Of a DNA stretch of 64,000 nucleotides, positions 1 through 64,000 are shown piece by piece. Every line of letters starts with the position of its first letter. Within the stretch, counting starts at the first letter, position 1. The DNA is from Polytrichum commune (taxonomy: Eukaryota; Streptophyta; Polytrichopsida; Polytrichales; Polytrichaceae): assembly GCA_950295325.1 (NCBI GenBank), contig OX485805.1, forward strand, positions 5,764,501 through 5,828,500, read 5' to 3'. Below the pieces are notes generated by a model. That model was given only the letters and a program-made list of their open reading frames with translations, did no database searches and was not told the DNA's origin. The translations under genes were made by a program, and so were the position numbers.

Positions 1-2120
1 GTCTAATTCTCTTTTGTTTAATAATGAGAATGTGAAGTATTGAATGGATATATGTTGTATTTGTTTCTTAATTTTCTTGTAACAAAATAAAAATTGGTTG
101 GTGAAGTTACCTTGAAATGTTTTAGCGCATGTATCAAGTTTTCGCGTGCAACTCCTCTTACACTAGTGGTCATGGTTATTAGAGGGTTAACTTTTCAACC
201 CAAGTCTCAAAGTGATTATATTGATGGGTTGTATTTTTGAAGCCAAAAGTTGGCCCAAACATATTACCAATGTCTAGAGTCTATCATAACCGCTCATTAA
301 CTAGCTCAATCCATCTCACTTTAGCACTCAAAACCAAGACATGTGTCATGACATTATTGGTTCCGGTCTGATTCAAAATTGAGTCCCAACATAATTGAAA
401 CTGAGGTACCCTATAGATTGCCAATGTGGTCCTAATCGCGGATAGGCACCTTTGCTATATATGATTGTTCTAGCATGTGGAGAGTAGGTGTGGCCATGTG
501 TTGTTTGGGCATGGAGTACAATTTGGGTTTGGGTATGTATTGGACCAAAATGTATATTATTGATGGTTGCCCATGTATTGGGCATATCATAATTTTAGTG
601 TTTGTGCTATTTGTGGATCGGAGATGCCCCTAGGCTTTCCAATAGTGATTTGAAATTTTATGGTTAATTTGGTCATTGGAGGTCCATTTCTCTACAAAAG
701 TAAATGTGGCCATGGCTAGTATGGGTTCAATTTTTTGTGTTCTTTATATTTGAAGGCATGTAGGTTGCGGATTTCGCCCTTGTGCTCTCTAGTTTGATGC
801 CATTGAGCCAAGATGGTGTGGTGTGTGCCATGTGTATATGGGGCGTCGGGGTAGGTTTGGAAAGGGTGGTCCCTCATTGTGCGAGTTGGTATGCTATTTC
901 ATTACATGTTATGTCAATGTGCACTGTCACTTTTGTTTTGTTATATATGTGTGTGGAGGTTGTTGGCCAGGCTATATATAAACAAGCCAGTTGTATTTCT
1001 TATACCTTGTTCGTCAAGTGGTATGAATGAGTTGTGTGTATAGACGCATCATTGTGGGGTTATATTTGATGGGGTTTAATGTATTTAGTTTGGCAAGTAG
1101 TGGGATGGTGGGGTGGTTGGTTGCTATGTTGGTGGTTTTTGGGGTTGTTTACCAAGCTCTTGAGAATTTGACTTTGTAGTCAAGGGCTATGTTGCTTATG
1201 TGGTTGGTTTTTATATGAACATTGTAGAGTTTGAGCATGTTAGACGTCAGTGTATTTATTATATGTTGGTTACCTCATGGGGTGGGAAGGGGAGAGGGTA
1301 TGATGATTATGTATGCAAGGATCTCATGTTTGTATTGATATTTGGACCATTTGAACGAGGGATTGCATTTAACGGTATTTGATAGGATGGTCATGATCGT
1401 GTGTATGTGTCTAATGGGTTGTAATCTTTATGATGAAATATGATGATGATGATGGTTTTTTTATTTTCTTTGGCACCCATCCTTGCCCAATGGATTGCTT
1501 CCATGGCAAAGTTGTGGTCAATAAGGTGGGCTAGTCCTATGCCTTCCATTTTTATGAGTTTGGCAAGGTTGGATGATTCCAAGACTATGTCTCTAACATG
1601 TGGTGAGTGGAGAGGGAGGGGTGGGTGTAGATGAAAATTATAGTTTTTATCTTAATGCGAGCCCTCACACAACCATGTTGCATTGTTGTGTACTAACATG
1701 TAAGCCTACTACCATAGGCAATTATGTAATTCACCATCACTATAACATAATCATCAATTTATTACTCCTAATTGAAATTCATAAGGATGGTTATGAATCC
1801 CTCGGCAACTCATCACTTTATATACACACAAAATTCAAGCATAAATGAAGAAATCTAGACATATTTAAAAGGATGGGGAATTGAGATGGCTATAATGAAC
1901 AATTTTCAAAAAAGTTAGTTGTTTTGACAAGTTGGAATTTGATGATATTTTGAGTTTGCCTTGTTTGAGTCAATTGGTGACAAATAACACAGTATCTTAA
2001 TGTACTTAATTTATGTAGTCATTTCACTCTTGTTGGTTTTTGTGCACATTCTTTTGACTCCACAACGACAATGGTGTTTGGTGGACTAAGTCATTGAACA
2101 GGGAAGACCGATGGATCTGC
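1..2120. other. Unassigned intergenic sequence
   Basis: No coding region, RNA gene or transposon terminus is recognised here. The strand is T- and G-rich on the plus side, with short open frames that show no known motif. A short ATG/ATGATG microsatellite lies near 1438-1456. It is probably decayed repeat sequence, but nothing in it identifies a family. Confidence 0.5.
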
Positions 2121-2383
2121 CTAAAAACCCCCATCGAGCGTGGCTCGGAGGCCAGGTTCGGGAGGGGGTGGCAGGGTTGGGATAAAACAAACCCCCTATT
2201 TTTTTAATTGGGTGGGACCTTACTTGATCTCATAAGGGGCTTTCTAGAGTAATTTGGGGCCATAGGACCCAAATTTAGCAAAAAAAAACCAAAAAAAACC
2301 CCCAAGGTTCTAAAACGGGGAGGGCCAGAAAAATGAACCCCACCGAACCTGGCCTCCGAGCCACGCTCGATGGGGGTATTTAG
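2121..2383. repeat. Foldback (MITE-like) element with 41-bp inverted arms
   Basis: The arms 2121-2161 and 2343-2383 are reverse complements over 41 bp with one mismatch. The outer word is CTAAAAACCCCCATCGAG on the left. The arms enclose about 180 bp of A/G-rich sequence that is itself weakly palindromic. Weaker inverted similarity continues outward to about 2101 and 2401, so the true ends may lie there. I could not find a convincing target-site duplication, so the superfamily is left open. Confidence 0.6.
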
Positions 2384-3677
2384 ACCCACCCAAGACCAAC
2401 CACTAGTCACAGATGAAGAGGTTGAGTTTGAGTAAAGACTGGTTGAAGTTTAAAGGCTTCAGGCCAACAACCGATCATTAAGAAGGGAATCTATAGAATA
2501 TAACTCAATTTAATAAAGAAAGCCCAAAAGATCACAATAAGAGCATTCTGGAATCTGGACTTCACACAATACACGTGGGTCGGAACAATTAAATAGCCGT
2601 TTAATCCGAGGATAAGGTCTTATGTTGTTTTGTGAAATATTCTAACCTCACATGCACCCAATGTCCAGGGAGATTTTTGGCGTACTCGTTCAAAATCCTA
2701 GTGTTTCCAAGGCCAACCAGTCACATGCTGTGGTGTTTTGGTTTTTGTTTATGATTTAGGTATATTCTATAGATTCCTCCAAAATGACTGCAATTTGCTT
2801 GAAGTCTTGAACTTCCAACTTATTGTCGAGAAGAAGTCTATGGGCGATGAAAGCAACTTCTGGCTTCTGGTGAGGCCACATTGCCTGTGCTTTCTCGACC
2901 GTCGGATTTGACCGATGTAAGATCTCCTCCGTTCCTGCCACCACTCATCCACTGCGTGTGCAGACAGACAGACAGAGAAGACAGACAGACACTCACTCTC
3001 TTCACCTTCCCGATTACGATTTCTTTGCCGATTCTCTTCGCTAGAGGTCATACTTATTAGAGACACAAACCGTAATCAAGCTGGAGAAGATGTCCAGCAT
3101 GTGGATTTCTTTGCAATGGACTATGGAAATCGATGTATGTAGGTGATTTTTAGATGTATCCAAGGATTGCACATAAGAATTATTTGCGCGCTGTGATGGT
3201 CCTCCAGCTTAGTTTCCTCTTAAACCCTAAGCCTTTCTGCACCTGAAACCCTCAATCCAGAATTTGGCAGTGGATTCGGCCTTTTAGAACCTTCTTACAG
3301 AGACCGGGAGCTAAGAATCGTGGGTTTTCCCTCTACTTTGGTTGCAAAGTGATTACCAATTAGTCAATTTTAGCAGGTTCATGTGGCTTTTCAGTTGCTT
3401 TGAAAGTAGAAAGTTGTGTTGAAGGCATGAAGGGTTGTATTATTGTGGAATTACAGGAGACGCTTGGGTAATACGGAAGTCACAAAATGTACTGGTTGTT
3501 GTTGTTGTTGTGGTGGTGGCAGGGTTCCAACTTCTGCAACGGCATCGGATATCAAGGAGGCCTATTACAAATGATCGCTTAAATAATATGTGATATTGTG
3601 CAGCACAATGCATTTGACCTTTTACACGCCAATTTTACATCAAAGATTGATATGTGGCATTTGTACTTACACGTTGT
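2384..3677. other. Unassigned sequence upstream of the CACTA insertion
   Basis: No gene is recognised. 2660-2825 resembles 50958-51132 in the same orientation (shared words include GGTATATTCT, TAGATTCCTC and CTTGAAGTCT), so it is a copy of a dispersed repeat. A (GTT)n/(GTG)n microsatellite lies near 3497-3529. If the J-domain exons downstream belong to a gene, the stretch just before 3681 would be intron, but no earlier J-domain exon could be found here. Confidence 0.45.
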
Positions 3678-4061
3678 ATTCACTACAAGAGTTTATATGA
3701 CCTATTTGACAAAAATGTGACGAAATTCTGTTAATTTGGGTGTCATATAGGGCACCTTGATTCGGTCATACAATTAACAGAGTTCTGTCAATTTCTTTGT
3801 CATCTCGGACAATTATACACGTAGGATTCCATTTACTCCGGCCCCCTTGCCATGTTGGATTCTCTTTACCTCGTCATTTACCCATGGTGATGTGGTTTAA
3901 TGTCCAAGTTATACTAGTAAAAAAATCCTAAATTAGTAATCCACCCTAGCATTCGGGGCCTACTCACATAGGTCTAAGGGCGAAGGGCCACCTCACCTAA
4001 CCTAGGCTAATGGACAAAGCCACCTACCTACCCTAGGCGAAGCCAAGAGTGAGGGGTCAAG

Positions 4062-4118
4062 GGGATCGAACCTTGAACCTCTTGGCAGTAATGTGAAGGC
4101 CACTAAGCCACCGCTCAT
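4062..4118 (-). repeat. tRNA-derived SINE head (pol III boxes A and B)
   Basis: On the minus strand, a box A-like TGGCTTAGTGGCC (4098-4110) is followed by a perfect box B GGTTCGATCCC (4062-4072), spaced as in a tRNA-derived pol III promoter. The surrounding 3955-4118 does not fold as a complete tRNA, so a SINE or tRNA pseudogene is more likely than a working tRNA gene. The 3' tail of the SINE is not delimited. It sits inside the CACTA element. Confidence 0.5.
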
Positions 4119-4344
4119 TACATGATATAGGCCAAGTATGTAAGAGTTTTGTATGAAGAAGCCATAAGACTTATAAACTTATGTATATATATTTTTTAAT
4201 TAGTGAAAGTAAAAACAAGCATAGAATTAATGTATTTACTGTTTTTGATTAGTACGTATTGTATTTGTATTAAAAACAATTTACAAAAATACTCCTAAAT
4301 ATTATTACAGTAATTATTGTAATTATTTTAACTACATTAATTAC

Positions 4345-4570
4345 AATAATTTCAGTATTTTACTGAAAATAGAAAATTTCAGTATTTACTTAAATTAGCA
4401 AATTTAAATATTTACTTAAATTAGCAAATTTCAGTATTTACCTAAATTAGCAAATTTCAGTATTTACCTAAATTAGAAATTTTCAATATTTACTTAAATT
4501 AGCAAATTTCAGTATTTACTTAAATGAACAAATTTCAGTATTTAGTTAAATTGGTAATTTCAGTATTTAC
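4345..4570. repeat. AT-rich tandem repeat inside the CACTA element
   Basis: A unit of about 29-30 bp built from AATTTCAGTATTTAC plus TTAAATTAGCA is repeated about seven times with small changes. Internal or subterminal arrays like this are common in CACTA elements. Confidence 0.75.
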
Positions 4571-4895
4571 ATTAATTAATTAAATTAGTTATTACATTAA
4601 TTATAGTAAATACATTAATTATATTAATTACTTATACTAGTAATTACAATAATTAAAAACCTTTTGTAACACCTTTTGTAACACCTTTTGTTGTTAATAA
4701 ATATGAGACACATGCTCAGGTGAAGGGAATAAGTTAAACGTGAAATATATAAATCTGATGACAGAAAATTGACACAAATTTTGAATAATGTCCGAATTGA
4801 CAAAAACTCATAGCTTTGAGCTGATTTTGTCACTTCGGACATTTTAGTGTCACATTTTTGTCAATTATACACCCATTTCCTTGTAGTGATTGCAG

Positions 4896-5148
4896 CCATC
4901 CAGATGAAAATTCTGATCCAGAGACCAAGGAGAACTTTCAAAAACTTTCTACTGCTATTGAGGTACTCAAGCGGAATTGTCATCCTTCTTCCTGGATTCT
5001 GCATTTGTGCTCCAAATTGAAGGCTTATGCTGGGCAGCTTGCTCCAAGCATAAATTCTAAATATGGTTGTTTTTTGGTGTTTGGCTAGATCTTGAAAGAT
5101 GAAGTGAAGCGGGAACAATATGACTATGAGATTGCTCATCCAGAGGAG
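4896..5148 (+). pseudogene. J-domain fragment of a DnaJ50/DNAJC25-like chaperone (two exons)
   Basis: Two exons with proper splice borders join in frame. Exon a (4896-4962, acceptor TTGCAG, donor GTACTC) encodes a J-domain helix III region starting HPDENSDPE. Exon b (5089-5148, acceptor GGCTAG, donor GTTAGC) encodes ILKDEVKREQYDYEIAHPEE. This matches the end of the J domain and the following segment of plant DnaJ 50 / animal DNAJC25 proteins, which are ER-membrane Hsp40 co-chaperones. In full-length members an earlier exon carries the start of the J domain with the HPD loop, and later exons carry membrane segments. Neither was found. The HPD tripeptide itself is present. The piece looks like a gene fragment or dead remnant rather than a whole gene. 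The family assignment is from memory of the sequence pattern. Confidence 0.65.
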
Positions 5149-6093
5149 GTTAGCCACCTCTTTTCCTCAGGGCCATATTCAGATTGAATGTGTATATGTG
5201 CACGCTAGTCTAGTACATTTGAGGTACATTTGAATACTAAAATTTTTGTAGGTCCATCAATCAGATAGGGCCAGAGTATTTGGGCTGCTCAATCCTTTGA
5301 TGTAGGTTCCAATTAGAGATAGTTACGGTGAAGTCCTTGGCATTCCGGAATCTAAGGCCTCATGACCTTTATACTCTGGTCCAAATTCATCAACTGGGTT
5401 TTGAGACTTCTTTTTGCAAAACAAATAGTTGTGGTTTGATGCAGTTCTTGTGCCAAACTGCTAGTACTATCAAGCTTACTACAGTCCCCAAGCAGTATGT
5501 GCATTTCTCATGTTACCACCCAGTTTTGGATACCGAAGTTGGAGTTTATGAAATTCTTGCTTCAGAATTGTTAGTTGCCTCCAAATGCTATCTTTTCGTC
5601 GTGATCCCTGCAAGAATTAGCAGGTGATGCTGTGTCGATTTTTGAGTTCGTCAGAGTAGTACTTCTTCGATTTCTGTCACTTGTATTTTTGGATTGACGA
5701 TGCATAAATTCATCACAAGAGGAAGCTCTCACTCATCATCATATCATCACACACTTATTTGTCACTCCAATCCATCAGGTTTAGGGTTTAGCATCCGCTA
5801 GTTTTTGCACTCTACAACGTCTTGCATAATTCAAGTGTAATTATGTAACATGAATGTGTTGTGTTGAAAAAATTCATTGAATTTGTTGGTTCCTTGTTCT
5901 AGGAATCGCCACTGCTAAATTGTCAGTGAAGCATCATGTAGGTATTAATTCATCTTTATCATCTTTTAACTCTATGAATTACCTCCCATCATTGTCCTTA
6001 AGAGTCCTTTCACCTTAGTGTAAAGCAGGAGACAAGCACGGTCTGAGCCAGAGGACCAGATTTTCTAATCCACACATGGAATTGTGCTCTCAC
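5149..6093. other. Unassigned sequence between gene fragments
   Basis: An open frame of 99 codons (5328-5627, plus) has no recognisable motif, and no further J-domain exon follows the donor at 5149. A telo-box word (TTTAGGGTTTAG) occurs near 5780. Confidence 0.4.
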
Positions 6094-6178
6094 ATGGCAG
6101 GCCAGTAAACATCAACAGTCAACTTGAGCATCTACAGGCGAAGTATGTTGGAACTGGGCATGCTGATGTCAATCACTT
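6094..6178 (+). pseudogene. 5' fragment of splicing factor 3B subunit 5 (SF3B5/SF3b10-like)
   Basis: Starting at the ATG at 6094 the sequence tracks the very conserved N-terminus of SF3b10. From about 6107 it encodes NINSQLEHLQAKYVGTGHAD and then VNHL, ending at a consensus donor GTAAGTG at 6179. SF3b10 is a small, near-invariant subunit of the U2 snRNP SF3b complex. Between the ATG and NINSQ about one base is missing relative to the family, so the ATG frame hits TAA after four codons. This marks a broken copy. No downstream exon with the rest of the protein was found. It is likely a captured or duplicated gene fragment. Confidence 0.6.
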
Positions 6179-6316
6179 GTAAGTGTACACATCTCCTTGG
6201 ATTGGACATTCCTGTTGTCATTGTGCAAGACTTATATACTTATGGATGAAGACTATCGGAATGTGTACTTGTGCATGTATATTGCACACAGTGGATGCAT
6301 GTCCATATCAACAAAG

Positions 6317-6562
6317 GGCTGGGGATTCGTGGCACTCAAGTAAAATCATCCATCCAAGATATCGTGGATGAAGTGGCTCCAATAAAAAAAGCCCCCCTAT
6401 GGGGTTGAGGGCCGATTCATTTGAATGTGACGTCACTAGACTAATTCGGGGCCTTTGACTCTATTTCCGGAATAAAATTGCCCAAAAATAGCCATTTAGA
6501 TGATTCCTGTGTTTTTTTCATCCGCACGGATGATTTTACTTGAGTGCCACGAATCCCCGGCC
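6317..6562. mobile_element. Mutator-type MITE with 10-bp target-site duplication
   Basis: Terminal inverted repeats of 35 bp (6317-6351 and 6528-6562) differ at one base. The outer word is GGCTGGGGATTCGTGGCACT on the left. The element is flanked on both sides by ATCAACAAAG (6307-6316 and 6563-6572), a perfect 10-bp direct repeat. A 9-11-bp duplication points to the Mutator superfamily. The 246-bp element has no coding capacity. Confidence 0.85.
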
Positions 6563-6572
6563 ATCAACAAAG

Positions 6573-7079
6573 TAGCTTGTGCTACAGTATTCGTATTAGG
6601 CCGCACATGTAACATTCAGGTCCCTTAAGTGAGGAATTCTGAAGTTTTTTGCACATTTGATTTGAGAGTTGGTTCAAATCTATAAGTATATATTATTTCT
6701 TTTTCATTGTTGCAATTCTTCTGTATGATTCTTTGGTGGGGAAACTTGCACATATGATTATGAGATGGACTTCTTAGGATGATGAGAAGACAACCCACTT
6801 TGCAATTCTTCACCCATTTTTCTTGCCTCATTCTTGTGCAATTCTATTGGGCATAATCATTGACATTTTCCAGTTTTTCCGCCATATGTTTGATTTTTTT
6901 GTGAGTCCTCCTCATGTTGTAGTCTTCTATATGAACCTATGGTTGATATCACATGCAGTCATGGAATTCTTTACAATATGCGGCACATAGTTATGTTGTG
7001 GTTTTAGTGTGGTGGTGTAATGTGCCCGACTATCCAGGTTGGCAGTGAATGGGCAGTTAACATCCAATGGGACAGCTAT
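6573..7079. other. Unassigned sequence flanking the large retrotransposon
   Basis: No gene or repeat signature is recognised. The last five bases (GCTAT, 7075-7079) are the left target-site duplication candidate of the LTR retrotransposon. The right counterpart at 27050-27054 reads ACTAT. Confidence 0.45.
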
Positions 7080-9477
7080 TGTCGAGGTCACCTTCAAACC
7101 CTCAGCAAACTTAGACGGTGTAACCCGCTGCTGACCGGTTTACATGGAAGTTACTCCCACCAAAATTAGATTCTCTTAGTTTTCAAAACTTGTGAAGGTG
7201 TCCGTTAACTCTTTGTTGACTAATTCTTGTGATCTTTAATTTATCGCTTTTGAAATCCTCTTGGAATCGTTGACCTGAGGTTACAAGTTTATGTTCCCCG
7301 AAATCTAATATTAAAGTGCTCTCTAAGAAACTACTTTCCTTAGTTCTTAATCATCTATTCGCTCTTGCATCTTTCCTGGTTTGAAAGATCTCGCAAGATA
7401 ATCTTATTTCTTCAATTCCGGAATGTTGTATTTGAAGATCCCTTTTTATAAATCTTCAAGGAGAAAGTGCCTTAGGTTTTCAAGATTATGTTCCCCGAAA
7501 TCCTAATGTCGAGGTTAAGTGTTTCAAGGGAAACTCTAAATGTTGCAAACAATATCTTTCATGGTTCGAATGCATCTAATCTTCATTACTTTCCAAGAAT
7601 ATTCCGAGAATGTCTTCATAAAGAGTTTCTAGTTCAAAACTTATTCTTTAACATTATGAAAATCTTGAGAATCATCTTGCCTCTTTAACCTTGATTATAT
7701 TGTTCTGATGGTATCCTTGGTCCTTCAACATTCCAAATTCACTTGAGAATATTTGAGGGATTAGAATCCTTGTTGATTCTAATGTATATGGTAAACCGAT
7801 TTCCACTTAAAGATGTTTGATTACTATCACCCTCATTTATGAGGTATTAAACTCATGGCCTAAATTTCCCCAAGTGTTCCCCTTAGATGCTTTGAAATCC
7901 CCTTAGGCTAATTCCCTTTGAATTGGATTTGGCACCGCGTAATAATTTAGTATCTAGTCATACCCGGTATGACGTGATGGTAAGCCGGTAAGCCCACAAC
8001 TTACCTTCCTCAAATATGAGTGACTTGTGCTTTTACTGTAATAATTTATCTTACTTGGCCGGCTTGAGGTCGGGGATTAACTCGAGTGTACCGCCGAATG
8101 AGATTTCCTCCTCTCTGTAATTATTTCCCTTCGGGTCCTTCGGCTCGAAATTCTCCTTCGTCAAAGGTCTTAGTTACCGGAGCAAACTTAATCCGAAGCT
8201 TTGACCAATTTGCCTTAGTGTAGTAACATGTGCTAATATCCTCCGAGTTAGGATTTGAGAACCTCGGCTAAATATTTTAACACTTTAGAATGCCCTCCGA
8301 GTTAGGGTATGTATTTGCCTCGGCTAGCTATCTTTGTGCATGATTGTCTCCAATGCCCTCCGAGTTAGGGCTTAAGTATGCCTCGGCTACTCGCATTAAT
8401 ATTCCAATGCCCTCCGAGTTAGGGCTCGAATGCCTCGGCTAATCGTATTAGTATTCCAATGCCCTCCGAGTTAGGGCTCGAATGCCTCGGCTACTCGCAT
8501 TAATATTCCAATGCCCTCCGAGTTAGGGCTCGAATGCCTCGGCTAATTGCGATGCTAGCTCGATTGCCCTCCGAGTTAGGGCACGAAAACCTCGGCTAAA
8601 TGTACTAGCTTGAGAGAGTGCTAGAGGCTCCGACACTCATGTAGAGTTTGCGTGTTCAAATGAAGTGTATTAGGTGCCTTAAGTTTGGCTTCTTATATAG
8701 TGTTCAACATCTATCTTTAATTAGATGTGGCGGTTAGGCCTAACTTCCCCTAATGCCACATGTTCATTTTAGGCTATTTTTATCCATGTATCCGGTCACA
8801 GTCTAATTTTAGGCTGACCGGATCTATTTACAGCAGTTATAATGTCCGAATGTAAAATGTACTTATGAAGTTCATTCGTTGGATTTCTTGGCTTAACCTA
8901 GATGTGCCTCGTGGTTCGGTTATCATCCATGGGCCTCCTTCATCCGGAATGCAACTATTCATTTAAAGGGAATAGTTTATGTTCATCTAAAAAGGACTTT
9001 CATCCCTTTTAGGCATGTCTTTCATCTATTTTTGCCTAGGTGTTCACTAGCAACTAACTATCCTACCCTACTTAGTTGCTTGTTCGTTCCCGGCTTGATG
9101 ACGGCGTTCCCGGTGTCGTTCACTTCGTTCCCGAGCCTTCTCGGTGTGTTCCCGTGCGCTCCCCTCGTTCTCTTGCGTTCCCGGGCCGCTACATAACCGG
9201 GAGGCCGGTCCTCATCCGGTCTTCAATGCCCTCGGTGCTCCCCGGCTTGCCACCTGTCCTGTTCTCTCTCTCTTGCCGTTGGCTCTCCTCGATATCCGGC
9301 CGCTCCCACGTCTCCTGCTGTCTCCCGCGTTGCCCTTCTCTCGCGGTCCCTCGATCGCTGCTCCTCGGTGTTCGTCCCTGTTGCTGCTCCTTCGGTGAAC
9401 AACTACTTCTCAGCCCTTCACTCTCCTGCATTTGGCCCCTTAGTCCTTCTTCCCTAATCTTCCTGGGAGGGTGTACA
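7080..9477 (-). repeat. 3' LTR (left copy)
   Basis: This is a direct copy of 24652-27049, with equal length and no difference seen in the stretches compared, including the translations of open frames in both copies. In element (minus) orientation it begins TGTACACCC and ends CTCGACA. The preceding polypurine tract on the minus strand identifies it as the 3' LTR. Plus-strand open frames in it (for example 9076-9558) are antisense to the element and not counted as genes. Confidence 0.95.
8240..8598 (-). repeat. Seven-unit hairpin-forming tandem repeat in the 3' LTR
   Basis: About seven units of 50-60 bp each contain CCTCCGAGTTAGG and, about 12 bases on, CCTCGGCTA. CCGAG and CTCGG are reverse complements, so each unit can fold into a small hairpin. 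The array is an exact counterpart of 25812-26170. Confidence 0.85.
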
Positions 9478-9494
9478 TTTTATTCTCCCCTCTC
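9478..9494 (-). other. Polypurine tract (plus-strand primer site)
   Basis: On the minus strand the 17 bases directly before the 3' LTR read GAGAGGGGAGAATAAAA, almost all purines, followed at once by the LTR start TGTACA. Position and composition fit the primer for plus-strand DNA synthesis. Confidence 0.85.
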
Positions 9495-9522
9495 GGAAAG
9501 AAGCATGTCCTCATGCTTCATT

Positions 9523-12165
9523 TCACTGTTGTTGGACATGTCCTGGTGGATCTGGTAGCCCGATGCGGAGGATGGTGCCGTGATTGACAGTGCCGAATCG
9601 TCTTGTTGTAATTGTGTTTTGTTGCTCGTCCAATGTCTGAGTCACATACTCCTTAAGTTGAAATAAGGATATTGGGATCGATTGATTCGGGAATTGCTCT
9701 AAAAGCCACTGGTGACGCCTTACCGCTTCGAAGCAAATTGCCGTATCCTCTGCTCTTAGGGCATTGATTGCGTCCTGGAAAGTAGTGTTGTGCTGGTGTT
9801 GGAACTTTGCGATCTCAATTCTCTGACTGTGTGTGTAAGGTCGTAGGGAGGGTAGGGCCTCAATGGCAGGGTGTTCCCGCACCTGAATCGCCTGGTGGTG
9901 TCCTAAGAATGCTATGCTCCGGAGTATGTATCTCCTGATAAAGAATGGTGGAGATCCAGTTACCACCTCAATACTCCCAAGGGGTAATTTGATGTTACCC
10001 ACTGCCCACATGAAGGCTAAGGTATCCTTAGCTCTTGGGTTGGCTTGCTGCCACAACTCTCTGAATTGCTCATGGGTGACTGTGGTTCCTTCCTTAAGAA
10101 TGGGTACGTTGCTGGTGAGTAAGTGGAGAGCCCCATATGCATGGTGACACTGCATGATCGATCTCAGGGGTTCTGTGTGGTGGAGGAGCCGCTGATAGAT
10201 CTCCGATCGCGGGTGAATGCGGGATTGAGGTAATCCCATTCGATTGACTGGAATGCCTTGATCGAGTTGGTGTTGTAATTCCTCCTTTTCCTGTTTAATT
10301 ACTTGCAGCTCCTGGTGTAGATCATTGAGTATTTGCTCCGTCGCTCCCTCAGCTAGTGCATGTCTCTCTGTTCGATCCAGAGGTCGTGGCGCACGATGGC
10401 CGAAGTCGGGGTCGGGTTTGGAAGTGGAGGCTGGTTTCTTGGCATCCAAGGCTACCTTCAACTCCCTGTTCTCAGTTCTCAAGCGAGTAAGCTCTGTCTT
10501 GTCCTGTTGTTGGTCTCGGAGTACTTCGGGGGTCTGATGGGTGTGCAGGTTTCGAGCTGCGGCCCCCTCATTGAAATGTTTGAGTTGTGCTCGCATTGCC
10601 GCGAGTTCAGTCTCCTTGGTTTGAAATTGTTGTAAGTTGGCTTGCTCCAGATCTTGAATGGTGGTCAATTGCTCTTGGTTCATGTGGGTGAGGGTCTGAA
10701 CCTCCTTCTTCAGTCTTTCCCGTTCTTCTTGTATCTCAGAAAGTTGGTCGTGCAATTCGAAGGAATCTTCGATGCAGAGATTGTTGAGTTCCTCTGCATC
10801 GAGAAGTTTTTTCTCTAACCTGTCTATTTGAGCATTCTGGGATTGGAAAATGTCCGAGTTTAAGGTACTGGTGCTGCTCTTTGGAAGCTTCGCATGCTCT
10901 TTCAGAGTGGTCTCCCGTTGGATCTTAGAGAATTGAGAGCTTAATTCTCTCAATAGCCTGGGTGGGGCCTTGTTTGCAAGTATAGTGAGTAGGTTTTCCA
11001 ATCTCCTGTGCACATGTTTGACCTGGCTGACAATGTTGGGTATTGCTTCCGGAACCTGCCATGGTTCCTCTGTTTCTAATACCACTGAGCGAGGTGTGTC
11101 TGAGGCGGTTGGTGGTGTCGAGGTGGATGCTTCCTTCTGTCGGTTCTGGTCCGGTTTCACCACCCTGACTGCAGTGTGTAAAGTCGGAGGTGGTATTGGA
11201 ACTGTGGTAAATCTCCTCTTTTTAGGCTGATCCTTTGGTTCAGTTGTGGAGAAGGGCTTGGCCGTATGGAAACCTGCCTCAATTTCCTGCGGCAAGTCCA
11301 TAGCTCCTGCGGCTTTGATCATCAGGGTGAGGTGTGGACCGATGGTGGTCCGTTCTACCTTCACCGGGGTCTGAGAATGTTTCTTGTGTAGTTTTATTAG
11401 CTCAGCCTTTAGCCCATGATAGAATTCTTCAGGCCAGTCTACTGCCTGGCCGTTCACAGCCGCGAGAATCAATTTCGCAAATGAAATAGCAATGTAATTT
11501 TGACCCGCCGTATTGAGGCAAAATAAAGAACTCAGCATTCGGAGTGGTTTCTTTGCACCTGGATACTGACAATCAGAAACTTTGACTGTTACCTGTCCTT
11601 CTGTGGCTGATGTGAGGGATGGAAACAACTCACAGAGTTTCCACTGAGTGCTGGCCTTTACCTTTCGTTTGGTAAGCTCAAAAATGTCCCGAAACTGGGT
11701 TCTCCAATCTGCGGCGATTAAAGGGATGGCCTTTTCCCGTACTGTGGTCAGCATTGTCTCCTCTTGCAGGTTTGCCAATGCTTCGCGAATCAGTGCTTCA
11801 TGCAACACCCCCCACGTGATACGGATTATGAAACCTTCCAAGTTGATTTGACGGAGGAATTTGACTTCCTCAGTCGTGAACTCCTGATGCCTGAGAAGTG
11901 CATCCACCACGAACAGGTATCGCTCAGGTTCTTCTTCTCCTGGTTTCCTCTTCATTTCTTCAATGAAATCTGCCTCCTCGATGTTGGTCACTGCTGCCCC
12001 CAACAATCCCTGATACGTATGGAACTTGCACAAACTCGGCTGCCACTGAAGCTCGCTTGTGTTCCAGTGTACCGAGGTGAAACCTTGGAGACACTTGGCC
12101 TTCAAGTTTTTCCAAAACATTCTCTGCTCGTATTGTTGTGGGGTAATCTCATATAGGTCTTCCAT
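9523..12165 (-). CDS. Extra retrotransposon ORF between pol and 3' LTR: 880-aa coiled-coil protein, unknown function
   Basis: This uninterrupted 880-codon frame sits where Athila-type elements carry an env-like ORF. I recognise no known domain. Residues about 1-300 look globular, with Trp/Cys-rich patches and an LPxEI-type segment. Residues about 300-400 are Pro/Thr/Lys-rich and probably disordered. Residues about 410-575 and 613-650 are strongly heptad-like, rich in Leu/Glu/Gln/Lys (for example RLEKKLLDAEELNNL), and should form long coiled coils. The last 200 residues are again globular. No signal peptide or clear membrane span is visible, which argues against a classical envelope protein. 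A multimerising structural or transport role is conceivable but is inference only. The frame is intact, as expected for a young insertion. It ends 29 bp from the polypurine tract and is separated from pol by 1.7 kb. Confidence 0.8.
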   Translation of the reverse strand: MEDLYEITPQQYEQRMFWKNLKAKCLQGFTSVHWNTSELQWQPSLCKFHTYQGLLGAAVTNIEEADFIEEMKRKPGEEEPERYLFVVDALLRHQEFTTEEVKFLRQINLEGFIIRITWGVLHEALIREALANLQEETMLTTVREKAIPLIAADWRTQFRDIFELTKRKVKASTQWKLCELFPSLTSATEGQVTVKVSDCQYPGAKKPLRMLSSLFCLNTAGQNYIAISFAKLILAAVNGQAVDWPEEFYHGLKAELIKLHKKHSQTPVKVERTTIGPHLTLMIKAAGAMDLPQEIEAGFHTAKPFSTTEPKDQPKKRRFTTVPIPPPTLHTAVRVVKPDQNRQKEASTSTPPTASDTPRSVVLETEEPWQVPEAIPNIVSQVKHVHRRLENLLTILANKAPPRLLRELSSQFSKIQRETTLKEHAKLPKSSTSTLNSDIFQSQNAQIDRLEKKLLDAEELNNLCIEDSFELHDQLSEIQEERERLKKEVQTLTHMNQEQLTTIQDLEQANLQQFQTKETELAAMRAQLKHFNEGAAARNLHTHQTPEVLRDQQQDKTELTRLRTENRELKVALDAKKPASTSKPDPDFGHRAPRPLDRTERHALAEGATEQILNDLHQELQVIKQEKEELQHQLDQGIPVNRMGLPQSRIHPRSEIYQRLLHHTEPLRSIMQCHHAYGALHLLTSNVPILKEGTTVTHEQFRELWQQANPRAKDTLAFMWAVGNIKLPLGSIEVVTGSPPFFIRRYILRSIAFLGHHQAIQVREHPAIEALPSLRPYTHSQRIEIAKFQHQHNTTFQDAINALRAEDTAICFEAVRRHQWLLEQFPNQSIPISLFQLKEYVTQTLDEQQNTITTRRFGTVNHGTILRIGLPDPPGHVQQQ

Positions 12166-13852
12166 CCCAACTTCCTAGTTACGAACAATCTGGTATCCGC
12201 TTGTAACTTCCCTAATTCTGGTATTCTGCAGCAACTGTTAAGTTTGTGGAAGAGAGCTGGGGTTTGGTTCGCAACTCCCTTGGGGGTTCAGCTGAACCTT
12301 GACAGTTGAGGTTCTTGATTAGGGTTTGGGGGCTGCTCCACCTGGCGTATCCTCTGTGCCAGCTGGGGATGGTCCTAATTCCTTGCTAGACCCCTGGGCC
12401 CTTCTTCAGGTATTACCCTTCAACCCATTTTCACTTCTTGTAAGTTTTGTTTTGATTCACTTACTGACCTAGTGTAAGTGGTCTCTCTGCAGGTACTGTA
12501 AGTCCTCCTCTTCTTGTGGGATTCCCCATTTTGGTGGGTTGAATCCCCTTTTCTTTGGGGTCCACTTGTTGGACCCCTCCCAACAAAAACAAATTGGATT
12601 TAACTTCTTCTCATGCTCAGATTTCGGTTGGTTGTATGTGTAATGTTGTTATATGTTGTATTGAATGTTGATTTCAATGGTAACTTGTAATTCCATGTAA
12701 TTCTCTTTGTGGGATGTATTCACTTGAGCATTGGTTTGGTAATATCTGGTTTATATTGTTGTATCTTGATAACTTGCACACTCCACCTCCTTCACATGCT
12801 TTACTTATTCACCGTGCAACCAACTTGATTTTACATAGCTTTCTTTCACTATTTGAGTCTTTTACTAAGTGTTCTAAAATGTAGGTTTCAAAATTAACCC
12901 ATGAGAAAAACAACTTACTGCTTCTGCCCTCAAAACTTTATTCCTACCCAACGTAAATTCCAACGTCCGTAATTTCTGGTGTACATGATGACTTGCATAC
13001 TCCAACTTTGCTCAATGGGTTTACTTATCCGTATCGCACACAACTCCTTTGCTCCTCGAAGTCTTTCGCAGTCTGAGCTCTCGCTCAGTGTTCTGAAATA
13101 ATATTTGGGGGTTTCAACTTTCCTAAAGGAACCACTCATAGATTAGGCCTCCAAGGCTTCCTACCTAACTTTTGACATAATCCCAACTTTCTTCATCCCG
13201 TGGCTTCAAAAATTCCATCCAACTTCAACCCGACTTGCAACTCTCTCTCAGCAAGTTTTCATCCAATCACTTATCTCATCTAACTTCCATGGGTTAGGCC
13301 CTTTCACATGAAAAAATATAAGTTCAAATTTTCTTTCTCTATCCCCTGGACTCCAAAGTTCTACCCGAACTTCGACCAGATTCTCCTTTAACAAGTTCGC
13401 ATCCGATCCCATATTTCATCGAGTCTTCCAGGGGTTAACCCTTCTTAAAATCGAATAAAAGAGAACAGGTCCAAGCCTTTTAGTGATCTAAAATGGTGTT
13501 CCCATTTAGAATACTCAAAAATCCTTATGTCTCTCAAGTTTCTTCCGTGATTTGTGATTTGTGGCGTTAACTTCCTAGAATACGTGCCTTTCCCAATAAT
13601 GTAACTCATCCATGTCATGGTTTCAGTAACTTGTTGGGAAGCTCTTCCCTCCTTAAAGTAACTCCTATTCATCTTTTGGTGATCCTTGGTGAAAAACGAT
13701 TATTTTGGCTATGTTTTCCTATGCTTAGGTACTAATGACCTTTCTTTCCATCCTCTCATCCTTTAACCGCGATGAAAGGGCTCTCACTGGTTTATTATTC
13801 CAGTGGTCAGTCCTAGGTGAGCCTTTACCTAGGCTTTATTTTCTCAAAATTT
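12166..13852 (-). other. Non-coding spacer between pol and the 880-aa ORF
   Basis: The spacer is 1,687 bp with no credible ORF on the element strand. It contains degenerate tandem repeats. 13208-13310 and 13353-13455 share the pattern CCAACTTC-CCCGACTT-CAAGTT-GGGTTA, and 12782-12890 and 12996-13095 share TTTACTTAT-CACCGT-GTTCTAAAA. It may hold a splice acceptor or internal promoter for the downstream ORF, but no clear site was identified. Confidence 0.55.
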
Positions 13853-16447
13853 TCATTTGTGAGTTGGTTCCACCCCAGTTGGCTCCAAGCCAAGTAAGGC
13901 GGGGTAGGCATGGGTTGTATTCCTCATGGGTGTTGTGGTTCCCGAATTTTCTCCCGGGCTTGGTGGTAGTTCCCATTGGGATACGGGTTGGCATCGTATG
14001 GTATGTAGGTTGGTTTCTTTTTCGTCCCTTTGGTCATGCCTTATGAGGTTAAAGGTATCTCTCTCTTGTTGTAATTGTATGGTATGTAGGTTGGTTTCCT
14101 TTTTCTTCCGTTGGTCGTGCCTTATGGGGTTTAAGGTATCTTTTGGATGAATATTCTCTTGTTTTGAGGGATGTATGTGGTACACTTCTAGCATGACCCT
14201 ATGCATTTCCAAATCTTCAGCATCTAAGATTTCTTGACTTTGGTAGGAAGTGGAACCAGTATGTGAAATGGTTTCCTTATTCGATTGAGAAGATGTGGTG
14301 ATGGGAATTGGTGTAGTACTAGTCCCTTTGTATAAAGGATTTTGTTTTGCTCGTATTTCCGTTTCTAAAAGGTGGCATGCTAGAATTTGTAAGGCATAAG
14401 CCTGAGTCGTTTCGGGCTCTTGGTATGGTTTTAGTTTGTTCATGTTGACTCGTCCCAAACTATCCCCTTGTAGGGTGGTAACATCCACTGATCCATTATC
14501 ATAGACTTGTTGAATTAGGTAAGGTCCTGCCCATCGTATTTTGAACTTGCCCGGCCCGGGTATTTTATGGCGCAAGTGCCATAAGATTCGTTGGCCCGGA
14601 TAAAAGTGTGTTTTGGGTGTAGTATTTTGCTCCCCATCTTCGTTACTTCGAAAGTTTTGACTTTTCTCCATAGCTCGAGTAGGATCCTCTTTCAAAGTGT
14701 CGTGTTTCTTAGCCTCCTTTCGTGGTGGCTTGGTTATCCCAAGGTCACAATGTTGACATTGTCTCTTCGCCCGAGGTTTGTCATGTCTTTCCTTTCGTAA
14801 TAGCTGCATATGTGTCATGTTTTCTTCGGCTTCATGTCTGGTTAAATCCATAGTTCTGAGCTGTTCCATTCTCTTCTCGAGTATGGGATGAAACTCTTGA
14901 TTCCGTTTCTGATAGACGTCGGGGTGAAGGTAAGCCATAGGTAACAAGGCTTCCGTCCCGAACACTAATGAGAACGGAGTGTGCTTGGTAGTAACCTTAT
15001 AGGCTGTCCTATAGGCCCAAAGTGCTGCATGTAACTTGGTGTCCCAATCTGTTCGATTGGCGTTAACCATTTTGGTCAAGGCAATCTTAATTACCTTGTT
15101 GGTACTCTCTGCTTGCCCGTTTGCTTGTGGGTAGTAAGTGGTTGACTTCCGATGTAAAATCATGAACTCTTGAGTAAGCACTTTGATAGTGTCATTGATA
15201 AAGTGACTTCCTTGGTCGCTCACGAACTCCAATGGACAACCAAATTTTGTAATAATTTCCTCAAAAAGGAATTTGGCTGCGGATTTTGCCGTGTTATCCT
15301 TTAAGGCTCTGGCTTCCACCCATTTAGTGGTGTAGTCGGTAGCCGTGATAATGTACCGATTCTTGGTACCTTTAGCTGGCGGGTTGACCGGTCCGATGAA
15401 GTCCAAACCCCATTTCTGAAATACCTCTGTGGGCATTGTGGGATGTAAGGGTTGGAGATTGGTTGAGATTTTTGGGCCAACCCTTTGACAGATATCACAT
15501 TGAGTGCAATAAAGATGGACATCTTTCTTCATGGTGGGCCACCAATACAAGGCAGTTAAAACCTTGTGTAAGGTGATATTGGCTGAGAAGTGTCCTCCAG
15601 CTATCCCCTCATGAGCTTCCGCAATGATGGCTGTAGTTATCGGTCCAACTACGCATATCCTTCGTATACCATCGGGCCCTTCTTTTATCAGAGTCCCGTT
15701 GTGGTTTAGCATGTATGGACGACTTCGTATGGCGATTTGTTGTCGCTGCGTGGTTGAAGCTTCCGTGGTCAGCCTCCCGTGGGTTAAGTAATCGATGAAA
15801 GGTGTTCTCCAGTCCGGTTCTTCTTGGTCCTTGATCGTGACAGTTTTGCAGTCAACAACATGCTCCGGGGTTTCATTGGGCCAACAAACTCTACACTTCT
15901 TGCATAGATGGTCAATGTCTGGAGGAATTGTGGGCCACCAATAAGGCCCTTGGGTGACTTGTAAAATCATTTCATCCATTGAAAGATGAGGGTACCGTTG
16001 ATTGTGAATGGTTGTCAACCATTCGATTCCTCTTTCTTGAGAGATGCACAGTCTCGTTTGCCCATTTGCAAAACTTCGCTTTAACTTTCCTTTCTTTAGA
16101 AAGTAATGAGGTAATTCCGTCCGTAAGGTACCCAACTCTTCATGAAAGGCGAAGTCGCTTAGTTCCATTGGGTTTTTGAGGTATTGAATGATTGGTTCTC
16201 TCCAATCATGTGTCTTCTGATTCTGGAGGAAGATAGTCCCGTAGTTCTCGATTTTAAGGCCTGACGTTGCAGTGATCTGACATGGTTTACATTCGTCAAT
16301 TAAGTGGTTTATATCTGAAGAAATGGTGGGCCACCAATACGGGCCTTTGTGTACTTGTGCGAGTACTTCTTTTCTCGTTAGATGCGGTATTTGATATTCA
16401 TGTATCCTCTTCACCCAATCCTTGGCGTCTTCTTTGGCCACGCACAT
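13853..16447 (-). CDS. pol: Pol continuation: zinc-binding modules 6(part)-8 and integrase core
   Basis: This 864-codon frame is in the same reading frame as the upstream gag-pol and is separated from it only by the TGA at 16469-16471, so the ATG at 16447 is not a natural start. It completes module 6 (HEYQIPHL, ECKPC), then carries module 7 (from residue 81, DWREPIIQYL; KCRVC) and module 8 (from 212, DWRTPFIDYL). Module 8 is the canonical integrase N-terminal H2C2 domain (H-x6-H, CDIC). The catalytic core follows with D349 (LDFIGPV), D411 (VSDQGSHF) and E447 (NGQAES), giving a D-x35-E spacing. A GPY/F-type segment (GPGKFKIRWAGPYLI) comes next, then a long Ser/Thr/His-rich tail without a chromodomain. 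All integrase catalytic residues are intact. Expression requires stop readthrough or a source copy without the TGA. Confidence 0.9.
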   Translation of the reverse strand: MCVAKEDAKDWVKRIHEYQIPHLTRKEVLAQVHKGPYWWPTISSDINHLIDECKPCQITATSGLKIENYGTIFLQNQKTHDWREPIIQYLKNPMELSDFAFHEELGTLRTELPHYFLKKGKLKRSFANGQTRLCISQERGIEWLTTIHNQRYPHLSMDEMILQVTQGPYWWPTIPPDIDHLCKKCRVCWPNETPEHVVDCKTVTIKDQEEPDWRTPFIDYLTHGRLTTEASTTQRQQIAIRSRPYMLNHNGTLIKEGPDGIRRICVVGPITTAIIAEAHEGIAGGHFSANITLHKVLTALYWWPTMKKDVHLYCTQCDICQRVGPKISTNLQPLHPTMPTEVFQKWGLDFIGPVNPPAKGTKNRYIITATDYTTKWVEARALKDNTAKSAAKFLFEEIITKFGCPLEFVSDQGSHFINDTIKVLTQEFMILHRKSTTYYPQANGQAESTNKVIKIALTKMVNANRTDWDTKLHAALWAYRTAYKVTTKHTPFSLVFGTEALLPMAYLHPDVYQKRNQEFHPILEKRMEQLRTMDLTRHEAEENMTHMQLLRKERHDKPRAKRQCQHCDLGITKPPRKEAKKHDTLKEDPTRAMEKSQNFRSNEDGEQNTTPKTHFYPGQRILWHLRHKIPGPGKFKIRWAGPYLIQQVYDNGSVDVTTLQGDSLGRVNMNKLKPYQEPETTQAYALQILACHLLETEIRAKQNPLYKGTSTTPIPITTSSQSNKETISHTGSTSYQSQEILDAEDLEMHRVMLEVYHIHPSKQENIHPKDTLNPIRHDQRKKKETNLHTIQLQQERDTFNLIRHDQRDEKETNLHTIRCQPVSQWELPPSPGENSGTTTPMRNTTHAYPALLGLEPTGVEPTHK

Positions 16448-18688
16448 CTTAACTTCCCCATTTGGTAATCAATATTTCAACCCATCTTCGGCTATGAAAT
16501 ACGTCTCGGTGTTAAGGCTGAGTAATCCCAACTCTTCATGTGTACCAACGTGGTTTAACTCCTCAAAGCTCTTTAGTCGTTGTGTGATTGGTTGTCTCCA
16601 ATCTGGCTTAGGTGTTGGTTTTGGTGAAGATGAGTTTTGATTTTCCCTGGGGCATTCCTTCGGTGTCTCCGTTCCTCTGCAAGTTTTGCAGTATCTTAAA
16701 TGGTTGCACACGTCATTTCCCCATGTCGGCCACCAGTACGCTCCTGTGGCCACGGCCTTCCATGTTTCTATGGCAGCCAAGTGGGGTTCGCTTTCCCCAT
16801 GTACCTTGGCTAGGTACCTGGGAACTTGAGTCTCGGGGATACAAACTTGGTTACCTTTTCCTCCTTTGCGTATCCGTTGTAACGTGCCGTTGCTGAACAC
16901 AAAGTACTTCTGGCTTTGTGTTACCGTCCTTTTTACCTCTGGTGGTAGGGTTTGGTCGAAGATCTCCTTGCATGTTAGGTACTCCATGTAAGGACGTCTC
17001 CAATCTGCAGCAACCCCTCTTAGTAGGTCTTTCCGGTCCAGAGGTGATGGTGTCTTCGGGTCTTTTGAAAACTCTGCTTGGTTGCTGCATACCGTACATT
17101 TCCGACGGCATAAGCTGTTAATGTCGGCTCCGCATGTGGGCCACCAATATGGCCCAAACATGATTAGGTGCCACATTATCTCTTCGCTAAGATGTTCCCC
17201 GGATTCCGTAACATGTAATTCTTGCAGGTATTTGTTGATTTCCCGTCCCGCAATACATATCTTCACGTCTCCATCCGAGAATATCCTCTTTAGTTTTCCT
17301 TCTTCAATGAAATATTTTTGGCTTTGTCGAATTATCCTTTTGTATTGATTCTTCGAGATGTGGGGTCCTTTCAAGTACCCGTATGTGAGGTATTCTATTA
17401 ACAACCTCCTCCAATCCTTGTTGTCAGGTGTTTGTACGATGACGGACCTGCAAATTATGTTATGGAGCGGGCCTCGAAATCTTCTTCGACAAGACGGGCA
17501 GTCGTACATAATGTAGATTTGTATGTCACACAGCCCCATCGTGGGCCACCACCGATTCCCTTGCAAGCATCGAAGCCAAGTTTGTTGGTCGTCTAAGTGT
17601 CTCTGCTGGTGTATGTGCATTTTCCCTATCCAATGCTTTATTTGGTAACCAGCGATGCAAATTTTAGCCATTCCATTCTTCTCCAGTTTTCGAAGTTTTC
17701 CCTTTTCCAAAGTGAAAATTTCGCTCTCTCGTATGGTTTCCCGCTGCCCTCTTTGAGTTTCCATGTCCATTTTGAGTCTTCCATGCGCTAGATATTCGAC
17801 TAGAGGTGTTCTCCAATCGTTAAAAGTTTCTTTGTATGGTATAATGTCCGCCCCGTTACCCGGTTCCGAAGAGCTTGCTTCTGTGTGTAACTCTTCTCCA
17901 TGCTCTTCGCACTCGATGCATAGTGTGATGAGTAGTGAGACATCTTCCGTGATAGTTGGCCACCAATACGGCCCTTGTAGAACTAATTTCCTGGTGGCAT
18001 TTACTGAAAGATGTTGATTTTCTCGTATATGGAGGGTCTTGATGTAACTCCTCACATATCTTCCAGGCATACATTTCTTGGTAATGCCGTTATGAAACAT
18101 GCGATGTAACTCCCCTTCAATGAGTATGAAAAATTTGCTTCGGTACACTACCAATCTTCTTTCTTCTTTGGGTAGGGAACTCACCCAGGGGGTTCCGTGT
18201 GTTAGACAAGTTAGGTATTGGACATATGGTGTTGTCCAATCCGATTCTGCTTTTCCTGTCATGTCTTCTTGCGCTTCCAAAGGTTGTACAGGGAGTGGAT
18301 CGTCGTCGTCCTCTGAATCTTGTGGGGTAATATTCCCGGTTTCGTTTCCTTGGTCAACAACCTTACATACCGGACATTCTTGACAGTATTCCAGTACGTC
18401 TCTTCGTCGAGTAGGCCACCAATATGGGGTGCGTAGTATGTAATGCCATGTTGAAGTTAGATTGTAGTGTATCCCATCTTGCTCATGGGCTTCGCTTATG
18501 ACTTCTTCAATGATGTCCCCGGCTATACACTCATGTATCTTGCCGGAGATACTGACTCGCTTGAGCTTTGCGTCGTCTAGGACGAAGGGCTCACTCAGTT
18601 GCCTGATCTTGTTTTGTTCTCGTGGGGTAGCTAGAGCTGACAACAATCTTCCGTGGGTAAGGTACTCAATGAAAGGTGCTCGCCAGTC
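15480..18688 (-). repeat. Eight tandem protein modules: RNase H-integrase linker plus H2C2 zinc-binding domain
   Basis: Modules begin at a DW[RT] signature at minus-strand positions 18688, 18241, 17818, 17416, 17005, 16603, 16207 and 15814, giving unit lengths of 149, 141, 134, 137, 134, 132 and 131 residues; the eighth runs into the DDE core. Each has DW-x-x-P/L...YL, a strand like YFIEEGKLKR, a C-I/V-A segment, H-x5/6-H, a [YR]WWPT signature and C-x2-C. The Cys pairs in order sit in CPVC, CIEC, CPSC, CTVC, CKTC, CKPC, CRVC and CDIC. Normal Ty3/gypsy pol has one such module. The copies are strongly diverged from each other, so the amplification is old, yet all zinc ligands persist. Confidence 0.9.
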
Positions 18689-21600
18689 TTCGAATGGTTG
18701 CACGTAAACCATGAATAAACTTGCGTCCGGAAACTGGTCTTGTACCCCTGAGGGGTCTTCTCCGCTTTCTATCCTTGATAGGTGGTCAGCCATTACATGG
18801 CTCCTACCAGGCTTATAAACTACTTCAAAATCGTACTCTTGAAGTAACAACATCCATCTCGCGATTCGCCCGGACACCACTGGTCGATTGACCAAGTATA
18901 GCAGGGCTTGATGGTCCACGTAGAACACGAAATGGTTTGCTAGCAAATAGTGTCTGAATTTGCCCACTGAGTAGATCATTGCTAGGGCTTCACGCTCCGT
19001 CGTACTATAGTTCTTCTCCGCACTGTTTAAGAGTCGACTAACGTAATGAATTGGGGAATCTCTATCCCTGTGTATGTTCTGAGCCAAAACGGCTCCAATT
19101 GCGATGTTCGAGGCATCGCAGTGTACGTGGAATTCCATGGTCCAATTGGGAGTTACCAAAATGGGTGTAGTTGTTAACATTTTCTTCACTTCTTCGAAGG
19201 CCTCTTGACAAGATTTTGTCCAAATGTACTTCTCTCCTTTCTTGAGTAGTAAGTACAAAGGCCGAGTGATCTCAGCATACATCCATATGAATTTCCGATG
19301 GTATGTAGCTTGGCCTAGAAAACTCCGAATTCCTCGTACGGTGGTTGGTGGAGGTAATCCTTTGATAACTTCCACCTTCTTCGGATCCACCAACAATCCT
19401 TCTTTGCATACCACGTGCCCTAAGAGTCTCCCTGAATTAACGCAGAAAAAACACTTCTCTGGATTTAGGCTTACTCCATTTTCGCGGCACTTAATGAGAC
19501 ATTTTTCCAAATGCTCAATGTGGTCTTCTTTGGTTCCGTAAACTGTAAAGTCATCCAAAAACACCTTCATGAATTTGTCGAGGTAGTCGGCAAATATCTT
19601 CATCATGCCCCTTTGGAAGGTGGCTGGTGCACACATTAATCCAAAGGGCATCACCCTGTACGCAAACGCTCCGTATTCGGTGATGAAAGACGTCTTCAGC
19701 TGATCTTCTAAGGCGATCATGATTTGGTTGTAGCCACTGTACCCGTCCATTAGCGTGTACATTTCGTGTCCTGCAACCGCTTCCAAGATGGATTCTGTAA
19801 ATGGTAATGGAAAAGGGTCCACCTTCGTGACTGCATTCAGTTTTCGATAGTCGACACACACTCGCAGTTTTCCATTCTTTTTGGGTACAATCACGATTGG
19901 TGACAGCCATTCGGTTTTATCCACGGGATATATGAATCCTGCCTCCAAGTACTTGTCTATCTCTTCTTTCACCTTGGCTGCGTAATTGGGGTTCATCCTA
20001 TAACGCATTTGTCGTATCGGCTTGGCTTCCGGCTGTAGCTCAATCTTATGCTCGCACACATGAGGGGGTATTCCCTTCATGTCCTTGTAGGTGAAAGCAA
20101 ACACATCCTTGAAATTTAGAAGTAGCTCTTTCACTTTTGCTTCGTATTCTCCCAAGTCTTTCGCTATCTTGACTAACTTAGGCTCTTCCGGAGTTCCTAA
20201 GTTTAAAGTCTTTACTAAGTCTTCATCTTCAACTGTCCACCCCGCTATCTTCTTCCCTTTGACGGCTTCTGAGGCAGGGGTGCGATCAATCTCCATCTCT
20301 CCTTCTTTTGCTTTGTAAAACTGGGAGGGATATACCGGTTTCTCTTCCATAGCTTCTTGTTCTTTCTTCGTTGCTTTTCTTGACCGAGGTTTCTCGGTTT
20401 CACCTTTTCGTGATCCAGGTTTTCCTGGCTCGTGGTGAGTATCAATCTTCACTGTGTTGCAGCTTGGTTCTCTTAGCTTCTTCAAGCTTTTCAAATCAAA
20501 GTTCCCCATGGGTAGCAGTTCTGGGAAAGCTTCATAGACTATCGCTTCTTCTTCATCGGACAATCCCATTTCCCAGTCATAGTCTTCCCAATTTAAGGGT
20601 CTCTTGGCCGGTGGTAGTGCCGGTGTTCGTTGGGTGCTTATCTCCACCTTGTTTCCACCCTGCGTTAAGGTCAATTTGTTGAGGGGCCAATCATGTTGTG
20701 CTTGGGCCTCTTTTAACCATGGCCTCCCTAGCAAAAGGGAGTAACTGTCTTCGGTACTCACCATGTCTATGACGGTGAGTGTCGTTCCAATCACGATGCC
20801 GCCGACATCCAGTCGTACGTCTCGGATGATTCCCTTGGGCATGACCTTTCTTTGGTCAGCCATTTTTATGGTGAATGGTGCAGGCTCTATCTTCTTGAGC
20901 CCCAATTTCCTTCTTAATGTGTCAGTGATGATGTTCACTCCTGATCCACCATCGATCAATGCATTCGGTATTCGCTTATTCTTCATGATTACCGATATCA
21001 TAGGCATTTCCTCATCGAATGCCTTTGCTGTCACTTGGTATGTAGAGGTCGGTTTCTCAGACGTTCCTTCTTGGCTGGTAAGGGCAGCCATTACCCGTTT
21101 CCTACAATAGGGGGCTATCTCAAGTAGTTGCCCTATTGAAATATTTGCTTTTGTGTGCTTCATTACATTCTCTAAGATCTCATCTACCCTTGCCTGGGTA
21201 GTCTTTGGGACGCCTCCTTTCTCGGGGCTCCGTTCTTTAGGCTTCCCTGCCTCTCCTTCTTCTGGGTACCAAGGTGCGAACTCTTCTGGCGTGGGTAGAG
21301 CTTCGCCCTCTTCCTCCTGTATTTCCGTGATAGTTTTACTCACCTCCCGGTGGACTCTCCTATCAGCTTCCCATTCATCGCTGTTGGCTCCTATCGGCCT
21401 TTCTTTTTCCTTATCATCAACGTGTTCATCTTGCTTGAACACCTCTTTGTCTTCATCGGGGTGTGCGTCCGGCTCACGCACAACATCTCTCTCTTCATCA
21501 GAGTTCTCATCTCTTTGTTGGTGGTCTTCCTGCTCCTCAGAGCTGCCACTGCTCGAATCGTCGTCATCATCATTATCGTCACTTTCGCTATCTTCCTTGC

Positions 21601-23788
21601 CTCCCTCGGCCGCAGCCCGTTGGGCTCTTGTCATCACACACACAGCAGGGGACACCACGTTGGCTCCCACGGCTGGCTTAGCATTCCTGAATCCACTCAA
21701 CTCCTGTTGGTGTTTGATAAAGTGCGGACAGTCCGTCTTCCGGTGTCCCTTTTGATGACAGTAAAAACACTCGTCGGGGTTGCCATCTCGCTGAGGTACG
21801 CCAGTGTACCCAGTTCTCGGCGCTGCCTTGGTGTTGGTACTGTCCATCAAGCTTCGGTTGTATTCATGATTGATAGGTCCTCTGGGACCTCCTTGGTAGG
21901 GGTATCCATCTTCCCTCCGGTAATCTTGGCTCTTGTAGGGGTAGTAGCCTTCCCTCCTGAAGTCATCTCTGTAGTTGTCGTTGGGCCTAAAATAGGGCCG
22001 TTCATCTCTGCGATATTCATTTCCCCGGTAGGGGCCTCCCGCCTCCCGCCGGTAATCGCCTTCCCTGAATGGGGACCTTTCATCTCTTCTGAATTCTATC
22101 CTTGGTTCAAACCGAACCCTTCTGTCATTCGTTTCTCGCCTAGGAGTGATCGCTCCTGGCCTTCGATTGGATTGGGGTTGTATTTGATTTACCCCATATC
22201 TTCTATCCCGGGGTCTCCGAGATTCATGCCGTTCGTAAACACACTCGCTAGTGTTGTGGGTTAAGCTGTTACAATTCGTACATTGTTTCATTTGACACTC
22301 TTGCACGTAGTGCCCTTCATTTCGGCATCGCCGACAAATTATGCCTGTTCTGAATTTCCGGCTTCCCAAAGCCAGTCCTTCTATCTCTTCTCTGAGAGTC
22401 TTGATGTCATCTTTGGTTGAGTTATTTCTTCTACTCTTTGTCTTCTTTTTCTTTTTTCGCCGTTCTTCCTCTGAGTCATCACTTGACTCCTCACTGTCAC
22501 TCTCATCGAGGAACCTCCCTTTCCTCATCTGTCCTAATTCCAACTTCCGTGCCGATGCTTTTGCTTCATCCAAGTCATCGGTCGGCATTAAATCAATGTG
22601 CTTAGCGTATTCCTTTTTCAACCCATTAAGGAACCATGTTTTCTTGAATTGATTACTAGGTTGAGGGTGAATCTTTGATGATTCCACCATAACCCTTTCA
22701 TAAAACTCTTCGACGGTCTCGTCTTTCTTCTGTTTGAGGGAGCCTAGGCTTTCAATGACTTCTCCCTCTGATTTCTTTGATCTGAATCTCATAAGGAAGG
22801 CAGTTCCTAAACTTGGCCAGTCCGGAAAATGGTTTGGGCCAAATTGGGAGTACCATTCCAAGGCTCGTTTCTTTAAGGTAACAGGGAATAGTTGTAATTT
22901 GATCGCGTCTGTGTCTTCTTGATTTGCGAGACACACGTTGTTGAACTCTTGCATATACGTATCGGGATCCGTCTTACCCTTGTAGGTTGGTAAGGGAACC
23001 TTCGTTCTTCGGGGTTGTGCGGCCATGTTGACTGGGTTGGGTAAGTTGCTTCCAACCCCAGGTGGGTTGTTGCTCTTGGCTGGTGGTGGGCTGACTCCGG
23101 TGTTAATTCCAAGGTTTTGGAATTGCTTAAGTTTCTCTTCAAACTTCCTCCGTAGGTCGTCAAACTCTTCTTGACTGATGGGTCTTTTTACTCCTTGGTC
23201 CGTGTTATCTTGTGTGCTCTCTCCAGAGTAGCCGGAGTCTTCAAAGCTGAATTGTTCTTCAAAATTTCTTTTCAGTTTCTCCCAACTCCTTGGGTTGAAA
23301 AGATTTTCCTCGGCCGTGTTTCCTTGATGGGTGTTGTCCTGCGCTTTATCTACTGGGGTATGTGTACCCGTGTTTTTACCTGTACCTTTTGTTCTCAACA
23401 CATAGGTTCCAAGAGGGGTACCTATTATCAGATCGTCCTCATCTTCCTCGTTTTCTCCCTGATTCAAGTTCTCTTCATCCAAGTCTTCATGTCCTTTGCT
23501 TGTCTCACCATTACCTCCTCCTTCACTTTGACTTCTATGGTGGCTGGGCTTAGGGGTGTGGGAACCTACTGCCGGTGGTTCAGAGGCGTATCGGCTCTCT
23601 TCACTTCCTGTAGTTCTTTGTCTTGTACGCCTAGCGTACCTCTCTTCTCTTTCTCTCTTGAGTTGTTCAGTCCGCCTTATGCGGTCTTCTCTGGAATGCA
23701 TGCGCTCCACATGCTTCTTCTCTGCCTCCTGTTCTCTAGGAGTTGGTGATGTACTTCTCGTACTAGATGTATCCTCATGATCAACCAT
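16469..23788 (-). CDS. gag-pol: Gag-pol polyprotein: gag, protease, RT, RNase H, zinc-binding modules 1-6
   Basis: A single 2,439-codon frame. Gag (residues about 1-700) has a capsid-like region (ALEWYSQF...FLMRFRSKK) and three CX2CX4HX4C zinc knuckles at residues 485, 503 and 674, with Arg/Asp/Tyr-rich linkers. An acidic Ser/Asp/Glu tract follows. The aspartic protease has its active site at D946 (IDGGSGV). Reverse transcriptase follows, with VCVDYRKLNAVT, MPFGLMCAPATFQ and catalytic LDD at 1411-1413. RNase H begins near D1558 (HCDASNIAIGAVLAQ) and includes TTEREALA and YVDHQALLYL. From D1701 five whole linker/zinc modules and the start of a sixth follow. Gag and pol are fused without frameshift. 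The frame ends in TGA at 16469-16471 in the middle of module 6; the reading frame then stays open for 864 more codons. The start ATG (MVDHED) is the first after the leader ORF. Confidence 0.93.
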   Translation of the reverse strand: MVDHEDTSSTRSTSPTPREQEAEKKHVERMHSREDRIRRTEQLKREREERYARRTRQRTTGSEESRYASEPPAVGSHTPKPSHHRSQSEGGGNGETSKGHEDLDEENLNQGENEEDEDDLIIGTPLGTYVLRTKGTGKNTGTHTPVDKAQDNTHQGNTAEENLFNPRSWEKLKRNFEEQFSFEDSGYSGESTQDNTDQGVKRPISQEEFDDLRRKFEEKLKQFQNLGINTGVSPPPAKSNNPPGVGSNLPNPVNMAAQPRRTKVPLPTYKGKTDPDTYMQEFNNVCLANQEDTDAIKLQLFPVTLKKRALEWYSQFGPNHFPDWPSLGTAFLMRFRSKKSEGEVIESLGSLKQKKDETVEEFYERVMVESSKIHPQPSNQFKKTWFLNGLKKEYAKHIDLMPTDDLDEAKASARKLELGQMRKGRFLDESDSEESSDDSEEERRKKKKKTKSRRNNSTKDDIKTLREEIEGLALGSRKFRTGIICRRCRNEGHYVQECQMKQCTNCNSLTHNTSECVYERHESRRPRDRRYGVNQIQPQSNRRPGAITPRRETNDRRVRFEPRIEFRRDERSPFREGDYRREAGGPYRGNEYRRDERPYFRPNDNYRDDFRREGYYPYKSQDYRREDGYPYQGGPRGPINHEYNRSLMDSTNTKAAPRTGYTGVPQRDGNPDECFYCHQKGHRKTDCPHFIKHQQELSGFRNAKPAVGANVVSPAVCVMTRAQRAAAEGGKEDSESDDNDDDDDSSSGSSEEQEDHQQRDENSDEERDVVREPDAHPDEDKEVFKQDEHVDDKEKERPIGANSDEWEADRRVHREVSKTITEIQEEEGEALPTPEEFAPWYPEEGEAGKPKERSPEKGGVPKTTQARVDEILENVMKHTKANISIGQLLEIAPYCRKRVMAALTSQEGTSEKPTSTYQVTAKAFDEEMPMISVIMKNKRIPNALIDGGSGVNIITDTLRRKLGLKKIEPAPFTIKMADQRKVMPKGIIRDVRLDVGGIVIGTTLTVIDMVSTEDSYSLLLGRPWLKEAQAQHDWPLNKLTLTQGGNKVEISTQRTPALPPAKRPLNWEDYDWEMGLSDEEEAIVYEAFPELLPMGNFDLKSLKKLREPSCNTVKIDTHHEPGKPGSRKGETEKPRSRKATKKEQEAMEEKPVYPSQFYKAKEGEMEIDRTPASEAVKGKKIAGWTVEDEDLVKTLNLGTPEEPKLVKIAKDLGEYEAKVKELLLNFKDVFAFTYKDMKGIPPHVCEHKIELQPEAKPIRQMRYRMNPNYAAKVKEEIDKYLEAGFIYPVDKTEWLSPIVIVPKKNGKLRVCVDYRKLNAVTKVDPFPLPFTESILEAVAGHEMYTLMDGYSGYNQIMIALEDQLKTSFITEYGAFAYRVMPFGLMCAPATFQRGMMKIFADYLDKFMKVFLDDFTVYGTKEDHIEHLEKCLIKCRENGVSLNPEKCFFCVNSGRLLGHVVCKEGLLVDPKKVEVIKGLPPPTTVRGIRSFLGQATYHRKFIWMYAEITRPLYLLLKKGEKYIWTKSCQEAFEEVKKMLTTTPILVTPNWTMEFHVHCDASNIAIGAVLAQNIHRDRDSPIHYVSRLLNSAEKNYSTTEREALAMIYSVGKFRHYLLANHFVFYVDHQALLYLVNRPVVSGRIARWMLLLQEYDFEVVYKPGRSHVMADHLSRIESGEDPSGVQDQFPDASLFMVYVQPFEDWRAPFIEYLTHGRLLSALATPREQNKIRQLSEPFVLDDAKLKRVSISGKIHECIAGDIIEEVISEAHEQDGIHYNLTSTWHYILRTPYWWPTRRRDVLEYCQECPVCKVVDQGNETGNITPQDSEDDDDPLPVQPLEAQEDMTGKAESDWTTPYVQYLTCLTHGTPWVSSLPKEERRLVVYRSKFFILIEGELHRMFHNGITKKCMPGRYVRSYIKTLHIRENQHLSVNATRKLVLQGPYWWPTITEDVSLLITLCIECEEHGEELHTEASSSEPGNGADIIPYKETFNDWRTPLVEYLAHGRLKMDMETQRGQRETIRESEIFTLEKGKLRKLEKNGMAKICIAGYQIKHWIGKMHIHQQRHLDDQQTWLRCLQGNRWWPTMGLCDIQIYIMYDCPSCRRRFRGPLHNIICRSVIVQTPDNKDWRRLLIEYLTYGYLKGPHISKNQYKRIIRQSQKYFIEEGKLKRIFSDGDVKICIAGREINKYLQELHVTESGEHLSEEIMWHLIMFGPYWWPTCGADINSLCRRKCTVCSNQAEFSKDPKTPSPLDRKDLLRGVAADWRRPYMEYLTCKEIFDQTLPPEVKRTVTQSQKYFVFSNGTLQRIRKGGKGNQVCIPETQVPRYLAKVHGESEPHLAAIETWKAVATGAYWWPTWGNDVCNHLRYCKTCRGTETPKECPRENQNSSSPKPTPKPDWRQPITQRLKSFEELNHVGTHEELGLLSLNTETYFIAEDGLKY

Positions 23789-23903
23789 GTACGCTACTGA
23801 GAGTGTTTCGGGGTCATGGTCTTGGCCGGCTCTCTCAGCTCTGACGCCTCAATGCACCCGTACTTCACCTGTTTGCCTATGGATGATTACTTGGACACTT
23901 GGT

Positions 23904-24542
23904 TTAAGTTCTTGTTTCTTGCTCCTGCTCCTGCCCCAAATTCAAGTTCCCCACACTACCATGCAAACCACCATACAGAGGTAAGAATATCTTTCTAACA
24001 TACAAATCGTACAACAAACCTTCTTGTTTGTAATGGTAACCTCGATGTCGCGTTGCTCCTAACACATAGGCGCTAATTCCTTCTCTTCCGTCATTCCATA
24101 TCTTAGAGAAAATTACTGCCTGCAGCTCCTCTGGTAACTCAGCAATGTTTCTCTCAAATTGTGACCGGTACGTGAATCCTATTTCTCTTTCTTGATGTAA
24201 TTGCCAGACCTTGTCTTCATACATCTTCTGCATATCCCACATGAGATCGTGGAATCTCCTGGTTCCTTCCCATTTCTTCAAGGTTGTTCGACTGGTATCA
24301 TACTTTGGATAATCCCATGGCCACTTACCCAAAGCCAAGACTTCTTGTTGCTTTGAGTTCTCTTCTTCTCCTCCTTCGCTTCCTTGCACGTAGAATCCTC
24401 GGAGATTAAACTGTTCGAGTCTCCGTTGCACTGCTCTCTCTATACGATCTTGCTTCCGTGGTCCGAAGGTTTCTTCCCATTTGCGTCTCTCATTCATCTC
24501 CTGTTGGAGTCTTCCACAATATAGGTAGTACATGTTCTCCAT
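23904..24542 (-). CDS. 212-aa leader ORF between PBS and gag
   Basis: This frame begins about 86 bases downstream of the PBS and ends 115 bases before the gag-pol ATG, in a different frame from gag. The product is highly charged and Trp/Tyr-rich (MENMYYLYCGRLQQEMNERR, later KWPWDYPKYD and YKQEGLLYDLYV), with no membrane span and no domain I recognise. Ogre-type Ty3/gypsy elements also carry an ORF upstream of gag, but I see no direct similarity. It is the first long ORF on the genomic RNA, so gag-pol translation would need splicing, reinitiation or internal entry. An intron that joins it to gag-pol cannot be excluded. Confidence 0.65.
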   Translation of the reverse strand: MENMYYLYCGRLQQEMNERRKWEETFGPRKQDRIERAVQRRLEQFNLRGFYVQGSEGGEEENSKQQEVLALGKWPWDYPKYDTSRTTLKKWEGTRRFHDLMWDMQKMYEDKVWQLHQEREIGFTYRSQFERNIAELPEELQAVIFSKIWNDGREGISAYVLGATRHRGYHYKQEGLLYDLYVRKIFLPLYGGLHGSVGNLNLGQEQEQETRT

Positions 24543-24627
24543 TGACGCCTGCCATCCAACTTACTCCCAAATATTGTATGTTGTAAATTTTATCTTCTAA
24601 TCTAGGTAAGTGTAACGTCCATGTGGC

Positions 24628-24648
24628 GAATCCCCAGCATGGTCGCCA
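24628..24648 (-). other. Primer binding site, tRNA-Asp-like
   Basis: Three bases inside the 5' LTR on the minus strand lies TGGCGACCATGCTGGGGATT. This resembles the complement of plant tRNA-Asp 3' ends used by Athila/Tat elements (TGGCGCCGTTGCCGGGGA, from memory), with several mismatches. Position and the TGG start are as expected for a PBS; the exact primer is uncertain. Confidence 0.6.
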
Positions 24649-25811
24649 AAATGTCGAGGTCACCTTCAAACCCTCAGCAAACTTAGACGGTGTAACCCGC
24701 TGCTGACCGGTTTACATGGAAGTTACTCCCACCAAAATTAGATTCTCTTAGTTTTCAAAACTTGTGAAGGTGTCCGTTAACTCTTTGTTGACTAATTCTT
24801 GTGATCTTTAATTTATCGCTTTTGAAATCCTCTTGGAATCGTTGACCTGAGGTTACAAGTTTATGTTCCCCGAAATCTAATATTAAAGTGCTCTCTAAGA
24901 AACTACTTTCCTTAGTTCTTAATCATCTATTCGCTCTTGCATCTTTCCTGGTTTGAAAGATCTCGCAAGATAATCTTATTTCTTCAATTCCGGAATGTTG
25001 TATTTGAAGATCCCTTTTTATAAATCTTCAAGGAGAAAGTGCCTTAGGTTTTCAAGATTATGTTCCCCGAAATCCTAATGTCGAGGTTAAGTGTTTCAAG
25101 GGAAACTCTAAATGTTGCAAACAATATCTTTCATGGTTCGAATGCATCTAATCTTCATTACTTTCCAAGAATATTCCGAGAATGTCTTCATAAAGAGTTT
25201 CTAGTTCAAAACTTATTCTTTAACATTATGAAAATCTTGAGAATCATCTTGCCTCTTTAACCTTGATTATATTGTTCTGATGGTATCCTTGGTCCTTCAA
25301 CATTCCAAATTCACTTGAGAATATTTGAGGGATTAGAATCCTTGTTGATTCTAATGTATATGGTAAACCGATTTCCACTTAAAGATGTTTGATTACTATC
25401 ACCCTCATTTATGAGGTATTAAACTCATGGCCTAAATTTCCCCAAGTGTTCCCCTTAGATGCTTTGAAATCCCCTTAGGCTAATTCCCTTTGAATTGGAT
25501 TTGGCACCGCGTAATAATTTAGTATCTAGTCATACCCGGTATGACGTGATGGTAAGCCGGTAAGCCCACAACTTACCTTCCTCAAATATGAGTGACTTGT
25601 GCTTTTACTGTAATAATTTATCTTACTTGGCCGGCTTGAGGTCGGGGATTAACTCGAGTGTACCGCCGAATGAGATTTCCTCCTCTCTGTAATTATTTCC
25701 CTTCGGGTCCTTCGGCTCGAAATTCTCCTTCGTCAAAGGTCTTAGTTACCGGAGCAAACTTAATCCGAAGCTTTGACCAATTTGCCTTAGTGTAGTAACA
25801 TGTGCTAATAT

Positions 25812-26170
25812 CCTCCGAGTTAGGATTTGAGAACCTCGGCTAAATATTTTAACACTTTAGAATGCCCTCCGAGTTAGGGTATGTATTTGCCTCGGCTAGC
25901 TATCTTTGTGCATGATTGTCTCCAATGCCCTCCGAGTTAGGGCTTAAGTATGCCTCGGCTACTCGCATTAATATTCCAATGCCCTCCGAGTTAGGGCTCG
26001 AATGCCTCGGCTAATCGTATTAGTATTCCAATGCCCTCCGAGTTAGGGCTCGAATGCCTCGGCTACTCGCATTAATATTCCAATGCCCTCCGAGTTAGGG
26101 CTCGAATGCCTCGGCTAATTGCGATGCTAGCTCGATTGCCCTCCGAGTTAGGGCACGAAAACCTCGGCTA
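25812..26170 (-). repeat. Seven-unit hairpin-forming tandem repeat in the 5' LTR
   Basis: Same array as 8240-8598. It starts about 90 bases downstream of the TATA box in the element orientation, so it should be part of the R/U5 leader RNA, where each unit can pair CCGAG with CTCGG. Confidence 0.85.
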
Positions 26171-26263
26171 AATGTACTAGCTTGAGAGAGTGCTAGAGGC
26201 TCCGACACTCATGTAGAGTTTGCGTGTTCAAATGAAGTGTATTAGGTGCCTTAAGTTTGGCTT

Positions 26264-26272
26264 CTTATATAG
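26264..26272 (-). promoter_or_regulatory. TATA box of the 5' LTR
   Basis: The minus strand reads CTATATAAG, a good TATA box, about 780 bases into the LTR from its 5' end. Transcription would start near 26235-26245. The same sequence lies at 8692-8700 in the 3' LTR. Confidence 0.55.
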
Positions 26273-27060
26273 TGTTCAACATCTATCTTTAATTAGATGT
26301 GGCGGTTAGGCCTAACTTCCCCTAATGCCACATGTTCATTTTAGGCTATTTTTATCCATGTATCCGGTCACAGTCTAATTTTAGGCTGACCGGATCTATT
26401 TACAGCAGTTATAATGTCCGAATGTAAAATGTACTTATGAAGTTCATTCGTTGGATTTCTTGGCTTAACCTAGATGTGCCTCGTGGTTCGGTTATCATCC
26501 ATGGGCCTCCTTCATCCGGAATGCAACTATTCATTTAAAGGGAATAGTTTATGTTCATCTAAAAAGGACTTTCATCCCTTTTAGGCATGTCTTTCATCTA
26601 TTTTTGCCTAGGTGTTCACTAGCAACTAACTATCCTACCCTACTTAGTTGCTTGTTCGTTCCCGGCTTGATGACGGCGTTCCCGGTGTCGTTCACTTCGT
26701 TCCCGAGCCTTCTCGGTGTGTTCCCGTGCGCTCCCCTCGTTCTCTTGCGTTCCCGGGCCGCTACATAACCGGGAGGCCGGTCCTCATCCGGTCTTCAATG
26801 CCCTCGGTGCTCCCCGGCTTGCCACCTGTCCTGTTCTCTCTCTCTTGCCGTTGGCTCTCCTCGATATCCGGCCGCTCCCACGTCTCCTGCTGTCTCCCGC
26901 GTTGCCCTTCTCTCGCGGTCCCTCGATCGCTGCTCCTCGGTGTTCGTCCCTGTTGCTGCTCCTTCGGTGAACAACTACTTCTCAGCCCTTCACTCTCCTG
27001 CATTTGGCCCCTTAGTCCTTCTTCCCTAATCTTCCTGGGAGGGTGTACAACTATACATCA

Positions 27061-27087
27061 TAAGGTAGCGGGGCCCTTTCCCGCTCG
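27061..27087. repeat. Left arm of a 27-bp inverted repeat flanking the S1-domain gene
   Basis: TAAGGTAGCGGGGCCCTTTC plus CCGCTCG is the reverse complement of 30308-30334 with one mismatch. The pair encloses the truncated EF-Ts-type gene. It resembles transposon termini, but no target duplication could be found. The large retrotransposon ends 11 bp to the left. Confidence 0.6.
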
Positions 27088-28010
27088 GGTCTGAATGCCG
27101 TCCCCTAGGGCCGGAGGCTGGGTTCACTGAATTGTACGTGTGGGTTTACAGAAGCGCCCATCCGGGTGCTTTTACTGTTCACATGACGCTTTGAAGGGTA
27201 GAGTAGGGCGAATTACAAGATCTAATTGCATGAAAAATGGATTTCAGAGTTTGGGAAAGGGGGGTAGTGGGGGTGCAATTAAGAGTTTGTAAGCTCGAAA
27301 AATTTGGCCCCAAAGTGGGCAGATTTTGTAATAAAGGTGTTTGGATTTGTGCGCCTAAATGGGCGGCTTGAGGTGGCGGCATGATTTTTATTGCAGTCCA
27401 GTAAGGACATGTTTATATGTATAAGTGCTTGTGTTTGTGAGGAACCATGGGGGTTTTAGTCTTGCAACAAGAGTGAGGTTAGAGTGCTCTTTGGAGGTTA
27501 ATTAGATCAGTCATGGATACATTTGTAGAAGAAACTGAGGGCTTTCAGAGCAGTGAGGAAATACCAGAAACTCAAGTTTGTGGTGTGGGAGGGCAAATTT
27601 CAGTTGAGGGTGGGCAGAGAGGGTTCATAGACTTTGATGACCACATGGCTCAATTACAGCAAGGGAGGAGTAGATATAGAATTTGTACCCCTACTCTGCA
27701 TGTCAATTCCATTGCAAATGAAAGTCAGGAGCGCTTACCACAATCTGTGAGTGTGGAAAGCGAGAGAACTAGGAGGGTGGGGTTGAGAAGTGCAAACACG
27801 TGGGAGTAGAGAAGCCAATCTCAATCTGAATTCAGAGTGAGAGATGCTGACACCATCATAGGACGAAATAGACACAAAAAAAGAACTCAGAAAACCAGAA
27901 AAGATAAAACATTATAACCCCGCACAAATGAAGTATGAAGGTCTGTAAGAATATAGAGCTCTTTAAGTAAGGGAAGTAAGTTTGATAAAAGGTGTCAGGT
28001 TCACTTTTCC
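27088..28010. other. Sequence downstream of the truncated EF-Ts-type gene
   Basis: This is where the missing EF-Ts exons should lie on the minus strand, but no EF-Ts sequence is recognisable. A 98-codon plus-strand frame (27513-27809, MDTFVEETEGFQ...) has no known motif. I cannot say whether it is real. Confidence 0.45.
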
Positions 28011-29958
28011 TCACTCAATTCGTAAGACCCTCACAGTAACCTCCTGACCAATCTGCAACAAAGTCTTCACAGCTACATTTTCACCACCTTCGGTATTTTC
28101 ACCACCTCGCAGAAATCCTTCTTCTCCCTCTGGTAGCTCAATAAATGCTCCATTGCGGATGATATTTTCCACTTTACCCTTCAATTCTTGGCCTTTGGTG
28201 AGCTTTGTCATCTACACAGACACACACAGTTAATGATTCACCTAGCAATAAACAATTCCATACTGTAACAAAGCAAGAGCCACTGCAAACAATAAGGTGC
28301 TATGCACGTGAGCCTCTGCCTAATAAAAGTGCTGATGATTCAAAAATATATGCTTGTCCTAGAATATTGGTTCATGCTATGTCCAATACACTTATGTCGT
28401 TCCTGGTTGACACTTTTGGATCCTAGAAAACCAGAAAGAAAGTAAAAGAAATTCCCAAGCTTATGTGATTAGTTTGATATAAAATCACATTATATGTGAA
28501 ACACAAGGATGAGCTGCCATTCAAGATAAAATTGACCAATCTTACTTTCAAAAGTATTCTTTCAAATCTCTTTGCTTCAGTCTAACCCTCCATAGGGCAG
28601 ACTCCTACATAGATTCAAAAAGATTGAACTTGGCAATGACAAAATTCTAATCCTAACGTCACTTATCCAAGACACATACATCTACTCATTAGACTCCCAT
28701 CCACAGATACAGACGCAATCCCCTGCTATGGACGCATTCATTCAGAAATAGAATTAGCGTTCTACTCATATCGTGCGTTCATTCAAGGACAAAGTTATAA
28801 GCCCAAGGATTGAGCCAGGCGGCCAATAGCTCTGTTCCAATGTAGCTACCAGCTTCACAGCTATTGCATAGCAAACTCAAGAAACCTCAGTACACCATAT
28901 GTCCAGCTCAACTCATGGATATAAAGGTCCTGAAAACCTAAAACCCAACACAAACGTCACAAAAAATTCACTTGACTATGTGAGAGAATACCATAGCTTT
29001 AAGAATGCAGCCGCTAAACCCATACCTTTTTGTCATCGTTCGATCTCCCGCGTGAACTACTACCTCCCCTGCCCGCAATCTTTCCACGGTTTAGCACTTT
29101 GGCATCACCGCCTTCCCGGGTGGATGAGGAGTCATTCTGATCACGTCCCTGTGCTTTAGACTCAGCCACCTCGTTCTCCTTGTCCCGCATGGTAAGCGCA
29201 ATGCGGCCCACCTTGTCGTCCATCTCAATTACCCTCACTGTCACTTCCTGACCAACAGAGACAACATCTTGCACGGACCTCACATATGATGAGCTCAATT
29301 CCGAGATGTGAATCAAGCCGTCAGTGAAAGCCCCGATGTCGACAAATGCACCATAATTCTGTACAGCCCGCACTATGCCAGTGAACACAGTTCCAGGCAG
29401 AAGTTGCTCCTTCTGCACAGTAATAACCTTCGCACCTCGCCGTTGTTGAATGGAATTCCTCCTCTCCACCTGCTTAGCAGAAGCATTTGTGGACTCTGAA
29501 GTCTCAGCCTGAACTGCAGCTGCTGCAGCTATCTCAGGAGCAGTTTCTTCCATTGGCGCTGATGTTGTCTCTACTTCGGTTATCGCAGGCTCTTCCACGG
29601 TAACACTTCCCTCCATAGAAGTGTAAACCCGTCCTCTATGTCCATGATTCGAGAATATACTTGCGCCTAATCTTCTGTAATCTGTAGCAAGGCTCAAAGA
29701 GTGCAGCCGGACGGGCAGCTTGCTAAGAGCTGAATCGAGTTGTGGCCTTGACGATGTGGAGGTGATGCGGGAGCCATGGGGGAGCACGGGTGCAGCATTG
29801 GCCAGGAGAAGAAATGTGTTGTCCCTTGTCGAGGAAGGACCGTTGGGCGAGGGAGCGGAATCGGGGTGAGGAGGGCGTGGGAGGCCACAACGTTTTGAGC
29901 GGGAGCAGGTGAACAGTTGGACGGTGCGCCACATCATGCGGATGATATTCCAACCCAC
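28011..29958 (-). CDS. Truncated plastid EF-Ts precursor (PSRP-7/EF-Ts type): transit peptide and two S1 domains only
   Basis: Exon 1 (29958-29026) starts at MGWNIIRMMWRTV (a second start, MMWRT, is equally likely) and encodes a Ser/Arg/Pro-rich plastid transit-like leader, an acidic Ala/Glu linker, and a first S1 RNA-binding domain (LLPGTVFTGIVRAVQNYGAF...GQEVTVRVIEMD). It ends at donor AAG|GTATGG. Exon 2 (28211-28011, acceptor GTGTAG) continues in frame with a second S1 domain (KGQELKGKVENIIRNGAF...GQEVTVRVLRIE) and then TGA. In plants and algae this protein is a polyprotein with S1 domains followed by EF-Ts, the chloroplast elongation factor. Here it stops within the last strand of S1 domain 2, and the EF-Ts part is missing. 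A GTGAGG word overlapping the stop could be a donor to a lost exon. A gene fragment or captured copy is likely. Inverted repeats flank it. Confidence 0.7.
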
Positions 29959-30307
29959 TTTGGGACCCTTTCCATCCCCTCACAAGTGGGCAAATGACTC
30001 CGCTCCCACGAGATTACATAGCCTAGAGGGTATTTTTGGCGCCACTTCCCATTGTTGTCAGGGGCTGCCAACATTCGGTTTTAGACCAATCACTAGTGCA
30101 GATTTAGAAATCCAGCCTGTGGATATATCAGGTACCCTATGTGCGAGTGTTGGTCATTCTACAAGGTTTCCTTTAAAAAATTGTAGGAAATGGCAGACAA
30201 ACTGGGAAATTTTGATTTTTTCAGAGTTGCCCTTGCACCAGCTATGTGGAGCGCTCAAAATTAATAAAAATATAATTTTAGCATCCCAACTAAGCACATC
30301 TGAAATT
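29959..30307. other. Upstream region of the S1-domain gene
   Basis: 349 bp with no gene recognised. If the EF-Ts-type gene is expressed, its promoter is here. It includes GGGACC and GGGCC words but no clear TATA box. Confidence 0.4.
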
Positions 30308-30334
30308 CGAGCGGGAAAGGGCCCTGCTACCTTA
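30308..30334. repeat. Right arm of the 27-bp inverted repeat
   Basis: Reverse complement of 27061-27087 with a single mismatch. It ends five bases before the left target duplication of the hAT element. Confidence 0.6.
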
Positions 30335-30347
30335 CATAGGGCACACC

Positions 30348-31041
30348 CAGGGTTGTTTATCCCGACGTCATGACGGTGTTGTGCCATCATGACGTGTCGT
30401 GTCGTGACGGACCCCTCCGTCACGACACAATAGGGTCCACGTAGGGTCAACCTAGGGGGAAGCTAGTAGGGTGGGTAAAATACTTACCTTCTTGCCAAGG
30501 TGGCGTCCTATGTGGCAGAAAAAGCCGACGTGGACGTGGATATGCCTAGTGCCAGGTAAACCATTTTGCCATTCTGTTTATCATTCTGTTAAAATCAAAG
30601 TAGTAAAATATGACTAAGGAGGGTGTGGGGCGGACGGGGGTGGGGGAACGGGGACGGACGGGGGCTGGGAACGGGGGCGGACGGGGGCGGGAACGGAGCG
30701 GATAGGGGAAGGAATGGGGGCGGACGAGGGCGGGAACGGGGCACGGACGATCGGGGAACGGGGGCGGATGGGGGCAGACGGGGGGGGGGGGGAACGGGGG
30801 CGGACGGGCGCTAGTAATTTTTTCCCCACTTTACCTCTACTTTGCTGACATGTCATCACACGTGGATATCTTACATCCTACGTGTCCAAAATGGGGTAAT
30901 GTAATTACACACAGAATTCGGTAAAATTCAAGTCCGTCAGGATAAAGACAGCATCTGGCATAATGTCGTGACGGATACGTGTCGTGACGGCATGACATTA
31001 TGCCGAGATTAGCCTCCCTCACGACACAATAGACAACCCTG
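30348..31041. mobile_element. hAT-type non-autonomous transposon
   Basis: Ends CAGGGTTGT...and...ACAACCCTG are inverted repeats, and the 694-bp element is flanked by the perfect 8-bp direct repeat GGCACACC (30340-30347 and 31042-31049), the hAT hallmark. Subterminal GTCGTGACGG/CCGTCACGAC words recur in both orientations and can pair into hairpins. There is no transposase. The centre holds a G-rich minisatellite. Confidence 0.88.
30631..30810 (+). repeat. G-rich minisatellite inside the hAT element
   Basis: About nine degenerate units related to CGGACGGGGGCGGGAACGGG, including a run of twelve or more G near 30781. Dense runs of three or more G mean strong G-quadruplex potential on the plus strand. 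Confidence 0.8.
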
Positions 31042-31049
31042 GGCACACC

Positions 31050-32079
31050 CCACTTCTGAGCTTCTTTGGGATTGCAGAGAATGAGTCCGCTTGGTCAGGT
31101 GCGATGCATCTTCATGCAGGTGAGTGTTGTCTGGTAGGTGAATATTTTGTACTCACAAGTGGTGAGTTTTACCTTGGGTGTTTGTGTTTGAAGGTTCTTG
31201 ATATTTGTCTGGTATTGACTGTCCCTTGCATGTTCAGAGAATGCTTGCTGTGCGGAAAACCACCAGACAGAGATGAGGAGGATTGACAAGTTTGTCTCAT
31301 CATCAACAACCTAGGGAATGCCTGTTTTTTTAAGCTCTTCAGACACTAGAAATGCAGAAACATAGTTCCAAAACCAGATGCTAGCTTCATGAAGTATAGG
31401 AGGTTCAAGATTCTTTCCAAAAGAAAGTACCATCTGCAACTTTGGAAATTACTATAACTTTTGAACTGTTTATCAATTCTACAACTCAGGTCCTACTAGT
31501 GAATTTTACTTTTTAAGCAAGAACAACAGTAAGTTCATCATTATATATTCATTAGGGATAACTTGAGGTTATATAGGTTTTTGACTAGATTAATGTTCAT
31601 GGCTCTTCATTTTGATTGAGGTAACCTGGTTTTTGGTTCTTCATTTTGATTGAGATATGCTGTGGTTTTGGTTTAGGTTATATTGGGTTTAGGGTTTAGG
31701 GTTTGGTGGAGCAACTTCTGATGTCGCATTGAAATATTGTGTAGGGTGGTGGACCATATGGTTAAGAGGTTACCCGTGGCCAAGACTTGACTGGAAAGGA
31801 TTTCAATGGGCGGACGTTAATCTAATAGGACTTCAAAACGGTAAAATCAATCATTTTGTGGTTTCTATGATGAAAGTATCTAAAAATCAAGAGGTTTTGG
31901 TTTGAACAAAGACATCATTTGTAACAAGCATCCCAATTGCCAAAGCCATTTGTACAATAAACAAGCAAATTTGCAGGTTCCAAGTGTGTAGCCATATGTA
32001 ATGCCATTTTTCAATATATCTCACCATCTCTTTGAAGGACGGTCACTGAGTTTGTCCTGTGTTTTTTCGGCTTGTGCAG
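31050..32079. other. Region upstream of the pentapeptide-repeat exons
   Basis: No coding exon is recognised. A telomere-like GGGTTTAGGGTTTAGGGTTT occurs at about 31686-31706 and is best read as a plant telo-box, not a telomere. The region could be intron or 5' flank of the fragment that follows. Confidence 0.4.
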
Positions 32080-32616
32080 TCAATATTGTGGCAAGCAAAT
32101 TTTAAGGGAGCTAAGTTGTTGGGTGCCAGTTTCTTTGACTTAGATCTGACGGGTATGTTGTATCAGACCGTTTTTGAACATATCAAGTTTCTCCATGTCC
32201 TTTTTGAATTATTGTTCACATTTTGTTTGTAGAATGATATTTTATTATGATATGTTTGTAAATTAATGTGAATTTGTGGCTGTTTTTGGGTGTCACAGGA
32301 GCTGATCTTACAGATGTGGACCTTCGGGGAGCAGACTTCTCTCTAGCAAATGTAGCTAAGGTATCACCGCTTTATCCGAAAGAGGTGTAGAATTTTGCAG
32401 TTGCGGGAATTATTATTTCTTAGCCAGAAGGTGGACACAAAGATTTGGGAATGTCATGTTTCCTTGTATAGTTCATCAACTAGTGTTCATGGTTCATCGT
32501 TGTACTCATGTTGAACAGTAATTGCAGGCTAATTTGACCAATGCCATTTTGGAGGGTGCTTTGGTAACGGGAAACACTTCATTCAAGGGTGCAGTAATCA
32601 CCGGTGCTAGTAGGTT
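32080..32616 (+). pseudogene. Pentapeptide-repeat protein fragment (thylakoid-lumen type), three exons
   Basis: Exons 32080-32152 (acceptor GTGCAG, donor GTATGT), 32299-32360 (acceptor CACAG, donor GTATCA) and 32528 to about 32616 (acceptor TTGCAG) join in frame (phases 1 and 0). They encode repeating A(N/D)LxG pentapeptides, for example ANFKGAKLLGASFFDLDLTG, then ADLTDVDLRGADFSLANVAK, then ANLTNAILEGALVTG. These repeats form right-handed beta helices. The pattern resembles plant thylakoid lumen pentapeptide proteins of the TL17 kind, from memory. No exon with a transit peptide or the usual C-terminal Cys-containing tail was found, so this is a partial copy. Confidence 0.6.
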
Positions 32617-33587
32617 ATATTTTATATAAAAGTGATTGTGAAATCAAAGGTCTTGGGACAAAATTAGAAAAGTTACTTTTGCATTTTATTTATTTTTCCC
32701 CAAGAGCTTGGGTTCTAACTATGCATGACGCCAACACTTCTGTTTGGTTTGAATGGTATCAATAGCTAGGGTAAACTAGCTATATTTTGGCTTAGGATGG
32801 AGCCTTTGCATTAGAGTCTGAGTTGATTTCGGTTATGTGTTATCAGCCAAATTCGTATATTCTATGTGCTCATTGTTCAATGTTTTTGTGACCCCAACTT
32901 TTTGATTGCTGTAGAGGCGATGTAGGGTTGTCAAGTTTCTTCTACTGGCGGATATTAATTTCTTTCTCTACATATGGAACACATACATTTAACGCATATA
33001 GAAATGGAACACATACATTGTACGCACATTCCATCTCAACCTCACAAATTGAGTTCTCCATCACTGAAAATTCAATACAGTATATAAAACTGTCATGCAA
33101 GAGCAATTCAATTTGACCTATTAGTATACAAAGGGAGTCTGTTATGACATCCTCATATTTCAAAAGCACTTCATCTAGAAAACTACTTTTGTGTACTGGC
33201 CAATAAGATGTTTCAGCATAATCGGTTATGTTTCATCTGAGCGAATAATCAATTGCAACGCGTATTGTTGTGTTGTACCTACACGTGTAATACAATCTAT
33301 TCAGAGTCATACATAAATGCTTGTCACTATGCATATCCTATAAGAACAATTAAACGAAATTGTAGTGTTGAACAAAAATAAAACTCTACTCATGTCATAA
33401 ATCCACAACCCTGATTTTCACACACAAACAAGCCTCCAAACAACTTAATATGTTGAATTGAATAGTTTGGTTGAAGTAAGGCATAACTAATATAATGAGG
33501 TTCAAAAAAGAGGTATACGAACGAATTTGAATAAGGCGTATACAACAATTTCAACCATGGGATCGATCGTGGTCTCACAGAAGTGAT
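32617..33587. other. AT-rich spacer between the pentapeptide exons and the Helitron remnant
   Basis: No gene is recognised. It may contain the 5' end of the Helitron, but no TC-start or other Helitron terminus could be fixed. Confidence 0.35.
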
Positions 33588-36500
33588 ATGCATGATTATT
33601 GGTCAAAACATACGAATTCTTTTTTCAAACATTTATATTGTTGTAGAATATGTGGCGTGACAAAGATGGGAGATCGTAAACAACAATATCGATTAGTACA
33701 TAATTCATACAATGATGCTACAATGCCCACCCAAAGCTCTACCCCATATGGAGCAACAAATGCATATCTTGCAGACTTCACAACCAACGCCTTAGGTGAC
33801 AAAATGATTATTTGTACTCAATGTCATTCAAACAAGAACAAACCTCTGAATGCCCCTTATGTGGTGTACAACTCACCAACATATATGAGATCCATAATCA
33901 CAACTAATCCTTTATATGTCCAAATGCTATCTTTCCTCGACATTGGAATGCATATACAATCGAAAGATTGGGGTTTTAGTGTTGGCAAAATTGTGGACAC
34001 TAGTCTTTTGAACAACCCTTTGTTTGGTTGTGGTACAAAATTAGATTCTTTATAATCAATTGAACATTTGGCATCTTCGCTAAGTCCATTATTGGCACAA
34101 AACCTAACTACCAACCCATTCTTTCAAACATATGTTACAGTTTTTTAGCAGCCTCACAAGAGCACAAGTATGTGCGTTTGTACGCCAGATGTCATTCAAC
34201 AAATAATAAAAAATGCTACATTACACTCGATGTCATTTTCACATATGAACGTTCCGCACGAAGTCTATAATTTGGCATTATTGTTCGACATACGCACAGA
34301 AGAGGGACCCAACAAACATGTGGATTTTCATTCCATAGGAAATGTGCATCTTCGAAATGGTATTGGCTCTGATAAAAGAGGAGAACCTATTGCATTTAGA
34401 AACAATACATTGAACGCAAATATAGGAGGTTTGACTCTTGAAAGTGCATTATCTTCATTTTTATTTCCGCATAGAAATGGAGCCTATGATGGTCGAACAA
34501 CATTATCATAATATTTGAAATACCGCATGAATACATTATTCTCGCCTTTCACTCTATATAAATCATATTTATTTTACATATATGACATACGCCAATATGT
34601 GCAATTATTGAAAGAAATTTTGCAAATACATTTGGACAGAGAAATTAAACAAGCACACCCGAACATTAATGATGCCGAGGTACTACAACATGTAACAAAG
34701 TACAATCTTCCTTCATCAATAGAAGGGTCCCCACGATGGCATAAATTTTAACTACAAGACTTGCTTGCAATGGTAGAAAAGTTTGGCATGCTTGATTTTT
34801 TTAAAATTTTAACAGCTGATGAAACAAGTTGTCTACAATGAGAGGAAATTATAAATATAGAATACATGGTGCAAAAAATTGATGCCTCACTTACATGGAA
34901 TGACTGCCCTGTGGAATGTGCATCCCTATTTCATGCTCGACTTAAAAAAAAATTGCATTCTTACATTCTATCAGGACCCCGTATACTTGGTTGTATTAAA
35001 GAATACGTGCTTCGATATGAAATACAATTTCGCGGATCATTGCATGCACACATTATTGTGGATAGAAAATTCAAATGTTGAACACATTGCAAATGAGATT
35101 ACTGCTACCGTCCTCGCTGTATTTGATACAATACAGAACATTTTTCTTGAACCTACAGATTCACATCAGAATACGTTGTTAAAAGAAGTCATGCGAAAAC
35201 AACTGCATTCATGTTGTTCACGATGCCATCACAAAAAATACAGGTACTTGTAAATATGGATTTTCATTCCCTACTCATTCACAAGAAAAAACAACATATA
35301 ACACAGAATCAAAAAAATAGGATTACTATAGACCCCGAATTGAGGACCGAAACGTCGTTCCATACCATGTATCATTTTTACTTCTTTGGAGTGCACATAT
35401 GATTATACAAAGGATCAACACTACGTACTGGTCATATTACTTACTCAAATATATAATGAAATGTGAGCCACACGATCGCATATAATTAGATAAAATCCAC
35501 GCTGAACGATTAGACATTCAAGGAGCGTCAGACGTTCAATTACAATTGATATCTTCACTTATTATAGCCAAGCCAATTTTCCCTGTGGAAGTTGCGTTGG
35601 CTTGCCTTGACATCCCGATAGTGCAGGAAAGCAAAGCAGTTAGATACATTGATTTAAAACCGTCTTTGCTACGAACAAAAATTGTTACAAAATCAAGAAT
35701 ACTAGGATTTAATCATATTGGTGCATACTGCAATAGACCACTTGATTTTGAGAACATGACTTTTGTTTCGTATTTTGAAATATTTGAAACGGAGAGAATA
35801 CAAGGGCCTAATGGCAAATGCTGCGGGATTGACATGTTTGGGTTTTATTTGTATGAGACATCAAAATTCACTAGATTCACTGATTTTCATCCTACGTATA
35901 ATACAGAGGGATTTTTTTTCAATATTCTTCTACACAATGTTTACTTTAGAGATGAAAGAGAGCTCATATCATATCAAAACACGAACAATAACTACACTTT
36001 CGAGTGTCACAATCGGGGCCTATTTTTTGATGTGCAAGCAGTACAAAAATATCTATCGGAATACGCACAAAGGAAGCTTATTGAGACAGAAAAACAAACT
36101 CAACTTCTTGACCAATTGCTACAAGACTATCTATTTCTCGATCCATTGTTCATTCCAAATCGCAAAAATTCATCAATGAAAATATCTATGCATGCATTGC
36201 GCCAAGGAAAATCACACAAACATCATGTTTTTTATATTCACATTTCTGACATGACTCTTACAAATAAGCAACAATATGTACTTGATAACATCCTTCAAAA
36301 TCCTGTAGGATTGCACGTTCTAACTGTACACCCAGAAACGGCAAAACGTTCTTTGTAAAATACTTAGCTCAACACTTTCAACTATTACAAAAGAATGTAT
36401 TGATGTGCGCTACAACGGGAGCTGCAGCTTTGCAACTATCTCCCACTACGTCAACCGCTTATACACTATTTCGTATTCCATCTCGGGGCTACTTGTCTCC

Positions 36501-37044
36501 GTTGCAAGAACCATCAATTGTACTTGAGATATTGCAAATGGCAGATGTCATTATCATAGATGAAATGTCTATGATGACAAGCTATATGTTATGCACCGTA
36601 GAACACTGACTCAAACAAGCCGCCAGAAGTAGACCATTGAATGCACTTTGCAGCAAACTTGTTCTTCTAGTTGGAAACCTAGCACAACTACCTACTATAT
36701 GTATACATTCACCCACATTCCCCGATATTTTGTGTAGAGGTTGCCACATCACGTCTGCTTCATGTTGGGCTACTGCAAAACATCACACACTGCGAATGTC
36801 GGTACGACATGCAACAAACCCCACATACTTAACATTATAAGAGAATAGGTGCCTATGGAACTTGAGATAGAAGCAGCCTTAGCATAATGTTTTGTAACTG
36901 AGGAACATTTGCAAGATCACATTTATAAAGACACAACCATATTGTGCTCTCATCGCAAGGATGTGATAAAGTACAATGAAATTGTTTTCAAGAAAAAATT
37001 CAATATTTCACAAACAATATCTGTGAAATTGGATACAAAATAAA
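33588..37044 (+). pseudogene. Decayed Helitron Rep/helicase (PIF1-like)
   Basis: The plus strand reads as a Helitron transposase broken by many stops and frameshifts. An N-terminal part has Cys pairs (CRICG, CTQCH) at 33588-34055. A helitron-like Rep region follows (ALSSFLFPHRNGAYDG, YLKYRMNTLFSPFTLYK at 34170-34751; ILQHVTKYNLPSS-type and AMVEKFGM; FRGSLHAHI near 35030). Then comes a SF1/PIF1-type helicase, 35546-36840, with TNKQQYVLDNILQNPVG, a Walker A split by a one-base frameshift near 36340-36350, TTGAAALQLSP, Walker B IIIDEMSMM and LVGNLAQLPTI. A further tail to 37044 keeps HRKDVIKYNEIVF-like sequence. The family is clear; the gene is dead. Helitrons often capture gene pieces, which is relevant to the gene fragments on both sides. 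Confidence 0.85.
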
Positions 37045-37991
37045 CGATTTTTATGTGGTTAATCTTAATTTTGTGTAAAGCATGTCTTTGATTTCCTACA
37101 TATGTTCTGGGTGGAGTTGGGAGGAATCATGGCAGGAAAGTGGTTTACTGGCATTTGCTTTTGAGATACAAGTCTGAAGACTAGAAACCATAGAGGAGCT
37201 ATGAATTTTTTAGATTGCTGGGACCAATTGTTTTGTTGAAGCTGATGTGTACTCTGCTTCTGCTACTCGATTGCTCTAATTAGGTATATTTGGGTTGATT
37301 TGGAGGTCTTATATCCTATTTTTATTTCGCAGTTGGCAACCTATGTACACAAAGACAAGACGCCTCGTGTACATTCTCATTGTATCTGAAATTCAGAAGG
37401 CTAATGAAAGATTATTGCAATAACAGGGTTTGCCAGATAGCATTGTGTGGGCCAGAAACCATTCCATATTGTTTTGTAGTTGTTTTGATGATTCTTTTGG
37501 TGCAAGCATCAATACCTATTACCCAAACAAACTCTCTTTGACAGATGTTTGAATGTCCTTCCAATTTAATGTTAGTGGTTTACATTTTGGGTGCTATATT
37601 GCTCAAAGTCCTTCTAAATTTGTCCTTGATGTAATTATTTCCTTTGTTGTTGACATAATAGTGCAAAAGCAACAACCTTGACAAAGATTTAGGGTTATAG
37701 TATCAATCATTTGGCATGGGAGTTGGGGTTATAGTATCAATCTTGTGGGTCATGCATAATTTTGCAATGTTGTTCTTTTTTGTGCCTTACAAATGGAAAC
37801 AATATCAACCCTCATGTAAATGGGCCATAAATAGACACTTTTAGCTCTGCGCCTACTTTTTGTAGGATATGTAACTCGAAATAATTTTCAAAACAAGTTC
37901 TGAAATAAAATCATTTAAGTCCAAACCTACAAGGTTCTTAACACTTGAGGTAAGAAGATTAATATTTATAAACTTTTCACATGATTTGCAG
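37045..37991. other. Spacer before the ABCC exon
   Basis: No coding sequence or repeat is recognised. It may be intron of the ABC transporter fragment or 3' part of the Helitron. No CTRR-plus-hairpin Helitron end was identified. Confidence 0.35.
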
Positions 37992-38132
37992 GAGCCAAGT
38001 AAACTAACATGTTGTGTCCGGCTGTGGCGACGTTGGGAGCATGAGTTTTTACAACATAATAGTAATCCATCACTGCTTCGTACAGTTTTCTATGCTTATG
38101 CATGGGATTACTTCCGGATCGGTTTACTCAAG
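37992..38132 (+). pseudogene. Single exon of an ABCC (MRP-type) ABC transporter
   Basis: Between acceptor TTTGCAG and donor GTGCAT lies a 47-codon exon encoding RLWRRWEHEFLQHNSNPSLL and then RTVFYAYAWDYFRIGLLKV. This matches the segment just before and into the first transmembrane domain of ABC subfamily C transporters (pattern LW..WE.E....PSLL.A....YGW.YFRLGLLK), which are vacuolar or plasma-membrane conjugate pumps. No neighbouring ABCC exon, nucleotide-binding domain or other transmembrane part is recognisable, so it is an isolated fragment. Confidence 0.6.
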
Positions 38133-38458
38133 GTGCATGCGCCCAATTTGTTGAATAATAGAAGTGTGATTAGAAGGCTGTGATATAATTTAAGTGCATG
38201 CATGTATATTGAGTTTCACAGATTAGAGTTATCCTTTAATTTAATGGGATTTTTTTTCGGGAGTTGGTCCCCCATGATTTTCCGTTCGGTACGAAGGTTG
38301 AAATTCGTCAACTTCCTGCTTTGCCAACCTCCTTGCGGACTTCTTCTCCTACCAGCGGTGGGCCTTTGGCCCCTAGCAGCTCATTTTTCAAACCGGTTCA
38401 TCTGTAACCAACAATCGGTTCTCCTTGTTCAATGCTTACATATGAGATTACGTTCTAA

Positions 38459-38902
38459 GGGCTGGTTTACACTATGGACCAGTCAGACCATGGAAGATGG
38501 CCTTTTCCGTGGTCCGACTTCATGGTCCAACTTCCATGGTCCAATTTCTTAAAAATCAATTTACAAAGCCTTTGGGCCCTCACTAGGCGTAAATCGACCG
38601 TGGACCGAGAAGAATGACCATGCACCAAAAAATAAATGTGCCGTTTTAAAAAAAAAATCTATGTCTAAAAAGGTAATTTTTGATCAACTTAGACATGGAC
38701 AAGTAATGGCCACTTGACGAATATCTTCTAGAATTTACCACAAATCCTTAACAACTTACCTACTTTCTAATCCTAAGTAAATCTTCACAATGCTAGTGAA
38801 TCCACAATTTTAACCATAACAGTCCCGAGACGAGTTCAACAACCAATCATCACTCTTACAACGCCCTGGGACGACTTCCTGATCCATGGTGTAAACCGGC
38901 CC
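38459..38902. mobile_element. Tourist/PIF-Harbinger-type MITE
   Basis: The terminal inverted repeats are about 20 bp (GGGCTGGTTTACACTATGGA at the left; the right end in reverse complement reads GGGCCGGTTTACACCATGGA). They are flanked by TAA direct repeats at 38456-38458 and 38903-38905. A 3-bp TAA duplication with GGGC-type ends fits PIF/Harbinger MITEs. The 444-bp element is AT-rich and non-coding. Confidence 0.8.
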
Positions 38903-38905
38903 TAA

Positions 38906-40157
38906 GTGGAATTGAAATGCATTGTTTTGTATCAAATTGAGTTTGTCGCCATGAGTGAGGGTCCAGGGTGAAGCTACACCTTTTTATTTCAATCAACATG
39001 GATCAACATTTGATGCTATAGATTGTCTACTAAGGATGAATGTTTGTACAAGCATGTTAACATATACACACAGTATATCTTTGTAGACCATCATCTTAAA
39101 TAAATAAATAAAAATTGGGTGAGATGTTATTGCATTGCTGAAATTCAAGTGCAATTCTAATCGAGAATAAAGTATAGTTGAAATTGAACGGTGTAATGAT
39201 GTCAAGCATTCCAAGTTGTGTGTTGCTACACCATTGCTCAATGAATTGCATTGATGGCCTATTAGGAGATAAAGATTGCCTTGGTTCCATGGATAAGGCA
39301 TAAGAAAACACTTCCATGTGCTTATAAAGTTGGCGAAACCAGTAGATGGCAAAAAAACATTAGACCTCTTTTCACACATAATCATGTGCTTATTTTTATT
39401 TTTATTTTTTGGGGGAAAAAGGAATCAACGGGCGGAGGGGAGCTTGAGTGTCACTTTGTTCAAAACTGAAATTGACTTTCATTTGAACAAAATATCAAAG
39501 ATTTGCATGAACATGTTGTTAGTGTGGACCCGTAAGTTTAGGATACTACACTAATTTATTTTCATGGTAGTCCATTGTTTTAATTCACAACTGTGCCCAA
39601 TAATTTGTATAATTTTCTACTTTATTATGGTTTTTTTATAATATCAAGATACAAGGCTCAATAAATCCAATCATGTAACATCCAAAATAAAGAAATGCGT
39701 TGACCACCATATTCCAACTTGCATGGTTGACAAGAAAACAAACATCTCCTTTCTCATATATTGTCCTCCTACTTCACATAATATATGCTCAATGCACAAC
39801 CAGATGCTTGAAGTATCGACCAAAGCTCCGCCAACATCAATGAAGTCTAGATTTCTTGGCCATGGTGTCGGACACATGGAAAGTGCGCCCTTAATGTAAC
39901 ATAAGCATATTGACTTTTTAATGCGACCGAAAACCCTATGATTAGGTCGATATACAGATGGAAAACACAAACTTGTAGCTTGGAAAATGCCACTCAAGAG
40001 CTTCCTTTTGCATGTTTTGCAAAGATGATATTTGCGTGAGATGTATTAACTTGGATCAAATCCAACATCTTCAAAACATTCAGAACCCCATGTTCATCTC
40101 TCTATTTGTTATATAGGGGCATACTTTCATGTTTGTTGTATGTCTTCTTGAAGGCAA
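38906..40157. other. Unassigned intergenic sequence
   Basis: No intact gene. A minus-strand frame (38993-39385) and the plus-strand word CLGSMD near 39270 gave a faint HARBI1-nuclease impression that could not be extended. Confidence 0.35.
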
Positions 40158-40508
40158 GGCCATGCACGTTCGGCAACATTGGTTTCAAAATCGAGTTGGA
40201 TAAGCCAAGGTAAAAGAATTTCAGTCTTGACATGTCCCTAACTTCGAGGAGCTTAGTATCAAGGTTGGGTCCCTCATTTCATTTTGGTCAAAAGCATCCA
40301 TTTCGAAGTCAAATTGGAAACAAAGGTTTTAAGCCTTTGCGAAATTGCCATTTTGGATTGGAAACCAAAATGGAATTTTATACCCAATAAAAGAGGGAGC
40401 AACCTTGAAACCAAGCTCCATGAAGTTAGACACATGTCAATGCTAAAATTCTTTACCTTGGCTTACCAAACTCCATTTCAACACCAACATTGTCAAACGT
40501 GTGTGGCC
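40158..40508. repeat. Long-arm foldback element (351 bp)
   Basis: The arms 40158-40273 and 40395-40508 are reverse complements over about 115 bp at roughly 80% identity, and the 120-bp centre is itself partly palindromic (CATTTTGGT and ACCAAAATG words). Transcribed RNA would form one long imperfect hairpin. No target duplication is clear. It is probably a long-TIR MITE and a possible small-RNA source. Confidence 0.7.
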
Positions 40509-43500
40509 TCCAAATTAAAGGCAAACTTCCAGGTGTTGGCTCCTCTTCCAGTTGGTTTCATATCTTGAAATTTCATGAGAAATGAAAAGAACTCCCAAAA
40601 GGATACGTCAAATTTTTTTAGACATACTTGCTTTGAAATATCTTGGATCTCCATGTATCCTCCATATTTGGCTTTTTGAACACAAACTTTCTTTGAAAGC
40701 CGAATAGTGGTTTATATACATTAGGGGGATTGAATTCACCTTTACGCATGATAGATTCCTTGACCAAGCCATACAAACAAAAGTGGAGTATGGGTGACAA
40801 CGGGTCTTGTTTGCAAAGGTTTGAGTTTCTATTGGTTATTAGCACGTATAAAACGAATCTCTGTGTGATATTTGAAGAAGAGTAGTTTGCCTTCACATGT
40901 ATATTCCATATTCATTCAATTGCCTCACTTACTTCCGGATTTTGGAGGAAACTACTAGTGTTGGGTGCGTATTACAATTGGCACCAAACTCCCACCGGTT
41001 ATCAGGGCGGTTCTTTGAATTTATTATTGTGGTCGTCGAATTTTCAAATTACCGGACTTGATTCATAACTTCCAGTTCTTTGTCGGTTTTTTTTCATGGA
41101 AACCACATGGTTTTTGAATCTTTTCAAATAACCAAGAGTGGAGGTGTTTCTACTGAATAAAAACTCTCAAAGCTATGTAACTGAAGGTCCTTTGCCTCTA
41201 ATTTTTCTTCAAAAACTGCAACTGGCGGTTGGTAACAAAATCAAATACCCACCCAACACCAAAAACTACACTAAATATCATATTTGATGTCACTTACTAT
41301 TTGGAATTACGCAATGCTATAACTATTTACCATACATCTCATTTTGACCAACAAAGATCAAATTGGTTGCTTGGACATTATAAAATATCAGCATCTTTAC
41401 TTGGTAAAACATTACATTAATCATAAAATCTTTAAGGGTTGTGTAACTCCAAAGAGTAAGTGAGACAAAATATCACACTTGGTGTACCATTCATCTTGTA
41501 CCCATTGGCCTTCCGTTGGTCTCCTCCTTAACTTGACGGTCAAATTCGCACGTGCTGCAAACCTTACACCCACCATTGCCTTTAGTCCGCGCCGCTTTTG
41601 TATGTAAACTACTGTATCATATCATGCTCTCAGCTCAGTTTGGCTGCTGCTTCAGGTGGTGTTATGTAATTTCCACGTAGGTTTCCACAAGTCCCAACGA
41701 ATGTGATACTGACACGTGGACAAGTTCTTTAGTGAAGTAGGTTCTCTACCGAGCTAATTTAAAGCACAATATACAGTGGTGTGGTCCTTGAGCCACCTAA
41801 GGGAAAAATGTGCTACATTCATCCCACACTGGTCAATGAGTTGACTGGACTTGCACATATACACTCCAAAGACCTGGACGGACACTCTCATCCAAGCTCT
41901 GTCCACTACGGTGTGTGGCCCTGTTGTGAGCAATTCATAGCCCACCCACACTTGCTGGTGCGGTCCACCAGTGAACGGTGAGTACCAACATTGGTTGTAA
42001 TCAGTGGCTCTCAATGGCTAAACCAACTTTAAAAGTCGCCTTTGCTGGTAGGAACCCTTTAGTGATGGTATGCACTAGTAAGTGTGGGTGGGATATCAAT
42101 TCCACAGATGACTTTGGCCGTTGGATGAGATTGGGAATTGTCTTGTTTGGTTTGAAATTATGGATCCATATGACTATCATTTGAACTTCTGAAATTGGAG
42201 TTAACATGAAAAAATTATAAGAGGTCAAAGTGAAGGATTTTGTTTTTTTCTCTAAAGTGATCACACACACTCTTGTAATCATTGTGTTGAGTTTATACTT
42301 GGTACTGTGGTCCACTATAATTTTGACATGCCATGATTATTTTGGTCAATGTAACATGTCCATTTTCAGCCCACACTATATTATTTTCCAAAACTAGAGA
42401 TACGGCATCAATCCATTTTACATGAACATGAATTACTGTAGGTTGAGGAATACAATATCAACAATACTCTAAAAATATAAGTAAAATGAAGAGTCCATCT
42501 TATTTTTGAATATGAATAGTTTTAAAATCATAAGTCACCCTAATTTTCATTCCACACATGTGGTGGGTCACGGTATTTTCTACCCATCCTAACATTTAGC
42601 CCATGGTAACAGATGTAAACAATGTGCCTATTGAACCTATGATGGAATCTATTTTTGGAGCACATCATCTAATCTAAGCGTAACACGTGTCGTTTTGGTG
42701 TTTGTTCATAACTACAAATCGTATCATATACCACTCAAATTTATGTGTCCAATCATGAACAAGAAGTGACCACATAAAGCCCACACACCTTAACCCTTTT
42801 CTTACCACTAAAGCTTGGTGGAGAAAGTGATACTAAATAGGCATTTCTTACATTAGCACCACTTCATTTTCATACCTCGGACGCAAACCCCAACATAAAC
42901 TCCTCGGGCCCAAAATTTTGCTCTCAACCTATACGATCGCTTGATTTGAGACTCCATCGATAAAGACACCCTTAGCTATAGGTGTCCACCGACCATGAAG
43001 AATGACCACAGAAGGCCTCCAATGCAAATGGGTACCTTGTTCATCCATCCATCCAAGATGGAAGTATATCATCCACCCTCTTTCTCCATAGTATGGACCT
43101 TTATTCATCCAATATGATGTTTTTCATCATCCCAGCCACTTGGAGATACTCATTGCTGCTTCCCAAACGCGTGCCACGCGTCTCAGAAGATTCTTCCGAA
43201 TGTTTCACACCTTCACACGGACCAATGCCAATGCCAATTGTAAATCAAGACCGGCAGCATTTCGTCTGTTACACTGTTTATCCACGACAGTTGGTTCATT
43301 GTGGAGAACACCGAATCGTGTCCAAAAAGTTCAGAATTTCTGTACTTAGCTGAGGATTCTAGCCGACTCTGCACGTTTTGAAAGCATATTAAATCATTGT
43401 TTCGGTTCTTCTTTCTGCTGCGACCCACGCATGTGTCGAGAATCTTTGTAGCTTGTTGTATTTTTCTGCGAGCTCTTGCGAAAAGCCAGCCTGATGGAGA

Positions 43501-44748
43501 GGAAAAAGGTGTTTGGTGACGATATGCGTCGCAACCTTGGGCATGAAGCGTGGGTGTAGCTGTAGACTTTTGTTGTTGATGTGGTTGTTGCAATTTGAGT
43601 TTGCAGAAGTTGGAAGGGCTGGACAGATCATCACGAGTTGAGAAGTTTGGTGGTTCATCGATCGACTCGCCAGGAAGAGAGGTAAATTTTGGAATCTGGT
43701 GATATGTGTGTTAAGATTAAGCTGTTGAGTCTGGAAGAGTGAGCGTGATGGAGTGGAATAGAGATGTGAGATGGAGATTGGTAGACAGGGGCTCTCAATA
43801 AGATCGACTTAACTTATTGGTCAATATGATTGACCGATCGGTGATTGATGTGAGATCTTTCTTTAACTTCGTTATTATATGAGGGTACGAGAAGCGGAGG
43901 GAAAAGAAAAGTTCGTAATTTGGTTGGTGGTTCATTTCATCATGTGACCCGCGGGGAATGCCACTTAAAAAGTGAACCTTGAACCAACATTTGGAAGTAC
44001 AACTTTTAGATAGTTGTTCGTAGATATGAGAAGAAATAACTTCCAAGTAGATCAGTCGCAGCAGCTTACTTAGATGCTTTAGAACTAGAGGGCAGTTGCG
44101 TGCGCACATAGAAGAGAAGCCTTGGACTTCGAGAAGACTTCTCTGTTGCACTAGTGTGCATTCACATGTTTGCACTTGAGCCATGTGGCCGGGGATTTAT
44201 ACTTTACTTTGATTTGTCATTATGCAGATCCTTGTTGTTGTTGTTGTTTTTGGGTCGTTTTGCTATATCTTTTTGGCCACGGGTGAGGGTTACTAGTCCT
44301 AATAAAATCAAGTTCGAAAGGAGAAGTCACCATTTGGTGGGCGGACCTTTTTGTTTGTTTGTTTTTTTTTTTTCCCCATCCTTTTAAGCCCAAGTCTGTT
44401 AAATTCGGCCATCAATCGCTCACCTCACCTGCTTGGCATGTACGTTACCAATCCTTGTCTCGATTCGGCTCTTTAAGTTTTGATTCAATCTTTGGCGACA
44501 ATCATTTCGTCAACCTTCCTTTTCAATGTACTTTATCCAAATTCATATAGTGCAGTGTTACGCATTCGAGCGCTATTCGGTCCTTTCTGGCACCCATAGC
44601 CGCACTTGACTTAGTAGCCTCCAAATAGCTGATTTTCATGAGCGTTTTGCTGCATTTTGTACTGGTACAAGCAAAATGAATTTCGCAAAATCGACACGCA
44701 TGAACATGATCTCTGACTACATGTCTGTTTGCAAATTATGATCAAATC
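40509..44748. other. Non-coding sequence and upstream region of the transporter gene
   Basis: About 4.2 kb with no recognisable exon, RNA gene or complete transposon. Open frames on the minus strand at 43213-43658 and 43795-44184 show no known motif. The last few hundred bases must contain the promoter of the transporter gene, but no obvious TATA box was singled out. Confidence 0.4.
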
Positions 44749-47700
44749 ATGCTTCAGGAAACCAACATGATGAATGGGGATGGAGGGCTAGCAAACAATC
44801 ACTCAGGTACTTCGATGAGCCATGGAAATGGTCGGAGTACTGCAGCAACCAAAGGGAAACTAGAGTCCACAACAGATCACCATACAGCTGGCAACTTGGA
44901 TGGCGGAGCTTTATTCGTACTTGAATCCAAAGGTACTTGAATAAATTCCTCTTGAAACAAGACAGCTTATCCATGGCCAACCGGTGACTATGAGTTGTCA
45001 AGTGTGTCAGAGGCATGTGACAACTTTTGCTGTGAGGATAAAGAGGAGAGAATAAATTAAGGCTCCATACCGTCCTACCCTAAACTTAATTTCCACATCA
45101 TACACACTCCCACCAACCACATGATAGGACAAGTTTATTTTATTTTATTTAGACCTAATCTGACCCGCATGTAAGGGGATTTCAATGTACTGACCTAATC
45201 TTAAGAACGTACATGACAGTTTCGAGAGATGATGTTCTCAAACGCTGACTTGTAGTGTTGATCTGATCCTCTTTACGGGCAGCTAGCTGAAATTCGATTT
45301 GAGCATTTTTCCCAACTATATCAGCATTGAATGAAATGGAACACAGATCTAACCTAATTCTGAAGAGATTATTACACTGATCCAACTGACATCATGTGTT
45401 GTTTGAGACGTACAGGGAACTGGAAGCATGCAGGATTCCATCTCACCACATCGATCGCAGCTCCTCCCCTTCTCAGCCTCCCATTTGCAATGACAGGGTT
45501 AGGTTGGGCTCCTGGAATTTTGGCCCTCCTCATTGGAGCTGCTGTGTCCTTCTATGCATACATGATCATCTCCCAAGTCCTCGAACGCGCTGACCTGGAA
45601 GGCCATCGGTTCCTTAGGTTTCGAGACCTGGGAGGTTACGTCCTTGGTACGCAAATTGACAGTCACATTCATTAATTATTCATTATAACTTATCATGGAC
45701 ACCCTTGAAATGGTTCCTCAATGATGAATGGATTCAACCGAGTATGAAATAGCATTGTGACCCAAGAAACGCGTATATCAAACTGACTTAAATCATCATG
45801 GTCTAATTCTTGCAGGACGGAGATATGGCTACTACCCTGTTGCCACGATTCAGATTGCTGTGTGCTTGGGCACTGTTATTGCCAGCACTATTCTTGGTGG
45901 TCAGAGCATGAAGGTAATAATTTAGCTCAACAAAGTGACAAGTGATCCCTCAAGATCCAATCACAAAGATGAAAATGTATAATTTTTGGTGTGTGCTTGC
46001 TCAAATGCAAACTTGGCTCTGAAGGGTAGAGTTTGTAGAGGGGACTCCATCTGTCTCTGCCTTTAGTTTCTTCAGGTAGGTCGTTTGCGACCTGCCATGG
46101 AAACCCTATAAAATGGAGCGAGTAGGGTTTTGCAAACCTTGAATGGATGTGGGGTCATGTAAACCATCATTTTTGGAGGTTCTTGCAAGGAATCTTAAGG
46201 GTTGATCCCACACGTATGGGTTTTTCATGATCAAATTAAGACGGTGAGCAGTTGGAAGGTAATGAGGTTAGAAAGGTTGGAAGAGACGACAACCCAAGGA
46301 AACAGTGGACAGGAAGGGTAACTTGGGGCCCTCTCTAAGCACCCTTATGAATAGAACTGAACAAGTCGCACTCGTCACTTGATCTATAGTGGTAGTAGGT
46401 GTCAATTTTGGCTAAATAGGAGAAGTTGTTAAATACATTGGGGGAGCCATGACTTCTCTTTTGACTATGGGAGGTATTACAATCTCTGAAATGATGCAGA
46501 ACATATCCAATACATTTGATGTTTCATGGCATATAAAATTCACGTTTTAGAAATATCATAAAATATTCTCATACGATATTCTCAGCAGCTCATTTTTGTT
46601 CGGTGGATCTCGAAGACAAAAGCTTGGGGTGCTTGAGTTTGAGCCTTCCCAAACTGAATCCGAGTCTCCTTGGTTCCTATTGCCCAGTTTAGAAATTGAA
46701 CAACCTTCCCTTAGTGTAGAATGTTATGATAACTAATACTTGGTTGTACAGTTTATATACAGAATATACAATCCCACAGGCGGGACACAATTGTACGAGT
46801 TCATCGCTTTTTTTGGGGTAGTGATGCTGCTGCTTTCCCAACTGCCCTCCTTCCATTCTCTGCGATACATCAATATGGTGTCATTGTTTTGCTGTCTGGG
46901 CTACAGTTTGTGTGCAGTTGGAGGTTGCATCTATGCAGGTAGGAACCCTCTCTTGACCTCGTGAATATTGCATTTCTCAATTGGTAGCCTTAAATTCCTT
47001 CAAAGCGAGCTATCACCTACACTAAGTTCTTTGTAACTACTTTCTTGTCAAGACTTTTATCCAAATGATATGAACTATGACCCCATTCATGAACTATTGG
47101 AGAGGTTTAGTAAGAAAACCCAACACCAAGAATGTGAAGATAACCTCTCTTGCTCATCATTTCTCCTCCTATATAGCTTCCTGAAGGCTTTATCTCAAGA
47201 GTGGGAGTAAACTTAGCTTCATGTTAGTTTTACTTTAATTTTGTTCACAGTGACAGGAACCCTTGCGCGCATTTCTAGTTAGCTTAGTCCCAAATCACAT
47301 AGAATCTTTATATCTTAATGTTGTCCTAAAATGTTCCTCACTAGAAGGACCAACTATGGAGACAAAGGCAAAATTTCACTGTCTAAGGCTACTTCCGTGT
47401 CGTTATCTTTGCATGGTTCATCATTAAACTCATTTATCATCTTATGAGGTCAATTGACTACACTATATATATTATTTAGTAAGGCTAACATCAAAATTGA
47501 TGTGCCATGTTAGTTAAAGCGACCTCCATAATTTCTAATGAAGCAATAAGTGTCCAATGCCATCTTGTGTGGTTGTCATCTAGTGATTGCAAGATCAGTT
47601 ACTTGTGTCATTGATGAAGAGTGGGGGCCACACTAACTCAAATGTTTAATGTAGTGGAAACAACTCCCTCACAAGCTTATCTTAATTACTTGGCAGGCCA

Positions 47701-50700
47701 TACAGGTCGTGCGCCCGCACGTAGCTTCTCAATTGTGGGAACTCCTGTATCCAAAATGTTTGGGGTCTTCAATTCTTTGGCCATCATTATCACCACATTT
47801 GGGAATGGCATCATCCCAGAAATCCAGGTACACTATACATGTGATTTGGTGTGGCATTAAAATTGATGTGCTATATATGTAATTAAATTGGCTTCCATGA
47901 CTTGTCATATAGCAACATCAAATGTGCAATGCCACCTTCTTTGGGTGCCACCCAGTGATTACGAGATCCATTATGTGGATTGATGATGAATAGTTTGGGC
48001 TAAAACTTGATAAGATGTATAGTGTAACGTTTACATGGCATCTTTAATATGAGGTTCGGCTCACACAAGGTCCCAACCCGTAAGGCCCAAGGCACTTGAG
48101 GTCAATCCGTGCGATCTTAACTGTTCAAAGCATGGAAGTTGGGACTTACCACTTCACACCCCGGGTACGCAACTCCCATATTATACGCAGGGGGCATCGT
48201 ACTTAAAATGGCTTAGAGGACGGCTTTTGTAAAAATTATATCAAATTATATCAAATTAAAATGATCAAAAAGTTGGGTGAAGACCAAATTAAATAAAATT
48301 AGATGAAAAAAAAGTTGGGTAAAGACCAAATTAAATAAAATGAGATGAAAAAAAAGTTGGGTAAAGACCAAATTAAATAAATGAGATGAAAAAAAAGTTG
48401 GGTTGCATATTTATTAAGCCTCCCATTAAAATTATAAGCCACGAATAGTTGCCTCCCATTAAAATTATAATTCATTCACAATGTTAAAATTTTATTAAAA
48501 AGTCCAAAAAGTTGGGTAGTTTGACCTATGGTACCTGTATTAAAAAAAATCATATAATTAGGTTTTTAATGCAATTATATGCTTCAAAATATATTCATTT
48601 CCTATATATAATTACATTTTTGGATTCCTTGTTAGAAGGGCTACAAGGGTTTCCTACATTAAAACAAATTGTATCACTCAATATTGGACTAAAACGCATT
48701 ATAAGTGATTATAATCAGGACCATATAATACGGGAGTTGCGTACCCGGGCTTCACACGGGGTTCCAAACCCTAGGTCCCTAATATGACATGGATGCCTAC
48801 ATGACAACACTTTCTGGAGATGAGACTGGAAACTTGTGTTGAGAGTTGGGTCGAGCACAAAGCTAGACCCAACTCTCAACGCAAATCCCGCAAGTTTGTT
48901 TGCATAAAATAATCAAGATCTGACTTTAACAAATATAAACCATATTCTATTGATTTCTTAAGGCTCGAGAATTGGGACTTCGCCTCCATAATGGGACTTG
49001 GGACCCCATGTGAACCGGCCCTGAGGTGGATAATCAGGGTTCGCTGACATTGTGCCTTCTTATAGTGAATGTCAGTGGATCATGGATATTAATTATATAC
49101 TTTTTCCTCATTTGACTCCAGGCAACATTGTCTCCACCAGTTACAGGGAAGATGTTCAAGGGTTTACTTGTATGCTACTCAGTCGTTACATCCACATTTT
49201 TCTCTGTGGCGAGCTCGGGATATTGGGCATATGGAAACAGTGCTTCAGGGAACCTCTTCACCAGTCTAGCACCTGATATTCCAAATTGGCTCATCTTTCT
49301 AGCCAACATGCTCATCCTTGCACAACTCTTTGCCGTTGCCTTGGTGAGTGGCCACAAGATCAAACTTATTGTCGAATGATTTTTTCATCAGTGTTGAAAT
49401 GCATATTTCTTAAAACATACACTTCCATAATTTCATGCCTCTAGCATAATGTATGTGCAAACATGTAAAAGTACCATGTAAAATGGAAGTAAGTCAACTA
49501 AGATGCCATGTAAGGGTTCATACTAATGTGAAAGAGACTAAATAGAGCTTTGTGGAACTTAAAGCTTTTTCCCATTCATTAACAGTGGCATATTAATCCC
49601 AGGCCTTAACTTGGATATCATGAGAATTCCAAGGTAAGGTGCCTAAGGTTGGGATATTGGTTGGATGGGTGATCTTCCTAGAACTCGGGACACCCTACCA
49701 CTACAATCCACCCAATCATAGTGGGAGCAACTAGGTGAACCAAAGACTCTAAATTGCAAATTGTGCTTAATGAATCCAATTTGAACTGAGAACTAGAACC
49801 CATGTTAGAGTGTGGGACGTGCAACGCAAAGTAACTTGGATCCTATCTCCCAATGCTTCCTAAATATTGTTCTTGTGTCCTGAAGACCACCATTACACAG
49901 GTAGTTGCACAAATTGAATTAAGATATACATTGGACCTTGTGTGGTCACTCTTCGTAATTGGATGCCTATATTGAGTGGTATATGACAAGGCTTGTAGTT
50001 AATGATGGTTTGTAGAACAACAAGTATTACGATGAGATTGGAATATGTGCTTAGAATATATATATATATAGAGAGAGAGAGACCATTCTAGCTAGGTTCA
50101 AAAGGTAATAACACAATTGGTATTGCTGATGTGATCACTTGAAGAGAAAGCTCAAAGTTTCACTCTGATCTCTTACAACTTTTGCATCATCTCAACTGTA
50201 AATTCTTGAAACTTGAGAATGACATCTCCTTTATTGTGGCAATTGCTAACTGGACGAAACAATTTCAAAAATCATCTGTAGAGTTGGAAGTGCCCACAGT
50301 CGGGCCTGCTTGAGTGGTTCTGTTCTGATGTAACGTGGAAATGGGTTGTGATTGATATAATTGCAGGTTTACTCGCAACCGACATTCGAGATATTTGAGG
50401 GTAGGTCCTCCGATGTTGGGAAAGGCATGTTCTCCAAGCGGAATTTGTTGCCACGTTTCCTTCTTCGATCCTCCTACGTCGCAGTGGCCACCCTCGTCTC
50501 CGCAGCGCTGCCCTTCTTCGGCGACTTCAATGCCATCATCGGTGCCTTTGGGTTCACTCCTCTCGATTTCGTGCTCCCTTTCATTCTCTACACCGCCACC
50601 TTCAATCCCTCCCCACGGACCTTCAAATTCTGGCTCCACTACACCATCATAATCGTGTTCAGCCTCATCGGGATACTGGGATGCATATCTTCCGTTCGAC

Positions 50701-50750
50701 AAGTGGTCTTAGATGCAACGTCATATAAATTGTTCGCAAATTTAGGATAG
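44749..50750 (+). CDS. Amino acid permease of the AAAP family, GABA transporter 1/2-like (seven exons)
   Basis: Seven exons join without frame errors: 44749-44932, 45416-45646, 45816-45913, 46752-46938, 47697-47827, 49122-49343 and 50367-50750, total 478 codons plus stop. All introns are GT-AG. The hydrophilic N-terminus ends in GGALFVLESK|GNWKHAGFHLTT, the hallmark entry to TM1 of plant GABA-permease-like carriers. It is followed by APPLLSLPFAMTGLGW, then LGGQSMK, SQLPSFHSLRYINMVSL, FGNGIIPEIQATL, TGKMFKGLLVCY, SGYWAYGNSA and a last exon with FLLRSSYVAVATLV and several membrane spans. About eleven spans are expected, in plasma membrane or vacuole, coupling proton flow to uptake of GABA or related amino acids. 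Substrate cannot be told from sequence. The ATG at 44749 gives the longest product; ATGs at 44767 and 44770 are alternatives. This is the clearest intact host gene in the window. Confidence 0.88.
48053..49021. mobile_element. Tourist/PIF-like element in intron 5 of the transporter
   Basis: Imperfect inverted ends (left GGTTCGGCTCACACAAGGTC, right in reverse complement GGGCCGGTTCACATGGGGTC, both then CCAA) are flanked by the direct repeat TGA (48050-48052 and 49022-49024). The ends resemble those of the MITE at 38459-38902. Inside are a second inverted pair (48152-48185 with 48724-48757, core CCCGGGTACGCAACTCCC) and a 42-bp tandem repeat, suggesting nested elements. Confidence 0.6.
48271..48405 (+). 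repeat. 42-bp tandem repeat (about 3.2 copies)
   Basis: The unit AGTTGGGTAAAGACCAAATT plus AAATAAAATGAGATGAAAAAAA is repeated with very few changes inside the intronic element. Confidence 0.85.
49584..49898 (+). repeat. 5S rRNA-derived element (Cassandra TRIM-like or SINE3-like) in intron 6
   Basis: 49610-49700 aligns along the length of plant 5S rRNA from GGATCCCATCAGAACTCC onward. Window words include GGATATCATGAGAATTCC, then GGTTGGATGGGTGATCTTCC, corresponding to the internal promoter (box A, intermediate element, box C GGATGGGTGACC). It is too diverged to be a working 5S gene. Cassandra TRIMs of ferns and seed plants carry 5S in their LTRs, and some SINEs have 5S heads. The boundaries given are tentative (TG at 49584, CA near 49898), with no exact target duplication. 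Confidence 0.55.
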
Positions 50751-51840
50751 TAGTGATGTAAGCCCTTCTTTGGGGTATCATTTGTTTAGGGACCAGCTTG
50801 TGACACTTGTACATTTCGGGAAGAGTGTGGGTACTCCCAATTTACAATGCTTGATCCTAGCTCCCAATTGGATAGAGGTGGTTTAGGTTTGATAAACACA
50901 TGGTCACTTCATGTCCTTTTTAAAATTATACCAATCCTCACCAGGTTGTTTAGATCAGTGCCCGGGAATTTTTTGGGCATAGTCGGTTAAGATCGGAGTG
51001 ATTCTAAATCCAGCCGGTTACATGTTGACATCTTCCGGTTTTTCTTTCATTCATTTGAGGTATATTCTTGTATAGATTCCTCTAAAATGATCGGTAACTC
51101 TCCTGAAGTCTCTAACTTCAACCGGTTATTTCTTGAAACTCAACCAGTTCATCTGTAACTAACTGCCGGTTCTTCCCGGACATAGGTTGAGATGCATGTA
51201 TTACTTGTCCACAAGTGGTTTTGATCGCCTCATCCCATGAACTATTTGCAGATGGAGGAAAACTTAGCCTTTCTAATGGGTATATGGAGTTTCGCGGAGT
51301 TACTTATGAGGAATGTAACTTGTACATTTTGGGAAGTGGGATACTCTCAATTCATAACATTCGATCCTATCCCCCAATTGACTGGACATGGTTTTGATAG
51401 TATAATGGAAAATTCGGTTCATTTTTTCCTGTAAAAATATTAATTCTTATTGAGTTGTTGGGTTGCATATGTTTTGTTAAGAAATTGATAAGTGTCTTGG
51501 ATGCCACATCCTATAAGGTAGCCGACCCATTCTTGATCATCACTCCAGTTTCACAAGTTAGGCCAATTTATTTCAATGTAGCACGATATCAATCTTTGAT
51601 CAATGCTAAATATGTCATGACCAAAAACTAGATGTATAATAGAGGCGTCTATTCCCAATTATGACCCCATGGGCAATCTATAGAGTACCGGATTTTTGAT
51701 AAGGTTGGGATTGAATTTCGATTAGGATTTTGAACAAGTTGGAACCAATAATGCCACAACACATTTCATGGTTTTGAGTGCTAAAATGAGGAGGAACAAG
51801 CAATTATCTATCTTCCTACATGGGAAAAAAATGCATTGTC
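50751..51840. other. 3' flank of the transporter gene with a direct duplication and a dispersed repeat
   Basis: Two related blocks, about 50805-50895 and 51320-51410, share CTTGTACATTT, GGGAAG, GATCCTA and CCCAATTG words in direct orientation (about 75% by eye). 50958-51132 resembles 2660-2825. 51140-51175 resembles 38390-38425 (AACC-GGTTCATCTGTAAC). No exon is recognised. No clear polyadenylation signal was singled out. Confidence 0.5.
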
Positions 51841-52517
51841 TTATATTTCTCCAAATTTGGTGCAAAATCTCTTAAGAATATTTAGTACTAAAAAATCCCA
51901 GCTATGAATGGCCATTTTACCATTAAAAAAAGATTTCTTCTTTTTATTTTGCCCTCTGTTGGTATGAATAATTTTAACATCATGGAAGAAACCCACCATA
52001 TCCCTAGTAGGGTTTACCCATCCACTGAGACATCGGGAACGGGTGCCAACCATGAAGCATTGAATTGGGGGAGGCATAGAGAAATGGTGTAGGCGCGTGC
52101 AGGGAGGAGTAAAACCAATCAAGCATTGCAAGATAAAGACAGGGTCCTCCACCCCATCTTTATAAAACCCAATCCATTGTCCGGGGTGGTTGGTATCTAG
52201 GTCGGCTTTCAGCAAGTGTTGCCATTGTCCAAGAATTTTGTTCGTAAGCATATTCCAGTATCCTGCCTCAATTGGTGTAAGGTTAAACTCCTCTTGTACT
52301 TTATCCCATGAAAGAAAATGCCGATGTTCACTATCCCGAGTATTGTCCACACAATGGATACTCTTGCGGTAGAGGTAATGAGCTTTGGAATAAGAAAAAT
52401 TATTCTTAATAAGTTCCAACCCATCAGACCACCAAATGTTTGAATGTAGCAGTTCCATCTGGGTGCGAGGAGGAAGTTGATAAGTGCCTTTCACCATAGT
52501 TTTCCAAGCTTTGCTAA
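51841..52517 (-). pseudogene. LINE (L1-type) 3' portion, left of the solo LTR
   Basis: The minus strand encodes DISKAWKTMVKGTYQLPPR and onward (IWWSDGLELI, CVDNTRDSEHRHFLSWDKVQ, HPGQWIGFYKDG), a C-terminal region typical of plant LINE ORF2. It continues the LINE pieces to the right of the solo LTR: the upstream exon ends SGSKVWSHIS and this side resumes with ISKAWK across the target duplication. The frame is open here for over 200 codons, but the element as a whole is broken. Confidence 0.8.
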
Positions 52518-53456
52518 TGTCGCGCACCTCTCCATGAGGAGTGCCCGCAACACCATGGGCACAAGGGGGACCCCGGAGTGACACCCGGGACTTGTGGCGC
52601 CATTGGTGAGAGGGCCCAAGTATTCTTAGTGTGGGTGAGGGCCCCGGGCGTTGAGAACGCCTCTCACCCACAGGGACTAAGAGTCATGAGGGTAAGGCCA
52701 TAAGTTATGAGTAGCTCATGGCGGTGGAATTCTAGAATGCTAAGGAACACCTTAATCGGAGGTGCTAGCTAGGAGATATGGCCATTTGAGTGGGGCGCTG
52801 TCCCGGGACAGCACCCTGGGACAGCAGTGACCTGGGAGTGGTGCCCGGGACTGCCAAGGTTTGACGAGCCATAACTCCCTCAATACTTGCCCGAATGAGG
52901 CAAGTGAGGGGTCCATCGGCATCTACGCAAAGAGTAGGTGACGATAGAGTGGTCGCTTGAGAGCATCAGACATCATATGTAGAAGTTATTGTGGTCTGAA
53001 GCTGCTGGGGGGGGTTCTAGCCCCAGCGGCTAAGGGAAAATGTCCACTTGGCCCCAACCCTTGTAGAGAGACAAAAGGACACTTGATGGTGGGGTAGGGG
53101 CCCCGCCCAAAGTCCTAGAGGCTTATATGGGTGAGGCGGCTTAGCCGACCGACCCCCCCGGAGCATACTTGGCAATGTGCTCCGGGTAGTTGTAGTGTTG
53201 TTTTGGCAACACGATGATCAACTCAAGAGTGGACTTCCATGGATGGAAGTCCACCTTAGCCATTGGCTACCTACGAAGGAAAGAGTCCCGAATGCATGTG
53301 TAGGAGGGTTTGGTGACCTAGCCATGAGCTTGAAGGTCCGCGGTTTTAGGAGCTAACCATGCATGTGCGTGGGATGTGCAGGTTAGCGCTCGTGGCACTT
53401 GCTAGGTTGGAAAGGCGGTCAAGCTAAGTGAAGGAAAACTAGCAAGGGTTGCGACA
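52518..53456. mobile_element. Solo LTR (939 bp) inserted into the LINE
   Basis: It begins TGTCGCGCA and ends TTGCGACA (TG...CA with a short TGTCGC/GCGACA inverted end) and is flanked by the perfect 5-bp direct repeat GCTAA (52513-52517 and 53457-53461). There is no PBS, internal region or second LTR, so it is a solo LTR left by recombination or a very short LTR element. It is rich in CCCGGGAC words and not related to the LTRs at 7080/24652. It carries the first part of the 51841-52671 open frame, which is therefore chimeric. Confidence 0.82.
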
Positions 53457-53461
53457 GCTAA

Positions 53462-55450
53462 TGTGACTCCAAACCTTGGAGCCAGAGAATCCCTTGATGT
53501 TGTTTATTAGTAAACCGGTCTAGACTAATCCCCCAGTTTCTCTTCTCTGGGGGTTGAACCTTGTCGGTCTATATCTAAGCGTGAGTTGGAGATTAGATTC
53601 TCTAGGTTCCACCACCTTAATAATCCACTTACAAAGAAGGCTGGTATTGGCGGCCTCTAGGTCCATTAGCCCAAGTCCACCAAGTTTTAAATTCATGCAA
53701 CATTCTTTCCAACTACGTCTAGTACGGGTGAGTTGTTTTTTATGTGACCAAAGGTAGTTATGGATTGCGCTTCTAATTTTCCTAAGAATCTTGTTGGACC
53801 CCCCCCCCCCCCAACCGTGGTAAAGAACCATAGTGTAGAAAACAACACATGGTTGTAGATAACAACTCTCCCCGCCAATGAGAGTTTCATATTGCTCCAA
53901 GAATCAAGTTTCTTAGAGATCTTGGTGTAGAGAAATTGATCAACATATAAAATGTTAAGATTAAGCCAAAAAGAGGTGCCAAGTAGTTTAAAGAGGCTTC
54001 CTCCTTTTGTCCATTGCCAACTGTATATTGCAAGCCACTCCAACTTGTATGTGTATTTGTCAAACCAATATGCACATGATTTTTCTTAGTTGGTTTCCAT
54101 TACACTAGATGTTTTACTATAAAAAAATAGAAGTCGTACCACTTCATTTACGCATTGTTTGTTCCCTTTAACCATGAACGACGAGTCGTCTGTATCTTGC
54201 CATATGCTTTGTTATTTTTTCCTCCCTAGGGGGAAATCCCATTCAATTTTTCATCTGTAACTACTTTCTTAATGATGTGCATGAGGGCATCCCCAATAAT
54301 AAAAAAGAGACACAATGCAAGTGGGTAGCGTTGTTTAATGCCTCTTTCAATTTTAAAATTGATACTCGGACTGTCATTGAAGTTGATTGTGGCGGAAACA
54401 TTCTAAAAAATGAAATTGACCCATATAATAAATTTTTCACTGATGCTTATCATTTGTATTGCATTAAAGAGAAACCTCCAAGAGACTTTATCATATGCCT
54501 TTGTAAAATCAAATTTCAAAAATACCTTATGATATTTAGATGTCTTAGCTCAATATAGGGATTCTTAAGTAAATACAATATTATCTAGAATGAATTGGAG
54601 TAGCAAAATCATCGTTTGGTCCAAACTAATTACACCTCTAAGCATGGGTTGGAGCCTAAGCTAAAAAAATTTGCCAAATTTTCAAAAATCATCATAAGTA
54701 GGGTGATTGGCCGCCAATAGTTTAGGTCATTAATATCCCCTCGTTAGGGATAATACTAATGAATCCTTTTGTAACTCCTTCATATAATGCCATGCTTTCT
54801 ATTTCTCTAAGGATCATTCGGTGAAAGTCATATCCAACGGCTAGCCATAATTGTTGGAAAAATTCAATTGGGATTCCATCATGTCCTACTGTTTTCCCCT
54901 TTGCCATGAAAGTGATCATCGTAAATAACTCTCTTTCAGTGATATCTTTCGATAGAGAGTCATTCATGATGCATATAAAAGTGGTTGAGAAGCATTTGAA
55001 AACCTCTGTAAGGGTTCTTCTAAGATATTCTTCTAATATTTGTAAAGATCATTATAGAATTTGTAACAAATCTTATCTAAGTCTTATTTCCTTGTAAAGC
55101 TTTGACTTTGGCTATCTCTAAGTTTAGAGATGATTGCTTGAGAGTTCTTTTGTCTAACGGACCTAAAAAACCCCGCAAAACACTTATTTCCAAACTTTTG
55201 CCATTTAACTCTAGATTTAATGGAAGCTCCTCTGCTTCTTTTAGTTTCAATTTTTCTATAATTTTTTTCTATGTTGGTTAACCTCTCCTTGTTTATTAAT
55301 TTATAGGAAAATGATGTTTATTTCGGGAGTCTATCCCATCTTTCCCTAATTATGTCGGTGATTTTTTCCTGTAGATTTAACATATTCCATTTGAATGCAG
55401 ACTTCTTCACTTCTCCACTACCAATGCATATTTCTAGTTAGACAGGAGAG
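53462..55450 (-). pseudogene. Decayed LINE ORF2: reverse transcriptase and flanks
   Basis: In minus-strand order, 55450-55090 keeps a connector region (SRVKWQKFGNKCFAGFFRS). 54967-54722 keeps the N-terminal RT part (MAKGKTVGHDGIPIEFFQQL and GFISIIPNEG). 54522-54485 keeps motif A (KFDFTKAYDKVS), and about 54200-54167 keeps motif C as DTDDSSFMVKG, where the usual Y-A before DD is replaced. 54043-53520 carries the thumb and connection (LAGRVVIYNHVL, SLLCKWIIKVVE). Frames change repeatedly and stops are frequent, so it cannot encode a working enzyme. A poly-C run (53799-53812) has grown in the former coding region. The endonuclease domain to the right is barely recognisable. Confidence 0.82.
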
Positions 55451-58400
55451 TGCTATGATCCGACATGATCTATAAATAAAATATATTATATGATGAATAT
55501 ATAATTTACTATATTTTGAAATATAGGATATATCTAATCTTGCAAGCCATTGAACTTGACCATGTTATCACTTGTTCTATGAAAACTTGGGATGTCTTTG
55601 ATAGATAAAATTTGTCATATATTAAATAATTTATTCCACATAAACCTTTCTTAATCACTGTGGTTCCTTTGTTATATTAAAATTTCTTTTATAATCCAAC
55701 ATAGGCTTTAAACAATGAATCCATCGTATTGTGTCATAAATGTTTTCGTTCCATAGAAATATTGGGTATATAGATACATGTGAATCCAATGTTACCGTCT
55801 TCAATACGCTTAATTTTTATTCCATACCACTTTATTCTCATATAAAATAGTATGTAAGATGACTAGCCTAATATATTTGTGTAAGAAAAGAATCTCCACC
55901 CTTCTTTACCAACAGCATGAAAGTTGAGCCAATTTCTCTCTCCTGGTGCAGCTCCAACTAGCACATCTTGACATGTCCACATTATAACTAATGCAACTCG
56001 CTTGAAGATGAAAAAAATGCATTGAGGCGTTGCGAAAGCTTCACCATGTATAGCTATATGAAGTGAATGTCAAATTTGGTTTGGCAGATGGGGAAGCCTT
56101 GTCCATAGTCTCTGTGTCCAGAGAACGTGTGATCAATGCTAATAAATCAATTGTCATTGTGTTATTTGATAATCTTGAAAACATCCCTCTCTCATCACAA
56201 TCTATCATTGGAGGTCTAGAATGTATTGCGTCAAGGTTGATGGTCTTATAGCAGAGAAAATAAAACCTACAGAACTTAAGAAAGCCGAAATTCCAGAGGA
56301 GTTGGAGACTATCATCGATACTAGTATTGGAGTGGAAGTACCTACAGCTAGTAGAAAATTCCATATCTTATTGAATGAAAGTTATAGAATATCATTTATT
56401 TATTATTTTATTTTAGTCACTTGTGTTTTAATTTTATTGACATGGTCTCGTTTATGCAAGGTTGAATGTTTTGGTAGATGTAGTCACAACAAATGTAGGT
56501 GTAAATACTTCATTGTGTTTAAATTTCACTTTGAATGTCACATATTGTTATATATCTTATGTTACAAATATTATGCCACTAATGGCCGTTCATAGGGAAC
56601 TCTCGAACCATTTTATGGACTCGTTTAGAGTATGATATAATACCCAAATCAAAGATCTCAAATATTATGTGGTTAGTTATTATCTGCTTCAAATATTGCA
56701 AGCATGAATAAAAGATAGACATGAAAAAGGAGGTCAAAATTTTGTACAATTTTTGAAAAATTAATTAAACAATATTTCCCAAGGTTGGACATTCCAACGT
56801 TGATCGTCTCCTATATGTTTGCAAAGAAATAGAACATTTTTGTATTGAGCGAAGAGCTATTTATACCCTTCGATTCACTGTGGGCAACTAGGTTTTACGA
56901 ACAAAATTACCTTTATACATATCTTATCAAATTCTGGGCAATTTGGAGAGGATTTTAGGTTGGATCGGCTAAGTGGAAGAGTTGCTCTTCCCTGGATATT
57001 TGGGAACATCTATGTATTCTAGAACAATATTATAAATGGGAGTGCAGTTTTATTTTTTGAAATGTATTATGGAGTATTATTCCATAAATAGGATAAGAAG
57101 AGTAAGCAGGTGCAGAAAATTAGTTTTTGGTATTGTTTGTTGTTATCATAGGTGTTATAGCCATCAAAAAATGTTCATGCAATTAATTAGTAATTATGTT
57201 GTGCCGGGTCATAATCTAATGTTTGGAAAAAACAAAGCGTTGGCAATTCGTACCTCCATTCAAACAACTCTTGACGAAATCTTGCTAAATAACAATTATT
57301 ATTTTGTTGAAGTGGGGGACATCGGAGAAGAGATGTGTTTGGGAAGAGATGATGGGCAGCCTTGCCTGGGCTGTATGGACAGGGACACGAAATTTTTTGG
57401 GGGGCAGAGGCGGTGGTGAGCCGAACTCGTTGGGATCCCCTTAGCATCCATCACCACCTATGTATGATTTTTTAATGAGATAATTATAAATACTAAATTC
57501 ATAAAATTAAAACTAAGTTTTACCTACAAATTTTACCACCCAAATTTACCCATAACCAAAAAATTACCATGTTGGTAAAAAACTACATCAACATATACCA
57601 TGACAAGGTTTTGTATCTTGTTTATAAGAAAATAAGAGAGATCCAAGGTGACACCATCTCCACAGTGGCTGCGACCTCCTTGCCACTCTACGATATGTGT
57701 GGTGGTTAGTCAAATCTATCAATTCACTGTCTCTTTTGGTGTGAGAAATTAAAGCACCCTGCTTCCTATTATTGTGCCCTAACATTACCGAACCCAACAG
57801 TCTTTATTAAATCACGGAATTCGAGGCTGTAAGTCGGGTGGCAGAAGGGGTCATGGAACCCGCCCCGACTGACGAAGTGGACCCGCGCCACCCCCGGCCC
57901 GCCTCCGCCAGCTGCGCCACCGTGGCTGCCACGCGGCCTGCCAGGCTGTCCACCCGTTGGACGTTACAGGCCGGCCCATGACCCCATGCCGGATGAGCCG
58001 GATGGACCATGAGTGCCATCCATGACTGGCATCCATCGATGGGTACGGTGCCGGCCGCCCTCGGGGAGTACGATGGCCCATACTGTTCCAGAAGATGCTT
58101 TCAGCCACTTCCCTTGTTTTTTTGTAACCTACTCCTTCCACAGACATGCCGGATTTCTGCCGCGATGGAGCCTGATGCGATTCAAGTGGGGCCTGCTTGA
58201 AGGGTTCAGAGGGATCGCAGCGGCAGGAATTATCTTCGAAAACAATTGTTACAGCGAAGGTACCATTTTTTCAAACCTCCAATCAGCCATCACTTAGGCT
58301 TCATTGTAACCTAATCATTTGCTGTACAGTGTAGATTTGTGGCGCACTAGAGTGTTTTCCTTGAGGTGATAGCATGCAACCATGATGTGCTAGAGAGTGA

Positions 58401-59130
58401 CAAGGAAAATCGAGTTATTATGAAGACTATGTATCAAATGTACCTGGTCCTTGTGTTTTCTAATAATGTAGTGATGTTACACATCACATAATTGGATTGA
58501 TGTACTCCTGATTGGCAAATAAGGGTCATTGAGGTCCTCCTCATTGTGTGTGTGATTTTGGGTTTAGGGAGGAGAAGCTGGGAGAGCTCGCATTTCGCCG
58601 CAGATCCTTCAACGTCGCAGGAGCTGAAGGTGCACAAAAAGGTGGTTACAACAGGCGTACACTGTCCAAGGAGCGTTTGCAGTTGTAACATGTGAGACAT
58701 TTTCAAAGTTTTTCCTGCATTGTACCCCTCCATCCGCATCTTCTGTGTCAGTGTATGCGTTGTTTTCATGCATCATGAGGCTTTCTATGTCTCTGTTCTA
58801 GTTCTTTCCATTTTGGGTAGCCTCACGGAACCTGCATCCTGTTCTAGTGTAGCCGCACATATCGCGATTTCATACAGGCAGTTAGATTTATGTGTTTTTC
58901 TTCGACATATTCATATTTTTTTCTGGCGTTCATCGTCCTCCTCTTTCGTTGCGCATATGGCGTTTCCCGTGCAGGCTTAGGCTTGAGTTTCTTTTGATCT
59001 GTCTTTCCTAGTTTAGCCTTTGTCTTCTCCACATTTTTTGGCGCCACCCTGTCTGTCTGTGCCTGCCATCCTCTCCTTTTCGTTTAGGGTTTTTGAGTGA
59101 ACATGGCGTTGGTATGCAGATTCATTGTGG
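55451..59130. other. Unassigned sequence (LINE 5' remnant, then intergenic)
   Basis: 55451-55900 may be worn LINE endonuclease. Open frames at 56063-56595, 57036-57419 and the GC-rich stretch 57807-58150 have no recognisable motif. Nothing else is supported. Confidence 0.4.
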
Positions 59131-59139
59131 ATTCACCCA

Positions 59140-59250
59140 CCACCTTCTTAGTTAGGGTTTAGTTCAATGTGTTCCCGGCAGGGTTAGTTCATGTATTCCC
59201 GGCAGGGTTAGTTCTATGTATTCCCTACAGGGTTAGTTGTATGTATTTTT
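59140..59250 (+). repeat. Short tandem repeat upstream of the zinc-finger gene
   Basis: About four direct copies of a 25-30-bp unit GGGTTAGTT-TATGTATTCCCGGCA lie in the presumed 5' region of the gene at 59717. A related TTTAGGGTTTAGGG telo-box lies near 59511-59525. Confidence 0.65.
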
Positions 59251-59716
59251 TTCGGATTGAACTGTGGATTCGCCCAACACCTCCTGCCGCCCTCGTTTCC
59301 TCTTCGTTTTGGGTATAAGGAGTTTAGATGCAGTCTTTGCTTCAATGTGTTGGAGGGTTAGGGTTATGTACTGCCCGCAAGTAGTTCCTAGAATCCCCTT
59401 CTTCCGTGGCAGCGGTGTTCTTTTCTCTGGGGCGGCCCGGTTGTATTATTTTTAGGGGGATCTCACTGTACATTCACCCAGCACCTCCTTCCACCTTCCT
59501 CTCCTTTGGATTTAGGGTTTAGGGAGTTCTCAAGGATGCCCGGGTTGGATTTCTTGGGTTTGTAGGTGTATGTATTCTTTCCTGTGGCATTTACGGTGCA
59601 TGCTTAGGGCTTCATTCTATGTTTTGGTTATTTTTTTTCCTGGACGCATTGCATTGTCCTCTGTAAATTAATTAGGGGGTTTGGTGTGCTGCACTCTGTC
59701 GCGTACCCTGCTCACC

Positions 59717-62642
59717 ATGGCCGTAGGCGAGTTCCCTCCCTTAGGCACCAAGTCCTCTGAGCGGGTCACGTTGGTACACACAGCCTCCGTGGCTGCCATC
59801 CCCTGCCCACCATTGATGCTGGCACCTGAAACTGCCTTGTTTCGGGCCATTGACTTGGATTGTTATGTGCAGAAAATGGAATCTTCAAGAAGACCGCCCC
59901 TCCCCGAAGACGACCTTGTCACATACTTTGTGAATAGGGATGTTGCTGGTTGGGTAGCGCAGCGCGTGACGAGGCGAGTTTACATAGAATTGAAGTTAGA
60001 GTGTACACGTAACCGGTCCAGGGATGGGCAGAAGGCCAGAGACGACTGGCTATGTGTTTATTGCAAACACGCCTTTCCTAGCAAGCTCCGGTTGACAGAT
60101 CACCGTGTCAGCGGCTGCCCTCGGGGACCTGTGGACTCGAATGGAGCAAGGTTGGAGCTACCCGTTTACCCGAATTTGAAGACGGCGAAGCGAGGCAAGG
60201 ACCTGAAACTTGCCTTGCAGCGTGGCGATGGAGTTGTATGGGAAACCTTGCGTCACAATTCTATCTGGTTGGACCTAAACCCGGAGTTGCGGGACGTCAC
60301 TCACCCTCCCCCTGGAGCCAGAGTCCACGAGCGCCAATTCATGCTGCCAACGCTAGAGATTCTCACCGCATGTCCGGCCCCTTCAGGAGATCCGCAGCCA
60401 CAAGGTAAGCCCAAACCGCAACGTCCCTCCCGTCAGCATACTGCACCACCCGCCTCACCATTTGTTGTTGACCTTGATGATGATGGAGATGATGAGAGCG
60501 AGGTGCCGCACAGCCGACATCCAAAGAAACGCCCACACGCGCAGATGGCTGGGGGGCATGGAGTTTTTCACTCAGCCCGGCAGTTCAAGGCAACGCATAG
60601 TAGACATTCTACCGAAGGTGTACCCAGGAGACCGCCTTCCGAGCCCCTCCATGTCACTCCCATCCAAGCCCGCAGCCCCTCCCCGGAGCACCGAGTCATT
60701 TTGGCCCCTCCTACCCCCGCGAAACCCGTGCCGCATGATTCCCCCAGGGCACCAGTTTCTCCACAGCAGACTTCCACTTCTTCGGAGGACGTGGCGCTGG
60801 CGCTACGGAAGGATCGACACCAATTCTATGTCAAAGCTGCAAGTGCCGCCTGTTTGGCTATGAAGATGGACTTCCCGAAGCCAGTGTTGAGGCCCCCAAT
60901 TCAACCCCTAGGTATGTTTTATTTGATGGCGTGTGGATTGCTCAAATTCGACTTGGAGTGCGGCGAATTACTCGAATTTCAGGGGGTGGTTCAGAGCTGG
61001 CAGAACGATCCGTCTTTCATAGACAGGTTGTGGGCAGCTTATGGTAGATTCCACTCTCCTTCTCATCAGGTACAGCCTGCTCCTTCCCCCCTTGCGTCCA
61101 TTTCCTAGTTTTTGTTGTCTGGTCCACATGGATTTGCGTCGTAACATGCGGTCAGGCCACCTGCATCTGATGTACACATTATTTGATGAAGTGTGATGGC
61201 TGATGGTGATGCAGGCCAGAGCAGACGTCACCCCCCTCATCACTCAAACTGTTGTGAACACTGTCAGTAACGTCCATGAGCCCACAGCGGTGGCAGCTGA
61301 GATCGATGTACTTCTGAAGTATGTGGAGCACACTCTTGTCATGCGGGAGGTGAAGAAACGACGGAGACAGTGGGAAGACGACCGCAAGACTAAGCTGGAA
61401 GAGGCCATAGCTAAAGCAATGAAGGCGTGGGATGATGAACACTACCCACGACTGCTGCACGCGACTTGGGGTTGGCATCCCTTTTATTGTGCCTTTGTAG
61501 CTAATCCTATCTGTGTGGACTTCAGACCCCCCCTACCCTTTGCAACACTCTCTAGGTGAAGGTGGGGGTGTGCATTCTATGCTTCTGGAACAATGCCATG
61601 TTGAACGTGTCTATCCTATTCCTTGGTCAGTCCTCCTGCTACGTTGTTTCCTTAAATATCATAGGGCGTCGGTCCCCTTAGTATCACACCCTGACACTGG
61701 TTGTAATCCTGTCAATGTGGCCGAATGGAGGAAGCTCGCGGAAGACGTGGACGGGGATTCCCTGAGTGCTTGGCACCTGGCGGCCACTTACCTGAGAGAG
61801 GAGGGATTCATCTTGTTTGCAGGCGCCAGGCCCGTCGATTCACAAGACCAGTGGGTTGATGAAGTGAATGACGCTATTCAGGACTTACTAAATGCCACAC
61901 CTGAATGGTGGGCAGATTTGAACTTGTGGTGTGACTCAACTCGTTTCAGGGCAGTCCGCGACATGGCCTATCACGAGCGGCAAACGTGGTTGAAGGCGTG
62001 GGCGATAAAGGATCGGCCCCTTTCCTCGTCAACATCCCTCGCATGCTACGAGCGTTGGCTTCAGTATCGAGAAGACCTGGATTTTGGTTACATGTTGGCG
62101 AACCCAGGTAAATTTCTGCGCTTCCATAAGTTACATGATGTTTGTATTTGGACATCCCTTCCAACCATATTAAGAAGAAGAAACCCTGTCTTTGCACATG
62201 TTTTGCAGATATGATGGTTCCTCCGGTGGAGCGTAGTGCGTACATGTACGAGCTGCGGAATATAGCAGAGAATATTGTGCGGGAGCGGTGCGAGCACTCA
62301 GAGGTGCAGCCCCCAACACGGACCATGCATGTTACCAACGAACGTGTCGACGGGGAGCAGCCAGTCGAGCCAGTATTCAACATTCCAATGACCCAAGGCA
62401 GGACTCTGGAGGAGCTGCCAAGTCAAATGGACTTCGATTGGCAAGACTCAGTGTCTCACAAGGGCACACCGGTAGTGCCGGAAGCTACGGACGAGGCAAC
62501 CAAACAGCCAGAGGAGAGCGCCTTTCTTGAGGTCTCGCAAATTGCACATGAATCCATCGTGCACGCCACACAGCAGCAGGCAGAAATGGAGACAGAAATG
62601 GAGACAGACGGGGCGACCACAAGCACGAACGCGCCGAGTTAG
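59717..62642 (+). CDS. Unknown 864-aa protein with a C2HC zinc finger (four-exon model)
   Basis: My model uses exons 59717-61069, 61215-61470, 61556-62107 and 62209-62642. All junctions are GT-AG and keep frame (864 codons plus stop). The exon 1, 3 and 4 junctions are strong; the 61470 donor (GGG|GTTGGC) is weak and could be wrong. Exon 1 encodes MAVGEFPPLG..., a finger at residues about 113-135 (CVYCKHAFPSKLRLTDH plus RVSGC, C-x2-C-x12-H-x4-C), then a conserved-looking block (PVYPNLKTAKRGKDL) and a long Pro/Ser/His-rich linker with an Asp-rich patch. Exon 2 has a basic-acidic helix (VKKRRRQWEDDRKTKLEEA). Exon 3 is Trp-rich (AEWRKLAEDVDG, TPEWWADLNLWCD). Exon 4 ends in an acidic Gln/Glu tail. 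I recognise no family. A DNA-binding or domesticated-transposon origin is only a guess. An alternative start is 59681. Confidence 0.6.
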
Positions 62643-64000
62643 GGTCATGTTACACTGGGATTTATTCTTCAAGAGTGTTAGGGTGGGGATAGAAGAGTAA
62701 ACCATGGTTAGTAGCGGTGACTTGCTAAGCCTTCCCAAGCCACTCACACCCAAAGATCATGTGTACAGTGTGTAACATGCATATCAGTGGCTGCTTGGGA
62801 TTGACATAGTTGCATACGGGGAACTATTCAGCTTTTGAGTGACTGCTATTAAAACCTGTCCAGTTTGTTAAGGTTTGGTGTACATAATACAATGCAACCA
62901 CGAGACTGATCTGATGGCTTTACACATGTTGGTTCATTGCAATGTGTCTGTAGGGTACTTGGAATGGTTCACAAGTTAACTGTCAGTAACGTCCATGTTA
63001 ACTTGGAATGGTTCACAAGTTAATTGTTAATGGTTCGCAGACATAAGCAATAGTCAAATTTTGCAATCACTGCAACGTGTGTACAGGCTACCTGGAATGC
63101 ACAAAATACATTAACAATAGTTCAAAGTTGCAATCACATGCGCTCAGAATGTTGTTGTAACATTGCTAGAAAAACTTGCACCCTCACACTGGCCGAATTG
63201 TGCACATGCTACAGCGTCACACATGCTACATGCTACACATCGTGAACATGTTACAAGCTACACGATACATGCCCCACATGGTGAACATGTTACACGGACC
63301 CCACTCTGTACAAATGGCACCAAATGTCAGGGACAATCCCTTTTTCACAAAGTATTACAATGTTCAGAAGAAGTGCATCTTGCACTCCTAGCAACTTGCA
63401 ACCCTAAACCCAACTAGGCCTATATACCTTCACAGGGCGTTGGTATGCTTTCAGTGGGCCATGTGGGGTGGGCGCCACAACCGGGGGCGGGCTTGTGAGA
63501 TGGCGAACCGCTTGAGCATGTCGCCACCGGAGACGCTCCGTCTGCGATGGTGATAGCATCCTCTGCACGCCATGTGTTGGGGAGCAAAACGTGGTGGATC
63601 CCGTCGTAACATGCGCACTATGGACTTCCCAAGAGGGTGGAGGAGATGCTGGTGGGGTCATGAACTCTTCATCGCTGGAAGTCTCATGAACGGGTCCGAT
63701 GACCTCCGGACACCTGCAAAACCACTTCCAAACCGCTGTGCTGACACGTGCGATGTGAATAGATGCCATGACAAGGGGAGCTAATGCACAAAACGCGTCT
63801 AGTGTAGAAGACCGCAGCTGCTACGAGCTCACTTGCCGACTTGCACCCTAAACCAGGTCCAGACTGGTTTAAAATGTGGAAGTGTGGTGAACATACGTCC
63901 TTTATATGCGCGCCCACGTCCTACTGCACGTGGGAAGGGATGTAACATGGAAGGGATGTAACCTGGGAACGCCCATGCAGCACGTTACATCACGTTACAG
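62643..64000. other. 3' flank of the zinc-finger gene
   Basis: It contains short direct repeats (GAATGGTTCACAAGTTAA near 62962 and 63006; GTGAACATGTTAC near 63241 and 63281; GATGTAAC words at the window end). A 121-codon minus-strand frame (63404-63769, MASIHIARVSTAVWKWF...) is Pro/Ser-rich with no motif; it could be a small gene but nothing supports it beyond length. Confidence 0.4.

What the first reader, a model, noticed from the sequence alone, without database searches (positions are those of the whole stretch)
15480..18688. Eight tandem copies of the integrase linker/H2C2 zinc-binding module inside one pol protein
Seen directly: between RNase H and the DDE core the pattern DW[RT]..P...YL / [YR]WWPT / C-x2-C repeats eight times at 131-149 residue spacing, and every copy keeps H-x5/6-H and C-x2-C. 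Known: Ty3/gypsy integrases carry one such N-terminal domain (integrase H2C2 family). The copies are widely diverged yet none has lost a zinc ligand, which argues for selection over a long time. Inference: the array may add nucleic-acid or integrase-multimer contacts, act as a target-site reader, or be cleaved into small zinc proteins. I know of no described element with this architecture.
Basis: partly seen in the sequence, partly recalled or inferred. Interest (0 to 1): 0.92.

Follow-up and report, generated by a model that had tools for sequence, protein, structure and literature searches.

The report
Integrase zinc modules in tandem arrays
A jumping element in a eukaryotic, probably plant, genome carries eight copies in a row of the zinc-binding front part of its integration enzyme, where known relatives carry one; sister elements carry five or eleven, and selection has acted to keep the copies, so the array probably does a job in how the element inserts itself.

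Summary
Window 7080-27049 is a 19.97-kb Ty3/gypsy-type LTR retrotransposon (minus strand; 2398-bp LTRs, 0 mismatches). Between RNase H and the integrase core lie eight modules of 131-149 aa, each an NED+NTD (linker plus HHCC) unit. A TGA in module 6 splits this copy's pol frame.

The array belongs to the family, not to this copy. Among 150 integrase places scored in the same 408-Mb genome, 39 are at least 91% identical; 38 have array modules upstream and one is broken inside module 8. Eleven modules occur in 8 of 31 loci examined, and a more distant family has five (3 loci examined). Two loci of the next identity band have one.

dN/dS per module is 0.04-0.18; five of seven linkers are near 0.4. 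Zinc ligands are mostly kept, but module 6 lost them in 10 of 30 copies. Trees point to tandem duplication of the integrase's own N-terminal region, separate from a two-module group.

Inferred mechanism: a multivalent integrase N-terminus contacting LTR DNA, partner integrases or chromatin, tolerant of number. Ten searches of one open-access library (listings only, plus passages of three papers) showed no earlier description. New variant of a known kind.

The parts
24652..27049 (-). 5' LTR, 2398 bp
   Evidence: 0 mismatches to the 3' LTR; TG...CA ends; flanking 5-mers GCTAT/ACTAT, an imperfect target-site duplication
24631..24648 (-). Probable primer binding site, 3 nt after the 5' LTR
   Evidence: sequence; resemblance to a plant tRNA 3' end is recalled, not tested
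23904..24542 (-). 212-aa ORF upstream of gag, function unknown
   Evidence: no Pfam match at E up to 1
16469..23788 (-). gag-pro-RT-RNase H plus M1 to the first part of M6 (2439 aa)
22616..22894 (-). Retrotransposon gag domain
   Evidence: PF03732, E 3e-09
20711..20983 (-). Aspartic protease, weak match
   Evidence: PF13650/PF13975, E 0.002-0.005, below cut-off
19412..19888 (-). Reverse transcriptase
   Evidence: PF00078, E 1.6e-26
18833..19222 (-). RNase H
   Evidence: PF17917/PF17919
18716..18733 (-). RNase H-integrase junction motif FPDASL, 15 aa before M1
   Evidence: not between modules in any of 27 multi-module proteins; seen before the first module in 8 of them, 11 being cut off there and 8 without it
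18242..18688 (-). Module M1 (149 aa, ends in acidic linker)
   Evidence: dN/dS 0.08
17819..18241 (-). Module M2
   Evidence: dN/dS 0.16
17417..17818 (-). Module M3 (no Pfam hit alone)
   Evidence: M3-M8 profile match 98%; dN/dS 0.11
17006..17416 (-). Module M4
   Evidence: dN/dS 0.13
16604..17005 (-). Module M5
   Evidence: dN/dS 0.15
16208..16603 (-). Module M6, interrupted by the TGA at 16469-16471
   Evidence: dN/dS 0.18
15815..16207 (-). Module M7
   Evidence: dN/dS 0.12
15488..15814 (-). Module M8, the integrase's own N-terminal NED+NTD, to its CxxC
   Evidence: 57.8 bits PF17921; dN/dS 0.04
15128..15430 (-). Integrase catalytic core (rve)
   Evidence: PF00665, E 3e-10; dN/dS 0.01
13853..16468 (-). 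Second open stretch: rest of M6, M7, M8, integrase core and C-terminal part
9523..12165 (-). 880-aa ORF downstream of pol, in pol sense, function unknown
   Evidence: only sub-cut-off Pfam matches
9478..9494 (-). Polypurine-like tract next to the 3' LTR
7080..9477 (-). 3' LTR, 2398 bp

Best explanation
SHOWN: the element belongs to a family of LTR retrotransposons whose integrase N-terminal region (NED helices, beta hairpin, HHCC zinc bundle) occurs in arrays of 5, 8 or 11 units, under purifying selection and joined mostly by weakly constrained linkers. INFERRED: the units arose by tandem duplication inside the integrase gene. The array begins right after the RNase H-integrase junction, so it is part of the integrase, which becomes a beads-on-a-string protein with one catalytic core at its C-terminal end. 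In Ty3 this unit helps hold the LTRs; in retroviral integrases it also contacts partner subunits (the latter recalled). The extra units therefore most likely act as a multivalent platform that supplies in one chain contacts with LTR DNA, partner integrases or host chromatin, contacts that other integrases get from extra subunits or host factors. Number can change by in-frame block duplication or recombination, so exact count is not critical. In M6 the fold is constrained even where zinc ligands were lost. Confidence in the architecture and the selection is about 0.97; the figure below is for the mechanism.
For: Eight modules at regular spacing. In 16 protein fragments of the close family all 58 module segments detected occur in consecutive M1..M8 order, each best matching its own number (my tally). 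38 of 39 close integrase cores have array modules upstream. dN/dS by ratio of sums: M1 0.08, M2 0.16, M3 0.11, M4 0.13, M5 0.15, M6 0.18, M7 0.12, M8 0.04, IN 0.01, RH 0.03; linkers after M3-M7 0.39-0.46. Ligands kept at 199 of 206 positions against 2009 of 2611 other zinc-core positions in relatives. Module fold. Junction motif before M1 and not between modules. Two loci of the next identity band in the same genome have one module in that place. [quoted passage not shown]
Against: No biochemistry. Module net charges run from -13 to +9, so they are not uniformly basic as a nonspecific DNA binder might be. Number tolerance (5/8/11) and the M6 copies without zinc ligands (10 of 30) fit loose or even gratuitous function. 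One of 105 M1 pairs has dN/dS above 1. Protease sites are unknown, so it is not shown that the array stays on the integrase. The junction motif was seen before the first module in only 8 of 27 multi-module proteins, 11 being cut off there.
Confidence: 0.45

Rival explanations
1. The array is mainly a target or chromatin reader: individual modules bind host proteins or DNA and steer where the element inserts.
For: The equivalent Ty3 region is reported to interact with TFIIIC (passage of PMC8632968). Modules are diverged from each other (24-44% identity), as expected if they bind different partners. The linkers after M1 and M2 are acidic and more constrained (0.15-0.17) than the other linkers.
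Against: No insertion-site preference could be tested: the LTR search did not complete, and the one target duplication seen is unremarkable.
Confidence: 0.2
2. Constructive neutral expansion: tandem duplication is tolerated, and modules are constrained only because a misfolded one would spoil the polyprotein.
For: Array size differs among families and copies in one genome; L022, L051 and L052 join first-block M2-M3 to a window-like M4-M8. M6 lost its zinc ligands in 10 of 30 copies while dN/dS among them stayed low (0.23).
Against: Zinc motifs are kept in 192 of 200 scored copies of M1-M5, M7 and M8. Relatives at 59-79% identity to the window's array share their modules in order. The array costs over 3 kb, yet none of the 39 close integrase cores belongs to an unbroken copy seen without it.
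Confidence: 0.2
3. The protease cuts the array into several small zinc proteins that act apart from integrase, for example as nucleic-acid chaperones.
For: Linkers of 23-40 aa between folded units could be cleaved.
Against: Linkers after M3-M7 evolve fast (dN/dS 0.39-0.46; 33-52% identity in relatives). I saw no recurring motif by eye; protease sites can be variable, so this is weak.
Confidence: 0.12

Closest known systems
Ty3 integrase (PDB 7q5b)
   Different: One NED-NTD, not eight; has a chromodomain (legend seen), none found here
Prototype foamy virus and MLV integrases
   Different: One N-terminal unit per protein (recalled)
Plant non-chromovirus Ty3/gypsy elements (OTA: Athila, Tat) as surveyed in PMC6317226 (passages read)
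   Same: gag-pro-RT-RH-IN order, large element, extra ORFs, no chromodomain found
   Different: Tat elements carry an archaeal RNase H, in Ogre and Retand between RH and INT; here that place holds zinc modules. In that paper's main text 'zinc' and 'H2C2' occur 0 times
Two-module integrases found here (13 of 120 listed homologues)
   Same: A second NED-NTD ahead of the usual one
   Different: Separate duplication: first modules form their own clade (100/99), joined to their second modules only weakly (83/28). Their integrase cores form a clade (100/99) apart from the five array rows; that clade also holds Adiantum rows with one or no module detected

Membership tests
Ty3/gypsy LTR retrotransposon | Paired LTRs, primer binding site, polypurine tract | tested here: met
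   LTRs by comparison; PBS and PPT by position and look only
Ty3/gypsy LTR retrotransposon | gag - protease - RT - RNase H - integrase order | tested here: met
   protease match below Pfam cut-off
Chromovirus | Chromodomain at the integrase C-terminus | tested here: not met
   No chromodomain at Pfam E up to 1
Tat (OTA) | Archaeal-type RNase H | tested here: not met
   No second RNase H family (PF13456, accession recalled) at Pfam E up to 1; definition from PMC6317226
Athila (OTA) | Place in RT/RH/INT phylogeny with Athila | not tested
   No reference set at hand
Phygy/Selgy | Rather short elements whose polyprotein fills nearly the whole internal part | tested here: not met
   19.97 kb with two further ORFs; definition
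Integrase_H2C2 (PF17921) | Each module scores over 25.5 bits | tested here: inconclusive
   5 of 8 modules pass, M4 and M7 just below, M3 none; M3 linked by profile comparison
Integrase NED-NTD fold | An upstream module superposes on a solved integrase N-terminal domain | tested here: met
Integrase NED-NTD fold | Same for M1-M4 | tested here: inconclusive
   Model pLDDT 31; only sequence and profile evidence
Integrase NTD | Zinc binding | not testable with these tools
   Ligands present; no metal data

The most novel reading that the evidence does not exclude
A covalent intasome: the extra NED-NTD units replace the outer integrase subunits that retroviruses recruit as separate molecules, so one polypeptide brings its own synapsis scaffold. 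Scaffold size evolves by in-frame block duplication and recombination (5, 8, 11 units), and single beads can lose zinc and become purely structural.
Probability: 0.25. Interest if true: 0.95.

Novelty: new variant of a known kind. Interest (0 to 1): 0.85.

Why it matters
The integrase N-terminal domain is treated as a single-copy part of a three- or four-domain enzyme. A lineage that stacks 5, 8 or 11 of them and keeps them under purifying selection gives a natural experiment on what that domain does in synapsis, multimerisation and target choice. Several array sizes, and a variant of one module without zinc ligands, coexist in one genome, so the question becomes directly testable.

Tried and rejected
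Artefact of this copy: rejected; relatives share the array. Recent DNA-level tandem repeat: rejected; no repeat of 60 nt or more (seed 20) inside the array, and modules are 24-44% identical. Conserved stop-codon readthrough in M6: rejected; copies L010 and L011 and the relatives that cover the site have no stop there. One duplication shared with the two-module group: not supported. Structure of M1-M6a: model useless. First protein search with the long ORF found nothing. Relatives in viral and prokaryote collections: none. Host: not identified; that seven large contigs suggest a moss such as Polytrichaceae is recall, and one paper search gave nothing.

Literature: all ten searches were of an open-access library. 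I saw listings with abstract beginnings only (20 of 678 papers), and passages of PMC6317226, PMC11963269 and PMC8632968. None that I saw describes a tandem integrase H2C2/NTD array. Subscription papers are not held, so this is not proof of absence.

Caveats on counts: pairwise dN/dS (Nei-Gojobori) used 17 representatives over 5% apart, including broken copies; pairs are not independent; dS is often near saturation; saturated pairs, pairs with dS of 0.05 or less and alignments under 60 codons were dropped. The Fisher p ignores relatedness. One search had cross-matched modules and is replaced. The 5-module count was checked in 3 of 29 loci of its integrase band, and one module in 2 of 82 loci of the next band; the bands are my tally, which scores only 150 of 2744 candidates. 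One search scores 60 of 1072 candidates. In one search the two-module clade also holds two Adiantum rows with one module detected.

Full report
WHAT IS THERE. The finding sits in an LTR retrotransposon on the minus strand, window 7080-27049 (19,970 bp). Its two 2398-bp LTRs are identical (0 mismatches), so the insertion is recent. In element order: LTR, probable primer binding site, a 212-aa ORF, a 2439-aa frame with gag, a weak protease match, RT and RNase H, then zinc modules, the integrase core and C-terminal part, an 880-aa ORF of unknown function, a polypurine-like tract and LTR.

THE ARRAY. Eight modules start at DW[RT] at 18688, 18241, 17818, 17416, 17005, 16603, 16207 and 15814, spaced 149, 141, 134, 137, 134, 132 and 131 aa. 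All keep H-x5/6-H, WWPT and C-x2-C. Pfam accepts 5 of 8 above its cut-off, with M4 and M7 just below and M3 unseen, but all 28 pairs align to each other and M3 matches M8 by profile. The repeat is the whole N-terminal region of integrase (NED helices, hairpin, HHCC bundle). A TGA at 16469-16471 interrupts M6 in this copy; copies L010 and L011, 99-100% identical over M1-M6a, have no stop there.

RELATIVES ELSEWHERE. Of the best 120 listed homologues of the second open stretch (235 found), 93 have one module, 13 two, 8 three to six and 6 none. A search with the array found 18 proteins. In 16 fragments of the close family, all 58 module segments detected run in consecutive order and each best matches its own number (tally). 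Overlapping fragments span RNase H to M3 (P0125), M1 to M7 (P0009) and M3 to the integrase core (P0005). A distant relative (P0008) has four modules of which only the last matches one of ours clearly.

THE SAME GENOME. The window lies in an assembly of 407.8 Mb in 64 contigs. The array protein gave 72 matches from 60 scored candidates. Among 31 distinct loci examined, 8 have eleven modules in the order M1-M2-M3-M1-M2-M3-M4..M8 (L031, L039-L044, L048; L048 changes frame in the array). Three (L022, L051, L052) have eight modules in which M2 and M3 are of the first-block type (78-88% identity to it against 51-66% to the second block; M1 only slightly nearer) joined to window-like M4-M8. The other 20 follow the window's order as far as they go, several with stops or frame shifts. 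A more distant family (L045-L047) has five modules, A-E, where A groups with M1 (91/88), D with M6/M7 (92/88) and E with M8. By integrase core (150 scored places; my tally) there are 39 places at 91-100% identity, 29 at 73-85% and 82 at 50-57%. Of the 39, 37 have an array match within 8 kb upstream; of the other two, one has M5-M8 with frame shifts and one is cut inside M8. Two of the 82 were examined (54% and 57% identity): each has exactly one module between RNase H and integrase. Eight further, more distant loci, L001-L008, some of them broken, also show one.

ORIGIN. In the module trees M8 groups with ordinary integrase-adjacent modules, while M1-M7 and the extra modules of the five-module family lie on the other side of a strongly supported split (99/98, 100/100); deeper branching inside that side is poorly resolved and the trees are midpoint-rooted. 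The RNase H-integrase junction motif lies just before M1; it was not found between modules in any of 27 multi-module proteins and was found before the first module in 8 of them (11 of the rest are cut off there). The simplest reading is tandem duplication inside the integrase gene, growing to 5, 8 and 11. The two-module elements look like a separate event.

SELECTION. Across 17 representatives more than 5% apart, dN/dS (ratio of sums) is RH 0.03, M1 0.08, M2 0.16, M3 0.11, M4 0.13, M5 0.15, M6 0.18, M7 0.12, M8 0.04, integrase core 0.01; the extra block gives 0.15, 0.14 and 0.11 from 8-9 pairs each; one of 105 M1 pairs exceeds 1. Within M1-M7 the NED and zinc parts are at 0.07-0.16, while linkers after M3-M7 are at 0.39-0.46 and those after M1 and M2 at 0.15-0.17. 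In relatives the ligand positions are kept in 199 of 206 cases against 2009 of 2611 other zinc-core positions; 5 of the 7 losses are in M6 of P0003 and P0006. In the genome, complete zinc motifs by pattern: M1 28/28, M2 28/28, M3 26/28, M4 27/30, M5 28/31, M6 18/30, M7 28/28, M8 27/27, extra block 33/33. Ten of the twelve M6 failures share the same kind of loss and look like one subfamily; M6 is still constrained among them (0.23, against 0.17 among zinc-keeping copies). So constraint does not always rest on zinc. Module C of the five-module family also lacks a complete site (read by eye).

HOW IT MOST LIKELY WORKS. Shown: arrays of constrained NED-NTD units on the integrase side of the junction, variable in number. 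Inferred: they stay attached to integrase and add multivalent contacts to LTR DNA, partner integrases or chromatin. [quoted passage not shown] Against a strict structural role: array size varies and one bead loses its zinc ligands. Neutral expansion with folding constraint and a target-reader role are the main rivals. Cleavage into small zinc proteins is least supported.

NOVELTY. Ten paper searches, seen as listings, showed no description of tandem integrase N-terminal domains (listed in Tried and rejected); only an open-access library was searched. I rate it a new variant of a known kind: a Ty3/gypsy-type element with a new integrase architecture. The host is not identified; the homologues listed with an organism's name are land plants (fern, liverworts, conifer, angiosperms).

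Noticed in passing
16469-16471: In-frame TGA inside M6 of a copy with identical LTRs; other copies of the genome have no stop there.
   Followed up: partly
9523-12165: 880-aa ORF downstream of pol, in pol sense, with only sub-cut-off Pfam matches (one of them a coiled coil) and no match among the 132 fetched proteins.
   Followed up: partly
8349-8599 and 25921-26171: 52-bp tandem repeat, 4.8 copies, inside each LTR.
   Followed up: no
13987-14141: 74-bp direct repeat (85% identity) in the C-terminal part of the integrase frame.
   Followed up: no
G000:C5:27129871 and 27147091; C3:53512870 and 53540364: Pairs of copies on one strand with equal or nearly equal scores, 17.2 and 27.5 kb apart; the first spacing is close to this element's LTR-to-LTR distance of 17.6 kb, suggesting tandem elements sharing an LTR.
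   Followed up: no
G000:C5:13223365 (-) and 13233798 (+): Two array copies with equal scores in inverted orientation about 10 kb apart.
   Followed up: no
L009 against L013, L014, L017 and others: dS differs strongly between parts of one pair (L009-L013: 0.04 in RNase H, 0.61 in M5), as if copies were recombinants.
   Followed up: partly
P0010, P0012, P0014-P0016 and others: Integrases with two NED-NTD modules, apparently a separate duplication, in a clade that also holds Adiantum fern sequences.
   Followed up: partly
P0007: A relative with M5-M7 fused to the C-terminal part, lacking M8 and the integrase core: a deletion derivative that kept part of the array.
   Followed up: no
29017-29979: S1 RNA-binding domain exon of a likely host gene.
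   Followed up: no
33531-36355 and 51844-54085: Decayed coding stretches that look Helitron-like and LINE-like by eye (recalled, not tested; no Pfam match over cut-off).
   Followed up: no
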